Program-made: the position numbers and the translations under genes
Shown here: positions 1 through 64,000 of the stretch, one piece after another
Numbering within the stretch: the stretch's first letter is position 1
How the letters are laid out: the number at the start of each line of letters is the position of its first letter
The notes under the pieces: generated by a model
What the model was told of the DNA's origin: nothing
Databases searched by the model: none
Seen by the model: only the letters and a program-made list of their open reading frames with translations
Source of the DNA: Vibrio sp. FE10
Lineage (GTDB): Bacteria > Pseudomonadota > Gammaproteobacteria > Enterobacterales > Vibrionaceae
Reading direction: 5' to 3'
DNA length: 64,000 nucleotides
Assembly: GCF_030297155.1 (NCBI RefSeq)
Contig: NZ_AP028067.1
Span: 1,984,001-2,048,000 of the forward strand

Positions 1-857
1 AGCTCTTCGTGAAGTTTACGAACAACTTCAGTACTGCGAGATTGAACTGGACGCCCGCTTAGGCCACCCGCTTCGTCGCAATGCTTCATGCCTTCAACGA
101 TACTGCGATCCAATGTCGTGTTGGTTGCGATCACACCGTCGATCTTATTTTTGATCAATGATTCGCAAATCTGGCTGATTTCGTCATCGCTTAGATCCGG
201 AGCGATCTTAAGAGCAAGCGGGACATATTTGCCATGCTTCGCTTCTAATTCAGATTGCTTGGTTTTTAGTTCAGACAACAGATCATCAAGTGCTTCGCCA
301 TATTGTAGTGAACGAAGTCCTGGAGTATTTGGTGAAGAGATATTTACCGCAATGTAACCTGCGTATTGGTATACCTTCTCCATACAGATAATGTAATCTT
401 CTGCGCCCTTTTCAATTGGCGTGTCTTTGTTCTTACCAATATTGATACCTAAGATGCCGTCATAGTTCGACTTCTTAACATTCTCAATTAGGTTATCTAC
501 GCCTAGGTTGTTAAAACCCATGCGGTTGATAATACCTTCGGCTTCAACAAGACGGAACAAACGTGGTTTGTCATTACCTGCTTGTGGACGAGGAGTCACA
601 GTCCCTACTTCTACAAAACCAAAACCCATTGCGCCAAATGCATCAATACATTCGCCGTTTTTGTCTAGGCCGGCAGCAAGGCCAACTGGGTTTTTAAAAG
701 TAAGACCCATGCACTCTACAGGTCGGTGAGGTAATTGTTGGCGATACAAAAGATCAATAGGTGTGCCGGTGAAGCGTTTGAAATTTTGAATTGCAAGATC
801 ATGAGCCTTTTCGGCATCAAGTTGGAAAAAGCCAGTTCTGGCTAGACGGTAAAGCAT
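1..857 (-). CDS. pyrD: Dihydroorotate dehydrogenase (quinone), class 2, partial
   Basis: Oxidises dihydroorotate to orotate in pyrimidine synthesis, passing electrons to quinone through FMN at the inner membrane. The reading frame starts at an ATG at 857 ([20 protein letters not shown]), the usual N-terminal membrane-associating helix of class 2 enzymes, preceded by GGAGG. Visible family signatures are [31 protein letters not shown] and [10 protein letters not shown]; the last carries the serine that acts as catalytic base in class 2 enzymes. About 285 codons are present and the C-terminus (roughly 50 residues, judged from the family length of about 336) lies beyond the left edge. The leader holds a possible pyrimidine-responsive hairpin, described separately. 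Identification is secure. Confidence 0.97.
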
Positions 858-865
858 TGTGCCTC

Positions 866-930
866 CGATAGAAAAAAGCGCCGTGTAAACGGGGCGATAT
901 TATTTACTTATTTACCCAACTATTCAATCT
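866..930 (-). promoter_or_regulatory. pyrD promoter and leader hairpin, possible CTP-sensing start-site switch
   Basis: On the minus strand a -35-like TTGAAT lies 17 bases before an AATAAT -10. About 7 bases further on is a run CGCCCCG, where transcription should begin. This run is the 5' half of a hairpin (889-895 with 878-884, loop GTAA, one C-C mismatch) followed by six T residues and then the GGAGG of pyrD. In E. coli pyrC and pyrD, high CTP favours starting at a C so that a 5' hairpin forms and blocks expression, whereas low CTP favours a G further downstream. The C-run/G arrangement here would fit that scheme, and the T-run would also allow termination. No experimental support is visible. 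Confidence 0.45.
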
Positions 931-1137
931 ATTACTGTCTGTAAGGGTAAGATAATCGAGTTTGCTAACGAATGAGGTTTATTATTAAGCAAACGTTACC
1001 GTATACTCCGACCGATCGCCCATTTGACTATCATTCGTGTAACCAACATCAATTAACTCGACCAATTAGAAGCTAAGTTGACTAACCATAAGTGGCTCAA
1101 TGAAATAATTGGACATGTCATTCACTATTCAGCCAAA

Positions 1138-1166
1138 CGAAAAAGGCAGACCTAATGGCCTGCCCT
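1138..1166 (-). terminator. Rho-independent terminator of the glutamate dehydrogenase gene
   Basis: On the minus strand a GGCAGGCC/GGTCTGCC stem (one mismatch, ATTA loop) is followed by TTTTTC, starting 27 bases after the stop codon of the glutamate dehydrogenase. The rest of the 858-1192 gap holds the pyrD promoter and leader and AT-rich sequence in which I see no further gene. Confidence 0.8.
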
Positions 1167-1192
1167 TGTTTCTTTTCGTTTTTATCTAATCG

Positions 1193-4100
1193 CTAGTCTG
1201 TCGACATGCAGTTTAGATTCAATAGCATCAATTCACGTAGTGCTACTGAGAACTTAGCAAACTCATGAACCGAACCTACCTTAAATTCGTTCAAGATGCT
1301 TTCCCAACGATGTAGAGAAACCGAGTTGCTTTCCATCCAGTCATCAAGCGCTTTAATCACATCAATATCTGAAGCACAACCGCAGTTAAGTACTTGGCCA
1401 GTTAGCTGACGTTGCTGCCAATCCAGATCTTCTCTGAATGCCGCTCGTGCCAGTGCTTGCCAGTTGTTGTCTACCGCTTGGCCATTGATTTGCTTCAAGA
1501 ACCAGTGCAATGACAAGCGGTCACCAAGATTAAAGTAAAGCTTAGAAGCTTGTTGTACTGTTTTGCCTGTTTCACGAGCCACTGTAGATATATCCAGTGC
1601 TGAGTACAAGCTAGACAAACGTGCGACTGAATTGGCTAACTCAGCGCTTACGCCTTGGTCAATCCATAGCTGTGCCATTGCGTTATGCTCTTCTACTTCA
1701 GAAGCCACTAGGTTTTCATCCAGTTTCTCTGTGATAGTAAGAACATCGCCTTGGTAAAGTTCAATCAGAGCTTTCACTGACTGTTTACCAGTACGGTTTC
1801 TTAGTAACCAACGAGCCAAACGACGAAGTGTACGACGAACATGGTAGATCAATTCATATTGAGCTTCAGAACTTGAAACATTGTCCAGTTCACGGATGCT
1901 CTTCAGAACATGGCCAAGACCGTAGATTTCACGTGATGCCGCGTAAGCATTTGCAATATCAACGATATTTGCGCCCGTCTCTTCTTGCAGACGAGTAACG
2001 AAGTTACAACCCATTTCGTTAACCATTTGGTTAGCCAGTGCCGTCGCAATGATTTCAGAACGTAGTGGATGATTATCCATGTGCTGAGAATAGTTACGAC
2101 GTAACGCGGTTGGGAAGTATTGCATTAGCTGCTGAGCATGGAATTCATCATTAGCGATATCATCACTAACAAGATCTTCTTTAAGCACCATTTTACCGTA
2201 AGCAACAAGTACAGAAAGCTCTGGTCTTGTTAGGCCTTGACCTTGTTTTTCACGCTCAAGCAATGTTTCGTCATCTGGGATGTATTCCAAACCACGATCC
2301 AAGTACCCTGCTTTCTCCATAGTGTGAATAAAACGGATTTGCTCTTTGACTAAGCCAACACCTTGATGCTCAGTAACCGAAATAGATTCAGCTTGGCAAT
2401 ATGCGTCGTCTAGTACGATTTCGCCAACTTCATCTTCCATTGATTCAAGTACTTGGTTACGTTGCTTAACGGTTAGATCACCATTAGATACCAAGCCATT
2501 CAAGAAGATCTTAATGTTTACTTCGTTATCCGAACAGTCAACACCACCAACGTTATCAACGAAGTCGGTATTAACGCGGCCACCCGTTAGCGCATATTCG
2601 ATACGACCCAGTTGAGTCATACCCAAGTTACCGCCTTCACCAACAACCTTAGCTTTCAAGTCACGGCCATCGATACGAAGCACGTCATTTGCACGGTCAC
2701 CAACATCAGTATGAGTCTCGTTTGAAGACTTAACATATGTACCGATACCGCCATTCCAAAGAAGATCAACCTGCATAGACAAGATCGCTTTGATCAAGTC
2801 ATTCGGTGCCATTGATGCTTTCTTGGTACCCAGCATTTTCTGAATTTCAGGCGTCAAAGGGATCGACTTAGCTCGACGAGAGAAGATGCCACCACCTTGA
2901 GAGATAAGGTCTTTGTTGTAATCTTCCCAGCTTGAGCGAGGTAGATTAAACAAGCGCTCACGCTCTACCCAGCTTGATGCTGATTCTGGATTCGGGTCAA
3001 TGAAGATATGCATGTGGTTAAACGCAGCTTGCATACGAATATGCTTAGACAACAGCATACCGTTACCAAACACATCGCCCGCCATATCACCTACACCAAT
3101 AGCAGTGAAATCCGTTGTTTGACAGTTGATGCCCATTTCACGGAAGTGACGCTTAACAGATTCCCAACCACCTTTCGCGGTAATACCCATCGCTTTATGG
3201 TCGTAACCGTTAGAACCACCAGAGGCAAACGCATCGCCTAACCAGAAGTTGTACTCATCAGACACTGAGTTTGCGAGATCTGAGAACGTTGCTGTACCTT
3301 TATCGGCAGCAACAACCAAGTACGGATCATCTTCATCGTGACGAACAACACTCTTCGGTGGGATAACCTCGCCTTCAATAATGTTGTCTGATACGTCTAG
3401 TAGTGCACGGATGAAACGCTTGTAACAACGTTGACCTTCAGCGAAGATCTCATCACGGCCAGACATCATGTGCTGACGCTTACAAACGAAACCACCTTTT
3501 GCACCAACCGGTACAATTACAGTGTTCTTAACTTGTTGTGCTTTAACTAGGCCTAGAATCTCAGTACGGAAATCCTCTTGACGGTCTGACCAACGTAAAC
3601 CGCCACGAGCGACTTTACCGCCACGTAGATGCACACCTTCAATGTCTGGTGCGTAAACGAAGATCTCAAACGCAGGAACCGGCGCTGGGATATCTGGAAT
3701 CTCGCTTGGTCTCATTTTCAGAGCCAACCAAGGTTTAGACTGTTTGTTGTCGTCTAACTGATAGTAGTTAGTACGAAGCGTTGCTGTGATCATTTCCATG
3801 TAGCGGCGAATGATACGATCATCATCCAAGCTTTCTACATGATCTAATTGTTCAGTGATCTTCTTAATAAGATCTTGTTGGCCTTTCGCGCTGCCCTTCA
3901 ATTTAGGATCAAAACGCTTGCCGAATAAGCTCACTAACCCTTTCGCTAGATCTGGGTAATGAGACAATGTGTCTTCAATGTATTGTTGGCTGAATGGGAA
4001 ACCAACTTGGCGCATGTATCGCGCATACGCACGTAAGATTGAGATTTCACGGCCAGAAAGACCTGCACCCAATACCAAGCGGTTGAAACCATCGCTGTCT

Positions 4101-6034
4101 AACTCACCCGCCCAAATAGCAGCAAAGGCTTGTTGGAATAGATCGCGAGCTTCACGAAGATCAATCGTCTTGTCACTCTTATGCAGCATCGAGAAATCAA
4201 GGATCCAATAAGTCACCCCATTGGTCTTGCGCACTTCATAAGGTGATTCACCAATAACGCGCAGGCCAAAGTTTTCAAGCATTGGCATAACATCAGACAG
4301 ATGAATCGGCTCATCACTGTGGTAGAACAATTTCAAACGAACAGCTTTAGAATCTGCCGCCTCTTCTTGAGGACGGTAGAAAAGCATGCCAAGTTTGTTG
4401 TCTTCACTAAGAGCTTCTAGGCGTTCGATATCTGCAACCGCAGAACCAGGCATCATGTCTTCTTTGTACGAACGTGGGAATGCACGCATGTACTCTTTCG
4501 ATAACGGAAGACCTTTGCTCTCACCGAAGTTAGCAACGATTGATTCAGACAGGCGGTCATCCCACGTAGACGATACTTCCATTAAATTTTGCTCAATTGT
4601 TTTCACGTCCACATCCATGTTGTTGTTATCAACACGAACAATATAGTGCGTTCTTGCCAGTGGGCTTTCAGAGAAGTATGTCGTGAATTCGACTTCTTCT
4701 TCGCAACCGAAGTATTGCTTCAAGATGCGCTGGGTTTGACGACGAAGCTCGGTGTTGTAACGATCTTTTGTTACATAAACCATACAGCTAAAAAAACGGC
4801 CAAACGGGTCTTTGCGAACGAACAAGCGTAGAAGATCGCGATCTTGCATTTGTACAACGCCCGTACCCACTTCAAGTAGCTCTTCTTCTCGAGCTTGAAG
4901 CAGTTCATCACGCGGATAGTTTTCTAGAATATTGTGCAGTGCTTTGTAAGAATATGAACCCTTACGGTAACCACTTGCATCTAAGATACGCTCAACTTTC
5001 TCGCGAACTAGAGGAATGCTTTCAACGGTTTGGTTATACACTGCAGAAGTGTAAAGGCCCGTAAAGCGGTGCTCACCGATAACCTTGCCGTTTTTATCAA
5101 ACTTCTTGATACCGATGTAATCATTGTAAGCTGGGCGGTGAATGCGTGAAGCCGTGTTGCCCTTGGTTACGATCAATACATACGGTTTTTTCGCTTCTAA
5201 GCGTGCCGAGTCAGAAAACTCAGACAGCTTAACGTTACGTACACGATCTGAATTTGCGAACAAACCAAGGCCTTGCTCCTTGGTAGGTTGCAGTTCAGTG
5301 TCGCCATTCACAGAAACAAGGTCATATTCCTTGTAGCCCATAAATGTAAAGTTGTGCTCGCCTAACCAACGAAGGAACGCGAGAGTTTCATCAAAGCGCT
5401 GACCATCGACTGGAATCGTCTCTTTTTGCTCTTCAACTTGGTTGGTAACTTCTTCAAGTCGTTCTACCATTTTCAGCCAATCATTAACCACAAGGCCAGT
5501 ATCGGTAAAGATATCCAGTAGCTCGGTTTTAAGTGCGGTCATTTCAGCTTTGCTGCTAAGACGGTCAACCTCAATATGGAAAAGCGATTGGAATGCACCT
5601 TCATTGTTGCTGACACCAACCACACTTCCCTTATCAGAACGGGAGATTTGTGTTGGATTATGAAGCATAAGGTGAGAAGAGAGATCGAGGCGAGTTAATG
5701 CCATTTTTACAGAATCAACGAGGAATGGGCTATCTGGTACCACTATCTCAACGATAGTGTGAGTCGATTGCCAGCCTTGACGACTTACTGTCGGGTTAAA
5801 AACACGGACAGAAATTTCGTCGGCTTTCTTTTCATTGATGTGATGCCATAAGCTAACTACAGCACCGTATAAATCGGATTCGTTTCTCTGAGTTAGATCG
5901 TCGTGAGAAACGTTACTAAACAAGTGTTGAGCAAGTTGAGTTACGAGAGGTCGATGAGCAAGGTCAAGTTTGTCTTGAATCAGTTTGTACACTTTTTCAA
6001 GTAAAACTGGAACCACAGTTTCACGTGCGGTCAT
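1193..6034 (-). CDS. gdhB: NAD-specific glutamate dehydrogenase, large (180-kDa) class
   Basis: Oxidatively deaminates glutamate to 2-oxoglutarate with NAD; a catabolic cytoplasmic enzyme that lets the cell use amino acids as carbon source. At 1613 residues it has the length of the large bacterial class (Bac_GDH). The N-terminal half is the regulatory, ACT-like region; the catalytic core lies in the second half, with PVGAKGGF near residue 840 (the lysine of this motif is the expected catalytic one), GVGDMAGDVFGNGM near 980, GGIGTYVKSS near 1092 and GEGGNLGMTQ near 1128. The ATG at 6034 is preferred because GGAG lies 7 bases upstream; a frame-extending TTG at 6049 lacks such a site. It is a single-gene unit with its own terminator. 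Confidence 0.95.
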   Translation of the reverse strand: MTARETVVPVLLEKVYKLIQDKLDLAHRPLVTQLAQHLFSNVSHDDLTQRNESDLYGAVVSLWHHINEKKADEISVRVFNPTVSRQGWQSTHTIVEIVVPDSPFLVDSVKMALTRLDLSSHLMLHNPTQISRSDKGSVVGVSNNEGAFQSLFHIEVDRLSSKAEMTALKTELLDIFTDTGLVVNDWLKMVERLEEVTNQVEEQKETIPVDGQRFDETLAFLRWLGEHNFTFMGYKEYDLVSVNGDTELQPTKEQGLGLFANSDRVRNVKLSEFSDSARLEAKKPYVLIVTKGNTASRIHRPAYNDYIGIKKFDKNGKVIGEHRFTGLYTSAVYNQTVESIPLVREKVERILDASGYRKGSYSYKALHNILENYPRDELLQAREEELLEVGTGVVQMQDRDLLRLFVRKDPFGRFFSCMVYVTKDRYNTELRRQTQRILKQYFGCEEEVEFTTYFSESPLARTHYIVRVDNNNMDVDVKTIEQNLMEVSSTWDDRLSESIVANFGESKGLPLSKEYMRAFPRSYKEDMMPGSAVADIERLEALSEDNKLGMLFYRPQEEAADSKAVRLKLFYHSDEPIHLSDVMPMLENFGLRVIGESPYEVRKTNGVTYWILDFSMLHKSDKTIDLREARDLFQQAFAAIWAGELDSDGFNRLVLGAGLSGREISILRAYARYMRQVGFPFSQQYIEDTLSHYPDLAKGLVSLFGKRFDPKLKGSAKGQQDLIKKITEQLDHVESLDDDRIIRRYMEMITATLRTNYYQLDDNKQSKPWLALKMRPSEIPDIPAPVPAFEIFVYAPDIEGVHLRGGKVARGGLRWSDRQEDFRTEILGLVKAQQVKNTVIVPVGAKGGFVCKRQHMMSGRDEIFAEGQRCYKRFIRALLDVSDNIIEGEVIPPKSVVRHDEDDPYLVVAADKGTATFSDLANSVSDEYNFWLGDAFASGGSNGYDHKAMGITAKGGWESVKRHFREMGINCQTTDFTAIGVGDMAGDVFGNGMLLSKHIRMQAAFNHMHIFIDPNPESASSWVERERLFNLPRSSWEDYNKDLISQGGGIFSRRAKSIPLTPEIQKMLGTKKASMAPNDLIKAILSMQVDLLWNGGIGTYVKSSNETHTDVGDRANDVLRIDGRDLKAKVVGEGGNLGMTQLGRIEYALTGGRVNTDFVDNVGGVDCSDNEVNIKIFLNGLVSNGDLTVKQRNQVLESMEDEVGEIVLDDAYCQAESISVTEHQGVGLVKEQIRFIHTMEKAGYLDRGLEYIPDDETLLEREKQGQGLTRPELSVLVAYGKMVLKEDLVSDDIANDEFHAQQLMQYFPTALRRNYSQHMDNHPLRSEIIATALANQMVNEMGCNFVTRLQEETGANIVDIANAYAASREIYGLGHVLKSIRELDNVSSSEAQYELIYHVRRTLRRLARWLLRNRTGKQSVKALIELYQGDVLTITEKLDENLVASEVEEHNAMAQLWIDQGVSAELANSVARLSSLYSALDISTVARETGKTVQQASKLYFNLGDRLSLHWFLKQINGQAVDNNWQALARAAFREDLDWQQRQLTGQVLNCGCASDIDVIKALDDWMESNSVSLHRWESILNEFKVGSVHEFAKFSVALRELMLLNLNCMSTD

Positions 6035-6262
6035 AGTCACACTCCACAATTAGAATTATATTTTATTATTAGGGGGCTTACTTAAGCTGGTGTTTGAATT
6101 GAGCCGTTGAGCTCTTTCCTACTAACGAGTTAAGCAAAGGTAATGCATTCATTTATTGTAAAAGCATTATTGAGAAATAGTTAATTGTTTTGGAGGTGGT
6201 AAGAGGTGAAATGTTTGATTATGTGATTAAGATTCCTTTTAACTCACTAGGCACGCCAAGGT

Positions 6263-6481
6263 TTACAGAGCTTCCAACTTAATAAACTTATTTTTTTGGT
6301 CAGTTGTCAGTCTAAACTGCCCTCTAACCCCTATTTGTGTAAGAAATGGTCTGAACCGAGTTGCAGGTAACTGTAGACGTAATCCAGTGGTCGTTATCAC
6401 TTGAACTTTACTTGCGGCACCAGAATAGCTGGCCAAAAACTGTTGATATGAGATGTTAAGTTGGAAAATATAGCGATTCAT
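6263..6481 (-). CDS. DUF2835 family small protein
   Basis: A 72-residue protein matching the DUF2835 family of small gammaproteobacterial proteins of unknown function. The diagnostic pattern is seen from end to end: YIFQLNISYQQFL, then YSGAA, LPATRFRPFLTQIGVRG and finally NKFIKLEAL. The ATG at 6481 is chosen, with AGGT a few bases upstream. An in-frame GTG at 6523 would extend it by 14 residues, but family similarity begins at MNRYIF and the extension would run through a LexA-like operator. The operator (6489-6504) suggests induction by DNA damage, which is inference. It sits alone between glutamate dehydrogenase and pepN. Confidence 0.8.
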   Translation of the reverse strand: MNRYIFQLNISYQQFLASYSGAASKVQVITTTGLRLQLPATRFRPFLTQIGVRGQFRLTTDQKNKFIKLEAL

Positions 6482-6488
6482 ACGATAC

Positions 6489-6504
6489 CTGTATAAATAT
6501 ACAG
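6489..6504 (-). promoter_or_regulatory. LexA-type SOS box before the DUF2835 gene
   Basis: The 16-mer CTGTATAAATATACAG (plus strand) fits the enterobacterial and vibrio LexA operator CTGT-N8-ACAG exactly, with an A/T-only centre, and is nearly a perfect palindrome. It ends 7 bases before the ATG at 6481, so LexA binding would overlap the likely transcription start and ribosome binding site. No other start codon is near enough to be the target. Confidence 0.65.
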
Positions 6505-6730
6505 TGCCAGTGTTTTTTGGCACAAAACGATGTTGAACAGTGGAAATGTTAAACGGCGAACATTGTTTAAAGCTGGAAACATCTCAGTTTGGAAGCTTGT
6601 TTAGAAGGCGAACCTTACTTTGAGTCTGATTTCCCTTAAACAGCAGATCCTGTTTAATCAAAGGATTTAGCTTAAACAACGATTTTTGACTAAGCAACCA
6701 ATCCTGCTTGAAAAACGAGAATCCAGAAAC
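6505..6730. other. Gene-free stretch with imperfect GTTTAAAC-like repeats
   Basis: Together with the LexA box and the pepN terminator this fills the 332-base gap 6482-6813. No gene is apparent. Variants of the words GTTTAAA, GCTTAAAC and GCGAAC recur roughly every 20 bases, in both orientations, and would give weak secondary structure. I cannot assign a role. Confidence 0.4.
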
Positions 6731-6766
6731 AAAAAAATCAGTGGCAGAGATTCTCTACCACTGATG
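6731..6766 (-). terminator. Terminator of pepN
   Basis: On the minus strand ATCAGTGGTAGAG pairs with CTCTGCCACTGAT (G-T pair included) and is followed by seven T residues; it lies about 50 bases after the pepN stop codon. Confidence 0.85.
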
Positions 6767-6813
6767 ACTTTTCGTAAACTGTTTAACAAACAGTTACGTG
6801 AATGAGCGCGAGC

Positions 6814-9420
6814 TTAAGCCTCTAGTGCTTTCGTCACTTTCTCAAATAAGTCTTTTGCTAGGTTGTCCATGTTCTTTAACGTCTCAAGTTCTTTTCTGAT
6901 CAGAGCTTGACGGGCATCGTCGTACTTACGGAACTTAAGCAAAGGATCAATCAGACGTGATGCTACTTGTGGGTTACTGCTGTTAAGCTCACGCAAGATT
7001 TCGCCTGCAAACTCATAGCCCTGACCTGACTTGTCGTGGAACTGAACTGGGTTCATGTTTAAGAAAGAACCGACTAAGTTACGAGTACGGTTCGGGTTTT
7101 TCAAACTAAACGCTTGGTGTGACATAGACGCCTTGATCACTTCAAGTGCGTTTGAACTTGGGTTCGTTCCTTGAAGAGCAAACCACTTGTCCATGACAAG
7201 ACCATCGTGTTTCCACTTGTCGCTGTAATCCGCCATTAAAGTTTCACGACATGGGAGTTGCGCACTGTTCGCCGCGCCCATTGCAGCCATTGTGTCTGTC
7301 ATGTTGTTTGCTTGCTGGTACATAGCAACAACCAAGTCATCACCCTTTTCAGTATGCGCTAAGTAACTTAAACACACTTTACGCAAAGTACGCTTACCAA
7401 TTGAATCATGGTCAACCGTGTATTCTGTTAATGCATTGCTGTGGTAAACCGCAGCAAGTTCATCTTCAAGCTCTTTTGCTAACGTCACTTTCATTGAATG
7501 AAGTACTGACGCAACCGCATCGATGTCAACACGCTCGTACCAACCCGACACTTCGTTATGGCTTGGTAGTGAAAGCATCTCTGCGATAAATGCAGGCTCT
7601 AACGAATCACTGAGCAATACACCACGGAATGCATCAACCACTTCAGAAGAAAGTGCAAACTTTTGACCTTGTTGAACGTTATCTACGTTGCTACGGATGT
7701 ATTTCGCTAGCAGCATTTGCCCTGCATCCCAACGGGAGAATTCGTTGCGAGCATTCACCATCAAGAAGATCAGCTCTTCATCTGAATAGTTGTATTCAAG
7801 TTTCACCGGTGCAGAAAACTCACGCAGCAGAGAGGGAACTGGTTGCTCGTTTACATTCTCAAACACAAACGTTTGTTCCGCTTCTTTCACATCTAATACA
7901 TTATGAACTGGCTGACCGTTACATTGTAACTCAATCACATCACCCGACGCTGTGTATAGCTCGATATCTAGAGGGATATGCAGAGCTTGCTTTTCGGTTT
8001 GCTCATGAGTTGGCGCTGTTACTTGGCGAGTCGTTAACGTGTACTCTTTTTTCTCTGTGTCGTAATGACTTTCAACAGAAAGCGTCGGCGTACCAGACTG
8101 GCTGTACCATAAACGGAACTGAGACAGGTCAACGCCCGATCCATCTTCCATTGCCGCAACGAAGTCTTCACATGTTGCAGCGGTACCATCGTGACGTTCA
8201 AAGTAAAGCTTCATGCCTTTTTGGAAACCGTCTTCACCCAACAATGTGTGGATCATTCGGATCACTTCACTGCCCTTTTCGTATACCGTCAATGTGTAGA
8301 AGTTATTCATTTCTATCACTTTTTCTGGGCGAATTGGGTGAGACATTGGGCTCGCATCTTCAGCGAATTGTGGCCCGCGGATAATGCGAACATTGTTGAT
8401 GCGGTTGACTGCGCGAGAGCCAAGATCAGAAGAGAACTCTTGGTCACGGAAAACCGTTAAACCTTCTTTCAAGCTTAACTGGAACCAATCGCGACAAGTG
8501 ACTCGGTTACCTGTCCAGTTGTGGAAATATTCGTGACCGATTACTGCTTCGATACCTAAGTAGTCGGTATCGGTTGCTGTTTGGTCATTCGCCAAAACAA
8601 ACTTAGAGTTAAATACGTTCAGGCCTTTGTTTTCCATCGCGCCCATGTTGAAGAAATCAACGGCAACGATCATGTAGATGTCTAAGTCATACTCAAGATT
8701 GAAACGCTCTTCGTCCCACTTCATTGAGTTAATCAAAGAAACCATCGCGTGATTTGCGCGGTCGAGGTTGCCTTTGTCGACAAAGATTTCGAGGTCAACA
8801 TTACGACCAGATTGTGTGGTGTATGCGTCACGAAGTACATCAAAGTCACCCGCAACTAAAGCAAACAGGTACGCTGGTTTTGGATGTGGGTCTTGCCATT
8901 TCACCCAGTGACGACCGTTTTCAGCTTCGCCTTCGTCGACACGGTTACCATTACTTAATAAGAATGGGTTTTCAGCTTTGTCTGCGATGACCGTTGTCGT
9001 GAATTTCGCCAACACATCAGGGCGATCCATGTAGTAAGTAATTCGGCGGAAACCTTCAGCTTCACATTGAGTACAGAACGCACCACCCGACTTGTACAAA
9101 CCTTCAAGTGCGCTGTTCCCTTCAGGGTCAACTTCCGTAACGATCGTTAGTGTAAAATCTTTCGGAAGATCATTCAGAGTAAGCAAAGTTTCAGACTGTT
9201 TGTACTGCGTCCACTCCTTACCTTCAACCAGAACAGACACCAACTTCAAGCCTTCACCATCAAGTACTAATGTCGAGCTTTCTTTCTCCTGCTTAACACT
9301 AGAAACAGCGGTAATGATGGATGCTGAATCGTACAAATCGAAAGTCAGATCGATTTCAGAAATAGTGTGAGATGGTGATTGATAATCTTTACGATACTTG
9401 GCTTGAGGTGTATGTGCCAT
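6814..9420 (-). CDS. pepN: Aminopeptidase N (M1 family zinc metallopeptidase)
   Basis: Removes N-terminal residues from peptides in the cytoplasm, completing the breakdown of peptides released by ATP-dependent proteases. It has 868 residues, against 870 in E. coli. The substrate N-terminus recognition motif GAMEN is at about residue 259, the zinc site HEYFHNW at about 295, and the third zinc ligand glutamate in LKEGLTVF about 20 residues later. The M1 N-terminal saddle, catalytic and long C-terminal helical domains are all of expected length. The ATG at 9420 follows AAAAGGAACC. It has its own terminator and appears to be transcribed alone. Confidence 0.98.
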   Translation of the reverse strand: MAHTPQAKYRKDYQSPSHTISEIDLTFDLYDSASIITAVSSVKQEKESSTLVLDGEGLKLVSVLVEGKEWTQYKQSETLLTLNDLPKDFTLTIVTEVDPEGNSALEGLYKSGGAFCTQCEAEGFRRITYYMDRPDVLAKFTTTVIADKAENPFLLSNGNRVDEGEAENGRHWVKWQDPHPKPAYLFALVAGDFDVLRDAYTTQSGRNVDLEIFVDKGNLDRANHAMVSLINSMKWDEERFNLEYDLDIYMIVAVDFFNMGAMENKGLNVFNSKFVLANDQTATDTDYLGIEAVIGHEYFHNWTGNRVTCRDWFQLSLKEGLTVFRDQEFSSDLGSRAVNRINNVRIIRGPQFAEDASPMSHPIRPEKVIEMNNFYTLTVYEKGSEVIRMIHTLLGEDGFQKGMKLYFERHDGTAATCEDFVAAMEDGSGVDLSQFRLWYSQSGTPTLSVESHYDTEKKEYTLTTRQVTAPTHEQTEKQALHIPLDIELYTASGDVIELQCNGQPVHNVLDVKEAEQTFVFENVNEQPVPSLLREFSAPVKLEYNYSDEELIFLMVNARNEFSRWDAGQMLLAKYIRSNVDNVQQGQKFALSSEVVDAFRGVLLSDSLEPAFIAEMLSLPSHNEVSGWYERVDIDAVASVLHSMKVTLAKELEDELAAVYHSNALTEYTVDHDSIGKRTLRKVCLSYLAHTEKGDDLVVAMYQQANNMTDTMAAMGAANSAQLPCRETLMADYSDKWKHDGLVMDKWFALQGTNPSSNALEVIKASMSHQAFSLKNPNRTRNLVGSFLNMNPVQFHDKSGQGYEFAGEILRELNSSNPQVASRLIDPLLKFRKYDDARQALIRKELETLKNMDNLAKDLFEKVTKALEA

Positions 9421-9506
9421 GACGGGTTCCTTTTGATCGTTATACGTAATTATTTTTTAACTGTATATATCTAAAGGTTGAGCGCCAATAAAACAAGGGG
9501 AATATT

Positions 9507-9538
9507 AAAAAAAGGAGGCATTGTAGGAAAATGCCTCC
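9507..9538 (-). terminator. Terminator of the secreted hypothetical protein gene
   Basis: On the minus strand GGAGGCATT pairs perfectly with AATGCCTCC around a 7-base loop, followed by seven T residues. It lies about 100 bases beyond the stop codon at 9639. Confidence 0.85.
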
Positions 9539-9638
9539 ATGTTTTGCTATTTTATCAATCAAATCAGATAGGAACGCCTAAGAAATGAACTGTGCACAAT
9601 ATTATCAACGAGTACGACTTTACTACTAAAACTCACGA

Positions 9639-10322
9639 TTATCGGATGCGATTGAGTACCGCAAACATGTCTCCCTCTTCACCTTGAAGCGTCAACACAT
9701 CACTGTTCAATGTGTAACGAGTGCCATGCTCACCATTCTCATAAAGCAACACCAACTGGTCACCTTCGGTGTAATACACTCCGCGACGAATAACTTCACC
9801 ACCTTCCTCATCTGATACTCGGAACATGAATATAAAGTCAGGTTGTAGGACTAAATCCATTTTTTGAATGTTACTCGCACGCAAGTCGCTTCCAGACAGT
9901 TCGGCGCTTGACCATATTCCCGCTAAAGCGTTTGGCAAAGCCTTAGTGAACATAACACCGTTAAGGTTCAGCATATTATGGTTGCTGCTGTAGGCGTAAA
10001 CCTGAGGCTCTGAGGTGTTCAAACCCAAAATAATGGTGTCTTCATTGGCGTTATACAAACCTTCCCAATGATCCACACTGTAATCTTTCTTTTGGATATC
10101 GATAGTGAATGAGTAATTTGAATCGAGAGTGAGTTTGATTGCTCTAAAGTTTTCAGTACCTTGCTCAGGATCTGGATTCATCAAATACCAATCGCCAAGC
10201 AACAGAGGAAGGTCAAAATGAGATAGATTACTATCACTTTTTGATTGTTGGTTGCTCGAAGCTACCTCGCTCCCAAAAGCAACAAAACTTAAACAAGATA
10301 AAATTAGTAGAATCCATTTCAT
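9639..10322 (-). CDS. Predicted secreted protein of unknown function
   Basis: A 227-residue protein that I do not recognise. It begins with a signal-peptide-like stretch (MKWILLILSCLSFVAFGS), with a likely signal peptidase I site near residue 18. A cysteine at position 10 is too close to the start to make a convincing lipobox. The mature part is rich in beta-strand-like segments; two blocks of roughly 90 residues look alike (LTLDSNYSFTIDI and DLVLQPDFIFMFRV, each followed by a GLYN or GVYY turn), suggesting an internal duplication of a lipocalin-like or calycin-like unit. The ATG at 10322 is preferred because GAGGGGG lies 7-8 bases upstream and the signal peptide begins there; the frame itself is open 46 codons further. 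Convergent or co-directional partners are absent. Confidence 0.7.
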   Translation of the reverse strand: MKWILLILSCLSFVAFGSEVASSNQQSKSDSNLSHFDLPLLLGDWYLMNPDPEQGTENFRAIKLTLDSNYSFTIDIQKKDYSVDHWEGLYNANEDTIILGLNTSEPQVYAYSSNHNMLNLNGVMFTKALPNALAGIWSSAELSGSDLRASNIQKMDLVLQPDFIFMFRVSDEEGGEVIRRGVYYTEGDQLVLLYENGEHGTRYTLNSDVLTLQGEEGDMFAVLNRIR

Positions 10323-10547
10323 ACGCGCCCCCTCGTTTTCTTTAAGCTTAGGCACGTAATGAATAGAATGCGAAAAAATATGATCCAAGTCACTAAATTT
10401 TAAGTGCGAAGTAACCAAATTTTTAAGTACGAAGTAACTGGGTGACACAATCACTCGCAAAAACAGGCTTTAAATATGAGCTATTCAGAAGATATCGTAG
10501 TGCTAATGAGCAAATAAACACCACTATCCTTGTCAAATCGCAGATAC

Positions 10548-10576
10548 AAAAAAGCGAGCCTAAGCTCGCTTTTTAA
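10548..10576 (-). terminator. Terminator of the prc-proQ unit
   Basis: AAAAAAGCGAGC, a four-base loop, and GCTCGCTTTTT form a symmetrical stem with T-runs readable on both strands, about 30 bases after the prc stop codon. Only the minus-strand direction has a gene in front of it. Confidence 0.85.
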
Positions 10577-10607
10577 ATTCGTCACCTTTAACAAGGCACG
10601 TTAGCGT

Positions 10608-12602
10608 CTATTTCTTTATCATGTCCAGCATGATAGCAACCGACTCATCAAGATAAGCATCTGGGGCTTCGTAGTCTTTAGGAATATCATCTAACGTTTT
10701 AAATACCTCTAATTTAGCGGCTTTTTGACGTTGATTGATACGCTCTAGACGAAGCACATCCGCATCATCACTCTCTTGCTTACGTACCTTTTCATTCAAA
10801 GAAAGGTCGTTATCGTCTTTATCTGCCTTATATTTTTCAATATCTTGCGCGATAAAGCCAAATTCCATGTCAGTAGCAATGCGAGCTTGGTGTTGGGCAG
10901 TTAAAGCAACTATCTTGTCATCGTTACGCTGTAACACTGAGTAGTTTGCTTTATCAATACTGTCCCAAGGTAGAGCATTATCTTCAACACTTTCACCCGT
11001 ATCTGCTGGATCAATTGGTGTTGGGTAAGCAATATCAGGTACTACCCCTTTGTTTTGCGTACTGCCACCATTGATTCGGTAGAATTTCTGGATAGTGTAT
11101 TGAACGTAGCCCAACTCTTTGTCAAACAAATCATAGATATGATTCAAAGAGCGATGTTGTTGCACCGTTCCTTTACCGAAAGAGTTTTCGCCAAGGATAA
11201 TTGCACGACCGTAATCTTGCATCGCTGCTGCAAAAATCTCAGAAGCTGAGGCACTGTAGCGATTCACCAATACCGTTAATGGACCTTGGTAGCTGATTTC
11301 GCCGTCGGTGTCACTGTTCACTTTAACACGACCGTAGCTATCGCGAACCTGAACAACAGGTCCCTCTTTGATAAATAAACCAGAGAGTTCGGTTGCTTCA
11401 GTCAGTGCACCACCACCGTTGTTTCGAAGATCAACGATAATACCTTCAACACCTTGCTGTTTAAGCTCAGTGATCAGTTTATCGGTATCTTTAGAAAGGC
11501 CAACATAGAAACTTGGTACTTCAAGAACACCAATCTTCTTGCCATCTTTCTCGATAACTTCAGATTTAACGGCACGGTCTTCTAGACGAATCTTGTCGCG
11601 TACAATTGTGACAACGTGACTTTTTGCGTCATTACCTTCCGGCAAGATCTGTAGCTTAACTTTGGTCCCTTTCGGGCCCTTAATCAGTTGTACTACGTCG
11701 TCTAAACGCCAGCCGATAACATCAACAACCTCTTCGCCATCTTGACCAACACCGACAATGCGATCACCATCACTCAATTGTTTGCTGTTTGACGCAGGGC
11801 CACCAGCAACTAACGAGCGAATAACGGTATAGTCGTCAGTCATCTGAAGCACAGCACCAATACCTTCCAAAGATAGATTCATCTCTGATTGGAATTGTTC
11901 TGCATTTCTTGGAGAAAGGTAACTGGTGTGAGGATCAACTTCACGCGCAAATGCGTTCATGTAGATTTGGAAAGCATCTTCATTATGCGATTGCGTAATA
12001 CGCTTCATCGCATTGTTGTAACGCTTTTCCAAAACCTCTTGAATCTCTGGCCACTCTTTACCAGTAAGTTTTAGATTCAACGCGTCGTATTTAACACGCT
12101 TTCTCCAAAGCTCATTCACTTCGGTGATATCTTTCGGCCACTCTGCTTCACTACGATTGAGCTCAATACTTTCATCGGTATCAAACTTAATCTCAGTATC
12201 TAGCAAAGACAGCGCATACTGAAAACGTTCAAAACGCTTCTGCATGGAAAGATTATAAACATCGAAAGCAATCTGGTTATTACCCGCTTTCAGCTGATCA
12301 TCAATTTGCACAGATGAAGAGGAGAAAGAGTCAATATCAGCTTGAGTGAAGATATTACGATTATAATCCAGCATCTCTAAATAACGATTAAAGATAGCTT
12401 GAGAGAAATCATCGTTGAGATTGAAGTGTTTATAGTGAGAACGAGTAAATCGAGAAGTAACACGTTTACTAGCAGTTTCGTGTTGGACCTCAGGAGCGAG
12501 TAAAGGTAAATCGTCCTGATCTAATTTGGCTTCAAGAGCCTGAGCTGAAGCTGCTAGACAAAAGCTAGCAGCAATCAGTGTCAATTTTGAACGGCATTTC
12601 AT
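10608..12602 (-). CDS. prc: Tail-specific periplasmic protease Prc (Tsp)
   Basis: Periplasmic S41-family serine protease that degrades proteins with apolar C-termini and, in E. coli, acts with NlpI on the murein hydrolase MepS and on penicillin-binding protein 3. It has 664 residues, close to the E. coli length. A signal peptide (MKCRSKLTLIAASFCLAASA, cut after AQA) is followed by the N-terminal helical domain, a PDZ domain at about residues 240-325 (LEGIGAVL, DRIVGVGQ), and the protease core with the nucleophile serine in NRYSASASE near residue 450 and the general-base lysine in SFGKGTVQQ near 472. It lies 17 bases downstream of proQ and is probably co-transcribed with it, as in E. coli. Confidence 0.97.
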   Translation of the reverse strand: MKCRSKLTLIAASFCLAASAQALEAKLDQDDLPLLAPEVQHETASKRVTSRFTRSHYKHFNLNDDFSQAIFNRYLEMLDYNRNIFTQADIDSFSSSSVQIDDQLKAGNNQIAFDVYNLSMQKRFERFQYALSLLDTEIKFDTDESIELNRSEAEWPKDITEVNELWRKRVKYDALNLKLTGKEWPEIQEVLEKRYNNAMKRITQSHNEDAFQIYMNAFAREVDPHTSYLSPRNAEQFQSEMNLSLEGIGAVLQMTDDYTVIRSLVAGGPASNSKQLSDGDRIVGVGQDGEEVVDVIGWRLDDVVQLIKGPKGTKVKLQILPEGNDAKSHVVTIVRDKIRLEDRAVKSEVIEKDGKKIGVLEVPSFYVGLSKDTDKLITELKQQGVEGIIVDLRNNGGGALTEATELSGLFIKEGPVVQVRDSYGRVKVNSDTDGEISYQGPLTVLVNRYSASASEIFAAAMQDYGRAIILGENSFGKGTVQQHRSLNHIYDLFDKELGYVQYTIQKFYRINGGSTQNKGVVPDIAYPTPIDPADTGESVEDNALPWDSIDKANYSVLQRNDDKIVALTAQHQARIATDMEFGFIAQDIEKYKADKDDNDLSLNEKVRKQESDDADVLRLERINQRQKAAKLEVFKTLDDIPKDYEAPDAYLDESVAIMLDMIKK

Positions 12603-12619
12603 GCGTAGGAGTATCTCCT

Positions 12620-13243
12620 TTAAGCGCGCAAGTGCTCCGCTTTAACAACCATTTGTAGGCCGTTTGCTAACTGAACACGTACATCTTCCTTATTGATTTC
12701 AACAATGGTCGCAGCCATGTTTCCTGTACCCATGTTCACATTTACTTCTTTGCCAGCGATGAATTCATCGGCGTTCAAAGCGCGTGTTTCTACAGGCTTT
12801 TCTACTTTTGGTGCTTTAGGCGCTTGACGACGAGGCTGTTGAGCTTTCTTCGCCTTAGTTTTCGCTTTGCCTTCTTCACGAGCTTTCTGTGCTTGTTCTT
12901 TACGACGAGCCTGAACTTTCGCTTTGCTTTCTGCAAGTGTAGCTTTAGCGTGTTCTACGTGCTCTTCTTCTAGTGTGCCACACGCGTTGCCGTCTAGGTC
13001 AACACGATCTGCGCCAGCTTTTACGCCGTGCAGGTAACGCCATGATGATGTGTACTGTCTTAACGCTGCACGAAGCTGAGTCTTACTTACTTTTTCGTCT
13101 TCATTAAGACGTTCAGCAAGATCTTGAAAAATACCAATTTTAAGTGGTTTTGCTTCACCTTCTAGAGTAAAGCATTTAGGGAAACATTCAGCAACATATG
13201 CGATAACTTCTTTGCTGTTTTTTAACTTTTCAGTGTTTTCCAT
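12620..13243 (-). CDS. proQ: RNA chaperone ProQ
   Basis: Global RNA-binding protein of the ProQ/FinO family that stabilises small RNAs and mRNA 3' ends; in E. coli it also affects the transporter ProP. The 207 residues show the N-terminal FinO domain (about 1-120, with [25 protein letters not shown] and [16 protein letters not shown]), a lysine- and alanine-rich linker (about 120-160), and a C-terminal SH3-like domain ([20 protein letters not shown] onward). First gene of the proQ-prc unit; the 97 bases before it probably hold the promoter. Confidence 0.97.
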
Positions 13244-13340
13244 GTGGGTTCCTGGTTTTTGCGGTTTTCCGCGAGCATTAAGAAAATATTTTTACGTATT
13301 ATAGAGAGATGCTTGGGAAAAACCACAGTAAGAGAATAAT

Positions 13341-13832
13341 TTATGCCTTGTTCGCGTGCGAATTAAGCACCTTTTCCACTTCAGCCATAAAAAATGTCAA
13401 TCCGTCTTCATCAATTTGAGAAAAACGACCAATATTTGGACTATCGATGTCAAGAACACCCACGACTTTACCATCGATAGAGAACGGAATAACGATTTCT
13501 GAGTTACTTGCAGCGTCACAAGCGATGTGACCTTCGAACTCATGCACATCATGAATGCGCTGAACTGTATTCGTCGCAACCGCAGTTCCACAGACTCCAC
13601 GCCCTACAGGAATTCGAACACACGCTGGCTGACCTTGGAATGGACCAAGCACAAGCTCATCTTGTTGCATTTGCTTATCTTGCTTCATTAAGTAAAAACC
13701 AGCCCAATTAAGTTCATCTAATTCCATGAACAATAGTGAGCTAATATTTGCAAGATTCGCAATTAGATCGGTTTCTGATTCAATTAATGCAACGGCTTGT
13801 TTGGTTAAGCGTTGGTAATGTTCTATTTTCAT
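13341..13832 (-). CDS. msrC: Free methionine-(R)-sulfoxide reductase (GAF domain)
   Basis: Reduces free methionine-R-sulfoxide in the cytoplasm, protecting against oxidative damage. The 163 residues form one GAF domain. Three cysteines known to matter in the E. coli enzyme (YebR) are all visible: QPACVRIPVG, GVCGTAVA and HIACDAASNSE. Downstream, VVGVLDIDSP is also typical. The ATG at 13832, with GGAAG 5 bases upstream, is preferred over an in-frame TTG at 13844. Its place next to proQ-prc on one side and letA-letB-rsmF on the other matches E. coli, except that an ABC exporter gene is inserted here. Confidence 0.93.
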   Translation of the reverse strand: MKIEHYQRLTKQAVALIESETDLIANLANISSLLFMELDELNWAGFYLMKQDKQMQQDELVLGPFQGQPACVRIPVGRGVCGTAVATNTVQRIHDVHEFEGHIACDAASNSEIVIPFSIDGKVVGVLDIDSPNIGRFSQIDEDGLTFFMAEVEKVLNSHANKA

Positions 13833-13921
13833 ATTAACTTCCAATTAAATTGAGACTTCCATTATCAAGAGAACGCAGTAAAATGCGGCCATCAAACTAA
13901 ATAGGACTTATTCTCATTACA

Positions 13922-15718
13922 ATGAACAATTCAGAAGACACTATTAGCCGTTCTTGGTTGATAACTCAAGTAAAAAAACACAAGTCCAAATTACTGTTTG
14001 CTAACTTTGTTGCCATTCTTGCAACCTTAATTAGCGTCCCTATCCCTCTGCTTATGCCACTCATGGTCGACGAAGTTTTGCTTGATAAGCCAGCTTCAGG
14101 GTTAGAGATGATGAATCACCTACTTCCAGTCTCGCTGCAAACGCCAACTGGCTATATTGCTCTTACTCTCTTGTTGGTTATCCTGATGCGCTCCGCCAGT
14201 CAGGCGCTGAATATTCTACAAGGTCGTCAATTTACTTTGGTTTCCAAAACGATCACCTACCAAATGCGTAGCAAGATGATCGATAAACTTGGCCGCATTA
14301 GCATCCGACAATACGAGACCAAAGGCAGCGGCGGTATTAATGCTCACCTTATTACAGACATAGAGACTATTGATAAGTTCATTGGTTCGACCCTTTCTAA
14401 ATTTATCATCAGCTTCTTAACGGTGCTCGGTACCGCTATCGTCTTACTCTGGTTAGAGTGGCGCTTAGGGCTGTTCATTCTACTGGTCAATCCTGTTGTT
14501 ATTTATTTTTCTCGTAAACTTGGAAGCCGTGTTAAACATCTCAAGAAATATGAGAACCAGTCTTTTGAGCGTTTTCAGAATCGCTTAGTTGAAACCTTAG
14601 ATGGCATCTATCAACTTCGTGCCGCTAATAAAGAGCGCATCTTTCTTGATGAACTGAAAGTTCAAGCAAACCAAGTAAGAATCGATGCCGATAAATACGC
14701 TTGGCAATCTGAAGCCGCAGGTCGAGTGTCCTTTTTACTGTTTCTGTTAGGCTTTGAGTTATTCCGCGCCGTCGCAATGTTGATGGTGTTATTTAGTGAT
14801 TTAACCATTGGCCAAATTTTCGCAGTCTTCGGCTACTTATGGTTCATGCTCGGCCCTGTTCAAGAGTTATTAGGCATTCAGTTTTCTTGGTATAGCGCGA
14901 AGGCAGCGCTTCAACGTATTAACGACCTACTGCTACTTGAAGAAGAGCATCGTCCGGTGAGTAAAGTGAACCCGTTCAATGAACATCAAGAAGTGACCGT
15001 CGATATTGAAGATGTTACATTCTCTTACACATTAGAAAACACTGTTTTAAATAAGCTATCCTTACATATACCCGCGGGTAAAAAGGTCGCTCTTGTCGGT
15101 GCCAGTGGTGGAGGTAAATCGACATTAATACAGTTGCTGATTGGGGTTTATCAAGCTGACTCAGGGTGTATTCGCTATAACGGAGAAACAACAGACGACA
15201 TCAGTTTTGATGTAATTCGTAATCAAATTGCCGTTGTTTTACAGCAACCTATACTTTTTAATGACACATTGAGGCATAATCTGACCCTCGGCGCCGAATA
15301 CGATGAAATGTCGCTATGGCGTGCGCTTGAAGTGTCTCAGATGCAAGATGTGATTAAGCAGCTAAGCAACGGTTTGGATACTCAAATTGGTAGGAATGGC
15401 GTTCGACTTTCTGGTGGTCAACGACAACGACTGGCCATCGCTCGTATGGTGTTGAGCAATCCGAAGTTTGTTATTCTAGATGAAGCAACATCAGCACTTG
15501 ATACAGCGACAGAGTCAGCTCTGCACAAAGCGCTAAGTGAATTTTTGAAAGATCGCACAACTTTGATCGTGGCTCATCGATTATCAGCAGTGAAACAAGC
15601 TGATTTGATCTATGTTTTAGAAGATGGACAAGTCACACAGACGGGAACACATGGTGAATTGGTTGAACAACAAGGACTTTATCAAACACTCTATGGCAGT
15701 GTGCAATCGCACGCCTGA
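13922..15718 (+). CDS. ABC exporter, fused permease and ATPase (MsbA/MDR type)
   Basis: A 598-residue half-transporter expected to work as a homodimer in the inner membrane, exporting a lipid or drug-like substrate that cannot be told from sequence. Residues 1-330 form a six-helix ABC membrane domain. The ATPase domain shows Walker A GASGGGKST (about 392), a Q-loop (VVLQQPILF), the signature LSGGQRQRLAIAR (about 496), Walker B FVILDEATSALD (about 517) and the H-loop histidine in TLIVAHR. It is divergent from msrC with about 90 bases between the start codons, and lies 66 bases before letA, without an obvious terminator between, so it may be co-transcribed with letAB. Confidence 0.88.
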   Translation: MNNSEDTISRSWLITQVKKHKSKLLFANFVAILATLISVPIPLLMPLMVDEVLLDKPASGLEMMNHLLPVSLQTPTGYIALTLLLVILMRSASQALNILQGRQFTLVSKTITYQMRSKMIDKLGRISIRQYETKGSGGINAHLITDIETIDKFIGSTLSKFIISFLTVLGTAIVLLWLEWRLGLFILLVNPVVIYFSRKLGSRVKHLKKYENQSFERFQNRLVETLDGIYQLRAANKERIFLDELKVQANQVRIDADKYAWQSEAAGRVSFLLFLLGFELFRAVAMLMVLFSDLTIGQIFAVFGYLWFMLGPVQELLGIQFSWYSAKAALQRINDLLLLEEEHRPVSKVNPFNEHQEVTVDIEDVTFSYTLENTVLNKLSLHIPAGKKVALVGASGGGKSTLIQLLIGVYQADSGCIRYNGETTDDISFDVIRNQIAVVLQQPILFNDTLRHNLTLGAEYDEMSLWRALEVSQMQDVIKQLSNGLDTQIGRNGVRLSGGQRQRLAIARMVLSNPKFVILDEATSALDTATESALHKALSEFLKDRTTLIVAHRLSAVKQADLIYVLEDGQVTQTGTHGELVEQQGLYQTLYGSVQSHA

Positions 15719-15784
15719 TGTTTGTCGTTCTAGTAAGTTAAGTCACTGCGATGTTTTGACCAACGCTTCTACTCGGGAGGTCTT

Positions 15785-17095
15785 GTGACCTCCCCCTCTC
15801 ATCCTGTCACTTCTGAGCCATTACCGAGCGTTCAGCCATCATCCGAACCTTCACAAGGTAAACACTTGTGCGACAGCAGCTCTGTACGACTATGCCAGGG
15901 CTGTGAACTCCCAATAGACAAGATGGACATCCCACATGGGAAGTCAGCTTACTGCCCTAGGTGCGGAACTCAATTATATCGCGGAGGCACACCTAGTCTC
16001 TCTGGAAACCTAGCCATCGCAATCACCTGCTTATTGCTATTTATTCCTTCGCACTTCTTTGAATTCATCAGTATCCGTCTAATCGGCGTCATGATACCAG
16101 CAACACTGCCATCGGGTGTGTTCACCTTAATGGGAGAAGGCTTCCCACTGCTTGGGTTACTCATTTTATTTTGTAGCTCTATCGCGCCGTTCCTTGTTTG
16201 TACTTCTGTACTGATCACACACGCATCATTACGTTTTAAAATTTTCACCCCGTTTCGTTACTCATTAGCGATTATCCAAACCTTAAAGCATTGGATGATG
16301 TTGGATGTGTTTTTGGTGAGTGTGGCCATCTCGTGTTTCAAACTACAAGACTATTCCGATATTTTTGTTGGCCCCGGTTTAATTGGATTGATTCTACTGC
16401 AGTTATTCAGCGTTCTACTGGTGAGCCGCATTAGTGTGCGACGTTACTGGGAAGCTTGGGCAAAAGAATCAGACTACTCTTTTACAGAAAGCAAAAATGT
16501 TCACTGTCACAACTGCCATCTATCTCAGCCTGAAGGTAACGCTTGTGTACGTTGTCACCATGACTTATATCACCGCAAGCCCTACTCTATACAAAAAACT
16601 TGGGCACTGTTATTTGCGGCTTCCGTTGCCATAATACCAGCGAACGTGATTCCAATTTCAATCGTAATCACCAACGGACAAAGGTTAGAAGACACGATCA
16701 TTTCAGGTGTCGCCTCACTCATCAATACGGATATGTACGGCATCGCAGCGATTATCTTTATTGCGAGTATCGTGGTTCCAGTAGCTAAGATTCTCGGGCT
16801 TACTTACATATTACTTTGTATTCAAATGAAACGAGCACGCTATCACAGGCAAAGAATGACCATCTATTTCATCGTGAAATGGGTAGGTAAATGGTCGGTG
16901 ATGGATCTCTTCGTTATTTCGATCATGATGACATTGGTCGACCGTGGACAAATTTTAAACTTTACACCAGGTTATGGTGCTGTGGCTTTCGGTGTCGTTG
17001 TTGTTATGACAATGCTGGCAGCGGAAAGCTTAGATCCTAGGCTAATTTGGGATAACCACACCTCTAAAGATGAGTCAGTGAATGAACAACAATAA
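15785..17095 (+). CDS. letA: LetA/PqiA-family inner-membrane protein
   Basis: Multi-pass membrane partner of the MCE protein LetB (formerly YebS), thought to move lipids into or out of the inner membrane. The 436 residues contain two PqiA-type halves, each preceded by a zinc-ribbon-like cysteine cluster (CQGCELPIDK with CPRCG near residue 40-60; CHNCHLSQPEG with CVRCHHDLY near 240-260) and followed by four hydrophobic segments. The start is a GTG with GGGAGG only 4 bases upstream. The gene overlaps letB by 14 bases, indicating translational coupling. Confidence 0.93.
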   Translation: MTSPSHPVTSEPLPSVQPSSEPSQGKHLCDSSSVRLCQGCELPIDKMDIPHGKSAYCPRCGTQLYRGGTPSLSGNLAIAITCLLLFIPSHFFEFISIRLIGVMIPATLPSGVFTLMGEGFPLLGLLILFCSSIAPFLVCTSVLITHASLRFKIFTPFRYSLAIIQTLKHWMMLDVFLVSVAISCFKLQDYSDIFVGPGLIGLILLQLFSVLLVSRISVRRYWEAWAKESDYSFTESKNVHCHNCHLSQPEGNACVRCHHDLYHRKPYSIQKTWALLFAASVAIIPANVIPISIVITNGQRLEDTIISGVASLINTDMYGIAAIIFIASIVVPVAKILGLTYILLCIQMKRARYHRQRMTIYFIVKWVGKWSVMDLFVISIMMTLVDRGQILNFTPGYGAVAFGVVVVMTMLAAESLDPRLIWDNHTSKDESVNEQQ

Positions 17096-19739
17096 CCAAT
17101 CACAAACGTCATATTCACCAGAAGTCAGAAAAAACAAAGGGATCTCTCCTTTGTGGATTCTGCCGATTCTAACCGTAGCACTTGCTGGTTGGCTGGTTAT
17201 GAAGTCAGTACACGATGCAGGGCAACGTGTGCAGATCTACTTCTCGGATGCCGCGGGGTTAGTCGCAGGGCGAACCACGATTCGCTATCAAGGCTTAGAA
17301 GTAGGTATGGTTCGCGACATCACGTTGTCCAAAGACTTATCTAGTATTTATGTCGATGCTGACATCTACCCTGAGGCTCAAAAGCTTCTTTCGAAGGGAA
17401 CGCGTTTTTGGCTAGTAAAACCAACAGCAAGCTTATCTGGCATTTCTGGTTTAGACGCCCTTGTTTCGGGTAACTATATTGCGATTCACCCTAGTGAAAC
17501 CAAAGAGAAACCAGAAACGGTGTTTCACGCCTTGGAATCGTCACCTTCTGACTTATTGGCATCCGAAGGTCTCAATATCTCTCTGACGACTAAAGATCTT
17601 GGCGGCGTGTCTGTCGGTTCACAAATTGTTTACCGTAAGATCCCGATTGGTGAAGTTTATAACTATCAGCTCAATGAAAATGCTAAGTCGGTAACCATTC
17701 AAGCGGCCATCAAAGACGAATACAGTCATATCATTACCGACCAAAGTCGTTTTTGGAATGTCAGCGGCTTGGGGGCGAGTATCGGCTTTTCTGGTGTTGA
17801 CGTACGATTAGAGAGCTTAAGTGCCCTACTTGGTGGTTCGATTGCTGTCGACTCCCCGGGAGAAGGCCAGCCCGTTGAAATGAACACCGAATTCAAACTC
17901 TACCCCGATCTAAAAACCGCCGGTCGTGGTATCTCAATCAAGATCGCAGTGCCAGACGACAACAAGATCAGTGCAACCGGTGCGCCTATCATGTATCGAG
18001 GCATCGAAATTGGTCAGATTACCGATCTATCGTTGAGTAAAGGTCGTGAAAACGTGGTGGCCTCTGCCGCTATCCAGCCTGCATTCAGTGACTTCTTGAA
18101 CAGTGGAAGTAAATTCGTTCTGGAAGAAGCTGAACTGTCGCTAACAGGTATGAAGAACATTGCTAACTTGGTAACAGGTAACTTCCTGACATTAGTACCT
18201 GGTGAAGGTGAAAAATCTCGTCGGTTTACCGCCATTCGCAAGAACGAGCTCAGCCAGGAGCAAGAAAAGTCTGTTGCTATTCGTCTAACCTCTAACAATT
18301 CATTTGGTTTGGATGTTGGCACCCAATTGCTTTATAAAGGCATAGCCGTTGGTTCAATCATTGATGTTGGACTAGTTGAAAGTGTTGGAACAGGTAGCGA
18401 CAAGCATGAAGTATTCATGGACGCGCTGATCGACAACCAATATGCGCACCTTATCAAAAGTAATAACCGCTTCTTCGTGACAGGCAGTGCGACGGCAGAG
18501 CTTACAGAATCAGGGTTAAGCGTCACAGTACCGCCAGCGAAACAGCTGTTGAGTGGTTCTATTAGCTTTGTGAGTGAAGGCAACAGTAAGTCTCGCTCTA
18601 ACTATCAATTATTCCAAAGTAAGTCATTAGCAGAGATCGCCAAGTTCAATCAAACTGGCTCTAAAAAGATGTCATTGTTTGCCAGTGAATTGCCTTCTAT
18701 TTCGAAAGGAAGTCCTCTGCTCTACCGTAACCTTCAAGTTGGCAGTATTTCTAACTTTCAGCTTGCAGATGGTGGCGTAAGAATCGAAGTAACCATCGAA
18801 AACCGTTACACACACTTGATCAACAAGCACACGGTGTTCTGGAATCGCTCAGGTGTTGAAGTCGATGCTTCTTTATCAGGTATCAGCATTAAAGCCGCAC
18901 CAGTTAAAACGCTGATTCAAGGTGGTATTGCCTTTGATTCACTACCAGGAATCGACAACAAGCTTGGTAACGTTTGGAAGCTATACGCCGATTCGAAATC
19001 GGCGAGAAAGTTTGGCCGCGCGATTACCATCACCTCTTCTGGCGACCAAGAAGTCAGCAAAGGCATGGCGATCAAGTATCAGGGCGTAACGGTTGGTGAA
19101 GTGACTCTCGTGATTCCGAACTTTAACAAAGGTGGTATCGAAATTACCGCTCGTGTTTTACCGGAATACGTTGAGAAAATTGCAGTCGCAAACAGCCACT
19201 TTTGGTTAGCAGAACCGGAGATCGGTCTAAACGGTATCAAAAACGTATCGGCACTCCTGTCTAAACACATCAATGTTGAACCAGGAAAAGGGGGCAAAAC
19301 CACGGCATTTAAACTCAGCCAAGGCCCCGTTCAACCTGAAGGCAAAGTGTTTACGTTGCAGAGTGAAACAAGAGGTTCGGTATCTGAAGGCACACCAATT
19401 CTATTCAGAGAACTAGAGATTGGATCTGTGATTGACGTAAAACTGGGTGAATTTGCAGACCGTATTATCTCAACCATTCAGATCAAACCTGAATACGCCT
19501 ATCTGATTCGCTCAAACAGCGTCTTTTGGAATGTATCTGGGGTTGATGTCTCTATCGGTTTATCTGGCGCAAACATCAAGGCAGGTACTGTAGATAGCTT
19601 GTTAAGAGGCGGGATTACTTTCTCAACGCCACCAACCAATGAACTCCAACCGTTGGCAGAAGAAGACCAATCTTTCTATTTATATCCTCAAGCAGAAGAT
19701 GAATGGAAATCTTGGAGAACGGCTATACCTCGCCCTTAG
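17082..19739 (+). CDS. letB: MCE-domain lipid transport tunnel protein LetB
   Basis: Forms, in E. coli, a stack of hexameric MCE rings that spans the periplasm and carries lipids between the two membranes. This protein has 885 residues (E. coli about 877). One N-terminal membrane helix (ISPLWILPILTVALAGWLVM, about 19-38) is followed by seven MCE domains; the start of each is marked by a variant of the same sentence (IRYQGLEVGMV, IVYRKIPIGEV, IMYRGIEIGQI, LLYKGIAVGSI, LLYRNLQVGSI, IKYQGVTVGEV, ILFRELEIGSV). Seven is the LetB number, whereas PqiB has three. Translationally coupled to letA. Confidence 0.96.
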   Translation: MNNNNQSQTSYSPEVRKNKGISPLWILPILTVALAGWLVMKSVHDAGQRVQIYFSDAAGLVAGRTTIRYQGLEVGMVRDITLSKDLSSIYVDADIYPEAQKLLSKGTRFWLVKPTASLSGISGLDALVSGNYIAIHPSETKEKPETVFHALESSPSDLLASEGLNISLTTKDLGGVSVGSQIVYRKIPIGEVYNYQLNENAKSVTIQAAIKDEYSHIITDQSRFWNVSGLGASIGFSGVDVRLESLSALLGGSIAVDSPGEGQPVEMNTEFKLYPDLKTAGRGISIKIAVPDDNKISATGAPIMYRGIEIGQITDLSLSKGRENVVASAAIQPAFSDFLNSGSKFVLEEAELSLTGMKNIANLVTGNFLTLVPGEGEKSRRFTAIRKNELSQEQEKSVAIRLTSNNSFGLDVGTQLLYKGIAVGSIIDVGLVESVGTGSDKHEVFMDALIDNQYAHLIKSNNRFFVTGSATAELTESGLSVTVPPAKQLLSGSISFVSEGNSKSRSNYQLFQSKSLAEIAKFNQTGSKKMSLFASELPSISKGSPLLYRNLQVGSISNFQLADGGVRIEVTIENRYTHLINKHTVFWNRSGVEVDASLSGISIKAAPVKTLIQGGIAFDSLPGIDNKLGNVWKLYADSKSARKFGRAITITSSGDQEVSKGMAIKYQGVTVGEVTLVIPNFNKGGIEITARVLPEYVEKIAVANSHFWLAEPEIGLNGIKNVSALLSKHINVEPGKGGKTTAFKLSQGPVQPEGKVFTLQSETRGSVSEGTPILFRELEIGSVIDVKLGEFADRIISTIQIKPEYAYLIRSNSVFWNVSGVDVSIGLSGANIKAGTVDSLLRGGITFSTPPTNELQPLAEEDQSFYLYPQAEDEWKSWRTAIPRP

Positions 19740-19779
19740 TGAACTGAGTTTCTACACTGAAACACACATGATTCAATTT

Positions 19780-19807
19780 AAAATGCAGCCAAACGGCTGC
19801 ATTTTTA
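19780..19807 (+). terminator. Terminator after letB
   Basis: AAATGCAGCC, loop AAAC, GGCTGCATTTTT, about 40 bases after the letB stop codon. The stem and T-run are strong on the plus strand. Confidence 0.85.
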
Positions 19808-19888
19808 TTGTTTAAAGCAAATTTGGTTTAGGACAATCTCATTTTGCTTTAAACTGCGCGCATTAACGCTATAAATCGAGATACCCTT

Positions 19889-21310
19889 TTGCACGCTAAC
19901 GTATATATCCCAGAAGAATTCCTGACTCATATTGAAGGCATCATGCCAAGCCATCTAGATATGGCCTCGTTTGTCGCTTCTTGTCAAAAGCCACTTCGTA
20001 AAAGTATTCGAGTAAACACACTGAAGATCAGTGTTGAAGATTTCTTCGTACGCGCGAAAGACAAAGGCTGGGAACTGGAACCAGTACCTTGGTGTGAAAC
20101 GGGTTTTTGGATCACTGCAGATGAAAGTGAAACGCCACTAGGCAATACGGCAGAACACATGTCTGGTCTATTCTACATTCAAGAAGCCAGCTCGATGATG
20201 CCGCCGTCCGCTCTATTCCAAGGTGAAGAGAATTATCAAGCCGTGTTAGACACAGCTGCAGCACCCGGCTCAAAAACGACCCAAATAGCGGCCTTAATGG
20301 ATAACCGTGGCGTACTGGTTGCTAATGAATACGCAGCAAGCCGTGTGAAAGTCCTTCACGCCAACATAGAGCGCTGTGGCGTGCGTAATGCAGCACTAAG
20401 TAACTTTGATGGCAGAGTCTTCGGTGGCTGGCTACCAGAGCAATTCGATGCCGTGCTGTTAGACGCGCCCTGCTCTGGCGAAGGCACCATTCGTAAAGAC
20501 GCTGACGCGATGAAGAACTGGACTTATCAGTCTGTGGTCGATATTGCTAACACTCAAAAAGATCTGATTGAAAGTGCGTTCCATGCTCTTAAGCCTAATG
20601 GTGTGTTGGTTTACTCAACCTGTACGTTAAGCACCGAAGAGAACCAACAAGTATGTCATCACCTAAAAGAAACCTTTGGTGACGCAGTTGAGTTCGAGTC
20701 TTTAGAAAACTTATTCGGCAATGCAAAAGCGACGACGACTGAAGAAGGCTTTCTTCACATCTTCCCGCAGGTTTATGACTCGGAAGGTTTCTTCGTTGCA
20801 CGTATCCGTAAACTCGCTTCTGTGACACCACCAGAAGTGAAGAAACGTTTGGGTAAATTTCCATTTGAAAAAGCCAATAAAAAAGCACAGCAAGAAGTCG
20901 CTGATCAGCTTTTAGGCGCACTGGATATCGAATTACCAAGTGATACTCAGGTATGGATTCGTGACAAAGACGTTTGGCTATTCCCTGAAGCACTAGAGCC
21001 GATGATTGGCGAGTTCCGTTTCTCTCGTATGGGCATCAAGATCGCCGAGACTCATAAGAAAGGCTACCGCTGGCAGCATCAGGTAGCCACAACACTGGCT
21101 ACCGGTAACGAAGCCAACGTTGTAGAGCTTAACATCGAAGACGCGCGTGAGTGGTTCATGGGACGAGATGTTCGCCCAGAAGGCTTGTCAGGAAAAGGCG
21201 AAGTGCTGGTTAAATACAACGGCGCGATCATTGGCCTTGGTAAGTGGGTTGGCAACCGAGTGAAGAACGGTTTACCGCGAGAGCTCGTACGCGATAAGAA
21301 CCTGTTCTAA
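19889..21310 (+). CDS. rsmF: 16S rRNA (cytosine-C5-1407) methyltransferase RsmF
   Basis: SAM-dependent enzyme that makes m5C1407 in 16S rRNA. The 473 residues show the RsmF layout: an N-terminal domain (VYIPEEFLTHIEGIMPSHLD), the Rossmann methyltransferase core with AAAPGSKT for SAM, the two catalytic cysteines in DAPCSGEGT (about residue 192) and STCTLS (about 243), and the C-terminal PUA-like extension that separates RsmF from RsmB. The start appears to be TTG at 19889, as no in-frame ATG or GTG precedes the conserved N-terminus; the upstream ribosome site is weak. Position after letAB is as in E. coli. Confidence 0.94.
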   Translation: MHANVYIPEEFLTHIEGIMPSHLDMASFVASCQKPLRKSIRVNTLKISVEDFFVRAKDKGWELEPVPWCETGFWITADESETPLGNTAEHMSGLFYIQEASSMMPPSALFQGEENYQAVLDTAAAPGSKTTQIAALMDNRGVLVANEYAASRVKVLHANIERCGVRNAALSNFDGRVFGGWLPEQFDAVLLDAPCSGEGTIRKDADAMKNWTYQSVVDIANTQKDLIESAFHALKPNGVLVYSTCTLSTEENQQVCHHLKETFGDAVEFESLENLFGNAKATTTEEGFLHIFPQVYDSEGFFVARIRKLASVTPPEVKKRLGKFPFEKANKKAQQEVADQLLGALDIELPSDTQVWIRDKDVWLFPEALEPMIGEFRFSRMGIKIAETHKKGYRWQHQVATTLATGNEANVVELNIEDAREWFMGRDVRPEGLSGKGEVLVKYNGAIIGLGKWVGNRVKNGLPRELVRDKNLF

Positions 21311-21320
21311 TAGTGCTTAT

Positions 21321-21368
21321 GCTTAACTGCTTAACTGCTTAACTGCTTAACTGCTTAACTGCTTAAAG
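21321..21368. repeat. Short tandem repeat, five copies of GCTTAACT
   Basis: Five exact copies of the 8-mer GCTTAACT (21321-21360), followed by a diverged sixth (GCTTAAAG). It lies 10 bases after the rsmF stop codon and before the terminator, so it is in the transcribed 3' region; a slippage-prone microsatellite. Confidence 0.9.
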
Positions 21369-21379
21369 CATACGAATAA

Positions 21380-21420
21380 ACAAAAAGCCCAAACAACGTA
21401 AATTGTTTGGGCTTTTTCTA
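21380..21420 (+). terminator. Terminator after rsmF
   Basis: AAAAAGCCCAAACAA pairs with TTGTTTGGGCTTTTT (loop CGTAAA). The stem and T-run are symmetrical, so it could act on both strands. Confidence 0.85.
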
Positions 21421-21499
21421 TTCACATCAGATAACTCGGTGCGACTAAAAACAATGTCGAATCAACGCTTAATTACATAAATATCAATTCAAGTCACTA

Positions 21500-21634
21500 T
21501 TTGCGTTATGGAAAATCGCTTATTGAGGAATTTAAACTAGACTTCAGTCTATCAGACAAAGAATTACAACGATTAGCGTAGGCTCTTCGGAGCCCTTTCC
21601 CCTAAGCCCAAACAGGAAAGTTTGGGCTTTTTTT
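21500..21634 (+). ncRNA. Candidate intergenic small RNA with its own terminator
   Basis: After the rsmF terminator a second strong plus-strand terminator occurs (AGCCCAAAC, loop, GTTTGGGCT, then eight T residues; 21605-21634), with no gene on the plus strand between them. Directly before it is a perfect GGCTC-TTCG-GAGCC hairpin (21581-21594) with the extra-stable UUCG loop. Two stacked hairpins ending in a long U-tract are typical of Hfq-dependent small RNAs. The 5' end is unknown, no clear promoter is seen, and I do not recognise the RNA. The minus-strand reading lacks a T-run, so it is not a terminator for cvfB. Confidence 0.4.
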
Positions 21635-21650
21635 TAACCGAGAGGCTCGC

Positions 21651-22490
21651 TTATTCAGCTAAGCGAATACCTTCTTTATCAATCGAGATTTTACCTGACT
21701 TGTACAGACCACCGATGGTCTTTTTGAACGTACCTTTACTGGTTCTGAATGCCGTGAAAATCGCTTCAGGAGAAGACTTGTCGTTCAATGGTAAAAAGCC
21801 GCCTTTCTTCTCAAGCAGATCTAGAATCTTAGTGCTTAAGTCATCCATCTTCGCAACACCGACTTTTTGAAGAGACAAGTCAATCTTACCGTCTTCTTCA
21901 CGAATGTTTTTGATGTAGCCTTTTAGTGATTTACCAATGAATAGCTTACCAATAATGTCTGATGGGAAAATCATTCCCCAGTGTTCGCCATTAACGATCG
22001 CTTTGTAGCCCAATTGACTGCGCTCTGCGATGATAAGATCAACTTGTTCGTTTTGCTTATAAGTCGCTGGCGTGTTGTCTAACCACTTGTTGAACTTAGT
22101 TGTTCCAACAATACGGCTCGATGCTTTATCGATATACACATATACTAAGATTGACTGACCTTCGTTTAAACGGCCACGCTGCTCGCTGAAAGGAACCAGA
22201 AGATCTTTGCCTTTCACACCCCAGCTCATGAAAGCACCGGTGCTGTTTACACCTTCAACCGTCATCAAGCCAAACTGCCCTACTTGAGCGATCGGTTTTT
22301 CAGTGGTTGCAGCGATCTGGTTGTCAGAATCAATGTATAAGAAAACATCTAGCTTTTGACCAATTTCAACACCTTCAGGAGTAAATCGTTTCGGCAGCAA
22401 CACCGTTCCATAGTCGCTAGCGTCAAGGAATACACCGAAGTCTGCTTGTTTTACTACTTCTAGGTTGTTTATTTGACCAATATTAATCAT
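21651..22490 (-). CDS. cvfB: CvfB-type S1 domain RNA-binding protein
   Basis: A 279-residue protein of the CvfB/YitL family: tandem S1-like RNA-binding domains followed by a C-terminal winged helix. It starts with MINIGQINNLEVVKQADFG; an S1-like segment is seen at GYIKNIREEDGKIDLSLQ, and the winged helix at GGFLPLNDKSSPEAIFTAF with GTFKKTIGGLYKSGKI. In staphylococci CvfB affects virulence gene expression through RNA; the role in vibrios is not established. The ATG at 22490 matches the family N-terminus; the frame stays open 23 codons upstream. Divergent from the membrane protein gene at 22588. Confidence 0.85.
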   Translation of the reverse strand: MINIGQINNLEVVKQADFGVFLDASDYGTVLLPKRFTPEGVEIGQKLDVFLYIDSDNQIAATTEKPIAQVGQFGLMTVEGVNSTGAFMSWGVKGKDLLVPFSEQRGRLNEGQSILVYVYIDKASSRIVGTTKFNKWLDNTPATYKQNEQVDLIIAERSQLGYKAIVNGEHWGMIFPSDIIGKLFIGKSLKGYIKNIREEDGKIDLSLQKVGVAKMDDLSTKILDLLEKKGGFLPLNDKSSPEAIFTAFRTSKGTFKKTIGGLYKSGKISIDKEGIRLAE

Positions 22491-22587
22491 CAAGATTGTC
22501 TCTACTTTAAATTTGGCGGTGATTATACGTGATCTCTGATATGCTTTCGCTAGTTTCATTCATATTTTTATATTCTAGGAGACATCG

Positions 22588-23943
22588 TTGATCACCGTTG
22601 ATAAACAAGATGCGATAACACTTAAAATTAACCATGCGATGGCTAAGACAAAAAAGCTCGACATGGACGTTTATCTATTCATTCCCGGTGAACTCGGACT
22701 GACGCCTGAAGTCCTTTCTGAAAGCGCATTTTTCTACAGCTCAATTACTCAGAAACGCGCTTACTACAGTGATAAAACACTGCTACCTCTGGTACACAGC
22801 CGTTTAGCAAAACGTGGGCGACTCTCCATCACGCAATATCGTGTCAGTTTGAGTTTGTTCGCTTATCAATATGTTATCGCGCTAGACAAAGCCGTCAGCA
22901 GCTTGAACAAAAATGAGAGTGACAATGTCACGGCTGATGAAGTCGATGAAGTCATCGAACTGGCTCTCGATATATTAAAGAAACTGCGCCGAAGCATTCC
23001 TTATGAAGAAAACCTTAAACGTTACTATGCCAATATAGATAACTACCTATCTTGGTACACAGAGCAGAAGTTTTTATCACTGGTTTCCCACATGCCACGC
23101 GGCAGTGAGTATTCAACCATCAAAGAACGCCTATTAACGCTTTGTGATAAAGAAACCGCCCACCGCAAGCTTAATCGATATAACTCTGCCAAGGTTCGAG
23201 AAGACGTCACTCGTTTAAGCAACAAGATGCGATTGCTGCGTCGTTTGATTGAGCACCCTATCGTGCTTAAAGAAAAGACGACATCGATGGGTAAGAACGT
23301 GAAGCGCGCCGTTAAAGGCATCGCAACGGGCTTGGTCATGGTGGTGGTTACCACGACCGTCATATTGGCTCGAGACTTCCTAGGAGAGATTACCGCGTCT
23401 TTCATCGTGTCCATGTCGTTCATCTACGCTCTGCGTGAAATCTTCAAGGATGATTTAAGGGATATACTTTGGCGTTGGCTCCGCAAAGGGAAACCAAAGT
23501 GGAAGCGTCGCTACTTTGACCCGACAACGAATAAGTCAGTCGGTCACAAACTTGAATGGTTGGATTACGCCAATTTCTCTAAGTTAGCGGACAAAATTCA
23601 GTTGATTCGTAAGAAGCGAGTTGTTCAGCGCGAAGAGCAAATTTTGCATTATCGTTCTCAAACCGAAATGTCGACATCGACGTTTATGAGTGGTTACGAA
23701 GAGACGCGTGAAACACTGTCCGTCAGCCTGAGGGCTCTCACTCGATTGATGGACAAAGGTTCAAATAACGTATACCGCTTAAATGAAGGTCAAGTAAGTC
23801 GTGAGTCGGTAGAAAAACGACACCTGCTGAACTTGATCATCAAAGAGAACAATCATGATAGTGAACCGACTTATTACCGTTGGAAAATCGTAATGAACCG
23901 TTCAAAAATCGTTGATATCGAGCAGATCACTCAAGAGTCATAG
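22588..23943 (+). CDS. Conserved-looking membrane protein of unknown function
   Basis: A 451-residue protein I do not recognise. The start is TTG with an excellent AGGAGA 5 bases upstream. A charged N-terminal half of about 230 residues is predicted helical. It is followed by two adjacent hydrophobic segments (GIATGLVMVVVTTTVILA near 245-262 and SFIVSMSFIYAL near 272-284), then a basic stretch (WRWLRKGKPKWKRRYFDP) and a C-terminal cytoplasmic domain of about 150 residues. The topology suggests a hairpin membrane anchor with both large domains on the cytoplasmic side, which is an inference. Its neighbours give no functional clue. Confidence 0.75.
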   Translation: MITVDKQDAITLKINHAMAKTKKLDMDVYLFIPGELGLTPEVLSESAFFYSSITQKRAYYSDKTLLPLVHSRLAKRGRLSITQYRVSLSLFAYQYVIALDKAVSSLNKNESDNVTADEVDEVIELALDILKKLRRSIPYEENLKRYYANIDNYLSWYTEQKFLSLVSHMPRGSEYSTIKERLLTLCDKETAHRKLNRYNSAKVREDVTRLSNKMRLLRRLIEHPIVLKEKTTSMGKNVKRAVKGIATGLVMVVVTTTVILARDFLGEITASFIVSMSFIYALREIFKDDLRDILWRWLRKGKPKWKRRYFDPTTNKSVGHKLEWLDYANFSKLADKIQLIRKKRVVQREEQILHYRSQTEMSTSTFMSGYEETRETLSVSLRALTRLMDKGSNNVYRLNEGQVSRESVEKRHLLNLIIKENNHDSEPTYYRWKIVMNRSKIVDIEQITQES

Positions 23944-23965
23944 TCTTTAGAGTATGTGTACGAAA

Positions 23966-24010
23966 TAGGGTATGTGGGTGCAAAGTCCACATACCGCCCT
24001 TTCATTTTTC
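23966..24010 (+). terminator. Probable terminator after the 451-residue membrane protein
   Basis: GGTATGTGG and CCACATACC pair perfectly around a 9-base loop, followed by CGCCCTTTCATTTTT. The T-run is interrupted, so strength is moderate. It sits between two convergent genes. Confidence 0.6.
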
Positions 24011-24043
24011 AAGCGTGTCTTACTACTTCTACAAAGCTTTTAG

Positions 24044-24529
24044 TTACTTTCTAGAAGGCACTTTCTTAATAGAAAGCGTTAGCGTGAATTCCGCCATCGG
24101 TTCATCACCATGTAGAGACGGACACGTCGCGATAATCGTCACGGGTTGGTTAACACGCTCTCCAGTCGACATGGTTTCAGCCAACATGGTATTTATTAGC
24201 TCTCCATCGTTACACGTAAAATGCACATCTCCCTCAGGGCGCTTCAAAAAATTGCCCGTCACCTCTTTAAATGCCAACGAGATCTTTTCACCTTGTTGCT
24301 GCGACTTACTCATAGCAAGAAAGCCACCTGCGACATCAGCGCCAACGGCCAACACACCAAAATACATGCTATCAAGGTGATTCTTCGTTCGCCTTTTAAG
24401 AGGAATTTTCACTTCAACATGTTGGTTATCCAATGCAAGCAGCTTTGGGCGACACAACCAGATCAATGGCACTTTGAAAAAGCCAAACATGCTCAAATAG
24501 AAATTTGCTTTTTGTAGAGGGGTCAACAT
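24044..24529 (-). CDS. DUF4442 hotdog-fold protein (thioesterase-like)
   Basis: A 161-residue protein with the features of the DUF4442 branch of the hotdog superfamily: VKIPLKRRTKNHLDSMYFGVLAVGAD, where the N-H-x-D-S-M-Y-FG arrangement occupies the position of the active-site turn and helix, followed by KEVTGNFLKRPEGDVHFTC. Related hotdog proteins hydrolyse acyl-CoA thioesters; the substrate here is unknown. It begins with a hydrophobic N-terminal stretch that could associate with the membrane. No partner gene is evident. Confidence 0.75.
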   Translation of the reverse strand: MLTPLQKANFYLSMFGFFKVPLIWLCRPKLLALDNQHVEVKIPLKRRTKNHLDSMYFGVLAVGADVAGGFLAMSKSQQQGEKISLAFKEVTGNFLKRPEGDVHFTCNDGELINTMLAETMSTGERVNQPVTIIATCPSLHGDEPMAEFTLTLSIKKVPSRK

Positions 24530-24601
24530 TCGGATTACCTAATCAAATCAGTCATCAGACCAGTTAATCCGTTAGCGATAGAGATGTCAAAAAAATGTTA
24601 C

Positions 24602-24636
24602 AAAAAAGAGATATCACGTCTCCATGATATCTCTTC
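24602..24636 (-). terminator. Terminator of the PEP-synthase-like domain gene
   Basis: On the minus strand AGAGATATCA pairs perfectly with TGATATCTCT (8-base loop), followed by six T residues, about 30 bases after the stop codon at 24665. Confidence 0.85.
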
Positions 24637-24664
24637 ATTTTCAAACTCTTGCAATAAGGGAAGA

Positions 24665-25552
24665 TTAAGCCGTAATAACGGTATCAACCCCTTCTAGATC
24701 CGCAATATAACCTTGAAGTCTTGGGTAATCGACCAAACCTTGAGTCACGATTAGCACAGGCTTCTTCGCGTGTTGAGTCGCTTTTACAATGCTAGAGATC
24801 AACGTAATCACAGCTTCATTCTGTGGATCAAACGCATGTTGCTGAGCTTCATTCTGCTTATCAACACCCAACGCAAATTGAGTCAGACTATCAACATTCA
24901 CCGCTGCACCGTCAAAATAATGCAGAAGTCGTTCACTAAGTAGAACAGCAGAAGGGACATCACACGAGAAGAGTACTTTTAGGCCATTCAAGCCGCGTGG
25001 TAACCCTTGCTCAGCTAACAGATCAATGATTTTCGCTGCATCACTCAGAGCTCGAACATAAGGAACAACGATTTCAACGTTGATTCCTTGTTCACGCAGA
25101 GTTTTGATCACCTGACACTCTAGCGCAAAAGCCTTGCTGTATTCAGGTGTCGCATAACGTGCTACACCGCGTACACCCAGTGCCGGGTTTACTTCTTCAA
25201 CTTCGCAGTTGCCGCCAAGTAAAGAGCGGAACCCATAGCTGTCGGCACTGCTCAGTGCAACACGAACCGAATTATGGTGTGGTTGAACTGCAGCTTGAAT
25301 AGCGACAACTAAGGTTGAAACAAAATGTTCATCAACACTTTTATCGCCAAGAATAGCGTCTAAAGAGGTTTTCTCAATATCAGACAGCGCATCTAAGTGG
25401 CTTTCAATACTTGGATGATAGAACACACGATCCATGACCAATTCAGACAGGGAAACGTACAAGTGGTTGGAATTATTATTATCGTTATAAGAAGGCAGCA
25501 CATCACCTAAAACAAGTTCTGGGTGCAAAGTGCTTTGATTTTCTTGAGTCAT
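24665..25552 (-). CDS. Stand-alone PEP-synthase C-terminal domain, active site apparently lost
   Basis: A 295-residue protein that resembles only the C-terminal PEP/pyruvate-binding barrel of PEP synthase (PpsA); the phosphohistidine and ATP-grasp domains are absent. The match is clear at NPALGVRGVARY (PpsA NPFLGWRGCSRY), FALECQVIKTLREQG, IVVPYVRALSDA, LPRGLNGLKV and LTQFALGVD (PpsA MTQLALGLD). Residues expected to bind metal and PEP or to carry out catalysis differ: the Glu of MCEIPS is Asp (SCDVPS), the Asn-Asp of SND is Asp-Ser, and the catalytic Cys of the GICGQ motif is Thr270 (LIVTQG). It is divergent from an AroH-type DAHP synthase, itself a PEP-using enzyme. A binding or regulatory role is inferred. 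The alignment is from memory. Confidence 0.8.
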   Translation of the reverse strand: MTQENQSTLHPELVLGDVLPSYNDNNNSNHLYVSLSELVMDRVFYHPSIESHLDALSDIEKTSLDAILGDKSVDEHFVSTLVVAIQAAVQPHHNSVRVALSSADSYGFRSLLGGNCEVEEVNPALGVRGVARYATPEYSKAFALECQVIKTLREQGINVEIVVPYVRALSDAAKIIDLLAEQGLPRGLNGLKVLFSCDVPSAVLLSERLLHYFDGAAVNVDSLTQFALGVDKQNEAQQHAFDPQNEAVITLISSIVKATQHAKKPVLIVTQGLVDYPRLQGYIADLEGVDTVITA

Positions 25553-25759
25553 TGCTGCTCCAGCATTTTTATGTTGTGTTCAAACGAAAATACCGATAGC
25601 TGCCTGTTAATACAAGTGAAAATCCCCTATTTGACGCTGGCCTGCTGATAAAAATAAGAATATTAGCAATAACTGAGATAACTTTGACTTAAGAGAGTTT
25701 ATTCCTCTGTTCAATTCCGTTATCTTAACCACTTCGCAATAGAATAAAAAAGCTATCAC

Positions 25760-26818
25760 ATGCCATTAAAAACTGATGAGTTGAGAACCCAAGCTCTGGG
25801 TCCTATGCCAACTCCTGCCGAATTAGGCAATGCACACCCTATTACTGACGACGTTGCTGAGCGTATTAAACAATCTCGCCGCCAAATCGAAGATATCCTA
25901 ACGGGTCGTGATGACCGCCTATTAGTTATCGTTGGCCCTTGTTCTGTTCACGATACAGATGCGGCACTTGATTACGCTGAGCGCTTAAGTCAGATTCAAG
26001 ATCAATACAAAGACGAATTATTCGTTGTAATGAGAACCTACTTCGAGAAACCTCGCACAATTGTAGGTTGGAAGGGTTTGATTACCGATCCGAATCTAGA
26101 TGGTTCATACGCACTTGAAACTGGCTTGAACAAAGCACGTAAACTGTTGCTTGATATCAACAAGCTTGGCCTAGCTACCGCGACTGAATTCCTTGATATG
26201 ATCACAGGTCAGTACATTGCAGACCTGATCACTTGGGGCGCGATTGGCGCTCGTACGACAGAATCTCAGATTCACCGTGAAATGGCTTCAGCGCTTTCTT
26301 GCCCTGTAGGCTTCAAGAATGCAACCAACGGCAACATCAAGATCGCAATCGATGCGATTCGAGCTGCGCATGCTTCACACTACTTCTATTCTCCAGACAA
26401 GAATGGTCGTATGACAGTTTACCGCACTTCAGGTAACCCATACGGTCACGTTATTCTGCGTGGTGGTGATAAAGGTCCTAACTTTGACGCTGAATCTGTT
26501 GAAAACGCATGTAAGCAACTGGCAGAAGTTAACCTTCCTGAGCGCTTAGTTGTCGACTTCAGCCACGCAAACTGCCAAAAGCAGCATCGTAAGCAGTTAG
26601 AAGTAGCACAAGACATTTGCGAGCAGATCAAATCTAACAAGAACCAAATTGCAGGCATCATGGCAGAAAGCTTCATTAAAGAAGGTAACCAGCCAATGAC
26701 TGACATCAATAACCTAGAATACGGTAAGTCTATCACTGACCCTTGCCTAAGCTGGGAAGATACTGCAACTATGCTAGACATGCTTGCAACTGCAATTAAA
26801 GATAGAAATTTAGCTTAA
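25760..26818 (+). CDS. aroH: 3-deoxy-7-phosphoheptulonate (DAHP) synthase, AroH-like
   Basis: Condenses PEP and erythrose 4-phosphate to DAHP, the first step of the shikimate pathway. The 352 residues are a class I-alpha DAHP synthase: VIVGPCSVHD, MRTYFEKPRT with VGWKGLITDP, GAIGARTTESQIHREMASALS, GNPYGHVILRGG and VDFSHANCQKQHRKQ. Among the E. coli isozymes it looks most like the tryptophan-sensitive AroH (DELRT and TPAEL at the N-terminus, TATEFLDMITGQ, NCQKQHRKQLEV), so tryptophan control is likely but not shown. I see no clear TrpR or TyrR operator upstream. yajQ follows after 12 bases. The gene is divergent from the PEP-synthase-like domain gene. Confidence 0.93.
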   Translation: MPLKTDELRTQALGPMPTPAELGNAHPITDDVAERIKQSRRQIEDILTGRDDRLLVIVGPCSVHDTDAALDYAERLSQIQDQYKDELFVVMRTYFEKPRTIVGWKGLITDPNLDGSYALETGLNKARKLLLDINKLGLATATEFLDMITGQYIADLITWGAIGARTTESQIHREMASALSCPVGFKNATNGNIKIAIDAIRAAHASHYFYSPDKNGRMTVYRTSGNPYGHVILRGGDKGPNFDAESVENACKQLAEVNLPERLVVDFSHANCQKQHRKQLEVAQDICEQIKSNKNQIAGIMAESFIKEGNQPMTDINNLEYGKSITDPCLSWEDTATMLDMLATAIKDRNLA

Positions 26819-26830
26819 GGAACGAACACA

Positions 26831-27313
26831 ATGCCATCATTTGACATTATCTCTGAAGTAGAAGCAGTAGAACTACGTAACGCTGTAGACAACGCAAACC
26901 GTGAGCTATCGACTCGTTTCGATTTCCGCGGCGTTGAAGCTAGCTTCGATTACAAAGACGAATCAGTAAAACTGACAGCGCAAGATGACTTCCAACTAAA
27001 GCAGATGCGCGACATTCTTCGTAGCAACCTAACGAAGCGCAACGTTGATCCTAACGCGATGGAAGCGAAAGCAGCAGACCAAACAGGTCGCACTTGGCAC
27101 CAAACGGTTATCTTCAAGCAAGGCATCGAAACTGATGTTGCGAAGAAAATCGTAAAGCTAATCAAAGATAACAAAGTGAAAGTTCAAGCTTCTATCCAAG
27201 GCGACAAAGTTCGTGTAACAGGTAAAAAGCGTGACGATCTACAAGCTGTTATGGCTCTAGTTCGTAGCGGTGAACTTGGTCAACCTTTCCAGTTTGACAA
27301 CTTCCGTGACTAA
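26831..27313 (+). CDS. yajQ: YajQ family nucleotide-binding protein
   Basis: A 160-residue protein of the YajQ (DUF520) family, two small ferredoxin-like domains. Members bind nucleotides; the Xanthomonas homologue is a c-di-GMP effector and the E. coli protein has been linked to rRNA and phage biology. Diagnostic segments are [44 protein letters not shown] and [20 protein letters not shown]. An AAGGAAC site precedes the ATG. Only 12 bases separate it from aroH, so the two are probably co-transcribed and end at the shared terminator at 27398. Confidence 0.95.
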
Positions 27314-27397
27314 TTCACTCTAAAACCACAAACCGTCGATAATAGATGTGTTTGTAGAGTTGGTTGAGTTGGATTAACACGTTGAATTTCAAATACT

Positions 27398-27435
27398 AAA
27401 AAGCCTCTGCTTCAATAAAGCAGAGGCTTTTTTAT
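27398..27435 (+). terminator. Terminator after yajQ, possibly bidirectional
   Basis: AAAAAGCCTCTGCTT, loop, AAGCAGAGGCTTTTTTA. The stem is 11 bp with T-runs on both strands, so it can serve yajQ (plus) and the siroheme gene (minus). Confidence 0.88.
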
Positions 27436-27488
27436 ATCTTTGGTGATAACTGCAAATAGTCGATTAGCTTACAAGAACCAACCTACCC

Positions 27489-27548
27489 ATGCTCTAATTC
27501 GCTGACGCATGCTGTAATTTACTGACAGATGCTTTAGCTAGCTGATGA
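27489..27548. repeat. Three imperfect 20-bp direct repeats at the end of the siroheme gene
   Basis: ATGCTCTAATTCGCTGACGC, ATGCTGTAATTTACTGACAG and ATGCTTTAGCTAGCTGATGA follow one another head to tail. The third copy contains the last codons and the stop (27538-27540) of the minus-strand siroheme gene, so the other two copies look like duplications of the gene's 3' end. Confidence 0.75.
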
Positions 27549-28479
27549 CCTTTGCTGTAGACAGTTTCAAATCACGGCCGACAAGTAAATTGAACTCAAC
27601 GCTTGCTGGTGGAATAAACACACACACGCGTAAGTTCTCTGCTCTTGCCTTCTCAAGCTTTGTCGATAACTCTCCACTATCACTGAAACTCTCTCTCTCA
27701 GCGTCTCTGCGGCACAAGTCAATGTAATCAAATGGGCATTCTTTTGGTGACAGCACCAATTCTGCTTCTTGCATCAGACGCAGCGCCTTCATTGAAAGAA
27801 GTTCTACATCGTCTTCAAATTCAATCCAAGTCACTTGCCCTTCATTATCGACAGGTTCCGCCAAAGATTGCTGATAATAAGTTTCCAGTTGCTCGCGTTC
27901 CGTGACTTGATTGATAAAACTGGAAGACAAAAAACGCTCCCAGAATTTGCGGCGTTCATCAACCGTAGGAAAGGACTCTTTAATCGAATTGCGTTTTGAT
28001 GCACCAAAGTCTGCGATCAAACCAATATTCTGAGGCAAGACGGTTTCGAGTTTTTCTCTAATATTTCTCACCAAAACAGGTGATGCACCCCCACTTGAGA
28101 TCGCAATTTGGATTCTTCCGCGATTTATCATTGAGGGCGTGATGAAGTCACAATAGGGTAAGTCGTCGACCACATTGACAAGAATACCCATTTTTTTTGC
28201 ATCATTATGTACTTGATGATTTAGGTCTGGGTTGTCTGTGGTTGCCCACACTTGTAAGTAGTTTTTCGAGATAAGTTGTGAAGAGTAAAAGTTTTGAACC
28301 CAATGGACTTTATTATCATCAACAAGCTGCTTTAAGTAAGGCTCTACCTTAGGGGACACTAAAGTGACATCCGCCCCAGCTCTTAACAAGCTATCTACTT
28401 TTCGGCAAGCAACCTCGCCCCCACCCACCACTAAGATCGGCTTATTTTCTACATCTAAAAACATTGGGAAATAACGCAT
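27538..28479 (-). CDS. Precorrin-2 dehydrogenase/sirohydrochlorin ferrochelatase with decayed CysG tail
   Basis: A 313-residue homologue of the N-terminal half of CysG (SirC/Met8 activity), which makes siroheme from precorrin-2 by NAD-dependent oxidation and iron insertion. Residues 1-185 show the Rossmann loop VVGGGEVACRK (about 18-27), the catalytic aspartate in NVVD (Asp105) and ISSGGASP, where Ser128 or Ser129 matches the phosphorylated serine of CysG. Residues 214-313 resemble the beginning of the CysG methyltransferase domain: GQVTWIEFEDDVELLSMKAL and IDLCRRDAERE correspond to [20 protein letters not shown] and MNLVRRDADRV. The SAM-binding GAGPGD is gone and the remaining 150 residues are missing, so uroporphyrinogen methylation must come from another gene. 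Confidence 0.88.
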   Translation of the reverse strand: MRYFPMFLDVENKPILVVGGGEVACRKVDSLLRAGADVTLVSPKVEPYLKQLVDDNKVHWVQNFYSSQLISKNYLQVWATTDNPDLNHQVHNDAKKMGILVNVVDDLPYCDFITPSMINRGRIQIAISSGGASPVLVRNIREKLETVLPQNIGLIADFGASKRNSIKESFPTVDERRKFWERFLSSSFINQVTEREQLETYYQQSLAEPVDNEGQVTWIEFEDDVELLSMKALRLMQEAELVLSPKECPFDYIDLCRRDAERESFSDSGELSTKLEKARAENLRVCVFIPPASVEFNLLVGRDLKLSTAKVIS

Positions 28480-28960
28480 GTTCTTCCTTGAGATGACTTC
28501 AATAACTATTCAGCCATGCTACCAAATTTGGAGCATATTAATAACCATCCAAGTGCAATAAAAATATTTATTCACCAAATTTCAATCTTTCTGAAGTTTA
28601 ATGTTTCATCATTGTGATGTTGATTCAGAATATTTACCTAGTCAATTGTCAATATAAAAATCTAAATCTCGTTGCACCAACAGTGTGAAGCGCTGCACTA
28701 TTTACATTAACTTAACATTTGGTCATTCTAATTGTGTTCGGATTTGTGATTTCATTCAAAATTCTTTTTAAATTATACATTTGTGAAAATACAGATCCTT
28801 TCCTAACCTTATAAACAGTTGTTTAAATCGCACACAGTTTCATTTGCAAAATGCAACCAGTTTGATTTGAGTAACAAGGTCATAGAAAACGCAACACATA
28901 TAGAAAAACTCAAATGAGCACGAGTATCAGGTGTCACCTGGTTAACAAGGAAGGATACAA
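28480..28960. promoter_or_regulatory. AT-rich control region upstream of aapJ
   Basis: A 481-base gene-free stretch of clearly low G+C separates the siroheme gene from aapJ and must hold both promoters. Two perfect short palindromes stand out: TTGCA-AAA-TGCAA at 28844-28856 and CAGGTG-T-CACCTG at 28929-28941, the latter 19 bases before the aapJ start and just ahead of its AAGGAAGG site. They could be operators or, for the second, an mRNA hairpin near the ribosome site. I see no complete NtrC, sigma-54 or CRP consensus. Confidence 0.45.
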
Positions 28961-29989
28961 ATGACAAATAAACTAACACTTCTTGCTTCAGTAGTAGCTG
29001 CATCAACTGCAATGATGGCAACATCAGCATCAGCGGCAGAAAGCACTCTGGACAAAGTCACATCTCAAGGCTTTTTAACTTGTGGTGTAAGTACAGGTCT
29101 TCCAGGGTTCTCTAACCCTAACTCAAAAGGTGAATGGGAAGGAATCGATGTTGAGTATTGTCAAGCTCTTGCAGCGGCTGTACTCGGTGACAAGACTAAA
29201 GTTAAGTATGTACCTTTAACAGCGAAAGAACGTTTCACTGCCCTTCAATCGGGTGAAATCGACGTACTATCTCGTAACACAACATGGACACTACATCGTG
29301 ACACTGCTCTAGGTCTGAACTTCGTAGGTGTTAACTACTACGATGGTCAAGGCTTCATGGTTAAGAAAGAACTTGGCCTTACAAGTGCTCAAGAACTTGA
29401 TGGCGCTTCAGTATGTGTACAATCAGGTACAACGACTGAACTTAACCTAGCGGATTACTTCCGTAACAGTGGTATGTCTTACAAGCCAGTAGTATTTGAT
29501 ACTGCAGCACAAACGTCTAAAGGTTTTGATGCGGGTCGTTGTGATGTTCTTACAACAGACCAATCTGGCCTATATGCACTTCGCTTGAACCTAGCCGATC
29601 CTAAATCTGCACAGGTACTTCCTGAAATCATCTCTAAAGAACCACTAGGCCCTGTTGTTCGTCAAGATGATGACAAATGGTTCAACGTAGCTAAATGGAC
29701 ACTTTCAGCGATGATTAACGCTGAAGAGTATGGTATCTCTTCTAAGAATGCTGATGAAATGCTTAAGTCAAAAGATCCAAACATCAAGCGTATTCTTGGC
29801 GTTGACGGTCCTAAAGGTAAAGGCCTAGGTATTCGTGACGATTGGGGTTACCAAGTAATTAAACAAGTTGGTAACTACGGTGAGAGCTTCGAACGTACTG
29901 TTGGTACAGGTTCACCACTACAGATCTCTCGTGGCGTAAATGCACTATGGAATGCGGGCGGCTTTATGTACGCTCCACCAATCCGTTAA
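28961..29989 (+). CDS. aapJ: General L-amino-acid ABC transporter, periplasmic binding protein
   Basis: Periplasmic receptor of the AapJQMP importer, a polar amino-acid transporter of broad specificity. The 342 residues start with a signal peptide (MTNKLTLLASVVAASTAMMA, cut after SASA). The mature protein is a type II binding protein with TLDKVTSQGFLTCGVSTGLPGFS, WEGIDVEYCQALAAAVLG and SRNTTWTLHRD, all typical of AapJ. A strong AAGGAAGG site precedes the ATG. A hairpin (30010-30029) between aapJ and aapQ probably lets the binding protein be made in excess over the membrane parts. Confidence 0.95.
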   Translation: MTNKLTLLASVVAASTAMMATSASAAESTLDKVTSQGFLTCGVSTGLPGFSNPNSKGEWEGIDVEYCQALAAAVLGDKTKVKYVPLTAKERFTALQSGEIDVLSRNTTWTLHRDTALGLNFVGVNYYDGQGFMVKKELGLTSAQELDGASVCVQSGTTTELNLADYFRNSGMSYKPVVFDTAAQTSKGFDAGRCDVLTTDQSGLYALRLNLADPKSAQVLPEIISKEPLGPVVRQDDDKWFNVAKWTLSAMINAEEYGISSKNADEMLKSKDPNIKRILGVDGPKGKGLGIRDDWGYQVIKQVGNYGESFERTVGTGSPLQISRGVNALWNAGGFMYAPPIR

Positions 29990-30007
29990 TAAATTTCCAA
30001 GCATCAA

Positions 30008-30036
30008 TTAGGGCGGACTTTTCCGCCCTATTTATT
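30008..30036 (+). terminator. Intercistronic hairpin between aapJ and aapQ
   Basis: AGGGCGGA, loop CTTT, TCCGCCCT, then ATTTATT: a stable stem with only a weak T-run, 20 bases after aapJ. Such elements in binding-protein operons act as partial terminators or protect the upstream mRNA from 3' decay; that role is inferred. Confidence 0.65.
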
Positions 30037-30060
30037 AAATGGATTTGAGGTTATAGCAGT

Positions 30061-31266
30061 ATGAAACCTAATGAAACTATTTCTCCAGCTCAGGCAAAGC
30101 CACAGCCCAAAAGTGCCAACCTTTTTTACAACCCCACTTTTCGCTCAGTTATTTTCCAAATTCTCGCTGTCGGAGCACTCTGTGCTTTCTTTTACACGAT
30201 TGTAAATAATGCACTCACTAACTTAGACTCCCGTGGTATCGCCACTGGTTTTGATTTTCTATCCCAAGAAGCTGGTTTTGGTATCGGCTTAACTCTCATT
30301 GAATACGACGAAACCTTCTCATACGGTCGTACTTTCTTTATCGGTCTTCTCAATACCGCTTTAGTTTCTGTGCTAGGCATCATGCTAGCCACGGTACTGG
30401 GCTTTAGTATGGGTATTGCTAGGCTCTCTTCAAACTGGCTAGTAAGCCGATTTGCAGCGGTCTACATAGAAATATTCCGAAATATCCCTCTTCTTCTACA
30501 AATATTTTTTTGGTATTTCGCCGTTCTACAAGCATTGCCTTCCGCTCGTCAAAGTATGAGCCTTGGTGAAGCCATTTTCTTGAATGTACGTGGTCTGTAC
30601 TTCCCTGCCCCTGTCATGGAGCAAGGCAGTAGCATTGTTATCGCATCACTAATTGCCGGTATCATCGCTACGTTTGTTATCAACATCTGGGCTAACAACA
30701 AGCAAAAGTTAACTGGTCAGCAAACACCGATGGTGCGCATCGCTGCAGCATTAATTGTCGGTTTACCTTTGGTAACTTACTTTGTTATGGGCATGCCTAT
30801 CTCTGCGGAATACCCTGTTTTAAAAGGGTTTAACTTCAAAGGTGGTATTAGCATCATCCCTGAGCTTGCCGCATTGATGCTTGCTTTAAGTATCTATACA
30901 GCTGCATTCATCGCAGAGATTGTGCGTTCAGGTATTAACGCGGTAAACCATGGACAAACCGAGGCTGCGATGTCTCTGGGTATCCCAAGAGCAAGAACAC
31001 TTAAGCTCGTGATTATTCCACAAGCATTAAGAATTATTATCCCACCATTAACCAGTCAGTATTTGAACCTGACTAAAAACTCATCACTTGCGATGGCCAT
31101 TGGTTATCCCGATCTTGTCTCTGTATTTGCAGGAACAACATTGAACCAAACTGGACAAGCTATCGAAGTAATCGCGATGACAATGGGCGTCTACCTGACT
31201 CTAAGCCTATTAACATCCGCTCTAATGAACATATACAACCGCAAAGTAGCGTTGGTGGAGAGATAA
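30061..31266 (+). CDS. aapQ: General L-amino-acid ABC transporter, permease
   Basis: One of the two inner-membrane subunits of the importer. The 401 residues show an N-terminal helix (FRSVIFQILAVGALCAFFYT), a long insert, and the conserved permease region with the ATPase-contacting loop EAAMSLGIPRARTLKLVIIPQALR (near residue 300-325). The TLLNT-like segment GRTFFIGLLNTALVSVLG marks the first core helix. The next gene starts two bases after its stop codon. Confidence 0.94.
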   Translation: MKPNETISPAQAKPQPKSANLFYNPTFRSVIFQILAVGALCAFFYTIVNNALTNLDSRGIATGFDFLSQEAGFGIGLTLIEYDETFSYGRTFFIGLLNTALVSVLGIMLATVLGFSMGIARLSSNWLVSRFAAVYIEIFRNIPLLLQIFFWYFAVLQALPSARQSMSLGEAIFLNVRGLYFPAPVMEQGSSIVIASLIAGIIATFVINIWANNKQKLTGQQTPMVRIAAALIVGLPLVTYFVMGMPISAEYPVLKGFNFKGGISIIPELAALMLALSIYTAAFIAEIVRSGINAVNHGQTEAAMSLGIPRARTLKLVIIPQALRIIIPPLTSQYLNLTKNSSLAMAIGYPDLVSVFAGTTLNQTGQAIEVIAMTMGVYLTLSLLTSALMNIYNRKVALVER

Positions 31267-31267
31267 G

Positions 31268-32365
31268 ATGAGTACACATCAATTTCAACCTGATCTTCCG
31301 CCTCCAGCGAATACCGTTGGACCTGTCGGTTGGTTAAGAAAAAATCTATTTAATGGACCTGTTAACAGTGTCGTCACTGTGGTGCTTGCTTATTTTGCTT
31401 TCACTTTATTGTGGGCAATAGCAGATTGGGCATTCATTAATGCTGATTGGATAGGAACAACACGAGATGCTTGTACAAGTGATGGTGCTTGTTGGGTGTT
31501 TATTAGCGTGCGTTGGGATCAGTTCATGTATGGCTTCTACCCTGAAGCTGAATTGTGGCGCCCACGTTTATTCTATATCACGCTAGCGATATTTGTTGCT
31601 TTGCTGGCATACGAAAGAACACCAAAGCGCACTTGGATTTGGTTATTTTTTGTAAACATTTACCCTTTCTTGATCGCTGGTCTTCTATACGGCGGTATCT
31701 TCGGACTTGAAGTCGTCGATACACATAAATGGGGTGGATTACTGGTTACGCTGATCATCGCGCTTGTCGGTATTGTGGTATCACTGCCTATTGGTGTCGC
31801 ACTCGCACTGGGTCGACGTTCAGAGATGCCAATCATCCGCAGCATGTGTACCGTTTACATCGAGATTTGGCGTGGTGTACCACTGATTACGGTTCTATTC
31901 ATGGCCTCGGTAATGCTTCCCCTCTTTCTATCAGAAGGGACAGAGACCGATAAGCTGATCAGAGCGCTTGTTGGGGTTGTACTATTCAGTGCAGCTTATA
32001 TGGCAGAAGTAATCCGTGGTGGTTTACAAGCAATACCAAAAGGTCAATACGAAGCGGCTGACGCCCTAGGGTTAAGCTACTGGAAAAAAACTGGGCTTAT
32101 CATTCTGCCTCAAGCTCTAAAAATCACAATCCCTTCAATTGTGAACACCTTTATTGGTTTGTTCAAAGATACCAGTCTTGTTTTGATTATCGGTATGTTT
32201 GATGTACTAGGGATTGGCCAAGCCGCGAATACCGACCCTGAATGGCTTGGTTTCTCCACAGAAAGTTATGTATTTGTCGCGTTAGTGTTCTGGGTGTTTT
32301 GTTTTGGCATGTCGAGATACTCGATTTGGCTAGAAAACAAACTTCACACCGGTCACAAACGATAA
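31268..32365 (+). CDS. aapM: General L-amino-acid ABC transporter, permease
   Basis: Second membrane subunit of the importer, 365 residues, expected to pair with AapQ. Several N-terminal helices precede the core permease domain; the coupling loop is YEAADALGLSYWKKTGLIILPQALK (about residue 258-282). YIEIWRGVPLITVLF is the usual conserved helix start. GGAGAG of the aapQ end serves as ribosome site, so translation of the two is coupled. Confidence 0.94.
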   Translation: MSTHQFQPDLPPPANTVGPVGWLRKNLFNGPVNSVVTVVLAYFAFTLLWAIADWAFINADWIGTTRDACTSDGACWVFISVRWDQFMYGFYPEAELWRPRLFYITLAIFVALLAYERTPKRTWIWLFFVNIYPFLIAGLLYGGIFGLEVVDTHKWGGLLVTLIIALVGIVVSLPIGVALALGRRSEMPIIRSMCTVYIEIWRGVPLITVLFMASVMLPLFLSEGTETDKLIRALVGVVLFSAAYMAEVIRGGLQAIPKGQYEAADALGLSYWKKTGLIILPQALKITIPSIVNTFIGLFKDTSLVLIIGMFDVLGIGQAANTDPEWLGFSTESYVFVALVFWVFCFGMSRYSIWLENKLHTGHKR

Positions 32366-32387
32366 TTAACAAGATCAAGGACGTATT

Positions 32388-33152
32388 ATGACGCAGCAAA
32401 CAGAAAACAACTCTCAAGGTCTTATGATCGAGTTAAAGGACATGAACAAGTGGTACGGTGAGTTCCACGTTCTTAAAAACATCAACTTGGAAGTAAAAAA
32501 AGGCGAGAAGATCGTTATTTGTGGCCCTTCAGGTTCAGGAAAATCAACGATGATTCGTTGTATCAACCGCCTAGAAGAGCACCAAAAAGGCCATATCTTT
32601 GTATCCGGTAATGAACTAACGGAAGACCTGAAAAACATTGAAGCCGTTCGCCGCGATGTCGGTATGTGTTTCCAACACTTCAACTTGTTCCCTCACCTAA
32701 CGGTATTGGAAAACTGTACCCTAGCACCAATCTGGGTGAAGAAGATGCCGAAAGAGGAAGCCGAAGCCATCGCGATGAAATTCCTCGAGCGTGTAAAAAT
32801 ACCAGAGCAAGCCGATAAATTCCCAGGTCAACTTTCTGGTGGTCAACAACAACGTGTGGCAATTGCTCGTTCTTTATGTATGAACCCGCAAGTCATGCTG
32901 TTTGATGAACCGACATCAGCACTCGACCCAGAGATGGTACGTGAGGTACTCGATGTAATGGTCGAACTTGCAGAAGAAGGCATGACGATGTTGTGTGTAA
33001 CGCACGAGATGGGTTTTGCTAAAGAAGTTGCTGACCGCGTCATCTTTATGGATGCAGGTGAGATTATCGAGGAAAACAACCCAGTCGACTTCTTCGAGAA
33101 CCCACAATCGGATCGAACTCAGAACTTCTTGAGTCAAATATTGCACCATTAA
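32388..33152 (+). CDS. aapP: General L-amino-acid ABC transporter, ATPase
   Basis: Cytoplasmic ATPase of the importer, 254 residues. All nucleotide-binding motifs are visible: Walker [11 protein letters not shown]-loop CFQHFNLF, signature [14 protein letters not shown], Walker [14 protein letters not shown] and the switch histidine in CVTHEMGFA. It is the last gene of aapJQMP, with a terminator-like hairpin after it. Confidence 0.96.
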
Positions 33153-33173
33153 TGTGATACTATACTGATATAG

Positions 33174-33204
33174 ACAGAGGCGGCTTCGGTCGCCTCTTCG
33201 TTAT
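33174..33204 (+). terminator. Probable terminator of the aap operon
   Basis: AGAGGCG pairs with CGCCTCT around GCTTCGGT, about 25 bases after aapP. The following TCGTTATT is a weak T-run, so termination efficiency is uncertain. Confidence 0.6.
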
Positions 33205-33386
33205 TAAAGCTTCTTAAAATTGTGAACATGAAACACTAGCAACAATTTGTTACATCTTGAGAAACACTTAAACGACTATTTTGATTATTATTTTAAGTAT
33301 ACAGAAGGAATGAAAGACTTGATTTTTCGAACTTTCGGCCCCATAAATGTACTAATAACTATTGAAGTCACCTTACGAGGAAGATT

Positions 33387-34052
33387 ATGAACAGCCCTAT
33401 GTTTTCACGCACAGCAACTCAAGAGAATGCTCTGCAAACCAATAAAGTGTTGCGTAACACATACGCACTACTGTCTATGACACTACTTTGGTCTGCTGTT
33501 GTAGCAGGCGTATCTATGGCGATGAACCTTCCTCGTCCTGGTCTTATTATCATGCTGGTCGGTTTTTACGGCCTGCTATTCCTAACAGAAAAGAACCGTG
33601 ACAACGGCATGGGTCTTGTGTTTACGTTCCTGTTTACAGGTTTCCTAGGCTACACGATCGGTCCAATCTTAAACATGTATGTCGGCGCAGGTATGGGTGA
33701 TGTCATCCTAACTGCACTTGGCGGGACTGCGCTTGCCTTTATGGCAGCATCAGCTTACGCACTAACAACTAAACGCGACCTTTCATTCCTTAACGGCATG
33801 TTAATGGCTGGTTTCGTTGTGCTGCTAGTGGGTATGGTTGCAAACATATTCCTTCAGATGCCTCTACTATCATTGGCAATGAGCGGTATGTTCATCCTGT
33901 TCTCGACTGGTGTTATCTTGCTAACAACGCAAAGCATCATCCGTGGCGGTGAAACGAACTACATCTCAGCAACTATCAGCTTGTATGTTTCAATCTACAA
34001 CATCTTCATCAGCTTACTAAGCATCTTAGGCATTATGAACAGCAACGACTAA
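33387..34052 (+). CDS. yccA: YccA, Bax inhibitor-1 family membrane protein
   Basis: A 221-residue seven-helix inner-membrane protein; in E. coli it is a substrate and modulator of the FtsH-HflKC protease and can protect jammed Sec translocons. Typical features are the short hydrophilic N-terminus (MNSPMFSRTATQENALQTNK), regularly spaced helices and the family end LYVSIYNIFISLLSILG. It precedes tusE as in other gammaproteobacteria, but has its own terminator. Confidence 0.93.
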   Translation: MNSPMFSRTATQENALQTNKVLRNTYALLSMTLLWSAVVAGVSMAMNLPRPGLIIMLVGFYGLLFLTEKNRDNGMGLVFTFLFTGFLGYTIGPILNMYVGAGMGDVILTALGGTALAFMAASAYALTTKRDLSFLNGMLMAGFVVLLVGMVANIFLQMPLLSLAMSGMFILFSTGVILLTTQSIIRGGETNYISATISLYVSIYNIFISLLSILGIMNSND

Positions 34053-34069
34053 TCATAGTTCGTTCAAAA

Positions 34070-34104
34070 TAGAGCCCAAGAGCCTGTCTCTTGGGCTTTT
34101 TTGT
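34070..34104 (+). terminator. Terminator of yccA
   Basis: AGCCCAAGAG, loop CCTGT, CTCTTGGGCT and six T residues. The stem is 10 bp and perfect. Confidence 0.9.
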
Positions 34105-34207
34105 ATCCATAGAAGTAATATTCCTAGATATAACGACAATACTTCTTGAGAAAGGTAAACGTGGTCATGTACCCTATTTACTGAGTTAAACTGATTCTGG
34201 ACTAAAC

Positions 34208-34537
34208 ATGTTTGAATATAACGGCAAACAAATTGAAACCGACGCTCAAGGCTACCTATTGGACTACACACAATGGGAAGAAGGTATGATTGAAATCTTA
34301 GCTGAAGACGAAGCGATCGAACTGACTGAAGCACACTTGGAAGTCGTACATTTTGTAAGAAGCTTTTACGAAGAATTCAAGACCTCTCCAGCCGTTCGTA
34401 TGCTCGTTAAAGCAATGGAAAAAGCCCACGGCCCTGAAAAAGGTAACAGTAAATACCTGTTTAAATTATTCAAGAAAGGCCCAGCTAAACAAGCAACAAA
34501 GTTAGCGGGTTTACCTAAGCCAGCGAAATGTTTATAA
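34208..34537 (+). CDS. tusE: Sulfur relay protein TusE
   Basis: DsrC-family sulfur carrier that takes sulfur from TusBCD and delivers it, with MnmA, for 2-thiolation of tRNA wobble uridine. The 109 residues end in KPAKCL; Cys108, the penultimate residue, is the sulfur-carrying cysteine of the family. [20 protein letters not shown] is also diagnostic. Convergent with acyP, sharing a hairpin terminator. Confidence 0.95.
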
Positions 34538-34565
34538 ACTCTATCCGCTAACAAGAGCTGCCTGT

Positions 34566-34596
34566 AAATACTGTAGCAACGCGCTACAGTATTTTA
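34566..34596 (+). terminator. Terminator between tusE and acyP
   Basis: AAATACTGTAGC pairs perfectly over 12 bases with GCTACAGTATTT (loop AACGC). The acyP stop codon (34584-34586, minus strand) lies inside the stem, so the hairpin serves tusE mainly. Confidence 0.8.
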
Positions 34597-34871
34597 AACT
34601 CTCCAACAGAAACAGTCCGTTTATCCGCCTCACTGATTTGATGCTTAACAACCTGCTCTACTGTGGCGCTAGACGGCCCTAATTGTAACCAAGCGTATAA
34701 CTTCTCAATCTGCTCCACATCCCCAACCGCTAATACTTCGACGCGACCATCGTTTAAATTTTTTGCATAGCCCGACATTGACAAGGCTTGTGCTTGCCTG
34801 CTTGTGTGATAGCGAAAGCCAACACATTGAACTCGGCCTGATACGACAAATATACATTGTGAATTTTTCAT
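34584..34871 (-). CDS. acyP: Acylphosphatase
   Basis: Small enzyme (95 residues) hydrolysing carboxyl-phosphate bonds. Catalytic residues are in place: Arg20 in CVGFR and Asn38 in GYAKNLNDGRVE. One unusual feature is the phosphate-binding loop GRVQCVGFR, which in nearly all acylphosphatases reads GRVQGVGFR; Cys16 replaces a glycine whose backbone helps hold the phosphate. Activity may therefore be lowered or changed. Neighbouring tusE and yccA are the usual companions. Confidence 0.92.
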   Translation of the reverse strand: MKNSQCIFVVSGRVQCVGFRYHTSRQAQALSMSGYAKNLNDGRVEVLAVGDVEQIEKLYAWLQLGPSSATVEQVVKHQISEADKRTVSVGEFKIL

Positions 34872-34959
34872 AACGTTGCCTCATAAATTATATGAATGAT
34901 ATAGTTGAGACTCTATTCATTCACCGTTTGGCGGTGGCATTACTTCGAGTATAACGATT

Positions 34960-36363
34960 ATGAAAGAAATCCCATTTCGTTGGATTGACAAATATCTCAT
35001 TCACCTAAAAATCCAAGAAAAGTTCTATCTACTCTTCTTATTACCTCTTCTCGCCCTGGTTATTTTAACGCTTGTTTTAGATAGTGCTGCGGACTCTTTA
35101 CTGGCTCACCTTTACCAAGAAGAAATGCTCTTGATGAAAGGGCTAATCGAGGCAGGTCAACTCACTAAAGATCAAGTGGCGCAGCTTGTCAGTAACTCTG
35201 ACACCATCTCCCTAGGTTATGGCGCTGGCTCAGTTTCGGTCATGAATGGTGCATTCAGCTTAATCGCCAACCACGATCAAAACCTTTGGTCAGCGCTCTC
35301 AGCGACTCAAGTTTCAATCATTGCTATTACGCTATCTCTGATCGCGCTAGGTGTTTATTACATCATGACGTTCATCGGCGGTGCGATGTTCTCTATGAAT
35401 AAAGCATTAAGCACGTTAGCGAATGGTGATCTCACCTGTCGTATGAACTACTTTCTCGTTCGTGATGAATTCAGTGAAATCGCAATTACTATTGATAAAG
35501 TAGCAGAACGTGAACAAAACATGGTGTTATCGATTCAAGAGTCTGTCGCACTAATGCAGCAAATCAGTTCTGACTTAAACCAATCGACACAACAAAGCTC
35601 AGACATCTCAGGTAATCAACAAGAACACCTGAATAGCCTAGCAAGCGCCACGGAACAAATGGCAGCAACGATTCGCGAAGTCGCAACACTTGCTCATGAG
35701 TCGAGCACTCAAACGATGGATGCTCGTGGTGTAGCGCAAAGCGGACAGTTGAAGGTTTCTAATACTCTAGAGTCTATCTCTAACCTTTCTCAAGAGATCC
35801 AATCGGCTTCGCAAGCGGTAGAAGAACTTGATGCCAACGCAGCACAAATCGATGAAGTAGTGGCGACCATTAATGGTATTTCAGAACAGACCAACCTATT
35901 AGCACTCAACGCGGCTATCGAAGCCGCTCGAGCTGGAGAACAAGGTCGAGGTTTTGCTGTTGTTGCTGACGAAGTTCGCGCTCTTGCGGGACGTACTCAA
36001 CAAGCTACCGTCGAAATTCAAAGCATGATTGAATCATTACAACGTAACAGCCAATCGCTTACCAAACTGATGGAAGTGACGGTTAACAACGCGAATGAAG
36101 GCCAAACGTTGATGTCAGAAGTGAACGTTGAGATCGGCTCGTTAGCTGAGAAGAATCAATCAATATCTGACAGCAGTACCCAAATTGCGACCGCCTCTGA
36201 AGAACAAGGTGTGGTAGCTGATAATATTGCACAGAGCGTTGCGGAAATTCGTCACCAATCAGATAGCATTTGCGAAATGATCAGTAAGAGTAATTCCAAT
36301 GTCGATCAGCTACGCAAGCAGAGCGACACCATGGAAGGCCTACTAACCGGTCTGAAAGCTTAA
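34960..36363 (+). CDS. Methyl-accepting chemotaxis protein with a small periplasmic domain
   Basis: A 467-residue chemoreceptor. One helix near residues 24-42 ([19 protein letters not shown]) and another near 117-142 enclose only about 75 periplasmic residues, smaller than a usual four-helix or Cache sensor, so the ligand is unknown. A HAMP-like segment (about 143-190, [13 protein letters not shown]) leads to the signalling coiled coil. Its tip, [20 protein letters not shown] then [16 protein letters not shown], binds CheA and CheW. There is no C-terminal NWETF-like CheR-tethering pentapeptide. It is divergent from acyP and followed by its own terminator. Confidence 0.92.
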
Positions 36364-36394
36364 TCATTAAGATCTGAACATAAAATATCGATAC

Positions 36395-36422
36395 TTGGGC
36401 TGCTTCTGCAGCCCTTTCTTAT
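36395..36422 (+). terminator. Terminator of the chemoreceptor gene
   Basis: GGGCTGC, loop TTCT, GCAGCCC followed by TTTCTTATTT, about 35 bases after the stop codon. Confidence 0.75.
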
Positions 36423-36486
36423 TTGCTTTTCGATTTCACTTCCCCGACAATACGTCTCCTTCAAATTTCAACCAACAGAGTAAATC

Positions 36487-37680
36487 ATGACTCCTTCTAT
36501 TCATCTAGCTAAAGCCCGAGACAAATCGTTACGCCGCAAACACCCATGGGTATTTTCACGCGGTATCGATAAAGTTGAAGGCGAGCCACAACAAGGTGAA
36601 ACTGTAGACGTATATGCTCAAAATGGTCAGTGGCTTGCGAAAGCAGCTTACTCTCCTGCTTCTCAAATTCGAGCTCGTGTTTGGACATTTGAAAAGGAAG
36701 AAATCAATAAAGCGTTTTTCATCAAAAGATTTAAAGACGCACAATCACTGCGTGAAGATATTATCGAACGCGATGGTTTGACAGGATACCGCTTAACGGC
36801 GGCAGAATCTGACGGCCTGCCAGGTATCACTATCGACAAATACCAAGACTTCTTAGTTTGCCAACTACTGAGCGCTGGCGCGGAGTTCAACAAAAGTATT
36901 ATCGTTGAAGCGTTAGTTGAGTGCTTCCCTGATTGCAATATTTACGAACGCTCTGACGTAGCGGTTCGTAAAAAAGAAGGCTTGGAGCAAACTGTCGGTG
37001 TACTGCATGGCGAAGAGCCACCTAAATCAGTAATCATCGAAGAAAACGGCGTGAAGATCAGCGTGAACATCATGGAAGGTCATAAAACAGGCTTCTACAT
37101 GGATCAACGTGATAGCCGTAAAGAATCGATGAAGTACGTTAAAGGCAAAGATGTTCTTAACTGCTTCTCATACACTGGTGGTTTTGGTCTGTATGCCCTT
37201 AAGGGTGATGCAAAGCGTGTAATCAACGCAGATGTATCTCAACTGGCTCTTGATACAGCTAAGTTCAACGCTGAGCTGAATGAGTTCGACATCTCGAAAA
37301 AGCGTGCTGTATTCTTAAACGCAGACGTATTCAAACTACTTCGTGAATACCGAGATCAAGGTACTAAGTTTGATGTCGTTATCATGGATCCACCAAAGTT
37401 CGTTTCAAGCAAAAACAACCTAACATCAGGTGCTAACGGCTATAAAGACGTTAACATGTTAGCGATGCAAATCCTGAAGCCAGGTGGAACACTACTTACC
37501 TACTCTTGCTCAGGTTTGATGGGTGCTGACCTATTCCAAAAAATTATTGCTGATGCCGCTCTAGATGCAGGCAGAACAGTGAAATTTGTTGAACGCTTCG
37601 AGCAAGCTGCCGATCACTTGATCGATACAGCTTACCCAGAAGGTTTCTACTTGAAAGGTTTCGCTTGTAAGGTGCTTTAA
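36487..37680 (+). CDS. rlmI: 23S rRNA (cytosine-C5-1962) methyltransferase RlmI
   Basis: Makes m5C1962 in 23S rRNA. The 397 residues comprise an N-terminal PUA domain (about 1-75, with [15 protein letters not shown]), a beta-hairpin linker, and the SAM methyltransferase core: [15 protein letters not shown] (SAM-binding), [12 protein letters not shown] and LTYSCSGLM, whose cysteine is the expected nucleophile. The yccA, tusE, acyP, rlmI grouping is conserved with E. coli. Convergent with the giant adhesin gene; both end at the hairpin at 37725. Confidence 0.96.
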
Positions 37681-37724
37681 TTTTAGAGTCTTAGAATCAA
37701 GCTTCTATAGCAAAACAGATGTAT

Positions 37725-37752
37725 TAAAAAAGGGCCTTTCGGCCCTTTTTTG
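37725..37752 (+). terminator. Bidirectional terminator between rlmI and the giant adhesin gene
   Basis: AAAAAAGGGCC, loop TTTC, GGCCCTTTTTT: a symmetrical stem with A and T runs on both sides, ending one base before the adhesin stop codon. It can stop transcription from either direction. Confidence 0.9.
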
Positions 37753-40700
37753 TTATTGGTCTGGTAAGTTCACAAAGAGTTGATTAACCAAGTTACTCAA
37801 ATCACTACTTATCACACTGCCATCGCCTTGAGCGTTCACAGAGTCAAACTGATTCCCCGTATTATCAAGTACAATCGTTTGAGTTTGACCACTGTTACCT
37901 GAATCTTCAGAAATAGTGATCACTAAGTCCTTATCCCCTCCACCGTTATCCACTTTTTCAATAGCGATGTGTTCTAAAAGATCTGACATATTATTCTCAG
38001 TCGGCAGCAGTTGAGAGATATCCAAATGGTCTTCACCCAAAGCAAAGTCGGTAATGGTATCAACATCGCCTTGGAATGGTTGGTCAACCCATTGGAACAA
38101 GTCATCACCTTCTCCACCAACTAAGATATCGTCTCCTAGCCCACCGATAAGCGTATCTTCACCACCTTGGCCATAGAGAATATCGTCTCCTTCGCCGCCA
38201 GATAAAATGTCATCCTTATCGTTGGCTCGAGATTGGTCAAAGTCTTGTACATTGTCAGAAATATAATCGTGAATATCTCGCGCTGACACCGAAGACAATT
38301 GCTCACCAGTTTCCTGAGCTACATATTTCTGTATCGCTGCGACACCTTGACCTGAAATACCGTCAAATTGCACTAAGTCTCCGAACATGATGTCATCACC
38401 AGCTAAAGCATCAATTTGATCTTCACCTTGCAATAAACTCACTTCTTTACCAAGAATAACCTCTGACAATTTCGTTACGTCTATTGACGTTTCAACTAGG
38501 CCATCAGAGTCGTAATCTTCGAGAACATCTTCATCTAATGAGTTACCGAGCCCAATAGCGTCAACAGATGACATCAATGCGAGCAATTGATACATATGCT
38601 GACCTTGTTTATTAACGCCACCCTTATCATAGTAATCGTAAGAATTGCCATTAATGCTTAAATCACCAATTCTATCTCCTGTTAATGGTGAATATAGCTT
38701 GGCCTTATCGTCAATTAATACATTACCTTTATAATTAACAACGCCACTTGTATATCCGGCAGGCAATAAATCAGCCAGTGTTATAACTTGGTTCGTACTC
38801 AGATCATAATCGATCAATATTTCATCGAACTCACTTTTCATTAACCTACTGTCAGTAAAGGAAGTCGGCTCACCGTCAGAAATGAAATATGAAATGTTGT
38901 TCCCACCGCTTTGGTCAGCGAACCATTCAACAGCAGATTGGAATCCAGCTTCATAATTGGTACCACCTCCGCCAGCATCAGTGATCGCATCAAGTGCTGC
39001 GACGAACTGCTCTCTTGGGTTTTGACTGCTCAAGTCGACAGATACTGACGTATTTGAATTGTCTGAAAAATCCGTTATTAGAATATTAACTTGGCCGGAA
39101 TGTTGCCCCTGAGAGCTAGCTAAAATCGCATCAAAAACAACCAACAGTTCATCTTTTGCGGTTTCAACATCTCTTCCCATGCTGCCCGACGTATCGAGAA
39201 TAAACGCGATGTTGTAATCCTCACCAGCAACAATTTGAATCCCTTGAACGTCACCAACAATCAAATCGTTGTTCTCTGTCCCTTTGATATTATCATCACC
39301 GTGAGAGCCAGATTCCAAATCATAGCTTCTGAAACTTATATCTGCTGACGTGTTAGTTATTGCTTCATCACTATTAACCGATTCAGAGGATGAGGCAGAT
39401 ACAGCAAGCTCAAAGTCTAGGTCTCCTTCATAAGAGTAAGGAATGCGAAGCTCTGCACTAACATCACCAGAAACAGGTATAACAATAGAATATGATCCAT
39501 CAATGTTTGGAGATATAAGCTGTCCCCCGATGTACAACTCAACGCCTTGAGGTATACCTACAAGAGTAAATTCATTACCTAACGATTCACTTCCATCGTT
39601 ATCAACAAGTTCCGCTGAAATATCTAGTGGTATTACACTATCTTGAAGAACCGTATATTCTCCAGTCTCATTATCAATCTCGATTATCGAATCCGAGAAA
39701 ATAATACGTTCAATACCATATAAATGGTCACCATCTTCGGTGGAAGGCGAATTATCACTAGATGTGTCTCTTTCAAGAGAATCTTTAACTAACCAATAAG
39801 GTACTTGGCTATGTTCTAGGCCTCTAAAATCAAGCTCGTATTCAGACAATTTGCCTTGATAGATAACAGTATCAGTTTCAACTTCGCTATCCTGAGACCC
39901 ATTACCACCATAAAACGAATCGTTGCCACTAGTCCCAACAAACGTATCGCTACCCTGTTGACTCAAGTTAACGGCTTGCTGATCGCCAACAAACTGCTGA
40001 GCCGCCGCATTGTCAGGTGCAATCATCAAGTCATCACCTTGATTGCCATCATTAAAACCTGGAGACTGGTCAACATGGTCGAAATTAATACCACCAATAG
40101 ATGTCTCACCGTTACTTACAAGGTTTCTAATATCGCTAGGTGATGTACCGAAATCAGGCACAGCTTGTGATTGTTGCAACTCCCCGACCGCAATAGTTAT
40201 ACGAGGAGCATCAGCAACCGCACTGACCGTAATATCGAGAGTATCGCTTACACCAGTGTTTGTAGTGTAAGTCACTGTCGGAACGTTACCTGACCAATGC
40301 TCAGATGGTACAAACGAGTAACTACCATCTTGCTCAACCGTCAACTCACCACCGGTTAGCGTGATAGTGTCACCAACGTTATAGGAAGTTCCTCCTACTT
40401 CAATTGACTGCAGTGATAATGTGTTATCTGTATCAGTATCGTTTGCTAACACGTTACCAGAGATACTTGTATCTTCATCTACAGTACGAGTATCTGGCTG
40501 CGTATTTGTAGCATTGTATTCATGAACAACCACATCAATACTGGTCGTAGTCGTAGCAGTACTTGCTGAGTCCTTTTCACTAGCGATCGCTTCTACATCA
40601 ATAGTAAAATCGTCGTGACTTCCCGAAGGCGGTAAGACCGTTAGACTTGTCATATCCCAACTACTGATATCAAATGTCTCATTGGTAGTAGTGAATGTGT

Positions 40701-43700
40701 GAGAATTAACTCCATCACTTAGCTCAGAACCAATAGGGAAACCACTAACATTGACAGCCAAACTTTCAGAACCATCAGTATCATTTAAAGATGCTTGCAG
40801 CTCTGTCAGTGGAATACGTGTGTCTTGTGGACCTTCATTCGTTGTATAGACTTGATAGAACTCAACGCCATTTTCGTTTATTAGTTGTGATGTACGTATG
40901 TCAATATTATCGAGCTGAGATACATCACTGACTACGCCAAAGTTTGTGTTGTCTAAGTTGACAGGGCTCGCGCCATCTACAGAAACATTGACATCGAAAT
41001 TACCAGGGCCACTTTGGTTATGATGGTAAATTTCTATCGGATAAAAACCAGAAACAGTTGGGGTGAATGCTCCACCTTGAATACTCCCGCGACTGTCGCC
41101 CCATCGAGCATCATCTGTAAGTTCTCCGCCGATTTTTATCGCTAAACTGTCGTCTGCTTTACCAACGAAATCATAAGATGTACCGGCTTCTAGATAAATT
41201 AGACCAGTGATTAGTGTAGCTTGACCAGCTCCTTGACTAGGGTCTCGGACGTCATTCGTATTGCTTGAAGAGGCACTATTCGCATCCAAATCATCGATGA
41301 CATTAATCAAGGTATCAGGGTCAACACCATTACCAACACCATATTGAGAACCAACAGAGACACCATTCCACATACTTACGTTGAATTGTTGGCCCGGAAG
41401 TTCAATTCCATCAATGCTGGTTAACAAGTTAGGGGCATCAGCAATTGGAGTAACATTTATCGCGACAGTCGACTCTTCGCCTATATTTACACCATCCGTT
41501 GGTTTGAAACCAATCTGTGCATAATCTTGTTGTTGGTCGCCGATACCTGGGGTTGAGTGACTATCGTACCCAGATTCATCTTCATCCGGAGTGAATCGAA
41601 CTCTATCTGCATCAAATTCGCCCTTGTCGATAACTTGACCAACCGAAATGTCATGCCACTGACCATCATCACCGAAATACTCAAACTGACCGTTATCTGG
41701 CAAATCGGTAATCTCGATACCTAGAGCTGAATCAGGTGAATCAACATCGCTTATTCCAAAGGAATCCCACTCGATGAAGGTAGATGTGTCTTCGTTTGTG
41801 TCAACCACACCATCAGAGGCAATAGGTGACTCATTCAGGTTCTGCTCGTTCAGCGTCACGTCGATTTCGGTCGACTTCACATCGCCAAGACCGCCCGCTT
41901 CTGTCGCCGTCACTTTCAGATTGTGCACGTTCGCCAGCGCTTCGAAGTCGTTCGACGCGGCCAACACACCCGCATCCGTTAGGGTAATCGCACCCGTTGA
42001 AGCGTTGATTTCGAACCAGCCGTTGTCGTTACCCGACGTGATGCTGTACGTCACCGACTCACCGTCCGCGTCTGTCGCACTCACGGTGCCGATCACGGTC
42101 GTGCCGTCTAGGTTCTCGTTGTAGCTGAAGCTGTATTCACCGTCGTCGTTGGTCCCAGTGAACTCCGGCGCGTTGTCGTCCAGGTTCTGCTCGTTCAGCG
42201 TCACGTCGATTTCGGTCGACTTCACATCGCCAAGACCGCCCGCTTCTGTCGCCGTCACTTTCAGATTGTGCACGTTCGCCAGCGCTTCGAAGTCGTTCGA
42301 CGCGGCCAACACACCCGCATCCGTTAGGGTAATCGCACCCGTTGAAGCGTTGATTTCGAACCAGCCGTTGTCGTTACCCGACGTGATGCTGTACGTCACC
42401 GACTCACCGTCCGCGTCTGTCGCACTCACGGTGCCGATCACGGTCGTGCCGTCTAGGTTCTCGTTGTAGCTGAAGCTGTATTCACCGTCGTCGTTGGTCC
42501 CAGTGAACTCCGGCGCGTTGTCGTCCAGGTTCTGCTCGTTCAGCGTCACGTCGATTTCGGTCGACTTCACATCGCCAAGACCGCCCGCTTCTGTCGCCGT
42601 CACTTTCAGATTGTGCACGTTCGCCAGCGCTTCGAAGTCGTTCGACGCGGCCAACACACCCGCATCCGTTAGGGTAATCGCACCCGTTGAAGCGTTGATT
42701 TCGAACCAGCCGTTGTCGTTACCCGACGTGATGCTGTACGTCACCGACTCACCGTCCGCGTCTGTCGCACTCACGGTGCCGATCACGGTCGTGCCGTCTA
42801 GGTTCTCGTTGTAGCTGAAGCTGTATTCACCGTCGTCGTTGGTCCCAGTGAACTCCGGCGCGTTGTCGTCCAGGTTCTGCTCGTTCAGCGTCACGTCGAT
42901 TTCGGTCGACTTCACATCGCCAAGACCGCCCGCTTCTGTCGCCGTCACTTTCAGATTGTGCACGTTCGCCAGCGCTTCGAAGTCGTTCGACGCGGCCAAC
43001 ACACCCGCATCCGTTAGGGTAATCGCACCCGTTGAAGCGTTGATTTCGAACCAGCCGTTGTCGTTACCCGACGTGATGCTGTACGTCACCGACTCACCGT
43101 CCGCGTCTGTCGCACTCACGGTGCCGATCACGGTCGTGCCGTCTAGGTTCTCGTTGTAGCTGAAGCTGTATTCACCGTCGTCGTTGGTCCCAGTGAACTC
43201 CGGCGCGTTGTCGTCCAGGTTCTGCTCGTTCAGCGTCACGTCGATTTCGGTCGACTTCACATCGCCAAGACCGCCCGCTTCTGTCGCCGTCACTTTCAGA
43301 TTGTGCACGTTCGCCAGCGCTTCGAAGTCGTTCGACGCGGCCAACACACCCGCATCCGTTAGGGTAATCGCACCCGTTGAAGCGTTGATTTCGAACCAGC
43401 CGTTGTCGTTACCCGACGTGATGCTGTACGTCACCGACTCACCGTCCGCGTCTGTCGCACTCACGGTGCCGATCACGGTCGTGCCGTCTAGGTTCTCGTT
43501 GTAGCTGAAGCTGTATTCACCGTCGTCGTTGGTCCCAGTGAACTCCGGCGCGTTGTCGTCCAGGTTCTGCTCGTTCAGCGTCACGTCGATTTCGGTCGAC
43601 TTCACATCGCCAAGACCGCCCGCTTCTGTCGCCGTCACTTTCAGATTGTGCACGTTCGCCAGCGCTTCGAAGTCGTTCGACGCGGCCAACACACCCGCAT

Positions 43701-46700
43701 CCGTTAGGGTAATCGCACCCGTTGAAGCGTTGATTTCGAACCAGCCGTTGTCGTTACCCGACGTGATGCTGTACGTCACCGACTCACCGTCCGCGTCTGT
43801 CGCACTCACGGTGCCGATCACGGTCGTGCCGTCTAGGTTCTCGTTGTAGCTGAAGCTGTATTCACCGTCGTCGTTGGTCCCAGTGAACTCCGGCGCGTTG
43901 TCGTCCAGGTTCTGCTCGTTCAGCGTCACGTCGATTTCGGTCGACTTCACATCGCCAAGACCGCCCGCTTCTGTCGCCGTCACTTTCAGATTGTGCACGT
44001 TCGCCAGCGCTTCGAAGTCGTTCGACGCGGCCAACACACCCGCATCCGTTAGGGTAATCGCACCCGTTGAAGCGTTGATTTCGAACCAGCCGTTGTCGTT
44101 ACCCGACGTGATGCTGTACGTCACCGACTCACCGTCCGCGTCTGTCGCACTCACGGTGCCGATCACGGTCGTGCCGTCTAGGTTCTCGTTGTAGCTGAAG
44201 CTGTATTCACCGTCGTCGTTGGTCCCAGTGAACTCCGGCGCGTTGTCGTCCAGGTTCTGCTCGTTCAGCGTCACGTCGATTTCGGTCGACTTCACATCGC
44301 CAAGACCGCCCGCTTCTGTCGCCGTCACTTTCAGATTGTGCACGTTCGCCAGCGCTTCGAAGTCGTTCGACGCGGCCAACACACCCGCATCCGTTAGGGT
44401 AATCGCACCCGTTGAAGCGTTGATTTCGAACCAGCCGTTGTCGTTACCCGACGTGATGCTGTACGTCACCGACTCACCGTCCGCGTCTGTCGCACTCACG
44501 GTGCCGATCACGGTCGTGCCGTCTAGGTTCTCGTTGTAGCTGAAGCTGTATTCACCGTCGTCGTTGGTCCCAGTGAACTCCGGCGCGTTGTCGTCCAGGT
44601 TCTGCTCGTTCAGCGTCACGTCGATTTCGGTCGACTTCACATCGCCAAGACCGCCCGCTTCTGTCGCCGTCACTTTCAGATTGTGCACGTTCGCCAGCGC
44701 TTCGAAGTCGTTCGACGCGGCCAACACACCCGCATCCGTTAGGGTAATCGCACCCGTTGAAGCGTTGATTTCGAACCAGCCGTTGTCGTTACCCGACGTG
44801 ATGCTGTACGTCACCGACTCACCGTCCGCGTCTGTCGCACTCACGGTGCCGATCACGGTCGTGCCGTCTAGGTTCTCGTTGTAGCTGAAGCTGTATTCAC
44901 CGTCGTCGTTGGTCCCAGTGAACTCCGGCGCGTTGTCGTCCAGGTTCTGCTCGTTCAGCGTCACGTCGATTTCGGTCGACTTCACATCGCCAAGACCGCC
45001 CGCTTCTGTCGCCGTCACTTTCAGATTGTGCACGTTCGCCAGCGCTTCGAAGTCGTTCGACGCGGCCAACACACCCGCATCCGTTAGGGTAATCGCACCC
45101 GTTGAAGCGTTGATTTCGAACCAGCCGTTGTCGTTACCCGACGTGATGCTGTACGTCACCGACTCACCGTCCGCGTCTGTCGCACTCACGGTGCCGATCA
45201 CGGTCGTGCCGTCTAGGTTCTCGTTGTAGCTGAAGCTGTATTCACCGTCGTCGTTGGTCCCAGTGAACTCCGGCGCGTTGTCGTCCAGGTTCTGCTCGTT
45301 CAGCGTCACGTCGATTTCGGTCGACTTCACATCGCCAAGACCGCCCGCTTCTGTCGCCGTCACTTTCAGATTGTGCACGTTCGCCAGCGCTTCGAAGTCG
45401 TTCGACGCGGCCAACACACCCGCATCCGTTAGGGTAATCGCACCCGTTGAAGCGTTGATTTCGAACCAGCCGTTGTCGTTACCCGACGTGATGCTGTACG
45501 TCACCGACTCACCGTCCGCGTCTGTCGCACTCACGGTGCCGATCACGGTCGTGCCGTCTAGGTTCTCGTTGTAGCTGAAGCTGTATTCACCGTCGTCGTT
45601 GGTCCCAGTGAACTCCGGCGCGTTGTCGTCCAGGTTCTGCTCGTTCAGCGTCACGTCGATTTCGGTCGACTTCACATCGCCAAGACCGCCCGCTTCTGTC
45701 GCCGTCACTTTCAGATTGTGCACGTTCGCCAGCGCTTCGAAGTCGTTCGACGCGGCCAACACACCCGCATCCGTTAGGGTAATCGCACCCGTTGAAGCGT
45801 TGATTTCGAACCAGCCGTTGTCGTTACCCGACGTGATGCTGTACGTCACCGACTCACCGTCCGCGTCTGTCGCACTCACGGTGCCGATCACGGTCGTGCC
45901 GTCTAGGTTCTCGTTGTAGCTGAAGCTGTATTCACCGTCGTCGTTGGTCCCAGTGAACTCCGGCGCGTTGTCGTCCAGGTTCTGCTCGTTCAGCGTCACG
46001 TCGATTTCGGTCGACTTCACATCGCCAAGACCGCCCGCTTCTGTCGCCGTCACTTTCAGATTGTGCACGTTCGCCAGCGCTTCGAAGTCGTTCGACGCGG
46101 CCAACACACCCGCATCCGTTAGGGTAATCGCACCCGTTGAAGCGTTGATTTCGAACCAGCCGTTGTCGTTACCCGACGTGATGCTGTACGTCACCGACTC
46201 ACCGTCCGCGTCTGTCGCACTCACGGTGCCGATCACGGTCGTGCCGTCTAGGTTCTCGTTGTAGCTGAAGCTGTATTCACCGTCGTCGTTGGTCCCAGTG
46301 AACTCCGGCGCGTTGTCGTCCAGGTTCTGCTCGTTCAGCGTCACGTCGATTTCGGTCGACTTCACATCGCCAAGACCGCCCGCTTCTGTCGCCGTCACTT
46401 TCAGATTGTGCACGTTCGCCAGCGCTTCGAAGTCGTTCGACGCGGCCAACACACCCGCATCCGTTAGGGTAATCGCACCCGTTGAAGCGTTGATTTCGAA
46501 CCAGCCGTTGTCGTTACCCGACGTGATGCTGTACGTCACCGACTCACCGTCCGCGTCTGTCGCACTCACGGTGCCGATCACGGTCGTGCCGTCTAGGTTC
46601 TCGTTGTAGCTGAAGCTGTATTCACCGTCGTCGTTGGTCCCAGTGAACTCCGGCGCGTTGTCGTCCAGGTTCTGCTCGTTCAGCGTCACGTCGATTTCGG

Positions 46701-49700
46701 TCGACTTCACATCGCCAAGACCGCCCGCTTCTGTCGCCGTCACTTTCAGATTGTGCACGTTCGCCAGCGCTTCGAAGTCGTTCGACGCGGCCAACACACC
46801 CGCATCCGTTAGGGTAATCGCACCCGTTGAAGCGTTGATTTCGAACCAGCCGTTGTCGTTACCCGACGTGATGCTGTACGTCACCGACTCACCGTCCGCG
46901 TCTGTCGCACTCACGGTGCCGATCACGGTCGTGCCGTCTAGGTTCTCGTTGTAGCTGAAGCTGTATTCACCGTCGTCGTTGGTCCCAGTGAACTCCGGCG
47001 CGTTGTCGTCCAGGTTCTGCTCGTTCAGCGTCACGTCGATTTCGGTCGACTTCACATCGCCAAGACCGCCCGCTTCTGTCGCCGTCACTTTCAGATTGTG
47101 CACGTTCGCCAGCGCTTCGAAGTCGTTCGACGCGGCCAACACACCCGCATCCGTTAGGGTAATCGCACCCGTTGAAGCGTTGATTTCGAACCAGCCGTTG
47201 TCGTTACCCGACGTGATGCTGTACGTCACCGACTCACCGTCCGCGTCTGTCGCACTCACGGTGCCGATCACGGTCGTGCCGTCTAGGTTCTCGTTGTAGC
47301 TGAAGCTGTATTCACCGTCGTCGTTGGTCCCAGTGAACTCCGGCGCGTTGTCGTCCAGGTTCTGCTCGTTCAGCGTCACGTCGATTTCGGTCGACTTCAC
47401 ATCGCCAAGACCGCCCGCTTCTGTCGCCGTCACTTTCAGATTGTGCACGTTCGCCAGCGCTTCGAAGTCGTTCGACGCGGCCAACACACCCGCATCCGTT
47501 AGGGTAATCGCACCCGTTGAAGCGTTGATTTCGAACCAGCCGTTGTCGTTACCCGACGTGATGCTGTACGTCACCGACTCACCGTCCGCGTCTGTCGCAC
47601 TCACGGTGCCGATCACGGTCGTGCCGTCTAGGTTCTCGTTGTAGCTGAAGCTGTATTCACCGTCGTCGTTGGTCCCAGTGAACTCCGGCGCGTTGTCGTC
47701 CAGGTTCTGCTCGTTCAGCGTCACGTCGATTTCGGTCGACTTCACATCGCCAAGACCGCCCGCTTCTGTCGCCGTCACTTTCAGATTGTGCACGTTCGCC
47801 AGCGCTTCGAAGTCGTTCGACGCGGCCAACACACCCGCATCCGTTAGGGTAATCGCACCCGTTGAAGCGTTGATTTCGAACCAGCCGTTGTCGTTACCCG
47901 ACGTGATGCTGTACGTCACCGACTCACCGTCCGCGTCTGTCGCACTCACGGTGCCGATCACGGTCGTGCCGTCTAGGTTCTCGTTGTAGCTGAAGCTGTA
48001 TTCACCGTCGTCGTTGGTCCCAGTGAACTCCGGCGCGTTGTCGTCCAGGTTCTGCTCGTTCAGCGTCACGTCGATTTCGGTCGACTTCACATCGCCAAGA
48101 CCGCCCGCTTCTGTCGCCGTCACTTTCAGATTGTGCACGTTCGCCAGCGCTTCGAAGTCGTTCGACGCGGCCAACACACCCGCATCCGTTAGGGTAATCG
48201 CACCCGTTGAAGCGTTGATTTCGAACCAGCCGTTGTCGTTACCCGACGTGATGCTGTACGTCACCGACTCACCGTCCGCGTCTGTCGCACTCACGGTGCC
48301 GATCACGGTCGTGCCGTCTAGGTTCTCGTTGTAGCTGAAGCTGTATTCACCGTCGTCGTTGGTCCCAGTGAACTCCGGCGCGTTGTCGTCCAGGTTCTGC
48401 TCGTTCAGCGTCACGTCGATTTCGGTCGACTTCACATCGCCAAGACCGCCCGCTTCTGTCGCCGTCACTTTCAGATTGTGCACGTTCGCCAGCGCTTCGA
48501 AGTCGTTCGACGCGGCCAACACACCCGCATCCGTTAGGGTAATCGCACCCGTTGAAGCGTTGATTTCGAACCAGCCGTTGTCGTTACCCGACGTGATGCT
48601 GTACGTCACCGACTCACCGTCCGCGTCTGTCGCACTCACGGTGCCGATCACGGTCGTGCCGTCTAGGTTCTCGTTGTAGCTGAAGCTGTATTCACCGTCG
48701 TCGTTGGTCCCAGTGAACTCCGGCGCGTTGTCGTCCAGGTTCTGCTCGTTCAGCGTCACGTCGATTTCGGTCGACTTCACATCGCCAAGACCGCCCGCTT
48801 CTGTCGCCGTCACTTTCAGATTGTGCACGTTCGCCAGCGCTTCGAAGTCGTTCGACGCGGCCAACACACCCGCATCCGTTAGGGTAATCGCACCCGTTGA
48901 AGCGTTGATTTCGAACCAGCCGTTGTCGTTACCCGACGTGATGCTGTACGTCACCGACTCACCGTCCGCGTCTGTCGCACTCACGGTGCCGATCACGGTC
49001 GTGCCGTCTAGGTTCTCGTTGTAGCTGAAGCTGTATTCACCGTCGTCGTTGGTCCCAGTGAACTCCGGCGCGTTGTCGTCCAGGTTCTGCTCGTTCAGCG
49101 TCACGTCGATTTCGGTCGACTTCACATCGCCAAGACCGCCCGCTTCTGTCGCCGTCACTTTCAGATTGTGCACGTTCGCCAGCGCTTCGAAGTCGTTCGA
49201 CGCGGCCAACACACCCGCATCCGTTAGGGTAATCGCACCCGTTGAAGCGTTGATTTCGAACCAGCCGTTGTCGTTACCCGACGTGATGCTGTACGTCACC
49301 GACTCACCGTCCGCGTCTGTCGCACTCACGGTGCCGATCACGGTCGTGCCGTCTAGGTTCTCGTTGTAGCTGAAGCTGTATTCACCGTCGTCGTTGGTCC
49401 CAGTGAACTCCGGCGCGTTGTCGTCCAGGTTCTGCTCGTTCAGCGTCACGTCGATTTCGGTCGACTTCACATCGCCAAGACCGCCCGCTTCTGTCGCCGT
49501 CACTTTCAGATTGTGCACGTTCGCCAGCGCTTCGAAGTCGTTCGACGCGGCCAACACACCCGCATCCGTTAGGGTAATCGCACCCGTTGAAGCGTTGATT
49601 TCGAACCAGCCGTTGTCGTTACCCGACGTGATGCTGTACGTCACCGACTCACCGTCCGCGTCTGTCGCACTCACGGTGCCGATCACGGTCGTGCCGTCTA

Positions 49701-52700
49701 GGTTCTCGTTGTAGCTGAAGCTGTATTCACCGTCGTCGTTGGTCCCAGTGAACTCCGGCGCGTTGTCGTCCAGGTTCTGCTCGTTCAGCGTCACGTCGAT
49801 TTCGGTCGACTTCACATCGCCAAGACCGCCCGCTTCTGTCGCCGTCACTTTCAGATTGTGCACGTTCGCCAGCGCTTCGAAGTCGTTCGACGCGGCCAAC
49901 ACACCCGCATCCGTTAGGGTAATCGCACCCGTTGAAGCGTTGATTTCGAACCAGCCGTTGTCGTTACCCGACGTGATGCTGTACGTCACCGACTCACCGT
50001 CCGCGTCTGTCGCACTCACGGTGCCGATCACGGTCGTGCCGTCTAGGTTCTCGTTGTAGCTGAAGCTGTATTCACCGTCGTCGTTGGTCCCAGTGAACTC
50101 CGGCGCGTTGTCGTCCAGGTTCTGCTCGTTCAGCGTCACGTCGATTTCGGTCGACTTCACATCGCCAAGACCGCCCGCTTCTGTCGCCGTCACTTTCAGA
50201 TTGTGCACGTTCGCCAGCGCTTCGAAGTCGTTCGACGCGGCCAACACACCCGCATCCGTTAGGGTAATCGCACCCGTTGAAGCGTTGATTTCGAACCAGC
50301 CGTTGTCGTTACCCGACGTGATGCTGTACGTCACCGACTCACCGTCCGCGTCTGTCGCACTCACGGTGCCGATCACGGTCGTGCCGTCTAGGTTCTCGTT
50401 GTAGCTGAAGCTGTATTCACCGTCGTCGTTGGTCCCAGTGAACTCCGGCGCGTTGTCGTCCAGGTTCTGCTCGTTCAGCGTCACGTCGATTTCGGTCGAC
50501 TTCACATCGCCAAGACCGCCCGCTTCTGTCGCCGTCACTTTCAGATTGTGCACGTTCGCCAGCGCTTCGAAGTCGTTCGACGCGGCCAACACACCCGCAT
50601 CCGTTAGGGTAATCGCACCCGTTGAAGCGTTGATTTCGAACCAGCCGTTGTCGTTACCCGACGTGATGCTGTACGTCACCGACTCACCGTCCGCGTCTGT
50701 CGCACTCACGGTGCCGATCACGGTCGTGCCGTCTAGGTTCTCGTTGTAGCTGAAGCTGTATTCACCGTCGTCGTTGGTCCCAGTGAACTCCGGCGCGTTG
50801 TCGTCCAGGTTCTGCTCGTTCAGCGTCACGTCGATTTCGGTCGACTTCACATCGCCAAGACCGCCCGCTTCTGTCGCCGTCACTTTCAGATTGTGCACGT
50901 TCGCCAGCGCTTCGAAGTCGTTCGACGCGGCCAACACACCCGCATCCGTTAGGGTAATCGCACCCGTTGAAGCGTTGATTTCGAACCAGCCGTTGTCGTT
51001 ACCCGACGTGATGCTGTACGTCACCGACTCACCGTCCGCGTCTGTCGCACTCACGGTGCCGATCACGGTCGTGCCGTCTAGGTTCTCGTTGTAGCTGAAG
51101 CTGTATTCACCGTCGTCGTTGGTCCCAGTGAACTCCGGCGCGTTGTCGTCCAGGTTCTGCTCGTTCAGCGTCACGTCGATTTCGGTCGACTTCACATCGC
51201 CAAGACCGCCCGCTTCTGTCGCCGTCACTTTCAGATTGTGCACGTTCGCCAGCGCTTCGAAGTCGTTCGACGCGGCCAACACACCCGCATCCGTTAGGGT
51301 AATCGCACCCGTTGAAGCGTTGATTTCGAACCAGCCGTTGTCGTTACCCGACGTGATGCTGTACGTCACCGACTCACCGTCCGCGTCTGTCGCACTCACG
51401 GTGCCGATCACGGTCGTGCCGTCTAGGTTCTCGTTGTAGCTGAAGCTGTATTCACCGTCGTCGTTGGTCCCAGTGAACTCCGGCGCGTTGTCGTCCAGGT
51501 TCTGCTCGTTCAGCGTCACGTCGATTTCGGTCGACTTCACATCGCCAAGACCGCCCGCTTCTGTCGCCGTCACTTTCAGATTGTGCACGTTCGCCAGCGC
51601 TTCGAAGTCGTTCGACGCGGCCAACACACCCGCATCCGTTAGGGTAATCGCACCCGTTGAAGCGTTGATTTCGAACCAGCCGTTGTCGTTACCCGACGTG
51701 ATGCTGTACGTCACCGACTCACCGTCCGCGTCTGTCGCACTCACGGTGCCGATCACGGTCGTGCCGTCTAGGTTCTCGTTGTAGCTGAAGCTGTATTCAC
51801 CGTCGTCGTTGGTCCCAGTGAACTCCGGCGCGTTGTCGTCCAGGTTCTGCTCGTTCAGCGTCACGTCGATTTCGGTCGACTTCACATCGCCAAGACCGCC
51901 CGCTTCTGTCGCCGTCACTTTCAGATTGTGCACGTTCGCCAGCGCTTCGAAGTCGTTCGACGCGGCCAACACACCCGCATCCGTTAGGGTAATCGCACCC
52001 GTTGAAGCGTTGATTTCGAACCAGCCGTTGTCGTTACCCGACGTGATGCTGTACGTCACCGACTCACCGTCCGCGTCTGTCGCACTCACGGTGCCGATCA
52101 CGGTCGTGCCGTCTAGGTTCTCGTTGTAGCTGAAGCTGTATTCACCGTCGTCGTTGGTCCCAGTGAACTCCGGCGCGTTGTCGTCCAGGTTCTGCTCGTT
52201 CAGCGTCACGTCGATTTCGGTCGACTTCACATCGCCAAGACCGCCCGCTTCTGTCGCCGTCACTTTCAGATTGTGCACGTTCGCCAGCGCTTCGAAGTCG
52301 TTCGACGCGGCCAACACACCCGCATCCGTTAGGGTAATCGCACCCGTTGAAGCGTTGATTTCGAACCAGCCGTTGTCGTTACCCGACGTGATGCTGTACG
52401 TCACCGACTCACCGTCCGCGTCTGTCGCACTCACGGTGCCGATCACGGTCGTGCCGTCTAGGTTCTCGTTGTAGCTGAAGCTGTATTCACCGTCGTCGTT
52501 GGTCCCAGTGAACTCCGGCGCGTTGTCGTCCAGGTTCTGCTCGTTCAGCGTCACGTCGATTTCGGTCGACTTCACATCGCCAAGACCGCCCGCTTCTGTC
52601 GCCGTCACTTTCAGATTGTGCACGTTCGCCAGCGCTTCGAAGTCGTTCGACGCGGCCAACACACCCGCATCCGTTAGGGTAATCGCACCCGTTGAAGCGT

Positions 52701-55700
52701 TGATTTCGAACCAGCCGTTGTCGTTACCCGACGTGATGCTGTACGTCACCGACTCACCGTCCGCGTCTGTCGCACTCACGGTGCCGATCACGGTCGTGCC
52801 GTCTAGGTTCTCGTTGTAGCTGAAGCTGTATTCACCGTCGTCGTTGGTCCCAGTGAACTCCGGCGCGTTGTCGTCCAGGTTCTGCTCGTTCAGCGTCACG
52901 TCGATTTCGGTCGACTTCACATCGCCAAGACCGCCCGCTTCTGTCGCCGTCACTTTCAGATTGTGCACGTTCGCCAGCGCTTCGAAGTCGTTCGACGCGG
53001 CCAACACACCCGCATCCGTTAGGGTAATCGCACCCGTTGAAGCGTTGATTTCGAACCAGCCGTTGTCGTTACCCGACGTGATGCTGTACGTCACCGACTC
53101 ACCGTCCGCGTCTGTCGCACTCACGGTGCCGATCACGGTCGTGCCGTCTAGGTTCTCGTTGTAGCTGAAGCTGTATTCACCGTCGTCGTTGGTCCCAGTG
53201 AACTCCGGCGCGTTGTCGTCCAGGTTCTGCTCGTTCAGCGTCACGTCGATTTCGGTCGACTTCACATCGCCAAGACCGCCCGCTTCTGTCGCCGTCACTT
53301 TCAGATTGTGCACGTTCGCCAGCGCTTCGAAGTCGTTCGACGCGGCCAACACACCCGCATCCGTTAGGGTAATCGCACCCGTTGAAGCGTTGATTTCGAA
53401 CCAGCCGTTGTCGTTACCCGACGTGATGCTGTACGTCACCGACTCACCGTCCGCGTCTGTCGCACTCACGGTGCCGATCACGGTCGTGCCGTCTAGGTTC
53501 TCGTTGTAGCTGAAGCTGTATTCACCGTCGTCGTTGGTCCCAGTGAACTCCGGCGCGTTGTCGTCCAGGTTCTGCTCGTTCAGCGTCACGTCGATTTCGG
53601 TCGACTTCACATCGCCAAGACCGCCCGCTTCTGTCGCCGTCACTTTCAGATTGTGCACGTTCGCCAGCGCTTCGAAGTCGTTCGACGCGGCCAACACACC
53701 CGCATCCGTTAGGGTAATCGCACCCGTTGAAGCGTTGATTTCGAACCAGCCGTTGTCGTTACCCGACGTGATGCTGTACGTCACCGACTCACCGTCCGCG
53801 TCTGTCGCACTCACGGTGCCGATCACGGTCGTGCCGTCTAGGTTCTCGTTGTAGCTGAAGCTGTATTCACCGTCGTCGTTGGTCCCAGTGAACTCCGGCG
53901 CGTTGTCGTCCAGGTTCTGCTCGTTCAGCGTCACGTCGATTTCGGTCGACTTCACATCGCCAAGACCGCCCGCTTCTGTCGCCGTCACTTTCAGATTGTG
54001 CACGTTCGCCAGCGCTTCGAAGTCGTTCGACGCGGCCAACACACCCGCATCCGTTAGGGTAATCGCACCCGTTGAAGCGTTGATTTCGAACCAGCCGTTG
54101 TCGTTACCCGACGTGATGCTGTACGTCACCGACTCACCGTCCGCGTCTGTCGCACTCACGGTGCCGATCACGGTCGTGCCGTCTAGGTTCTCGTTGTAGC
54201 TGAAGCTGTATTCACCGTCGTCGTTGGTCCCAGTGAACTCCGGCGCGTTGTCGTCCAGGTTCTGCTCGTTCAGCGTCACGTCGATTTCGGTCGACTTCAC
54301 ATCGCCAAGACCGCCCGCTTCTGTCGCCGTCACTTTCAGATTGTGCACGTTCGCCAGCGCTTCGAAGTCGTTCGACGCGGCCAACACACCCGCATCCGTT
54401 AGGGTAATCGCACCCGTTGAAGCGTTGATTTCGAACCAGCCGTTGTCGTTACCCGACGTGATGCTGTACGTCACCGACTCACCGTCCGCGTCTGTCGCAC
54501 TCACGGTGCCGATCACGGTCGTGCCGTCTAGGTTCTCGTTGTAGCTGAAGCTGTATTCACCGTCGTCGTTGGTCCCAGTGAACTCCGGCGCGTTGTCGTC
54601 CAGGTTCTGCTCGTTCAGCGTCACGTCGATTTCGGTCGACTTCACATCGCCAAGACCGCCCGCTTCTGTCGCCGTCACTTTCAGATTGTGCACGTTCGCC
54701 AGCGCTTCGAAGTCGTTCGACGCGGCCAACACACCCGCATCCGTTAGGGTAATCGCACCCGTTGAAGCGTTGATTTCGAACCAGCCGTTGTCGTTACCCG
54801 ACGTGATGCTGTACGTCACCGACTCACCGTCCGCGTCTGTCGCACTCACGGTGCCGATCACGGTCGTGCCGTCTAGGTTCTCGTTGTAGCTGAAGCTGTA
54901 TTCACCGTCGTCGTTGGTCCCAGTGAACTCCGGCGCGTTGTCGTCCAGGTTCTGCTCGTTCAGCGTCACCGTAGCTTCAGCTGTCGAGCCGTAACCGTCG
55001 GTCATCACCATCTGGTAATCACCACTGTTCGAGCCTTGATCGAAGTCGTTCACCTCCGCCGCCACGCCCGCTGCCGTGATGCTGATATTGCCGGCCGCAT
55101 CCACACTGTAGAAGCCGTCTTCACTGGTGGTGCTTAATGTGCCGTCACTGTGTTTGAACTCGTATATGGTCACGCCATCCAGATCGCTGCCTGACAAAGT
55201 GCCAACCACCGCGTCCGCCACTTGGTTTTCCGCGTACGTCACCGTTTGCGCATCAAATGAAGATTGGTCATTTACTGGCGTAACCCCAACATCAACCGTA
55301 ATGGTATCAGTACCACCTTGGCCATCATTAACCACAACAGTAAAGCTATCGCTTCCGTTGTAGTTCTCGTTTGGGGTGTATGTCCAATTACCATTTTCAT
55401 CGACGACTACAGAGCCATTCTCTGGCTCTGTACCTTTACTGAACGTTAACTGATCATTATCTGCGTCTGTTGCATTGAGGGAGCCGCTGACTGGAGTATC
55501 TTCATCTGTAGTGACAGAAACATCGTCACCGACCGGTGAATCATTAATAGGAGTAACACCGATATTCACGGTTATTGTGTCTGTGCCACCTTGCCCGTCA
55601 GAGACTTCTACAGTAAAGCTGTCATCACCGTTGTAGTTTTCATTAGGTGTATAAGTCCAGTCACCGTTTCCATCAACGACGACGGTGCCGTTCGAAGGAT

Positions 55701-56295
55701 CTGTAGCTTTAACGAAAGACAGAGTATCGCCATCTTCGTCTGAAGCCGACAAGGTTCCGTTCACTGGCGTATCTTCATCTGTGGTAAAAGAGACTGTGTC
55801 ACCGATAGGTGAATTATTGTTATCAACGAAAGTGGGATTTTTATTAGGTTGCTCAAACGAACGGAAAGCATCAAGAAGACTCAAGCTTTGAGTACGAGAC
55901 ATTCCCAGCGCTTCAAAACCCGTTGTTACGAAGTCGGTACCAGGGATAGTTTCTTCGCCATCTCGCTCGATAGTTCCGCTCGCACTTAAACTAGAGCCAT
56001 TCTGGCCTGCAGCGGTAGCGAACTCTTCACCTAACTCTGTTGGGTCTTGACCTTCTTCTAATGCAGCAAAAATATTCGCTATGTCTTGGTCAAGTTCAAC
56101 TTCCCCACCTTCTTCTGGTGAAAAGCGCTTTGCTGATACCTGAGGTTCATTGGACCCGTTCTGAGATTCAAGAACGACATCCCCTGTTTGTAGTGGTTGG
56201 CCTTCTTCTAAGACTTTAATCGTACCATCTACCGAGATAACAATGCGCTGGCCAAGTGCTAATGCACCACCCAAATTCAATGTTGTCATGTCCAT
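37753..56295 (-). CDS. Giant LapA/BapA-like type I-secreted adhesin with 38 identical cadherin-like repeats
   Basis: One open frame of 6180 residues. The ATG at 56295 is chosen (AGGGG 7 bases upstream; longer starts have none). Domains in order: LapA-type retention module (1 to about 150) with the cleavage motif TAAG at 94-97; two Ig/cadherin-like tandem units with TDEDTPV and YNGDDSFTV (about 160-345); a related unit (about 345-450); 38 copies of a 115-residue cadherin-like repeat (451-4820) with calcium-binding motifs LDDNAPEF and ATDADGE; a PA14-like domain (about 4956-5125); more Ig-like units; a von Willebrand A domain with the metal site DTSGS at 5701-5705; RTX nonapeptides [10 protein letters not shown] (about 6025-6070); and a C-terminal type I secretion domain. 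Expected role: long calcium-stiffened surface adhesin for attachment and biofilm. No exporter ATPase is nearby. A TolC-like gene is divergent. Confidence 0.93.
41836..54945 (-). repeat. Perfect tandem array, 38 units of 345 bp
   Basis: The 345-bp unit begins (plus strand) with CAGGTTCTGCTCGTTCAGCG and recurs with exact 345-base spacing from 41836 to 54945, which is 38 units and 13,110 bases, all in frame in the adhesin gene. Every unit I compared is identical in DNA, not only in protein. By hand count one unit has 203 G or C in 345 (about 59%), against the low-to-mid 40s around it. A 24-base start of a 39th unit (54946-54969) ends the array on the N-terminal side. Identity at synonymous sites shows recent amplification or gene conversion. 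If the sequence came from short reads, the copy number may be an assembly estimate. Confidence 0.97.
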
Positions 56296-56698
56296 ATAAA
56301 CCCCTAAAAAAGCATTTCTTGTCATTAACGTCAAAATAGTGACATTATATTTATAATATTAGTTAAAATATAACACTTAAAGTCATATAATTCCTAGTTA
56401 TGAATCTAGTATTTAACAACTTGAGTGACAAGCTAATGACGGTGATCACATCGCATAACAATCTTAGTGCTCACAACAGTAATATAAGTTATTGTGTTTG
56501 CGGAAAATAATAGATTTTAAAACGTAAGATTGACGTATCTAAAAATACCATAAAACGCACGATGATCGGTTAACATTTTAACAACCATTTGCGAACGCCA
56601 GCTTAGCGATCGTAATTTTTTTGGCGGTTCATCTAAATTTCGTATATAACATCACGAATTCAAGATTTAGATGCGAGCTAACTTTAGGGAGATGCACA
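56296..56698. promoter_or_regulatory. Divergent control region between the adhesin and the TolC-family gene
   Basis: About 400 AT-rich bases that must carry promoters for both directions. I see no certain operator. Close to the TolC-family start a 9-bp inverted repeat, CATCTAAAT (56630-56638) and ATTTAGATG (56665-56673), with an inner TTCG/CGAA pair, would form a leader hairpin 11 bases before the AGGGAG ribosome site. No c-di-GMP riboswitch signature was found on either strand. Confidence 0.5.
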
Positions 56699-58006
56699 TT
56701 GAATAGGCTTCAAAAGACAATATTAGGGTTAGCTATAGCACTGAGTTTACCGACTAAAGCCCAGACCTTAGAGCAAGCCGTTGCGTTTACTTTAGAAAGT
56801 AACCCTGAAATTAAAAGTGCTTATAATGAATACGTCAGTAAGCGCTATCTTAATGACGCTTCTGGTGGTGCTTACCGTCCAAGTATAGACTTAGATGGCG
56901 GTATTGGTTATGAGCATACTGACCTTGCGACCAATTCAGACACAACAGACCTTACTCGAAAAGAAGCCACTATTACCCTTACTCAGCTTATCTGGGATGG
57001 AGCTAACACCTCGAATGATATTGATCGTACCGCAGCCGATGCCGAATCTGTTCGCTATCAGTTGCTTTCCAATGCGCAAGATATCGCGTTAGAAGTAACC
57101 AAGGTTTACCTCGACGCTGTAAAGGCCTATGAAGTACTTTCTCTTTCTGAAAACAACCTAGCCACGCATAAAGAGATATACAGCGACATTCGTAAACGTG
57201 TCGAATCAGGTATTGGTTCAACAGCAGATATGTCACAGGTAGAAGCTCGTATAGCAAAAGCACACGGTAATTTACTTGCGGCGCAAAACAACCTTTTTGA
57301 CACTCATACACAATTCAAAAGGCTTGTTGGTCAATCTCCACTAGGGTTAACCTTCCCTCGAGCAGATTCGGGCGCTATCCCTTACACGGTTGATGGAGCA
57401 TTAGCAAAAGCGTTTAACCAACACCCTGTGATAAAGATTGCACAAGCCGATGTAGACTCAGCGAAATTTCAGTACAAACAATCTAAGAGCACCAACTACC
57501 CAACTGTTTCTTTTGAAGCAGCTCAAACCTGGCGCGATGATGCCGGTGGCACTCCAGGCAGCAGTGACGAATTTTCTGCGATGGTTCGTTTAAGATACAA
57601 CCTTTACAACGGTGGTTCAGACCAAGACCGCGCAGAAAGTGCCGCTTATCAACTAAACAAAGCGAAAGACCTCCGTGAAAGCACCTACCGCAATGTAGAA
57701 GAGAGCTTGCGTCTTTCATGGAGCGCGCTGGATTTAACCGTTCAACAAAAAGAGTTCTTATCTGACCACGTAGACTCGGCATCAGACACGGTAATCTCGT
57801 ATGAGAAACAATACCGCATCGGTAAACGTACTCTCCTCGATTTACTTAACACCGAGAATGAACTATTCGAGGCCCGTAAGGGCTATCTGGATGCCAAATA
57901 CGATGAACAATACGCGAAATACCGAGTAATGAATGCAACAGGAAACCTGTTAACAGGGTTACGCGTCGAAACCCCTCAAGAATGGAATGAAAAGGTAGAA
58001 TATTAA
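56699..58006 (+). CDS. TolC-family outer-membrane channel of a type I secretion system
   Basis: A 435-residue TolC/LapE/AggA-like protein that should form the outer-membrane duct for the adhesin. The start is TTG at 56699, with AGGGAG 7 bases upstream and a signal peptide directly after (MNRLQKTILGLAIALSLPTKA, then QTLEQAV); the frame is open 26 codons further but with no ribosome site or signal. The family repeats are visible: TLEQAVAFTLESNPEIKSAYNEY, VESGIGSTADMSQVEARIAKA, VRLRYNLYNGG and YRIGKRTLLDLLNTENELFEA. Its stop codon overlaps the start of the OmpA-like gene by one base (TAATG). Divergent from the adhesin gene, consistent with a dedicated role. Confidence 0.92.
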   Translation: MNRLQKTILGLAIALSLPTKAQTLEQAVAFTLESNPEIKSAYNEYVSKRYLNDASGGAYRPSIDLDGGIGYEHTDLATNSDTTDLTRKEATITLTQLIWDGANTSNDIDRTAADAESVRYQLLSNAQDIALEVTKVYLDAVKAYEVLSLSENNLATHKEIYSDIRKRVESGIGSTADMSQVEARIAKAHGNLLAAQNNLFDTHTQFKRLVGQSPLGLTFPRADSGAIPYTVDGALAKAFNQHPVIKIAQADVDSAKFQYKQSKSTNYPTVSFEAAQTWRDDAGGTPGSSDEFSAMVRLRYNLYNGGSDQDRAESAAYQLNKAKDLRESTYRNVEESLRLSWSALDLTVQQKEFLSDHVDSASDTVISYEKQYRIGKRTLLDLLNTENELFEARKGYLDAKYDEQYAKYRVMNATGNLLTGLRVETPQEWNEKVEY

Positions 58007-58623
58007 TGAAGCTGATTAAGACTGTATTTCCGCTTTGCCTCATGATTGTCTCTGCCAACGTTTTAGCTGAAACAAGCAATGAAGAATTTGAATATCGAGC
58101 TCTTCCAGACATCACGCAAATTTATGATCTCGAAGATGATGATAATGACGGCGTAATTAACGCTCGAGATTTATGTCCAGATACTCAAATTGGCGCTGAG
58201 ATAGATAACGACGGTTGTGGTTCATATTTCGAGTCATCAGAGAAAAAAGAGCTTCACATACTCTTCGCCAATAACTCTACGGAAATTAACCCTGCCTTTC
58301 TTAGTCAGATACGCCAGATGGCAGCATTTTTAAAGCGTTACGAGGGCACGACAATTGAATTGCAAGGCTATGCCAGTAAAGTGGGTAATGCCGAACATAA
58401 TTTAAAGCTATCAAAAGACCGTGCATCACACGTAAGACGTGCGCTTATCAGCAATGGCATTCAACCGTCTAGAGTGAACATCGTCGGTCACGGTGATTCT
58501 GATTTTAGTAGTGATGACACCCAAATCAATCACGCATTACATCGGAAAGTTGTCGCTTCTGTTGCAGGATTTAAAGGTAACATTAAAGAAGAGTGGCACA
58601 TCTTCACCAAAATAAAAAAGTAG
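58006..58623 (+). CDS. OmpA-like peptidoglycan-associated protein with a calcium-binding loop
   Basis: A 205-residue exported protein: signal peptide (MKLIKTVFPLCLMIVSANVLA, cut before ETS), an acidic thrombospondin type 3-like calcium loop (DDDNDGVINARDLCPDT, about residues 44-60, and DNDGCG), and a C-terminal OmpA domain (HILFANNSTEINPAFL, GYASKVGNAEHNLKLSKDRASHV, NIVGHGDSD). It should bind peptidoglycan in the periplasm. The TAATG overlap with the TolC-family gene makes co-translation certain enough to infer a joint role in secreting or anchoring the adhesin. Confidence 0.9.
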   Translation: MKLIKTVFPLCLMIVSANVLAETSNEEFEYRALPDITQIYDLEDDDNDGVINARDLCPDTQIGAEIDNDGCGSYFESSEKKELHILFANNSTEINPAFLSQIRQMAAFLKRYEGTTIELQGYASKVGNAEHNLKLSKDRASHVRRALISNGIQPSRVNIVGHGDSDFSSDDTQINHALHRKVVASVAGFKGNIKEEWHIFTKIKK

Positions 58624-58637
58624 CTTCTACACTACTT

Positions 58638-58683
58638 TCACCATACTGAATCGCTATCTTAAGTTAACGTTTCAGTATGGTGA
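58638..58683. repeat. 13-bp inverted repeat after the OmpA-like gene
   Basis: TCACCATACTGAA and TTCAGTATGGTGA are perfectly complementary around a loop of about 20 bases, 15 bases after the stop codon. No T-run follows, so it is either a stabilising 3' hairpin or a Rho-dependent end rather than a classical terminator. Confidence 0.7.
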
Positions 58684-58759
58684 TAATTCCTTGAATAGCA
58701 TGTACCTAAGCCGTCTATAATGTTAATCTTGCCTCGTTATCAACATAGAGAATTAATCC

Positions 58760-59110
58760 ATGAGCAAACTAACAGCTGATACTCAAGCAAATCTAGAACT
58801 TTTCGTTTCTGAAACACAAGAAACTAAACTGGTATGGGGCCTTCGCAATGAAGAAGGTTGGCTAGCATGTGACTCAAGTGAATTCGAAAGCAGCGAAGTG
58901 ATGCCTTTTTGGTCTTCAAAAGAAGATGCTCAGACTCACAACGTTGAAGAGTGGGCTGACTTTGAAGTATTAGAAATTCCACTAGATATCTTTGTAGAAG
59001 ATTGGTTACTGACTCTTGCTGAAGACGGCGTTCTTGTTGGTACTAACTGGAATGCAACACTAGAAGGCAAAGAACTTGAGCCTTCTGACCTAGCGAAATT
59101 ATACATCTAA
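58760..59110 (+). CDS. DUF2750 domain protein
   Basis: A 116-residue acidic cytoplasmic protein of the DUF2750 family, function unknown. Family-like segments are NLELFVSETQETKLVWGLRNEEGWL, VMPFWSSKEDAQ and LDIFVEDWLLTLAEDGVLVGTNW. An AGAG-type site lies before the ATG. It is separated from the OmpA-like gene by an inverted repeat and has about 160 bases before the GGDEF gene, so it is probably an independent unit. Confidence 0.8.
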   Translation: MSKLTADTQANLELFVSETQETKLVWGLRNEEGWLACDSSEFESSEVMPFWSSKEDAQTHNVEEWADFEVLEIPLDIFVEDWLLTLAEDGVLVGTNWNATLEGKELEPSDLAKLYI

Positions 59111-59273
59111 TTTCCAATATCGGTCGTGCGAATGCGTACGGCCGATATGCCTTTGATAAATCGAAATAAATTAGAGACCTCCCTCGCACAAACTCCGACT
59201 TACACCACCCGAAATTTGAACCAAGATCAAATTAATCATAGAATATCGTTCTTTATCTGATTGATAGTCTCTT

Positions 59274-61307
59274 GTGATTCACTCCGTTTTTATTACCTTT
59301 CTGCTTTTCATTAGTTTTAATTCTTACAGCCAAGTCTCAACGTTAGATCGTGACCACAATTCATCAATCTATGCCTCCAATTTAGACGTCAATGCGACTC
59401 CAAATGCTGATTGGAACGCACTTTATCTCTCCACTTTAAATCATTCTCCTGAGCGCGCATTAAACATGCTGCAAACACGTTATATGAGCTCAACAGCATA
59501 CGGAGATAAGCTTTACTTAGCGTCCCTTCTGTATCAATACATGAGCCACCGCGATCAGCCATTCTATGGGACAACTTCAAACGACAGTGAATACCAAGTA
59601 ATAGAAGAAGCGTTTATTTTTGCTTTGATGAAAGACGGCCAAGGCCAATATAACGAAGCGCAACAAGGTTTTTTGACCCTACTGGCTAAAATGCAATCGC
59701 GCAGTGATTTGACTGGAAGAGCGCTATTAAAATACCAGCTATGTCGTTCTCTCAACGAACAAGCAAAATACCATCGAGCAAACTATTATTGCTCCGCGCT
59801 TCAATCGGACTTACACGACATCGCAGACCCAGTGTTGCCTAAGTTTGGCACTTATCGAGTCATCGCCAACAATCACCATTTTCGTAGCGACTATCAAGCG
59901 GCGTTAAGCACCTACCTCGCACTGATAAACGTGTTCCCACAAGGGCATGATATTTCGGGGATCTATAACGATGTGGGTAATTTGCTCAAAGAGCTAAAAC
60001 AATACGATAAATCAGCGCAGTACCTAGAAGAAGCGCTCGAACTAAGAGCCGACTCTTCAGATTTGATGAAAGCTCAAGTCCATCATAGCTTGGCTGACTT
60101 ATATCTTAGTCAAGGTCAAAGCGACCTAGCGATTACCCACTTTAAGCAAGCCAAAGTACTGTTGAGTACCTCATCCCATAACTACGGTATCGCTCTGACA
60201 AACCTTGGTTTAGGAAAAGCCTACACACAAACCAACGACTATGATTTGGCGAGAGACTATTTAGTCGAGTCTCTATCCGACTCCAACGCACTAAACAACG
60301 ATGTCATTCGCATCAACGCGTACTTAGCGATCAGCGACATGTTCGAAGAAAGAAAACTAACGCAGGAAGCGCTCAATTATGCACAGCAAGCTTTAGAGTT
60401 GGCCGAGCAAGTCACAAGGCATAAGTACATTGCCCAAGCCCTTCTTCAACTTTCTGACATTCATCAAGCATTGAGCGATTACCAACAGGCGTTTTATTTT
60501 TACCAACGATACTCGTCGATACAGATGGAAGCACGAGACATCGATAATCGATTAGCCTTTGAAGCACTAGACCTGACTCACGCTAAGTATGAGCAACAAC
60601 TAGAAAGCTCGTTCTTGGCCAATCAAACACGAATTGACCGCTTTCAAATCGAGAAAATGGAACACCAGCGATTGATGTACAACATCCTTATCATTTTATT
60701 GCTGTGTACTGCGAGCTTTACGATATTGGTGAACAAAACGGTTCGTGCGAAAGCGGCTGTTGACGCAATGACAAAAGCGTACGGCCGCACCGAAATAATA
60801 CGAAGAATCAAACGAGTAAAACGCTGTAAAGGCGCGTATAAACAACACGTTCTGGTTTTGCTAGACCTTGATAAGTTCAAGAAGATAAATGACGAATATG
60901 GCCACCCTACTGGTGATCGAGCACTGGTCCATATCAGTGAGCAAATTAGAAAGCACTTAATGAGTGATGAATTGTTTGGCCGCTTAGGCGGTGAAGAGTT
61001 TCTTATCATGCTGACCGACACTAAACCTTCTGAAGTACGAGAGCGTGTTGAAGAGTTGCACTACGCAATATCAAGCACTGTCTTCTTATCAGAAAGCAAA
61101 AAGCCACTTAATGTAACCGCGAGTTTTGCTTATCTAGCAACCTCAAACGCATTAAGTGACTTTGATGACTTGTACTCGGTTCTTGACCAAGCACTTTATC
61201 AAGCGAAGAGTAATGGCCGAAACTGCATCATCGATGCTTATAACGACCCGATTGACTTACCTGATGTTATTTATTCTCAGCCTGCTTGCGAACCAACTCA
61301 GCCATAA
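59274..61307 (+). CDS. Diguanylate cyclase with periplasmic TPR sensor region
   Basis: A 677-residue protein predicted to make c-di-GMP. It starts at a GTG directly before a signal-like helix ([20 protein letters not shown]), although no strong ribosome site is visible. About 440 residues of TPR-type helical repeats follow (for example [50 protein letters not shown]), then a membrane helix near 466-485 ([17 protein letters not shown]) and a GGDEF domain. The active loop is GRLGGEEF at about residue 570, a functional variant; [15 protein letters not shown] supplies the metal-binding aspartate. The RxxD inhibitory site is absent, so product inhibition is unlikely. It ends 41 bases inside the convergent queC gene. 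Its closeness to the adhesin locus suggests a link. Confidence 0.88.
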
Positions 61308-61962
61308 TACCCTTGCGATCACCTAGGTAATCGTTAAGGCCAACTTTTCTTAGTTCACATGCAGGGCAATCACCACAACCGTCGCCGATGATGCCGTTGT
61401 AGCAAGTCAGGGTTTTATTGCGAACAAGCTCAAGTGCTGAATATTGGTCGGCCATCGCCCATGTTTCAGCTTTGTTCAGCCACATCAATGGGGTTTTGAT
61501 ATCAAGCTTCTTGTCCATGCCCTGTACAAGCGCAGAATTCATCGCTTTTACAAAATCATTGCGACAATCAGGATAGCCAGAGAAATCTGTTTCACACACA
61601 CCAGTAATCACAGTTTCAGCTCCGATTTGGTACGCGTAAATACCGGCCAGTGTTAAGAAAAGAATATTACGACCAGGAACGAACGAGTTTGGCAATCCAT
61701 TCTCTTGTAGCTCGTGTGATACAGGAATATCGTCACGAGTCAGAGAGCTGATCGCCAGTTCATTCAACAGCGTCACATCCATCACTTTATGCGCTTTCAC
61801 ACCAAGCTCTTTTGATAATGACTCAGCCACTTCAATCTCTAATTTGTGGCGCTGGCCATAATCAAACGTGATCGCATGAACTTCATCATACTCTTTTAAT
61901 GCTTGAACAAGACACGTTGTTGAGTCTTGACCACCACTGAATACTACAACTGCTTTTTTCAT
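61267..61962 (-). CDS. queC: 7-cyano-7-deazaguanine synthase QueC
   Basis: ATP-dependent conversion of 7-carboxy-7-deazaguanine to preQ0 in queuosine synthesis. The 231 residues start with the PP-loop [11 protein letters not shown] (about 8-18); the zinc-binding cysteines are at the C-terminal end in [13 protein letters not shown] with an earlier [23 protein letters not shown] is also typical. It follows queE with 60 bases between and is likely in the same transcript. It has no terminator of its own and overlaps the end of the GGDEF gene in the opposite direction. Confidence 0.97.
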
Positions 61963-62022
61963 CTTAAATCCTTACGAAAATCTTCTACTAGCGACTTATC
62001 TAGGCCAGTAAACAAATGCAAC

Positions 62023-62691
62023 CTACGCGATGCTCAAATACTTGTGAGTTTGGATTGATAAGCGCCAATTGCGCTCAATGCAGGTATCAATACAAAGCTG
62101 CGTCGCTCGATCTTTTTGGCTGATTGGTTGTAATGCGATAACAGTTTCACCCGAAACATCCGCTCGCTCTAATAAACCATCTAGCTGATCGATGTCTTTT
62201 CCGGTTCCTACTGGATGCTTAATCTCGTTAGCGCGTTGTAAGGCACTATCTAAGATTTCCAGTTTCGCTTTCATTGCCACTTTTGGTGACACCGTAACCC
62301 ACGTATCACTTGTTGCTTTGACTTCTGATGTTCCGCTGGTCTCAATCTGACAACGACAACCGTGTTGCTCAAATGCTTCAGTAAGAGGGACAAGATCATA
62401 AATGCACGGCTCACCACCGGTAATCACAATGTGCTTAGCCGTGTAACCTTGCTTGATGTATTCATTCACGATTCCTTGAGCATCAATCGCAGACCAAGTT
62501 GGTGAATCCTCTGTCTTAACCATAATATCGCCAAGGCTAGTTTCATCTTCAGGTAACGCTTCCCACGTCTGTTTGGTGTCACACCAAGAACAGCCTACTG
62601 GGCAAATTTGTAGACGAACAAAAACAGCAGGAACGCCGGTAAATACGCCCTCGCCCTGAATGGTTTCAAACATTTCATTAATCTTGTACAA
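62023..62691 (-). CDS. queE: 7-carboxy-7-deazaguanine synthase QueE
   Basis: Radical SAM enzyme that contracts the ring of carboxytetrahydropterin to 7-carboxy-7-deazaguanine. The 222 residues show the [4Fe-4S] cysteine motif CPVGCSWC (C-x3-C-x2-C) and the SAM-binding GGEPC, with INEMFETIQGEGVFTGVPAVF at the start as in E. coli QueE. The start codon is TTG at 62691, with GAGGG 5 bases upstream; the next in-frame ATG (seventh codon) would cut into the conserved N-terminus. Upstream of queC. The 184 bases before it show no clear preQ1 riboswitch. Confidence 0.95.
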   Translation of the reverse strand: MYKINEMFETIQGEGVFTGVPAVFVRLQICPVGCSWCDTKQTWEALPEDETSLGDIMVKTEDSPTWSAIDAQGIVNEYIKQGYTAKHIVITGGEPCIYDLVPLTEAFEQHGCRCQIETSGTSEVKATSDTWVTVSPKVAMKAKLEILDSALQRANEIKHPVGTGKDIDQLDGLLERADVSGETVIALQPISQKDRATQLCIDTCIERNWRLSIQTHKYLSIA

Positions 62692-62875
62692 CTTACCCTC
62701 AGCTCAATCATTTGATGAAATTAATCAACCGCAGACCTTAAAGCACTTGCCGCTTTTGGTCAAACAAATGAGTACTGATAAATGAGTTGATCAAAGCCCT
62801 AGCCTGAACTTTCAAGTTCCCTTATCCTTTCGCCCATTAGATTTCGTTAGCTTTTATTTTTTAGTAAGGAACAAC

Positions 62876-63685
62876 ATGTACAAACTGATTGCTCTTGATA
62901 TGGACGGCACACTGCTCAACAGTGAAAAAGTGATTTCTCAAGAGAACAAAGATGCGATTGCCAAAGCACGTGCTGCAGGTGTGAAAGTGGTTCTGGCTTC
63001 TGGTCGTCCTTTAGAAGGCATGCAGAGTAAGTTAGACGAGCTTTCGATCAACGGCGAAGATGACTTTGTGCTCTTCTACAACGGCTCTATGGTTCAAAAC
63101 GTCTCTACAAAAGAACTCATTCATAGCGAAATCAGCCATGGTAAAGCCGCGAAAGAGATCGCAGCACTAGCTGAACAGCTTGGTGGTTATGTTCATGCAT
63201 TCAGCAAGATTCATGGCTTAATCACGCCTGAAAACAATGAGTACACCGCTATTGAAGCGCGTATTAACGGCTTAGAGATTACCGAGTTCGACTTTTCTCA
63301 ACTAGAAGACGACCACGAAATCATCAAAACTATGATTGTTGCTGAGCCAAGCAAACTCACCGAAATCATCAGCAAGTTGCCACAAGAGCTTAAGACTCAG
63401 TTTACTATCGTGCAAAGTGCACCATTCTTCTTAGAGTTCTTAAACCCAAATTCAAACAAGGGTGTGGGTATTGAGGCTATTGCTAAACATTTGGGGATTA
63501 CTGCGGAAGAAGTGATCTGCATGGGCGATGCTGAAAACGATCACCATATGCTTGAATACGCGGGCATGGGTATTGCGATGGAAAACGCGATGGAAGAAAC
63601 CAAGAAGCTTGCTGATTACATTACAGCAAGCAATGACGAGCACGGTGTAGCTGTCGCGATTGAAAAGTTTATCTTCAACTCGTAA
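62876..63685 (+). CDS. yidA: HAD-superfamily (Cof-type) sugar phosphatase, YidA-like
   Basis: A 269-residue class IIB HAD phosphatase that probably hydrolyses sugar phosphates. The nucleophile motif ALDMDGTLL has Asp8 and the acid/base Asp10; motif II is ASGRP, and motif IV is GDAENDHHMLEYAGMGIAM. SAPFFLEFLNPNSNKGVGIEAIAKHLGI matches the YidA-type lysine motif. The E. coli YidA is similar across its length (about 270 residues). TAAGGA precedes the ATG. Divergent from queE; ends at the hairpin at 63741. Confidence 0.9.
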   Translation: MYKLIALDMDGTLLNSEKVISQENKDAIAKARAAGVKVVLASGRPLEGMQSKLDELSINGEDDFVLFYNGSMVQNVSTKELIHSEISHGKAAKEIAALAEQLGGYVHAFSKIHGLITPENNEYTAIEARINGLEITEFDFSQLEDDHEIIKTMIVAEPSKLTEIISKLPQELKTQFTIVQSAPFFLEFLNPNSNKGVGIEAIAKHLGITAEEVICMGDAENDHHMLEYAGMGIAMENAMEETKKLADYITASNDEHGVAVAIEKFIFNS

Positions 63686-63739
63686 GCACTAGATAGAGCC
63701 CTTTGCTTTATCTGTCTCATCCTAAAATACATTGATATA

Positions 63740-63775
63740 AAGAAGGCTGTGCATTGCACAGCCTTCTTTTTACAT
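63740..63775 (+). terminator. Terminator of yidA, possibly bidirectional
   Basis: AAGAAGGCTGTGCA pairs with TGCACAGCCTTCTT, followed by TTTAC; the reverse reading also has a short T-run, so it may serve the convergent membrane protein gene. Confidence 0.85.
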
Positions 63776-63790
63776 GAGTCGTTCCACTTA

Positions 63791-64000
63791 TTATTGTCTA
63801 GCCCAAGGCAGACGAAATGCCACGACACCGAACAAAATCAAGATTGGAAAACGTAAGGTCTCAACAATAAAGGAAGCGATACCACTAAATGAGACAAAGC
63901 TGCCTGCCCAACTGATCAACAAATTGCCAACAAGTAACATCACAATAACCCCAACTACGATCTTAAATGAGAACTGACCCACCAAAGGTTTTGAGTCCGT
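63791..64000 (-). CDS. Membrane protein, C-terminal part only
   Basis: The frame is open from the right edge to a stop at 63791 (about 69 codons in the window). It encodes two hydrophobic helices (IVVGVIVMLLVGNLLISWAG and FPILILFGVVAF) after a polar start (TDSKPLVGQFSFK). The true start may lie beyond the window, because the in-frame TTG at 63985 has no ribosome site. I do not recognise the family. It could be a complete small protein starting just outside the window. Confidence 0.6.
   Translation of the reverse strand, partial: TDSKPLVGQFSFKIVVGVIVMLLVGNLLISWAGSFVSFSGIASFIVETLRFPILILFGVVAFRLPWARQ

What the first reader, a model, noticed from the sequence alone, without database searches (positions are those of the whole stretch)
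41836..54945. Thirty-eight apparently identical 345-bp coding repeats in one gene
Spacing is exactly 345 bases throughout, and units compared from both ends and the middle are identical in DNA. Adhesins often carry similar repeats, but identity at every synonymous site over 13 kb points to very recent expansion or continual gene conversion. Copy number should change readily by unequal recombination, changing adhesin reach in 115-residue steps without a frameshift.
Basis: partly seen in the sequence, partly recalled or inferred. Interest (0 to 1): 0.85.

Follow-up and report, generated by a model that had tools for sequence, protein, structure and literature searches.

The report
Identical cadherin-repeat array in Vibrio adhesin
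A marine Vibrio carries a giant surface-adhesion gene with 38 letter-for-letter identical copies of one building block; related species carry equally uniform blocks of quite different sequence in the same gene, so these blocks seem to be repeatedly replaced, kept uniform over long times, and altered in their silent DNA letters along the way.

Summary
The gene is an FrhA/LapA-like RTX adhesin in a Vibrio genome of 3 contigs (its same-species partner is a V. lentus record). DNA-identical arrays in RTX adhesins are known (MpAFP), so the object is a new member of a known kind.

Three things go further. (1) Orthologues in other Vibrio species carry internally identical arrays of mostly unrelated units (9 of the first 14 genes, 6-110 copies). 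A same-species genome lacks the 345-bp unit, and the single domain beside the window's array is 76% identical to the unit of a 45-copy array in another species: arrays succeed one another. (2) Composition argues against one recent expansion of ordinary sequence: fourfold-site GC 0.77 in the unit, 0.29 in the C-terminal part. (3) In Vibrio the silent-site shift is strand-asymmetric and RNase E-like RNWUU motifs are depleted (4 seen, 18 expected; new set 7, 26), which plain GC-biased conversion does not explain. The motif result did not replicate in other families. Copy number is as assembled; length switching was not observed.

The parts
41836..54969 (-). Array: 38 identical 345-bp units (115 aa each, cadherin type) plus 24 bp of a 39th
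   Evidence: Pfam Cadherin PF00028, 43.1 bits against cut-off 28.8; PDB sequence matches to cadherins (best 8vy2_A, whole-sequence E 1.3e-16, but no single stretch passes 0.01 on its own)
37753..56334 (-). Giant RTX adhesin ORF, 6193 codons from TTG (6180 aa in the protein collection, start about 56295)
55900..56295 (-). N-terminal retention-module-like region; candidate LapG site T-A-A-G at residues 107-110 (about 56005-56016)
   Evidence: NCBIfam retention_LapA 36.7 bits, below its cut-off of 50; motif position; LapG di-alanine rule from PMC6890996 passages
55267..55818 (-). Two single-copy Big_9 (tandem-95/VCBS-like) domains, fourfold GC 0.35 and 0.37
54967..55272 (-). Single edge domain: 33% identical to the array unit, 76% (102 aa) to the unit of a 45-copy array in another Vibrio (G089); fourfold GC 0.76; read as a relic of an earlier array
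37753..41835 (-). C-terminal part: weak match (E about 4e-4) to the MpAFP domain of PDB 6x7j/5j6y, Big_11, VWA, RTX nonapeptides
   Evidence: that those PDB entries are the PA14 sugar-binding domain is recalled
38854..39213 (-). VWA domain
   Evidence: PF00092 37.4 bits, PF13519 41.2 bits
38086..38223 (-). RTX calcium-binding repeats (approximate limits)
   Evidence: PF00353 44.2 bits; PDB hits
56621..58006 (+). TolC-family outer-membrane channel (LapE-like position)
   Evidence: TIGR01844 396.7 bits against cut-off 225
58006..58623 (+). OmpA-family protein
   Evidence: PF00691
59274..61307 (+). TPR-GGDEF protein, probable diguanylate cyclase
   Evidence: PF00990 116 bits

Best explanation
The gene is an FrhA/LapA-like RTX adhesin and the array is its extender: 38 cadherin domains forming a long rod between the outer-membrane-anchored N-terminus and the ligand-binding C-terminus. 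The units are identical because they evolve in concert: unequal recombination or gene conversion inside the array spreads or removes each variant faster than new ones build up. The array is one of a succession: at the same place in the gene, lineages lose one array and gain another of unrelated sequence, sometimes leaving a single unit of the old array at the edge. While homogenised, a unit's silent sites move far from the host average in a coding-strand-specific way. The likely reason is that a fault in one unit (a cleavage-prone transcript site, a poor codon) is repeated n times, so selection against it is stronger. SHOWN: identity, domain types, unrelated arrays in orthologues, edge matches, compositional shift, strand asymmetry in Vibrio. 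INFERRED: extender rod and anchoring (by homology), the recombination mechanism, selection amplified by copy number, RNase E as one agent.
For: Identity. Adhesin: domain; LapG-like (PF06035), LapD (PF16448) and type I secretion ATPase (TIGR03375, 974 bits) lie together on contig 2 within 748939-753460, the layout described for V. cholerae FrhA (PMC6890996 passages). Different identical arrays in orthologues. Concerted evolution: units of G006 (110 copies), G417 (73) and G497 (21) are each uniform yet differ from one another by 11-13% of bases. Succession: the 345-bp unit is absent from the same-species genome by DNA search (the same search finds it in its own genome), and the best match listed in 226 other Vibrio genomes is 74% aa; edge domain 76% identical to the G089 unit; 8 of 11 edges with fourfold GC of 0.6 or more, but 13 of 43 others, match a foreign array unit at 55% or more (p 0.015; 9 of those 13 match the near-ordinary G407 array). 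Composition: 58 Vibrio arrays, fourfold GC against identity rho 0.73, RNWTT density against identity rho -0.78. Asymmetry: NNY C-fraction raised in 14 of 14 and 15 of 15 arrays; NNR G-fraction raised in 7 of 14 and 6 of 15, pooled odds ratios 1.22 (p 0.24) and 1.00. RNWTT 4 vs 18.1 and 7 vs 26.4; reverse complement 53 vs 55.3 and 56 vs 57.3. Single-copy extender domains on the N side show the same asymmetry weakly (RNWTT 0.79, reverse complement 1.00).
Against: The RNWTT depletion did not replicate in 14 arrays from other families of the order (46 vs 45.2; the six with identity 0.985 or more: 16 vs 20.1), and there NNY and NNR shift alike (odds ratios 1.42 and 1.51). Among 34 Vibrio arrays with identity 0.985 or more, neither measure correlates with copy number (rho 0.21 and -0.22, p 0.22). 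Small arrays can be high-GC too (G069, three copies, 0.76). The single-copy edge domain keeps fourfold GC 0.76, so high GC does not need a current array. Other A/T-rich motifs are depleted on both strands (TA 0.77 and 0.78, AAW 0.80 and 0.83), and A/T is avoided before AA and AT as well as before TT (odds ratios 0.41, 0.27, 0.13), so general A/T-run avoidance contributes. For 3-mers, array preferences correlate with flank preferences no better than their reverse complements do (0.51 and 0.50). In the C-terminal remainder RNWTT and its reverse complement are equally depleted (0.88, 0.86). SD-like motifs are avoided as strongly in diverged arrays (0.20) and also in flanks (0.59), so that is not array-specific. 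Array codon use does not follow ribosomal-protein codon use (r 0.04).
Confidence: 0.6

Rival explanations
1. A single, very recent expansion of one domain made all 38 copies; there has been no time for differences. This is the explanation given for MpAFP in the literature.
For: Zero differences in 13 kb needs nothing else. PMC3492233 says of MpAFP that expansion is 'a relatively recent event' (passage). G407 looks like such an event: 16 copies (96%) of the N-terminal conserved domain (its 300-bp unit matches the window's Big_9 region and the N-edges of other genes), with GC4 0.40.
Against: The window's unit has fourfold GC 0.767 against 0.291 in the C-terminal part and 0.31-0.37 in the retention module and Big_9 domains; fresh copies of a host domain should look like the host, as G407's nearly do. 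All 27 Vibrio arrays examined with identity 0.985 or more and at least 10 copies have fourfold GC of 0.60 or more. Recent expansion of a unit taken from an older array, or of the kind of single high-GC domain seen at the edge, is not excluded.
Confidence: 0.22
2. GC-biased gene conversion: heteroduplex repair between units favours G and C, so homogenised arrays drift GC-rich without selection.
For: Fourfold GC above flank in 21 of 21 Vibrio arrays first examined, rising with identity (rho 0.73, 58 arrays). Minor variants seen once in imperfect arrays are mostly G/C to A/T (45 of 59 changes between the two classes at third positions), as expected if mutation is AT-biased and something keeps GC up. 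In other families fourfold GC is raised in 12 of 14 arrays and NNY and NNR rise together.
Against: A strand-symmetric process must raise G at GAA/AAA/CAA codons as it raises C at NNY codons; in Vibrio NNR does not move (62 of 171 vs 1093 of 3437; 56 of 170 vs 1244 of 3784) while NNY does (278 of 386 vs 2848 of 7338; 287 of 429 vs 3214 of 8021). GCC falls while GCG rises. RNWTT is depleted, its reverse complement is not.
Confidence: 0.2
3. The units were imported from GC-rich bacteria, so composition reflects the donor.
For: No Vibrio genome searched gave a close relative of the unit (best listed 74% aa); arrays clearly differ between close lineages.
Against: A GC-rich donor should raise CAG, GAG, AAG and CCG strongly; these move little (0.31 to 0.27, 0.32 to 0.41, 0.31 to 0.31, 0.15 to 0.23). 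First and second codon positions are unshifted in the window's unit (0.548 and 0.435 against 0.558 and 0.440 in the N-flank). Unrelated units would all need similar donors. I did not search outside Vibrio with the unit.
Confidence: 0.1
4. Assembly artefact: an assembler wrote 38 consensus copies of a more variable or shorter array.
For: Arrays this long defeat short reads; same-species G377 (180 contigs) shows one 321-nt unit with the array-like signature (fourfold GC 0.80, no RNWTT), which looks collapsed. PMC7493085 warns that repeat numbers are under-reported (passage).
Against: Genome in 3 contigs; the frame is kept over 13 kb; the same pattern in other genomes of 2 to 5 contigs; MpAFP identity was shown from clones and its copy number from pulsed-field gels (PMC3492233 passages).
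Confidence: 0.1

Closest known systems
MpAFP/MpIBP of Marinomonas primoryensis (RTX adhesin, region II)
   Same: [quoted passage not shown] weak match of the window's C-terminal part to an MpAFP domain
   Different: Unit is cadherin-type (PF00028), 345 bp, 38 copies; whether MpAFP repeats share the silent-site signature was not tested
FrhA of Vibrio cholerae
   Same: Calx-beta/cadherin repeats, LapE-like gene next door, lapD/lapG/lapB/lapC on chromosome 2, LapG-cleaved di-alanine site (PMC6890996 passages); same layout found here
   Different: The window's protein is much longer (FrhA's length is recalled); I did not align it to FrhA itself; the site reads TAAG here, PAAG in FrhA
LapA-type adhesins with LapD/LapG control
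   Same: Retention-like N-terminus, T1SS, LapG and LapD families in the genome
   Different: Retention-module score below the family cut-off (36.7 against 50 bits)

Membership tests
RTX adhesin with repetitive extender | C-terminal RTX nonapeptide repeats | tested here: met
   PF00353 44.2 bits
RTX adhesin with repetitive extender | Tandem beta-sandwich extender domains near the N-terminus | tested here: met
   38 units, PF00028 above cut-off
RTX adhesin with repetitive extender | Type I secretion system available | tested here: met
   TolC next door; TIGR03375 974 bits on contig 2
LapA-type (retained, LapG-controlled) adhesin | N-terminal retention module | tested here: inconclusive
   NF033682 36.7 bits, below cut-off 50
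LapA-type (retained, LapG-controlled) adhesin | Di-alanine LapG site after the module | tested here: met
   TAAG at residues 107-110; cleavage not tested
LapA-type (retained, LapG-controlled) adhesin | LapG and LapD in the genome | tested here: met
   PF06035 52.7 bits, PF16448 136.5 bits, adjacent on contig 2
LapA-type (retained, LapG-controlled) adhesin | Cell-surface adhesion controlled by c-di-GMP | not testable with these tools
   needs the organism
Array under concerted evolution | Units more alike within a species than between species | tested here: met
   Met for related arrays: G006/G417/G497 uniform within, 86.9-88.9% between. Not testable for the 345-bp unit itself: no array of a close relative was found
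GC-biased gene conversion | Strand-symmetric rise of G and C | tested here: not met
   Vibrio: NNY up, NNR flat. In other families both rise

The most novel reading that the evidence does not exclude
Homogenised coding arrays magnify weak selection: because one unit's defect is repeated tens of times and concerted evolution lets a better unit sweep the whole array, forces too weak to see in ordinary genes (codon choice, RNase E-like and other A/U-rich transcript sites) become visible as a strand-specific synonymous signature. At this locus arrays also replace one another and leave single fossil units at their edges, so the gene keeps a readable record of its past arrays.
Probability: 0.35. Interest if true: 0.75.

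Novelty: new member of a known kind. Interest (0 to 1): 0.55.

Why it matters
Identical adhesin arrays have been read as recent accidents. If they are long-lived, serially replaced and compositionally distinct, they become replicated natural experiments on two open questions: whether bacterial gene conversion is GC-biased (here the Vibrio data argue against a plain form) and how strongly mRNA-level selection acts on silent sites. The signature may also flag collapsed arrays in short-read assemblies, as suspected in the same-species genome G377, and warns that adhesin length is unreliable in draft genomes.

Tried and rejected
Plain GC-biased conversion was my first explanation (note); it failed the NNY/NNR test. 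Translational selection towards ribosomal-protein codons: rejected, r 0.04 (the reference set was the 25 minus-strand ORFs of 60 codons or more in one 16.5-kb ribosomal-protein region). A GC-rich donor: disfavoured by codon pattern, not searched outside Vibrio. RNase E sites as sole target: weakened by the unbiased 4-mer scan, in which SD-like GAGG/AGGA came first, by A/T avoidance before AA and AT, and by non-replication in other families. SD avoidance as an array effect: rejected, since flanks and diverged arrays show it too. E. coli Chi motif in units: none. Variant spectra within imperfect arrays: too few for a frequency test. The protein search with the N-terminus listed 120 of 765 hits, mostly tandem-95 and Ig-like repeat proteins of other bacteria; the one with the C-terminus listed 120 of 993 hits, Vibrio orthologues but none named V. 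lentus; both see only proteins of about 3,400-10,800 aa.

Rows dropped or limited: the 14-unit discovery set left out G037 (identity 0.991 but five copies and a partial ORF; it is one of 15 Vibrio arrays at identity 0.985 or more), G087 and G089 (reading frame broken in the array) and G068 (nested periods). G450 (contig end, 1255 bases) and L137-L142, L146 and L147 were fetched and not used. For G051 the fetched ORF ends inside the array, so its C-terminal baseline is not a flank. The validation set took 15 arrays from 28 genes (identity 0.985 or more, at least 10 copies, one per genome). The other-family set used a looser cut (identity 0.90, five copies): 14 arrays in 10 of 19 genes. The edge analysis used 27 genes (G051 and G069 left out). 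Some units are related across sets (G417, G497 and G006; G441 and G382), so they are not all independent. Whole-array z-scores for diverged arrays are inflated by similarity among units. The numbers in the copy-number comparison were typed in. In one search at most 20 candidates per genome were scored (20 of 31 in G377); one search repeated the question for G377, G011, G089 and G037 by DNA with all candidates scored, and found none.
Full report
WHAT IS THERE. The tract 41836-54969 is perfectly periodic: 12,789 of 12,789 positions match at a lag of 345 bases; 38 of 38 full units are identical; TRF gives 38.1 copies, 100% match, no indels. The blocks on either side are unrelated (26% and 30%). 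The array lies in frame in a 6193-codon ORF on the minus strand, and a search of its own genome finds the unit nowhere else at E 0.001. The genome is a Vibrio of 5,999,096 bases in 3 contigs. The only genome labelled 'same species' (G377) contains the contig recorded as Vibrio lentus 10N.261.46.F8 (L003; the stretch fetched from G377 lies wholly inside L003).

THE PROTEIN. From N to C: a retention-like module with a TAAG di-alanine motif at 107-110, two Big_9 domains, one single cadherin-like edge domain, 38 cadherin units (PF00028; whole-sequence PDB matches to cadherins, though no single stretch passes 0.01 on its own), then a C-terminal part with a weak match to an MpAFP domain, Big_11, VWA and RTX repeats. 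A TolC-family gene, an OmpA-family gene and a GGDEF gene follow on the other strand. LapG-, LapD- and LssB-type families sit together on contig 2. PMC6890996 (passages) describes the same split layout for V. cholerae FrhA: LapE-like gene next door, lapD, lapG, lapB and lapC on chromosome 2, LapG cutting a di-alanine motif. I therefore file it as an FrhA/LapA-like RTX adhesin. The retention-module score is under the family cut-off, FrhA itself was not aligned, and function was not tested.

IDENTICAL ARRAYS ARE COMMON AT THIS LOCUS. I fetched orthologous or related giant ORFs from other Vibrio genomes. In the first batch (13 genomes plus the window's) 9 of 14 genes have perfectly identical arrays, with periods 303, 312, 315, 324, 333, 339, 345, 414 and 675 and 6 to 110 copies. 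In a later batch 15 arrays from 28 genes had identity 0.985 or more and at least 10 copies; others were diverged. Most units are unrelated in DNA; some are related. DNA-identical repeats are established for MpAFP: about 120 copies of 312 bp, 100% identical, counted by pulsed-field gel (PMC3492233, passages; also PMC4083281).

CONCERTED EVOLUTION AND SUCCESSION. Units of G006, G417 and G497 are each uniform (110, 73 and 21 copies) yet 86.9-88.9% identical to one another. The 345-bp unit is private: among 226 other Vibrio genomes the best match listed is 74% aa (at most 20 candidates scored per genome), and a DNA search finds none in the same-species genome nor in G011, G089 or G037 (positive control). 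The same-species gene is 97.3% identical in DNA over the C-terminal part and downstream (4795 nt), 83% over the N-terminal part and upstream (1749 nt), and between them has a single unrelated 321-nt unit with fourfold GC 0.80 and no RNWTT, perhaps a collapsed array since it is a draft in 180 contigs. G011 has 94% DNA identity over 840 nt of N-flank but an unrelated 333-bp array. The window's edge domain (54967-55272) is only 33% identical to its own array unit but 76% to the unit of the 45-copy, 327-bp array of G089 and 71% to that of G037. Over 54 edges of 27 genes, 8 of 11 edges with fourfold GC of 0.6 or more match an array unit of another gene at 55% or more over at least 80 aa, against 13 of 43 of the rest (p 0.015); 9 of those 13 match the near-ordinary G407 array. 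I read such edges as relics of former arrays.

COMPOSITION. The unit has third-position GC 0.783 and fourfold GC 0.767, the C-terminal part 0.325 and 0.291, and 17 other ORFs chosen from the window have fourfold GC 0.15-0.46; first and second positions hardly differ from the N-flank. Fourfold GC is above flank in 21 of 21 Vibrio arrays, and against the last 3 kb of the ORF in 54 of 58 (for G051 that baseline lies inside the array). It rises with unit identity (rho 0.73) and falls off within about one unit outside the array (0.75 in the unit, about 0.5 in the first 300 nt on the N side, 0.36-0.41 beyond). G407 holds a telling exception: 16 copies (96%) of its conserved N-terminal domain, apparently young, fourfold GC 0.40. 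So the window's array is unlikely to be a fresh copy of ordinary host sequence. Against this, the single-copy edge domain is also high (0.76).

NOT PLAIN GC-BIASED CONVERSION. In 14 discovery units the C-fraction at NNY codons is 278 of 386 against 2848 of 7338 in flanks (odds ratio 4.06; raised in 14 of 14), but the G-fraction at NNR codons is 62 of 171 against 1093 of 3437 (1.22, p 0.24; raised in 7 of 14). In 15 new arrays: NNY 287 of 429 against 3214 of 8021 (3.02; raised in 15 of 15), NNR 56 of 170 against 1244 of 3784 (1.00; raised in 6 of 15). Preferred codons are GCG, GTG, CTG, GGC, AGC, ATC, TTC, TAC, AAC, but also CCA, GAA, AAA, CAA; the shift is uncorrelated with ribosomal-protein preference (r 0.04).

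TRANSCRIPT MOTIFS. PMC5222698 (passages) gives RN(cut)WUU as the RNase E core from 22,033 Salmonella sites. Against synonymous shuffles within each unit, RNWTT is 4 seen against 18.1 expected (z -4.1) and, in the new set, 7 against 26.4 (z -4.5); the reverse complement is 53 against 55.3 and 56 against 57.3; RNSTT is enriched. The window's unit has none. 21 of 27 arrays with at least 10 copies and identity 0.985 or more have none, against 3 of 7 smaller ones. But TA, AAW and TANNNT are depleted on both strands too. An unbiased 4-mer scan put SD-like GAGG (10 against 33.2) and AGGA (0 against 17.4) first, then CGCG and ATTC (0 against 14.9). Array and flank 4-mer preferences correlate (r 0.56, slope 1.75; with reverse-complement array 4-mers r 0.33), but 3-mers do not separate the strands (0.51 and 0.50). 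Arrays look in part like an exaggerated form of what flanks do weakly; single-copy N-side extender domains are intermediate (RNWTT 0.79, reverse complement 1.00). SD depletion inside genes is already reported as expression-dependent (PMC5100845, title and start of abstract only) and is not specific to arrays here.

LIMITS. In 14 arrays from other families of the order the RNWTT effect is absent (46 against 45.2), NNY and NNR shift alike, while fourfold GC is raised in 12 of 14. Copy number does not predict the signature within the identical class. A/T avoidance also occurs before AA and AT. Selection amplified by copy number is therefore my favoured but unproven reading, and RNase E only one candidate agent. 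Judged by titles and abstract starts, searches listed no paper on such a synonymous signature in bacterial adhesin arrays; one listed paper on giant lactic-acid-bacterial proteins (PMC12863079) was checked by passages, and those treat recombination between genes and strains, not arrays. The library holds open-licence papers only.

COPY-NUMBER CLAIM. Not tested directly. Several V. diabolicus orthologues have lengths such as 4570, 4671, 4772 and 4848, 4949, 5050 aa, whole-domain steps, but their units are diverged; of the 120 proteins listed only three (the window's own, V. toranzoniae, V. vulnificus) have exact protein arrays of 20 or more copies.

VERDICT. Observation confirmed; adhesin reading supported by homology; 'recent expansion' less likely than long-running concerted evolution with array replacement; length switching plausible and untested here. 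On re-checking, the confidence of the best explanation was lowered from 0.62 to 0.60 because the 3-mer and both-strand results against it had been left out.

Noticed in passing
own genome C1:2236501-2262500 (L115-L116): A second giant adhesin ORF (8423 aa) with a strong LapA retention module (167.6 bits) and 816-bp repeats that are far from identical (lag identity 0.62); two further retention-module-like ORFs (3241 and 1522 aa), the former with 13 copies of a 324-bp unit at 96.6%.
   Followed up: partly
window 21320-21366: Perfect 8-bp tandem repeat (TGCTTAAC, 5.9 copies) just after the rsmF-like gene; such a repeat could be length-variable.
   Followed up: no
L081 (G087) and L128 (G089): Arrays whose reading frame is broken (several short frames in G087; two overlapping ORFs of 3178 and 3322 aa in G089): sequencing error or decaying genes.
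   Followed up: no
L150-L151 (G407): One adhesin gene with two arrays: 58 identical 327-bp units (fourfold GC 0.68) and 16 copies (96%) of a 300-bp conserved N-terminal domain (fourfold GC 0.40, no RNWTT), apparently a young array.
   Followed up: partly
window 41774-54889, plus strand: 38 antisense ORFs on the plus strand, one per unit (37 of 106 codons, one of 116); taken as a mechanical by-product of codon bias.
   Followed up: no
L192, L197, L199, L207: Four giant retention-module ORFs in other genera in which TRF found no array of the kind sought (period 150 or more, at least 2.5 copies).
   Followed up: no
diverged Vibrio arrays: SD-like 4-mers are very rare in diverged adhesin arrays (77 against 376 expected, reverse complement 199 against 213).
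   Followed up: partly
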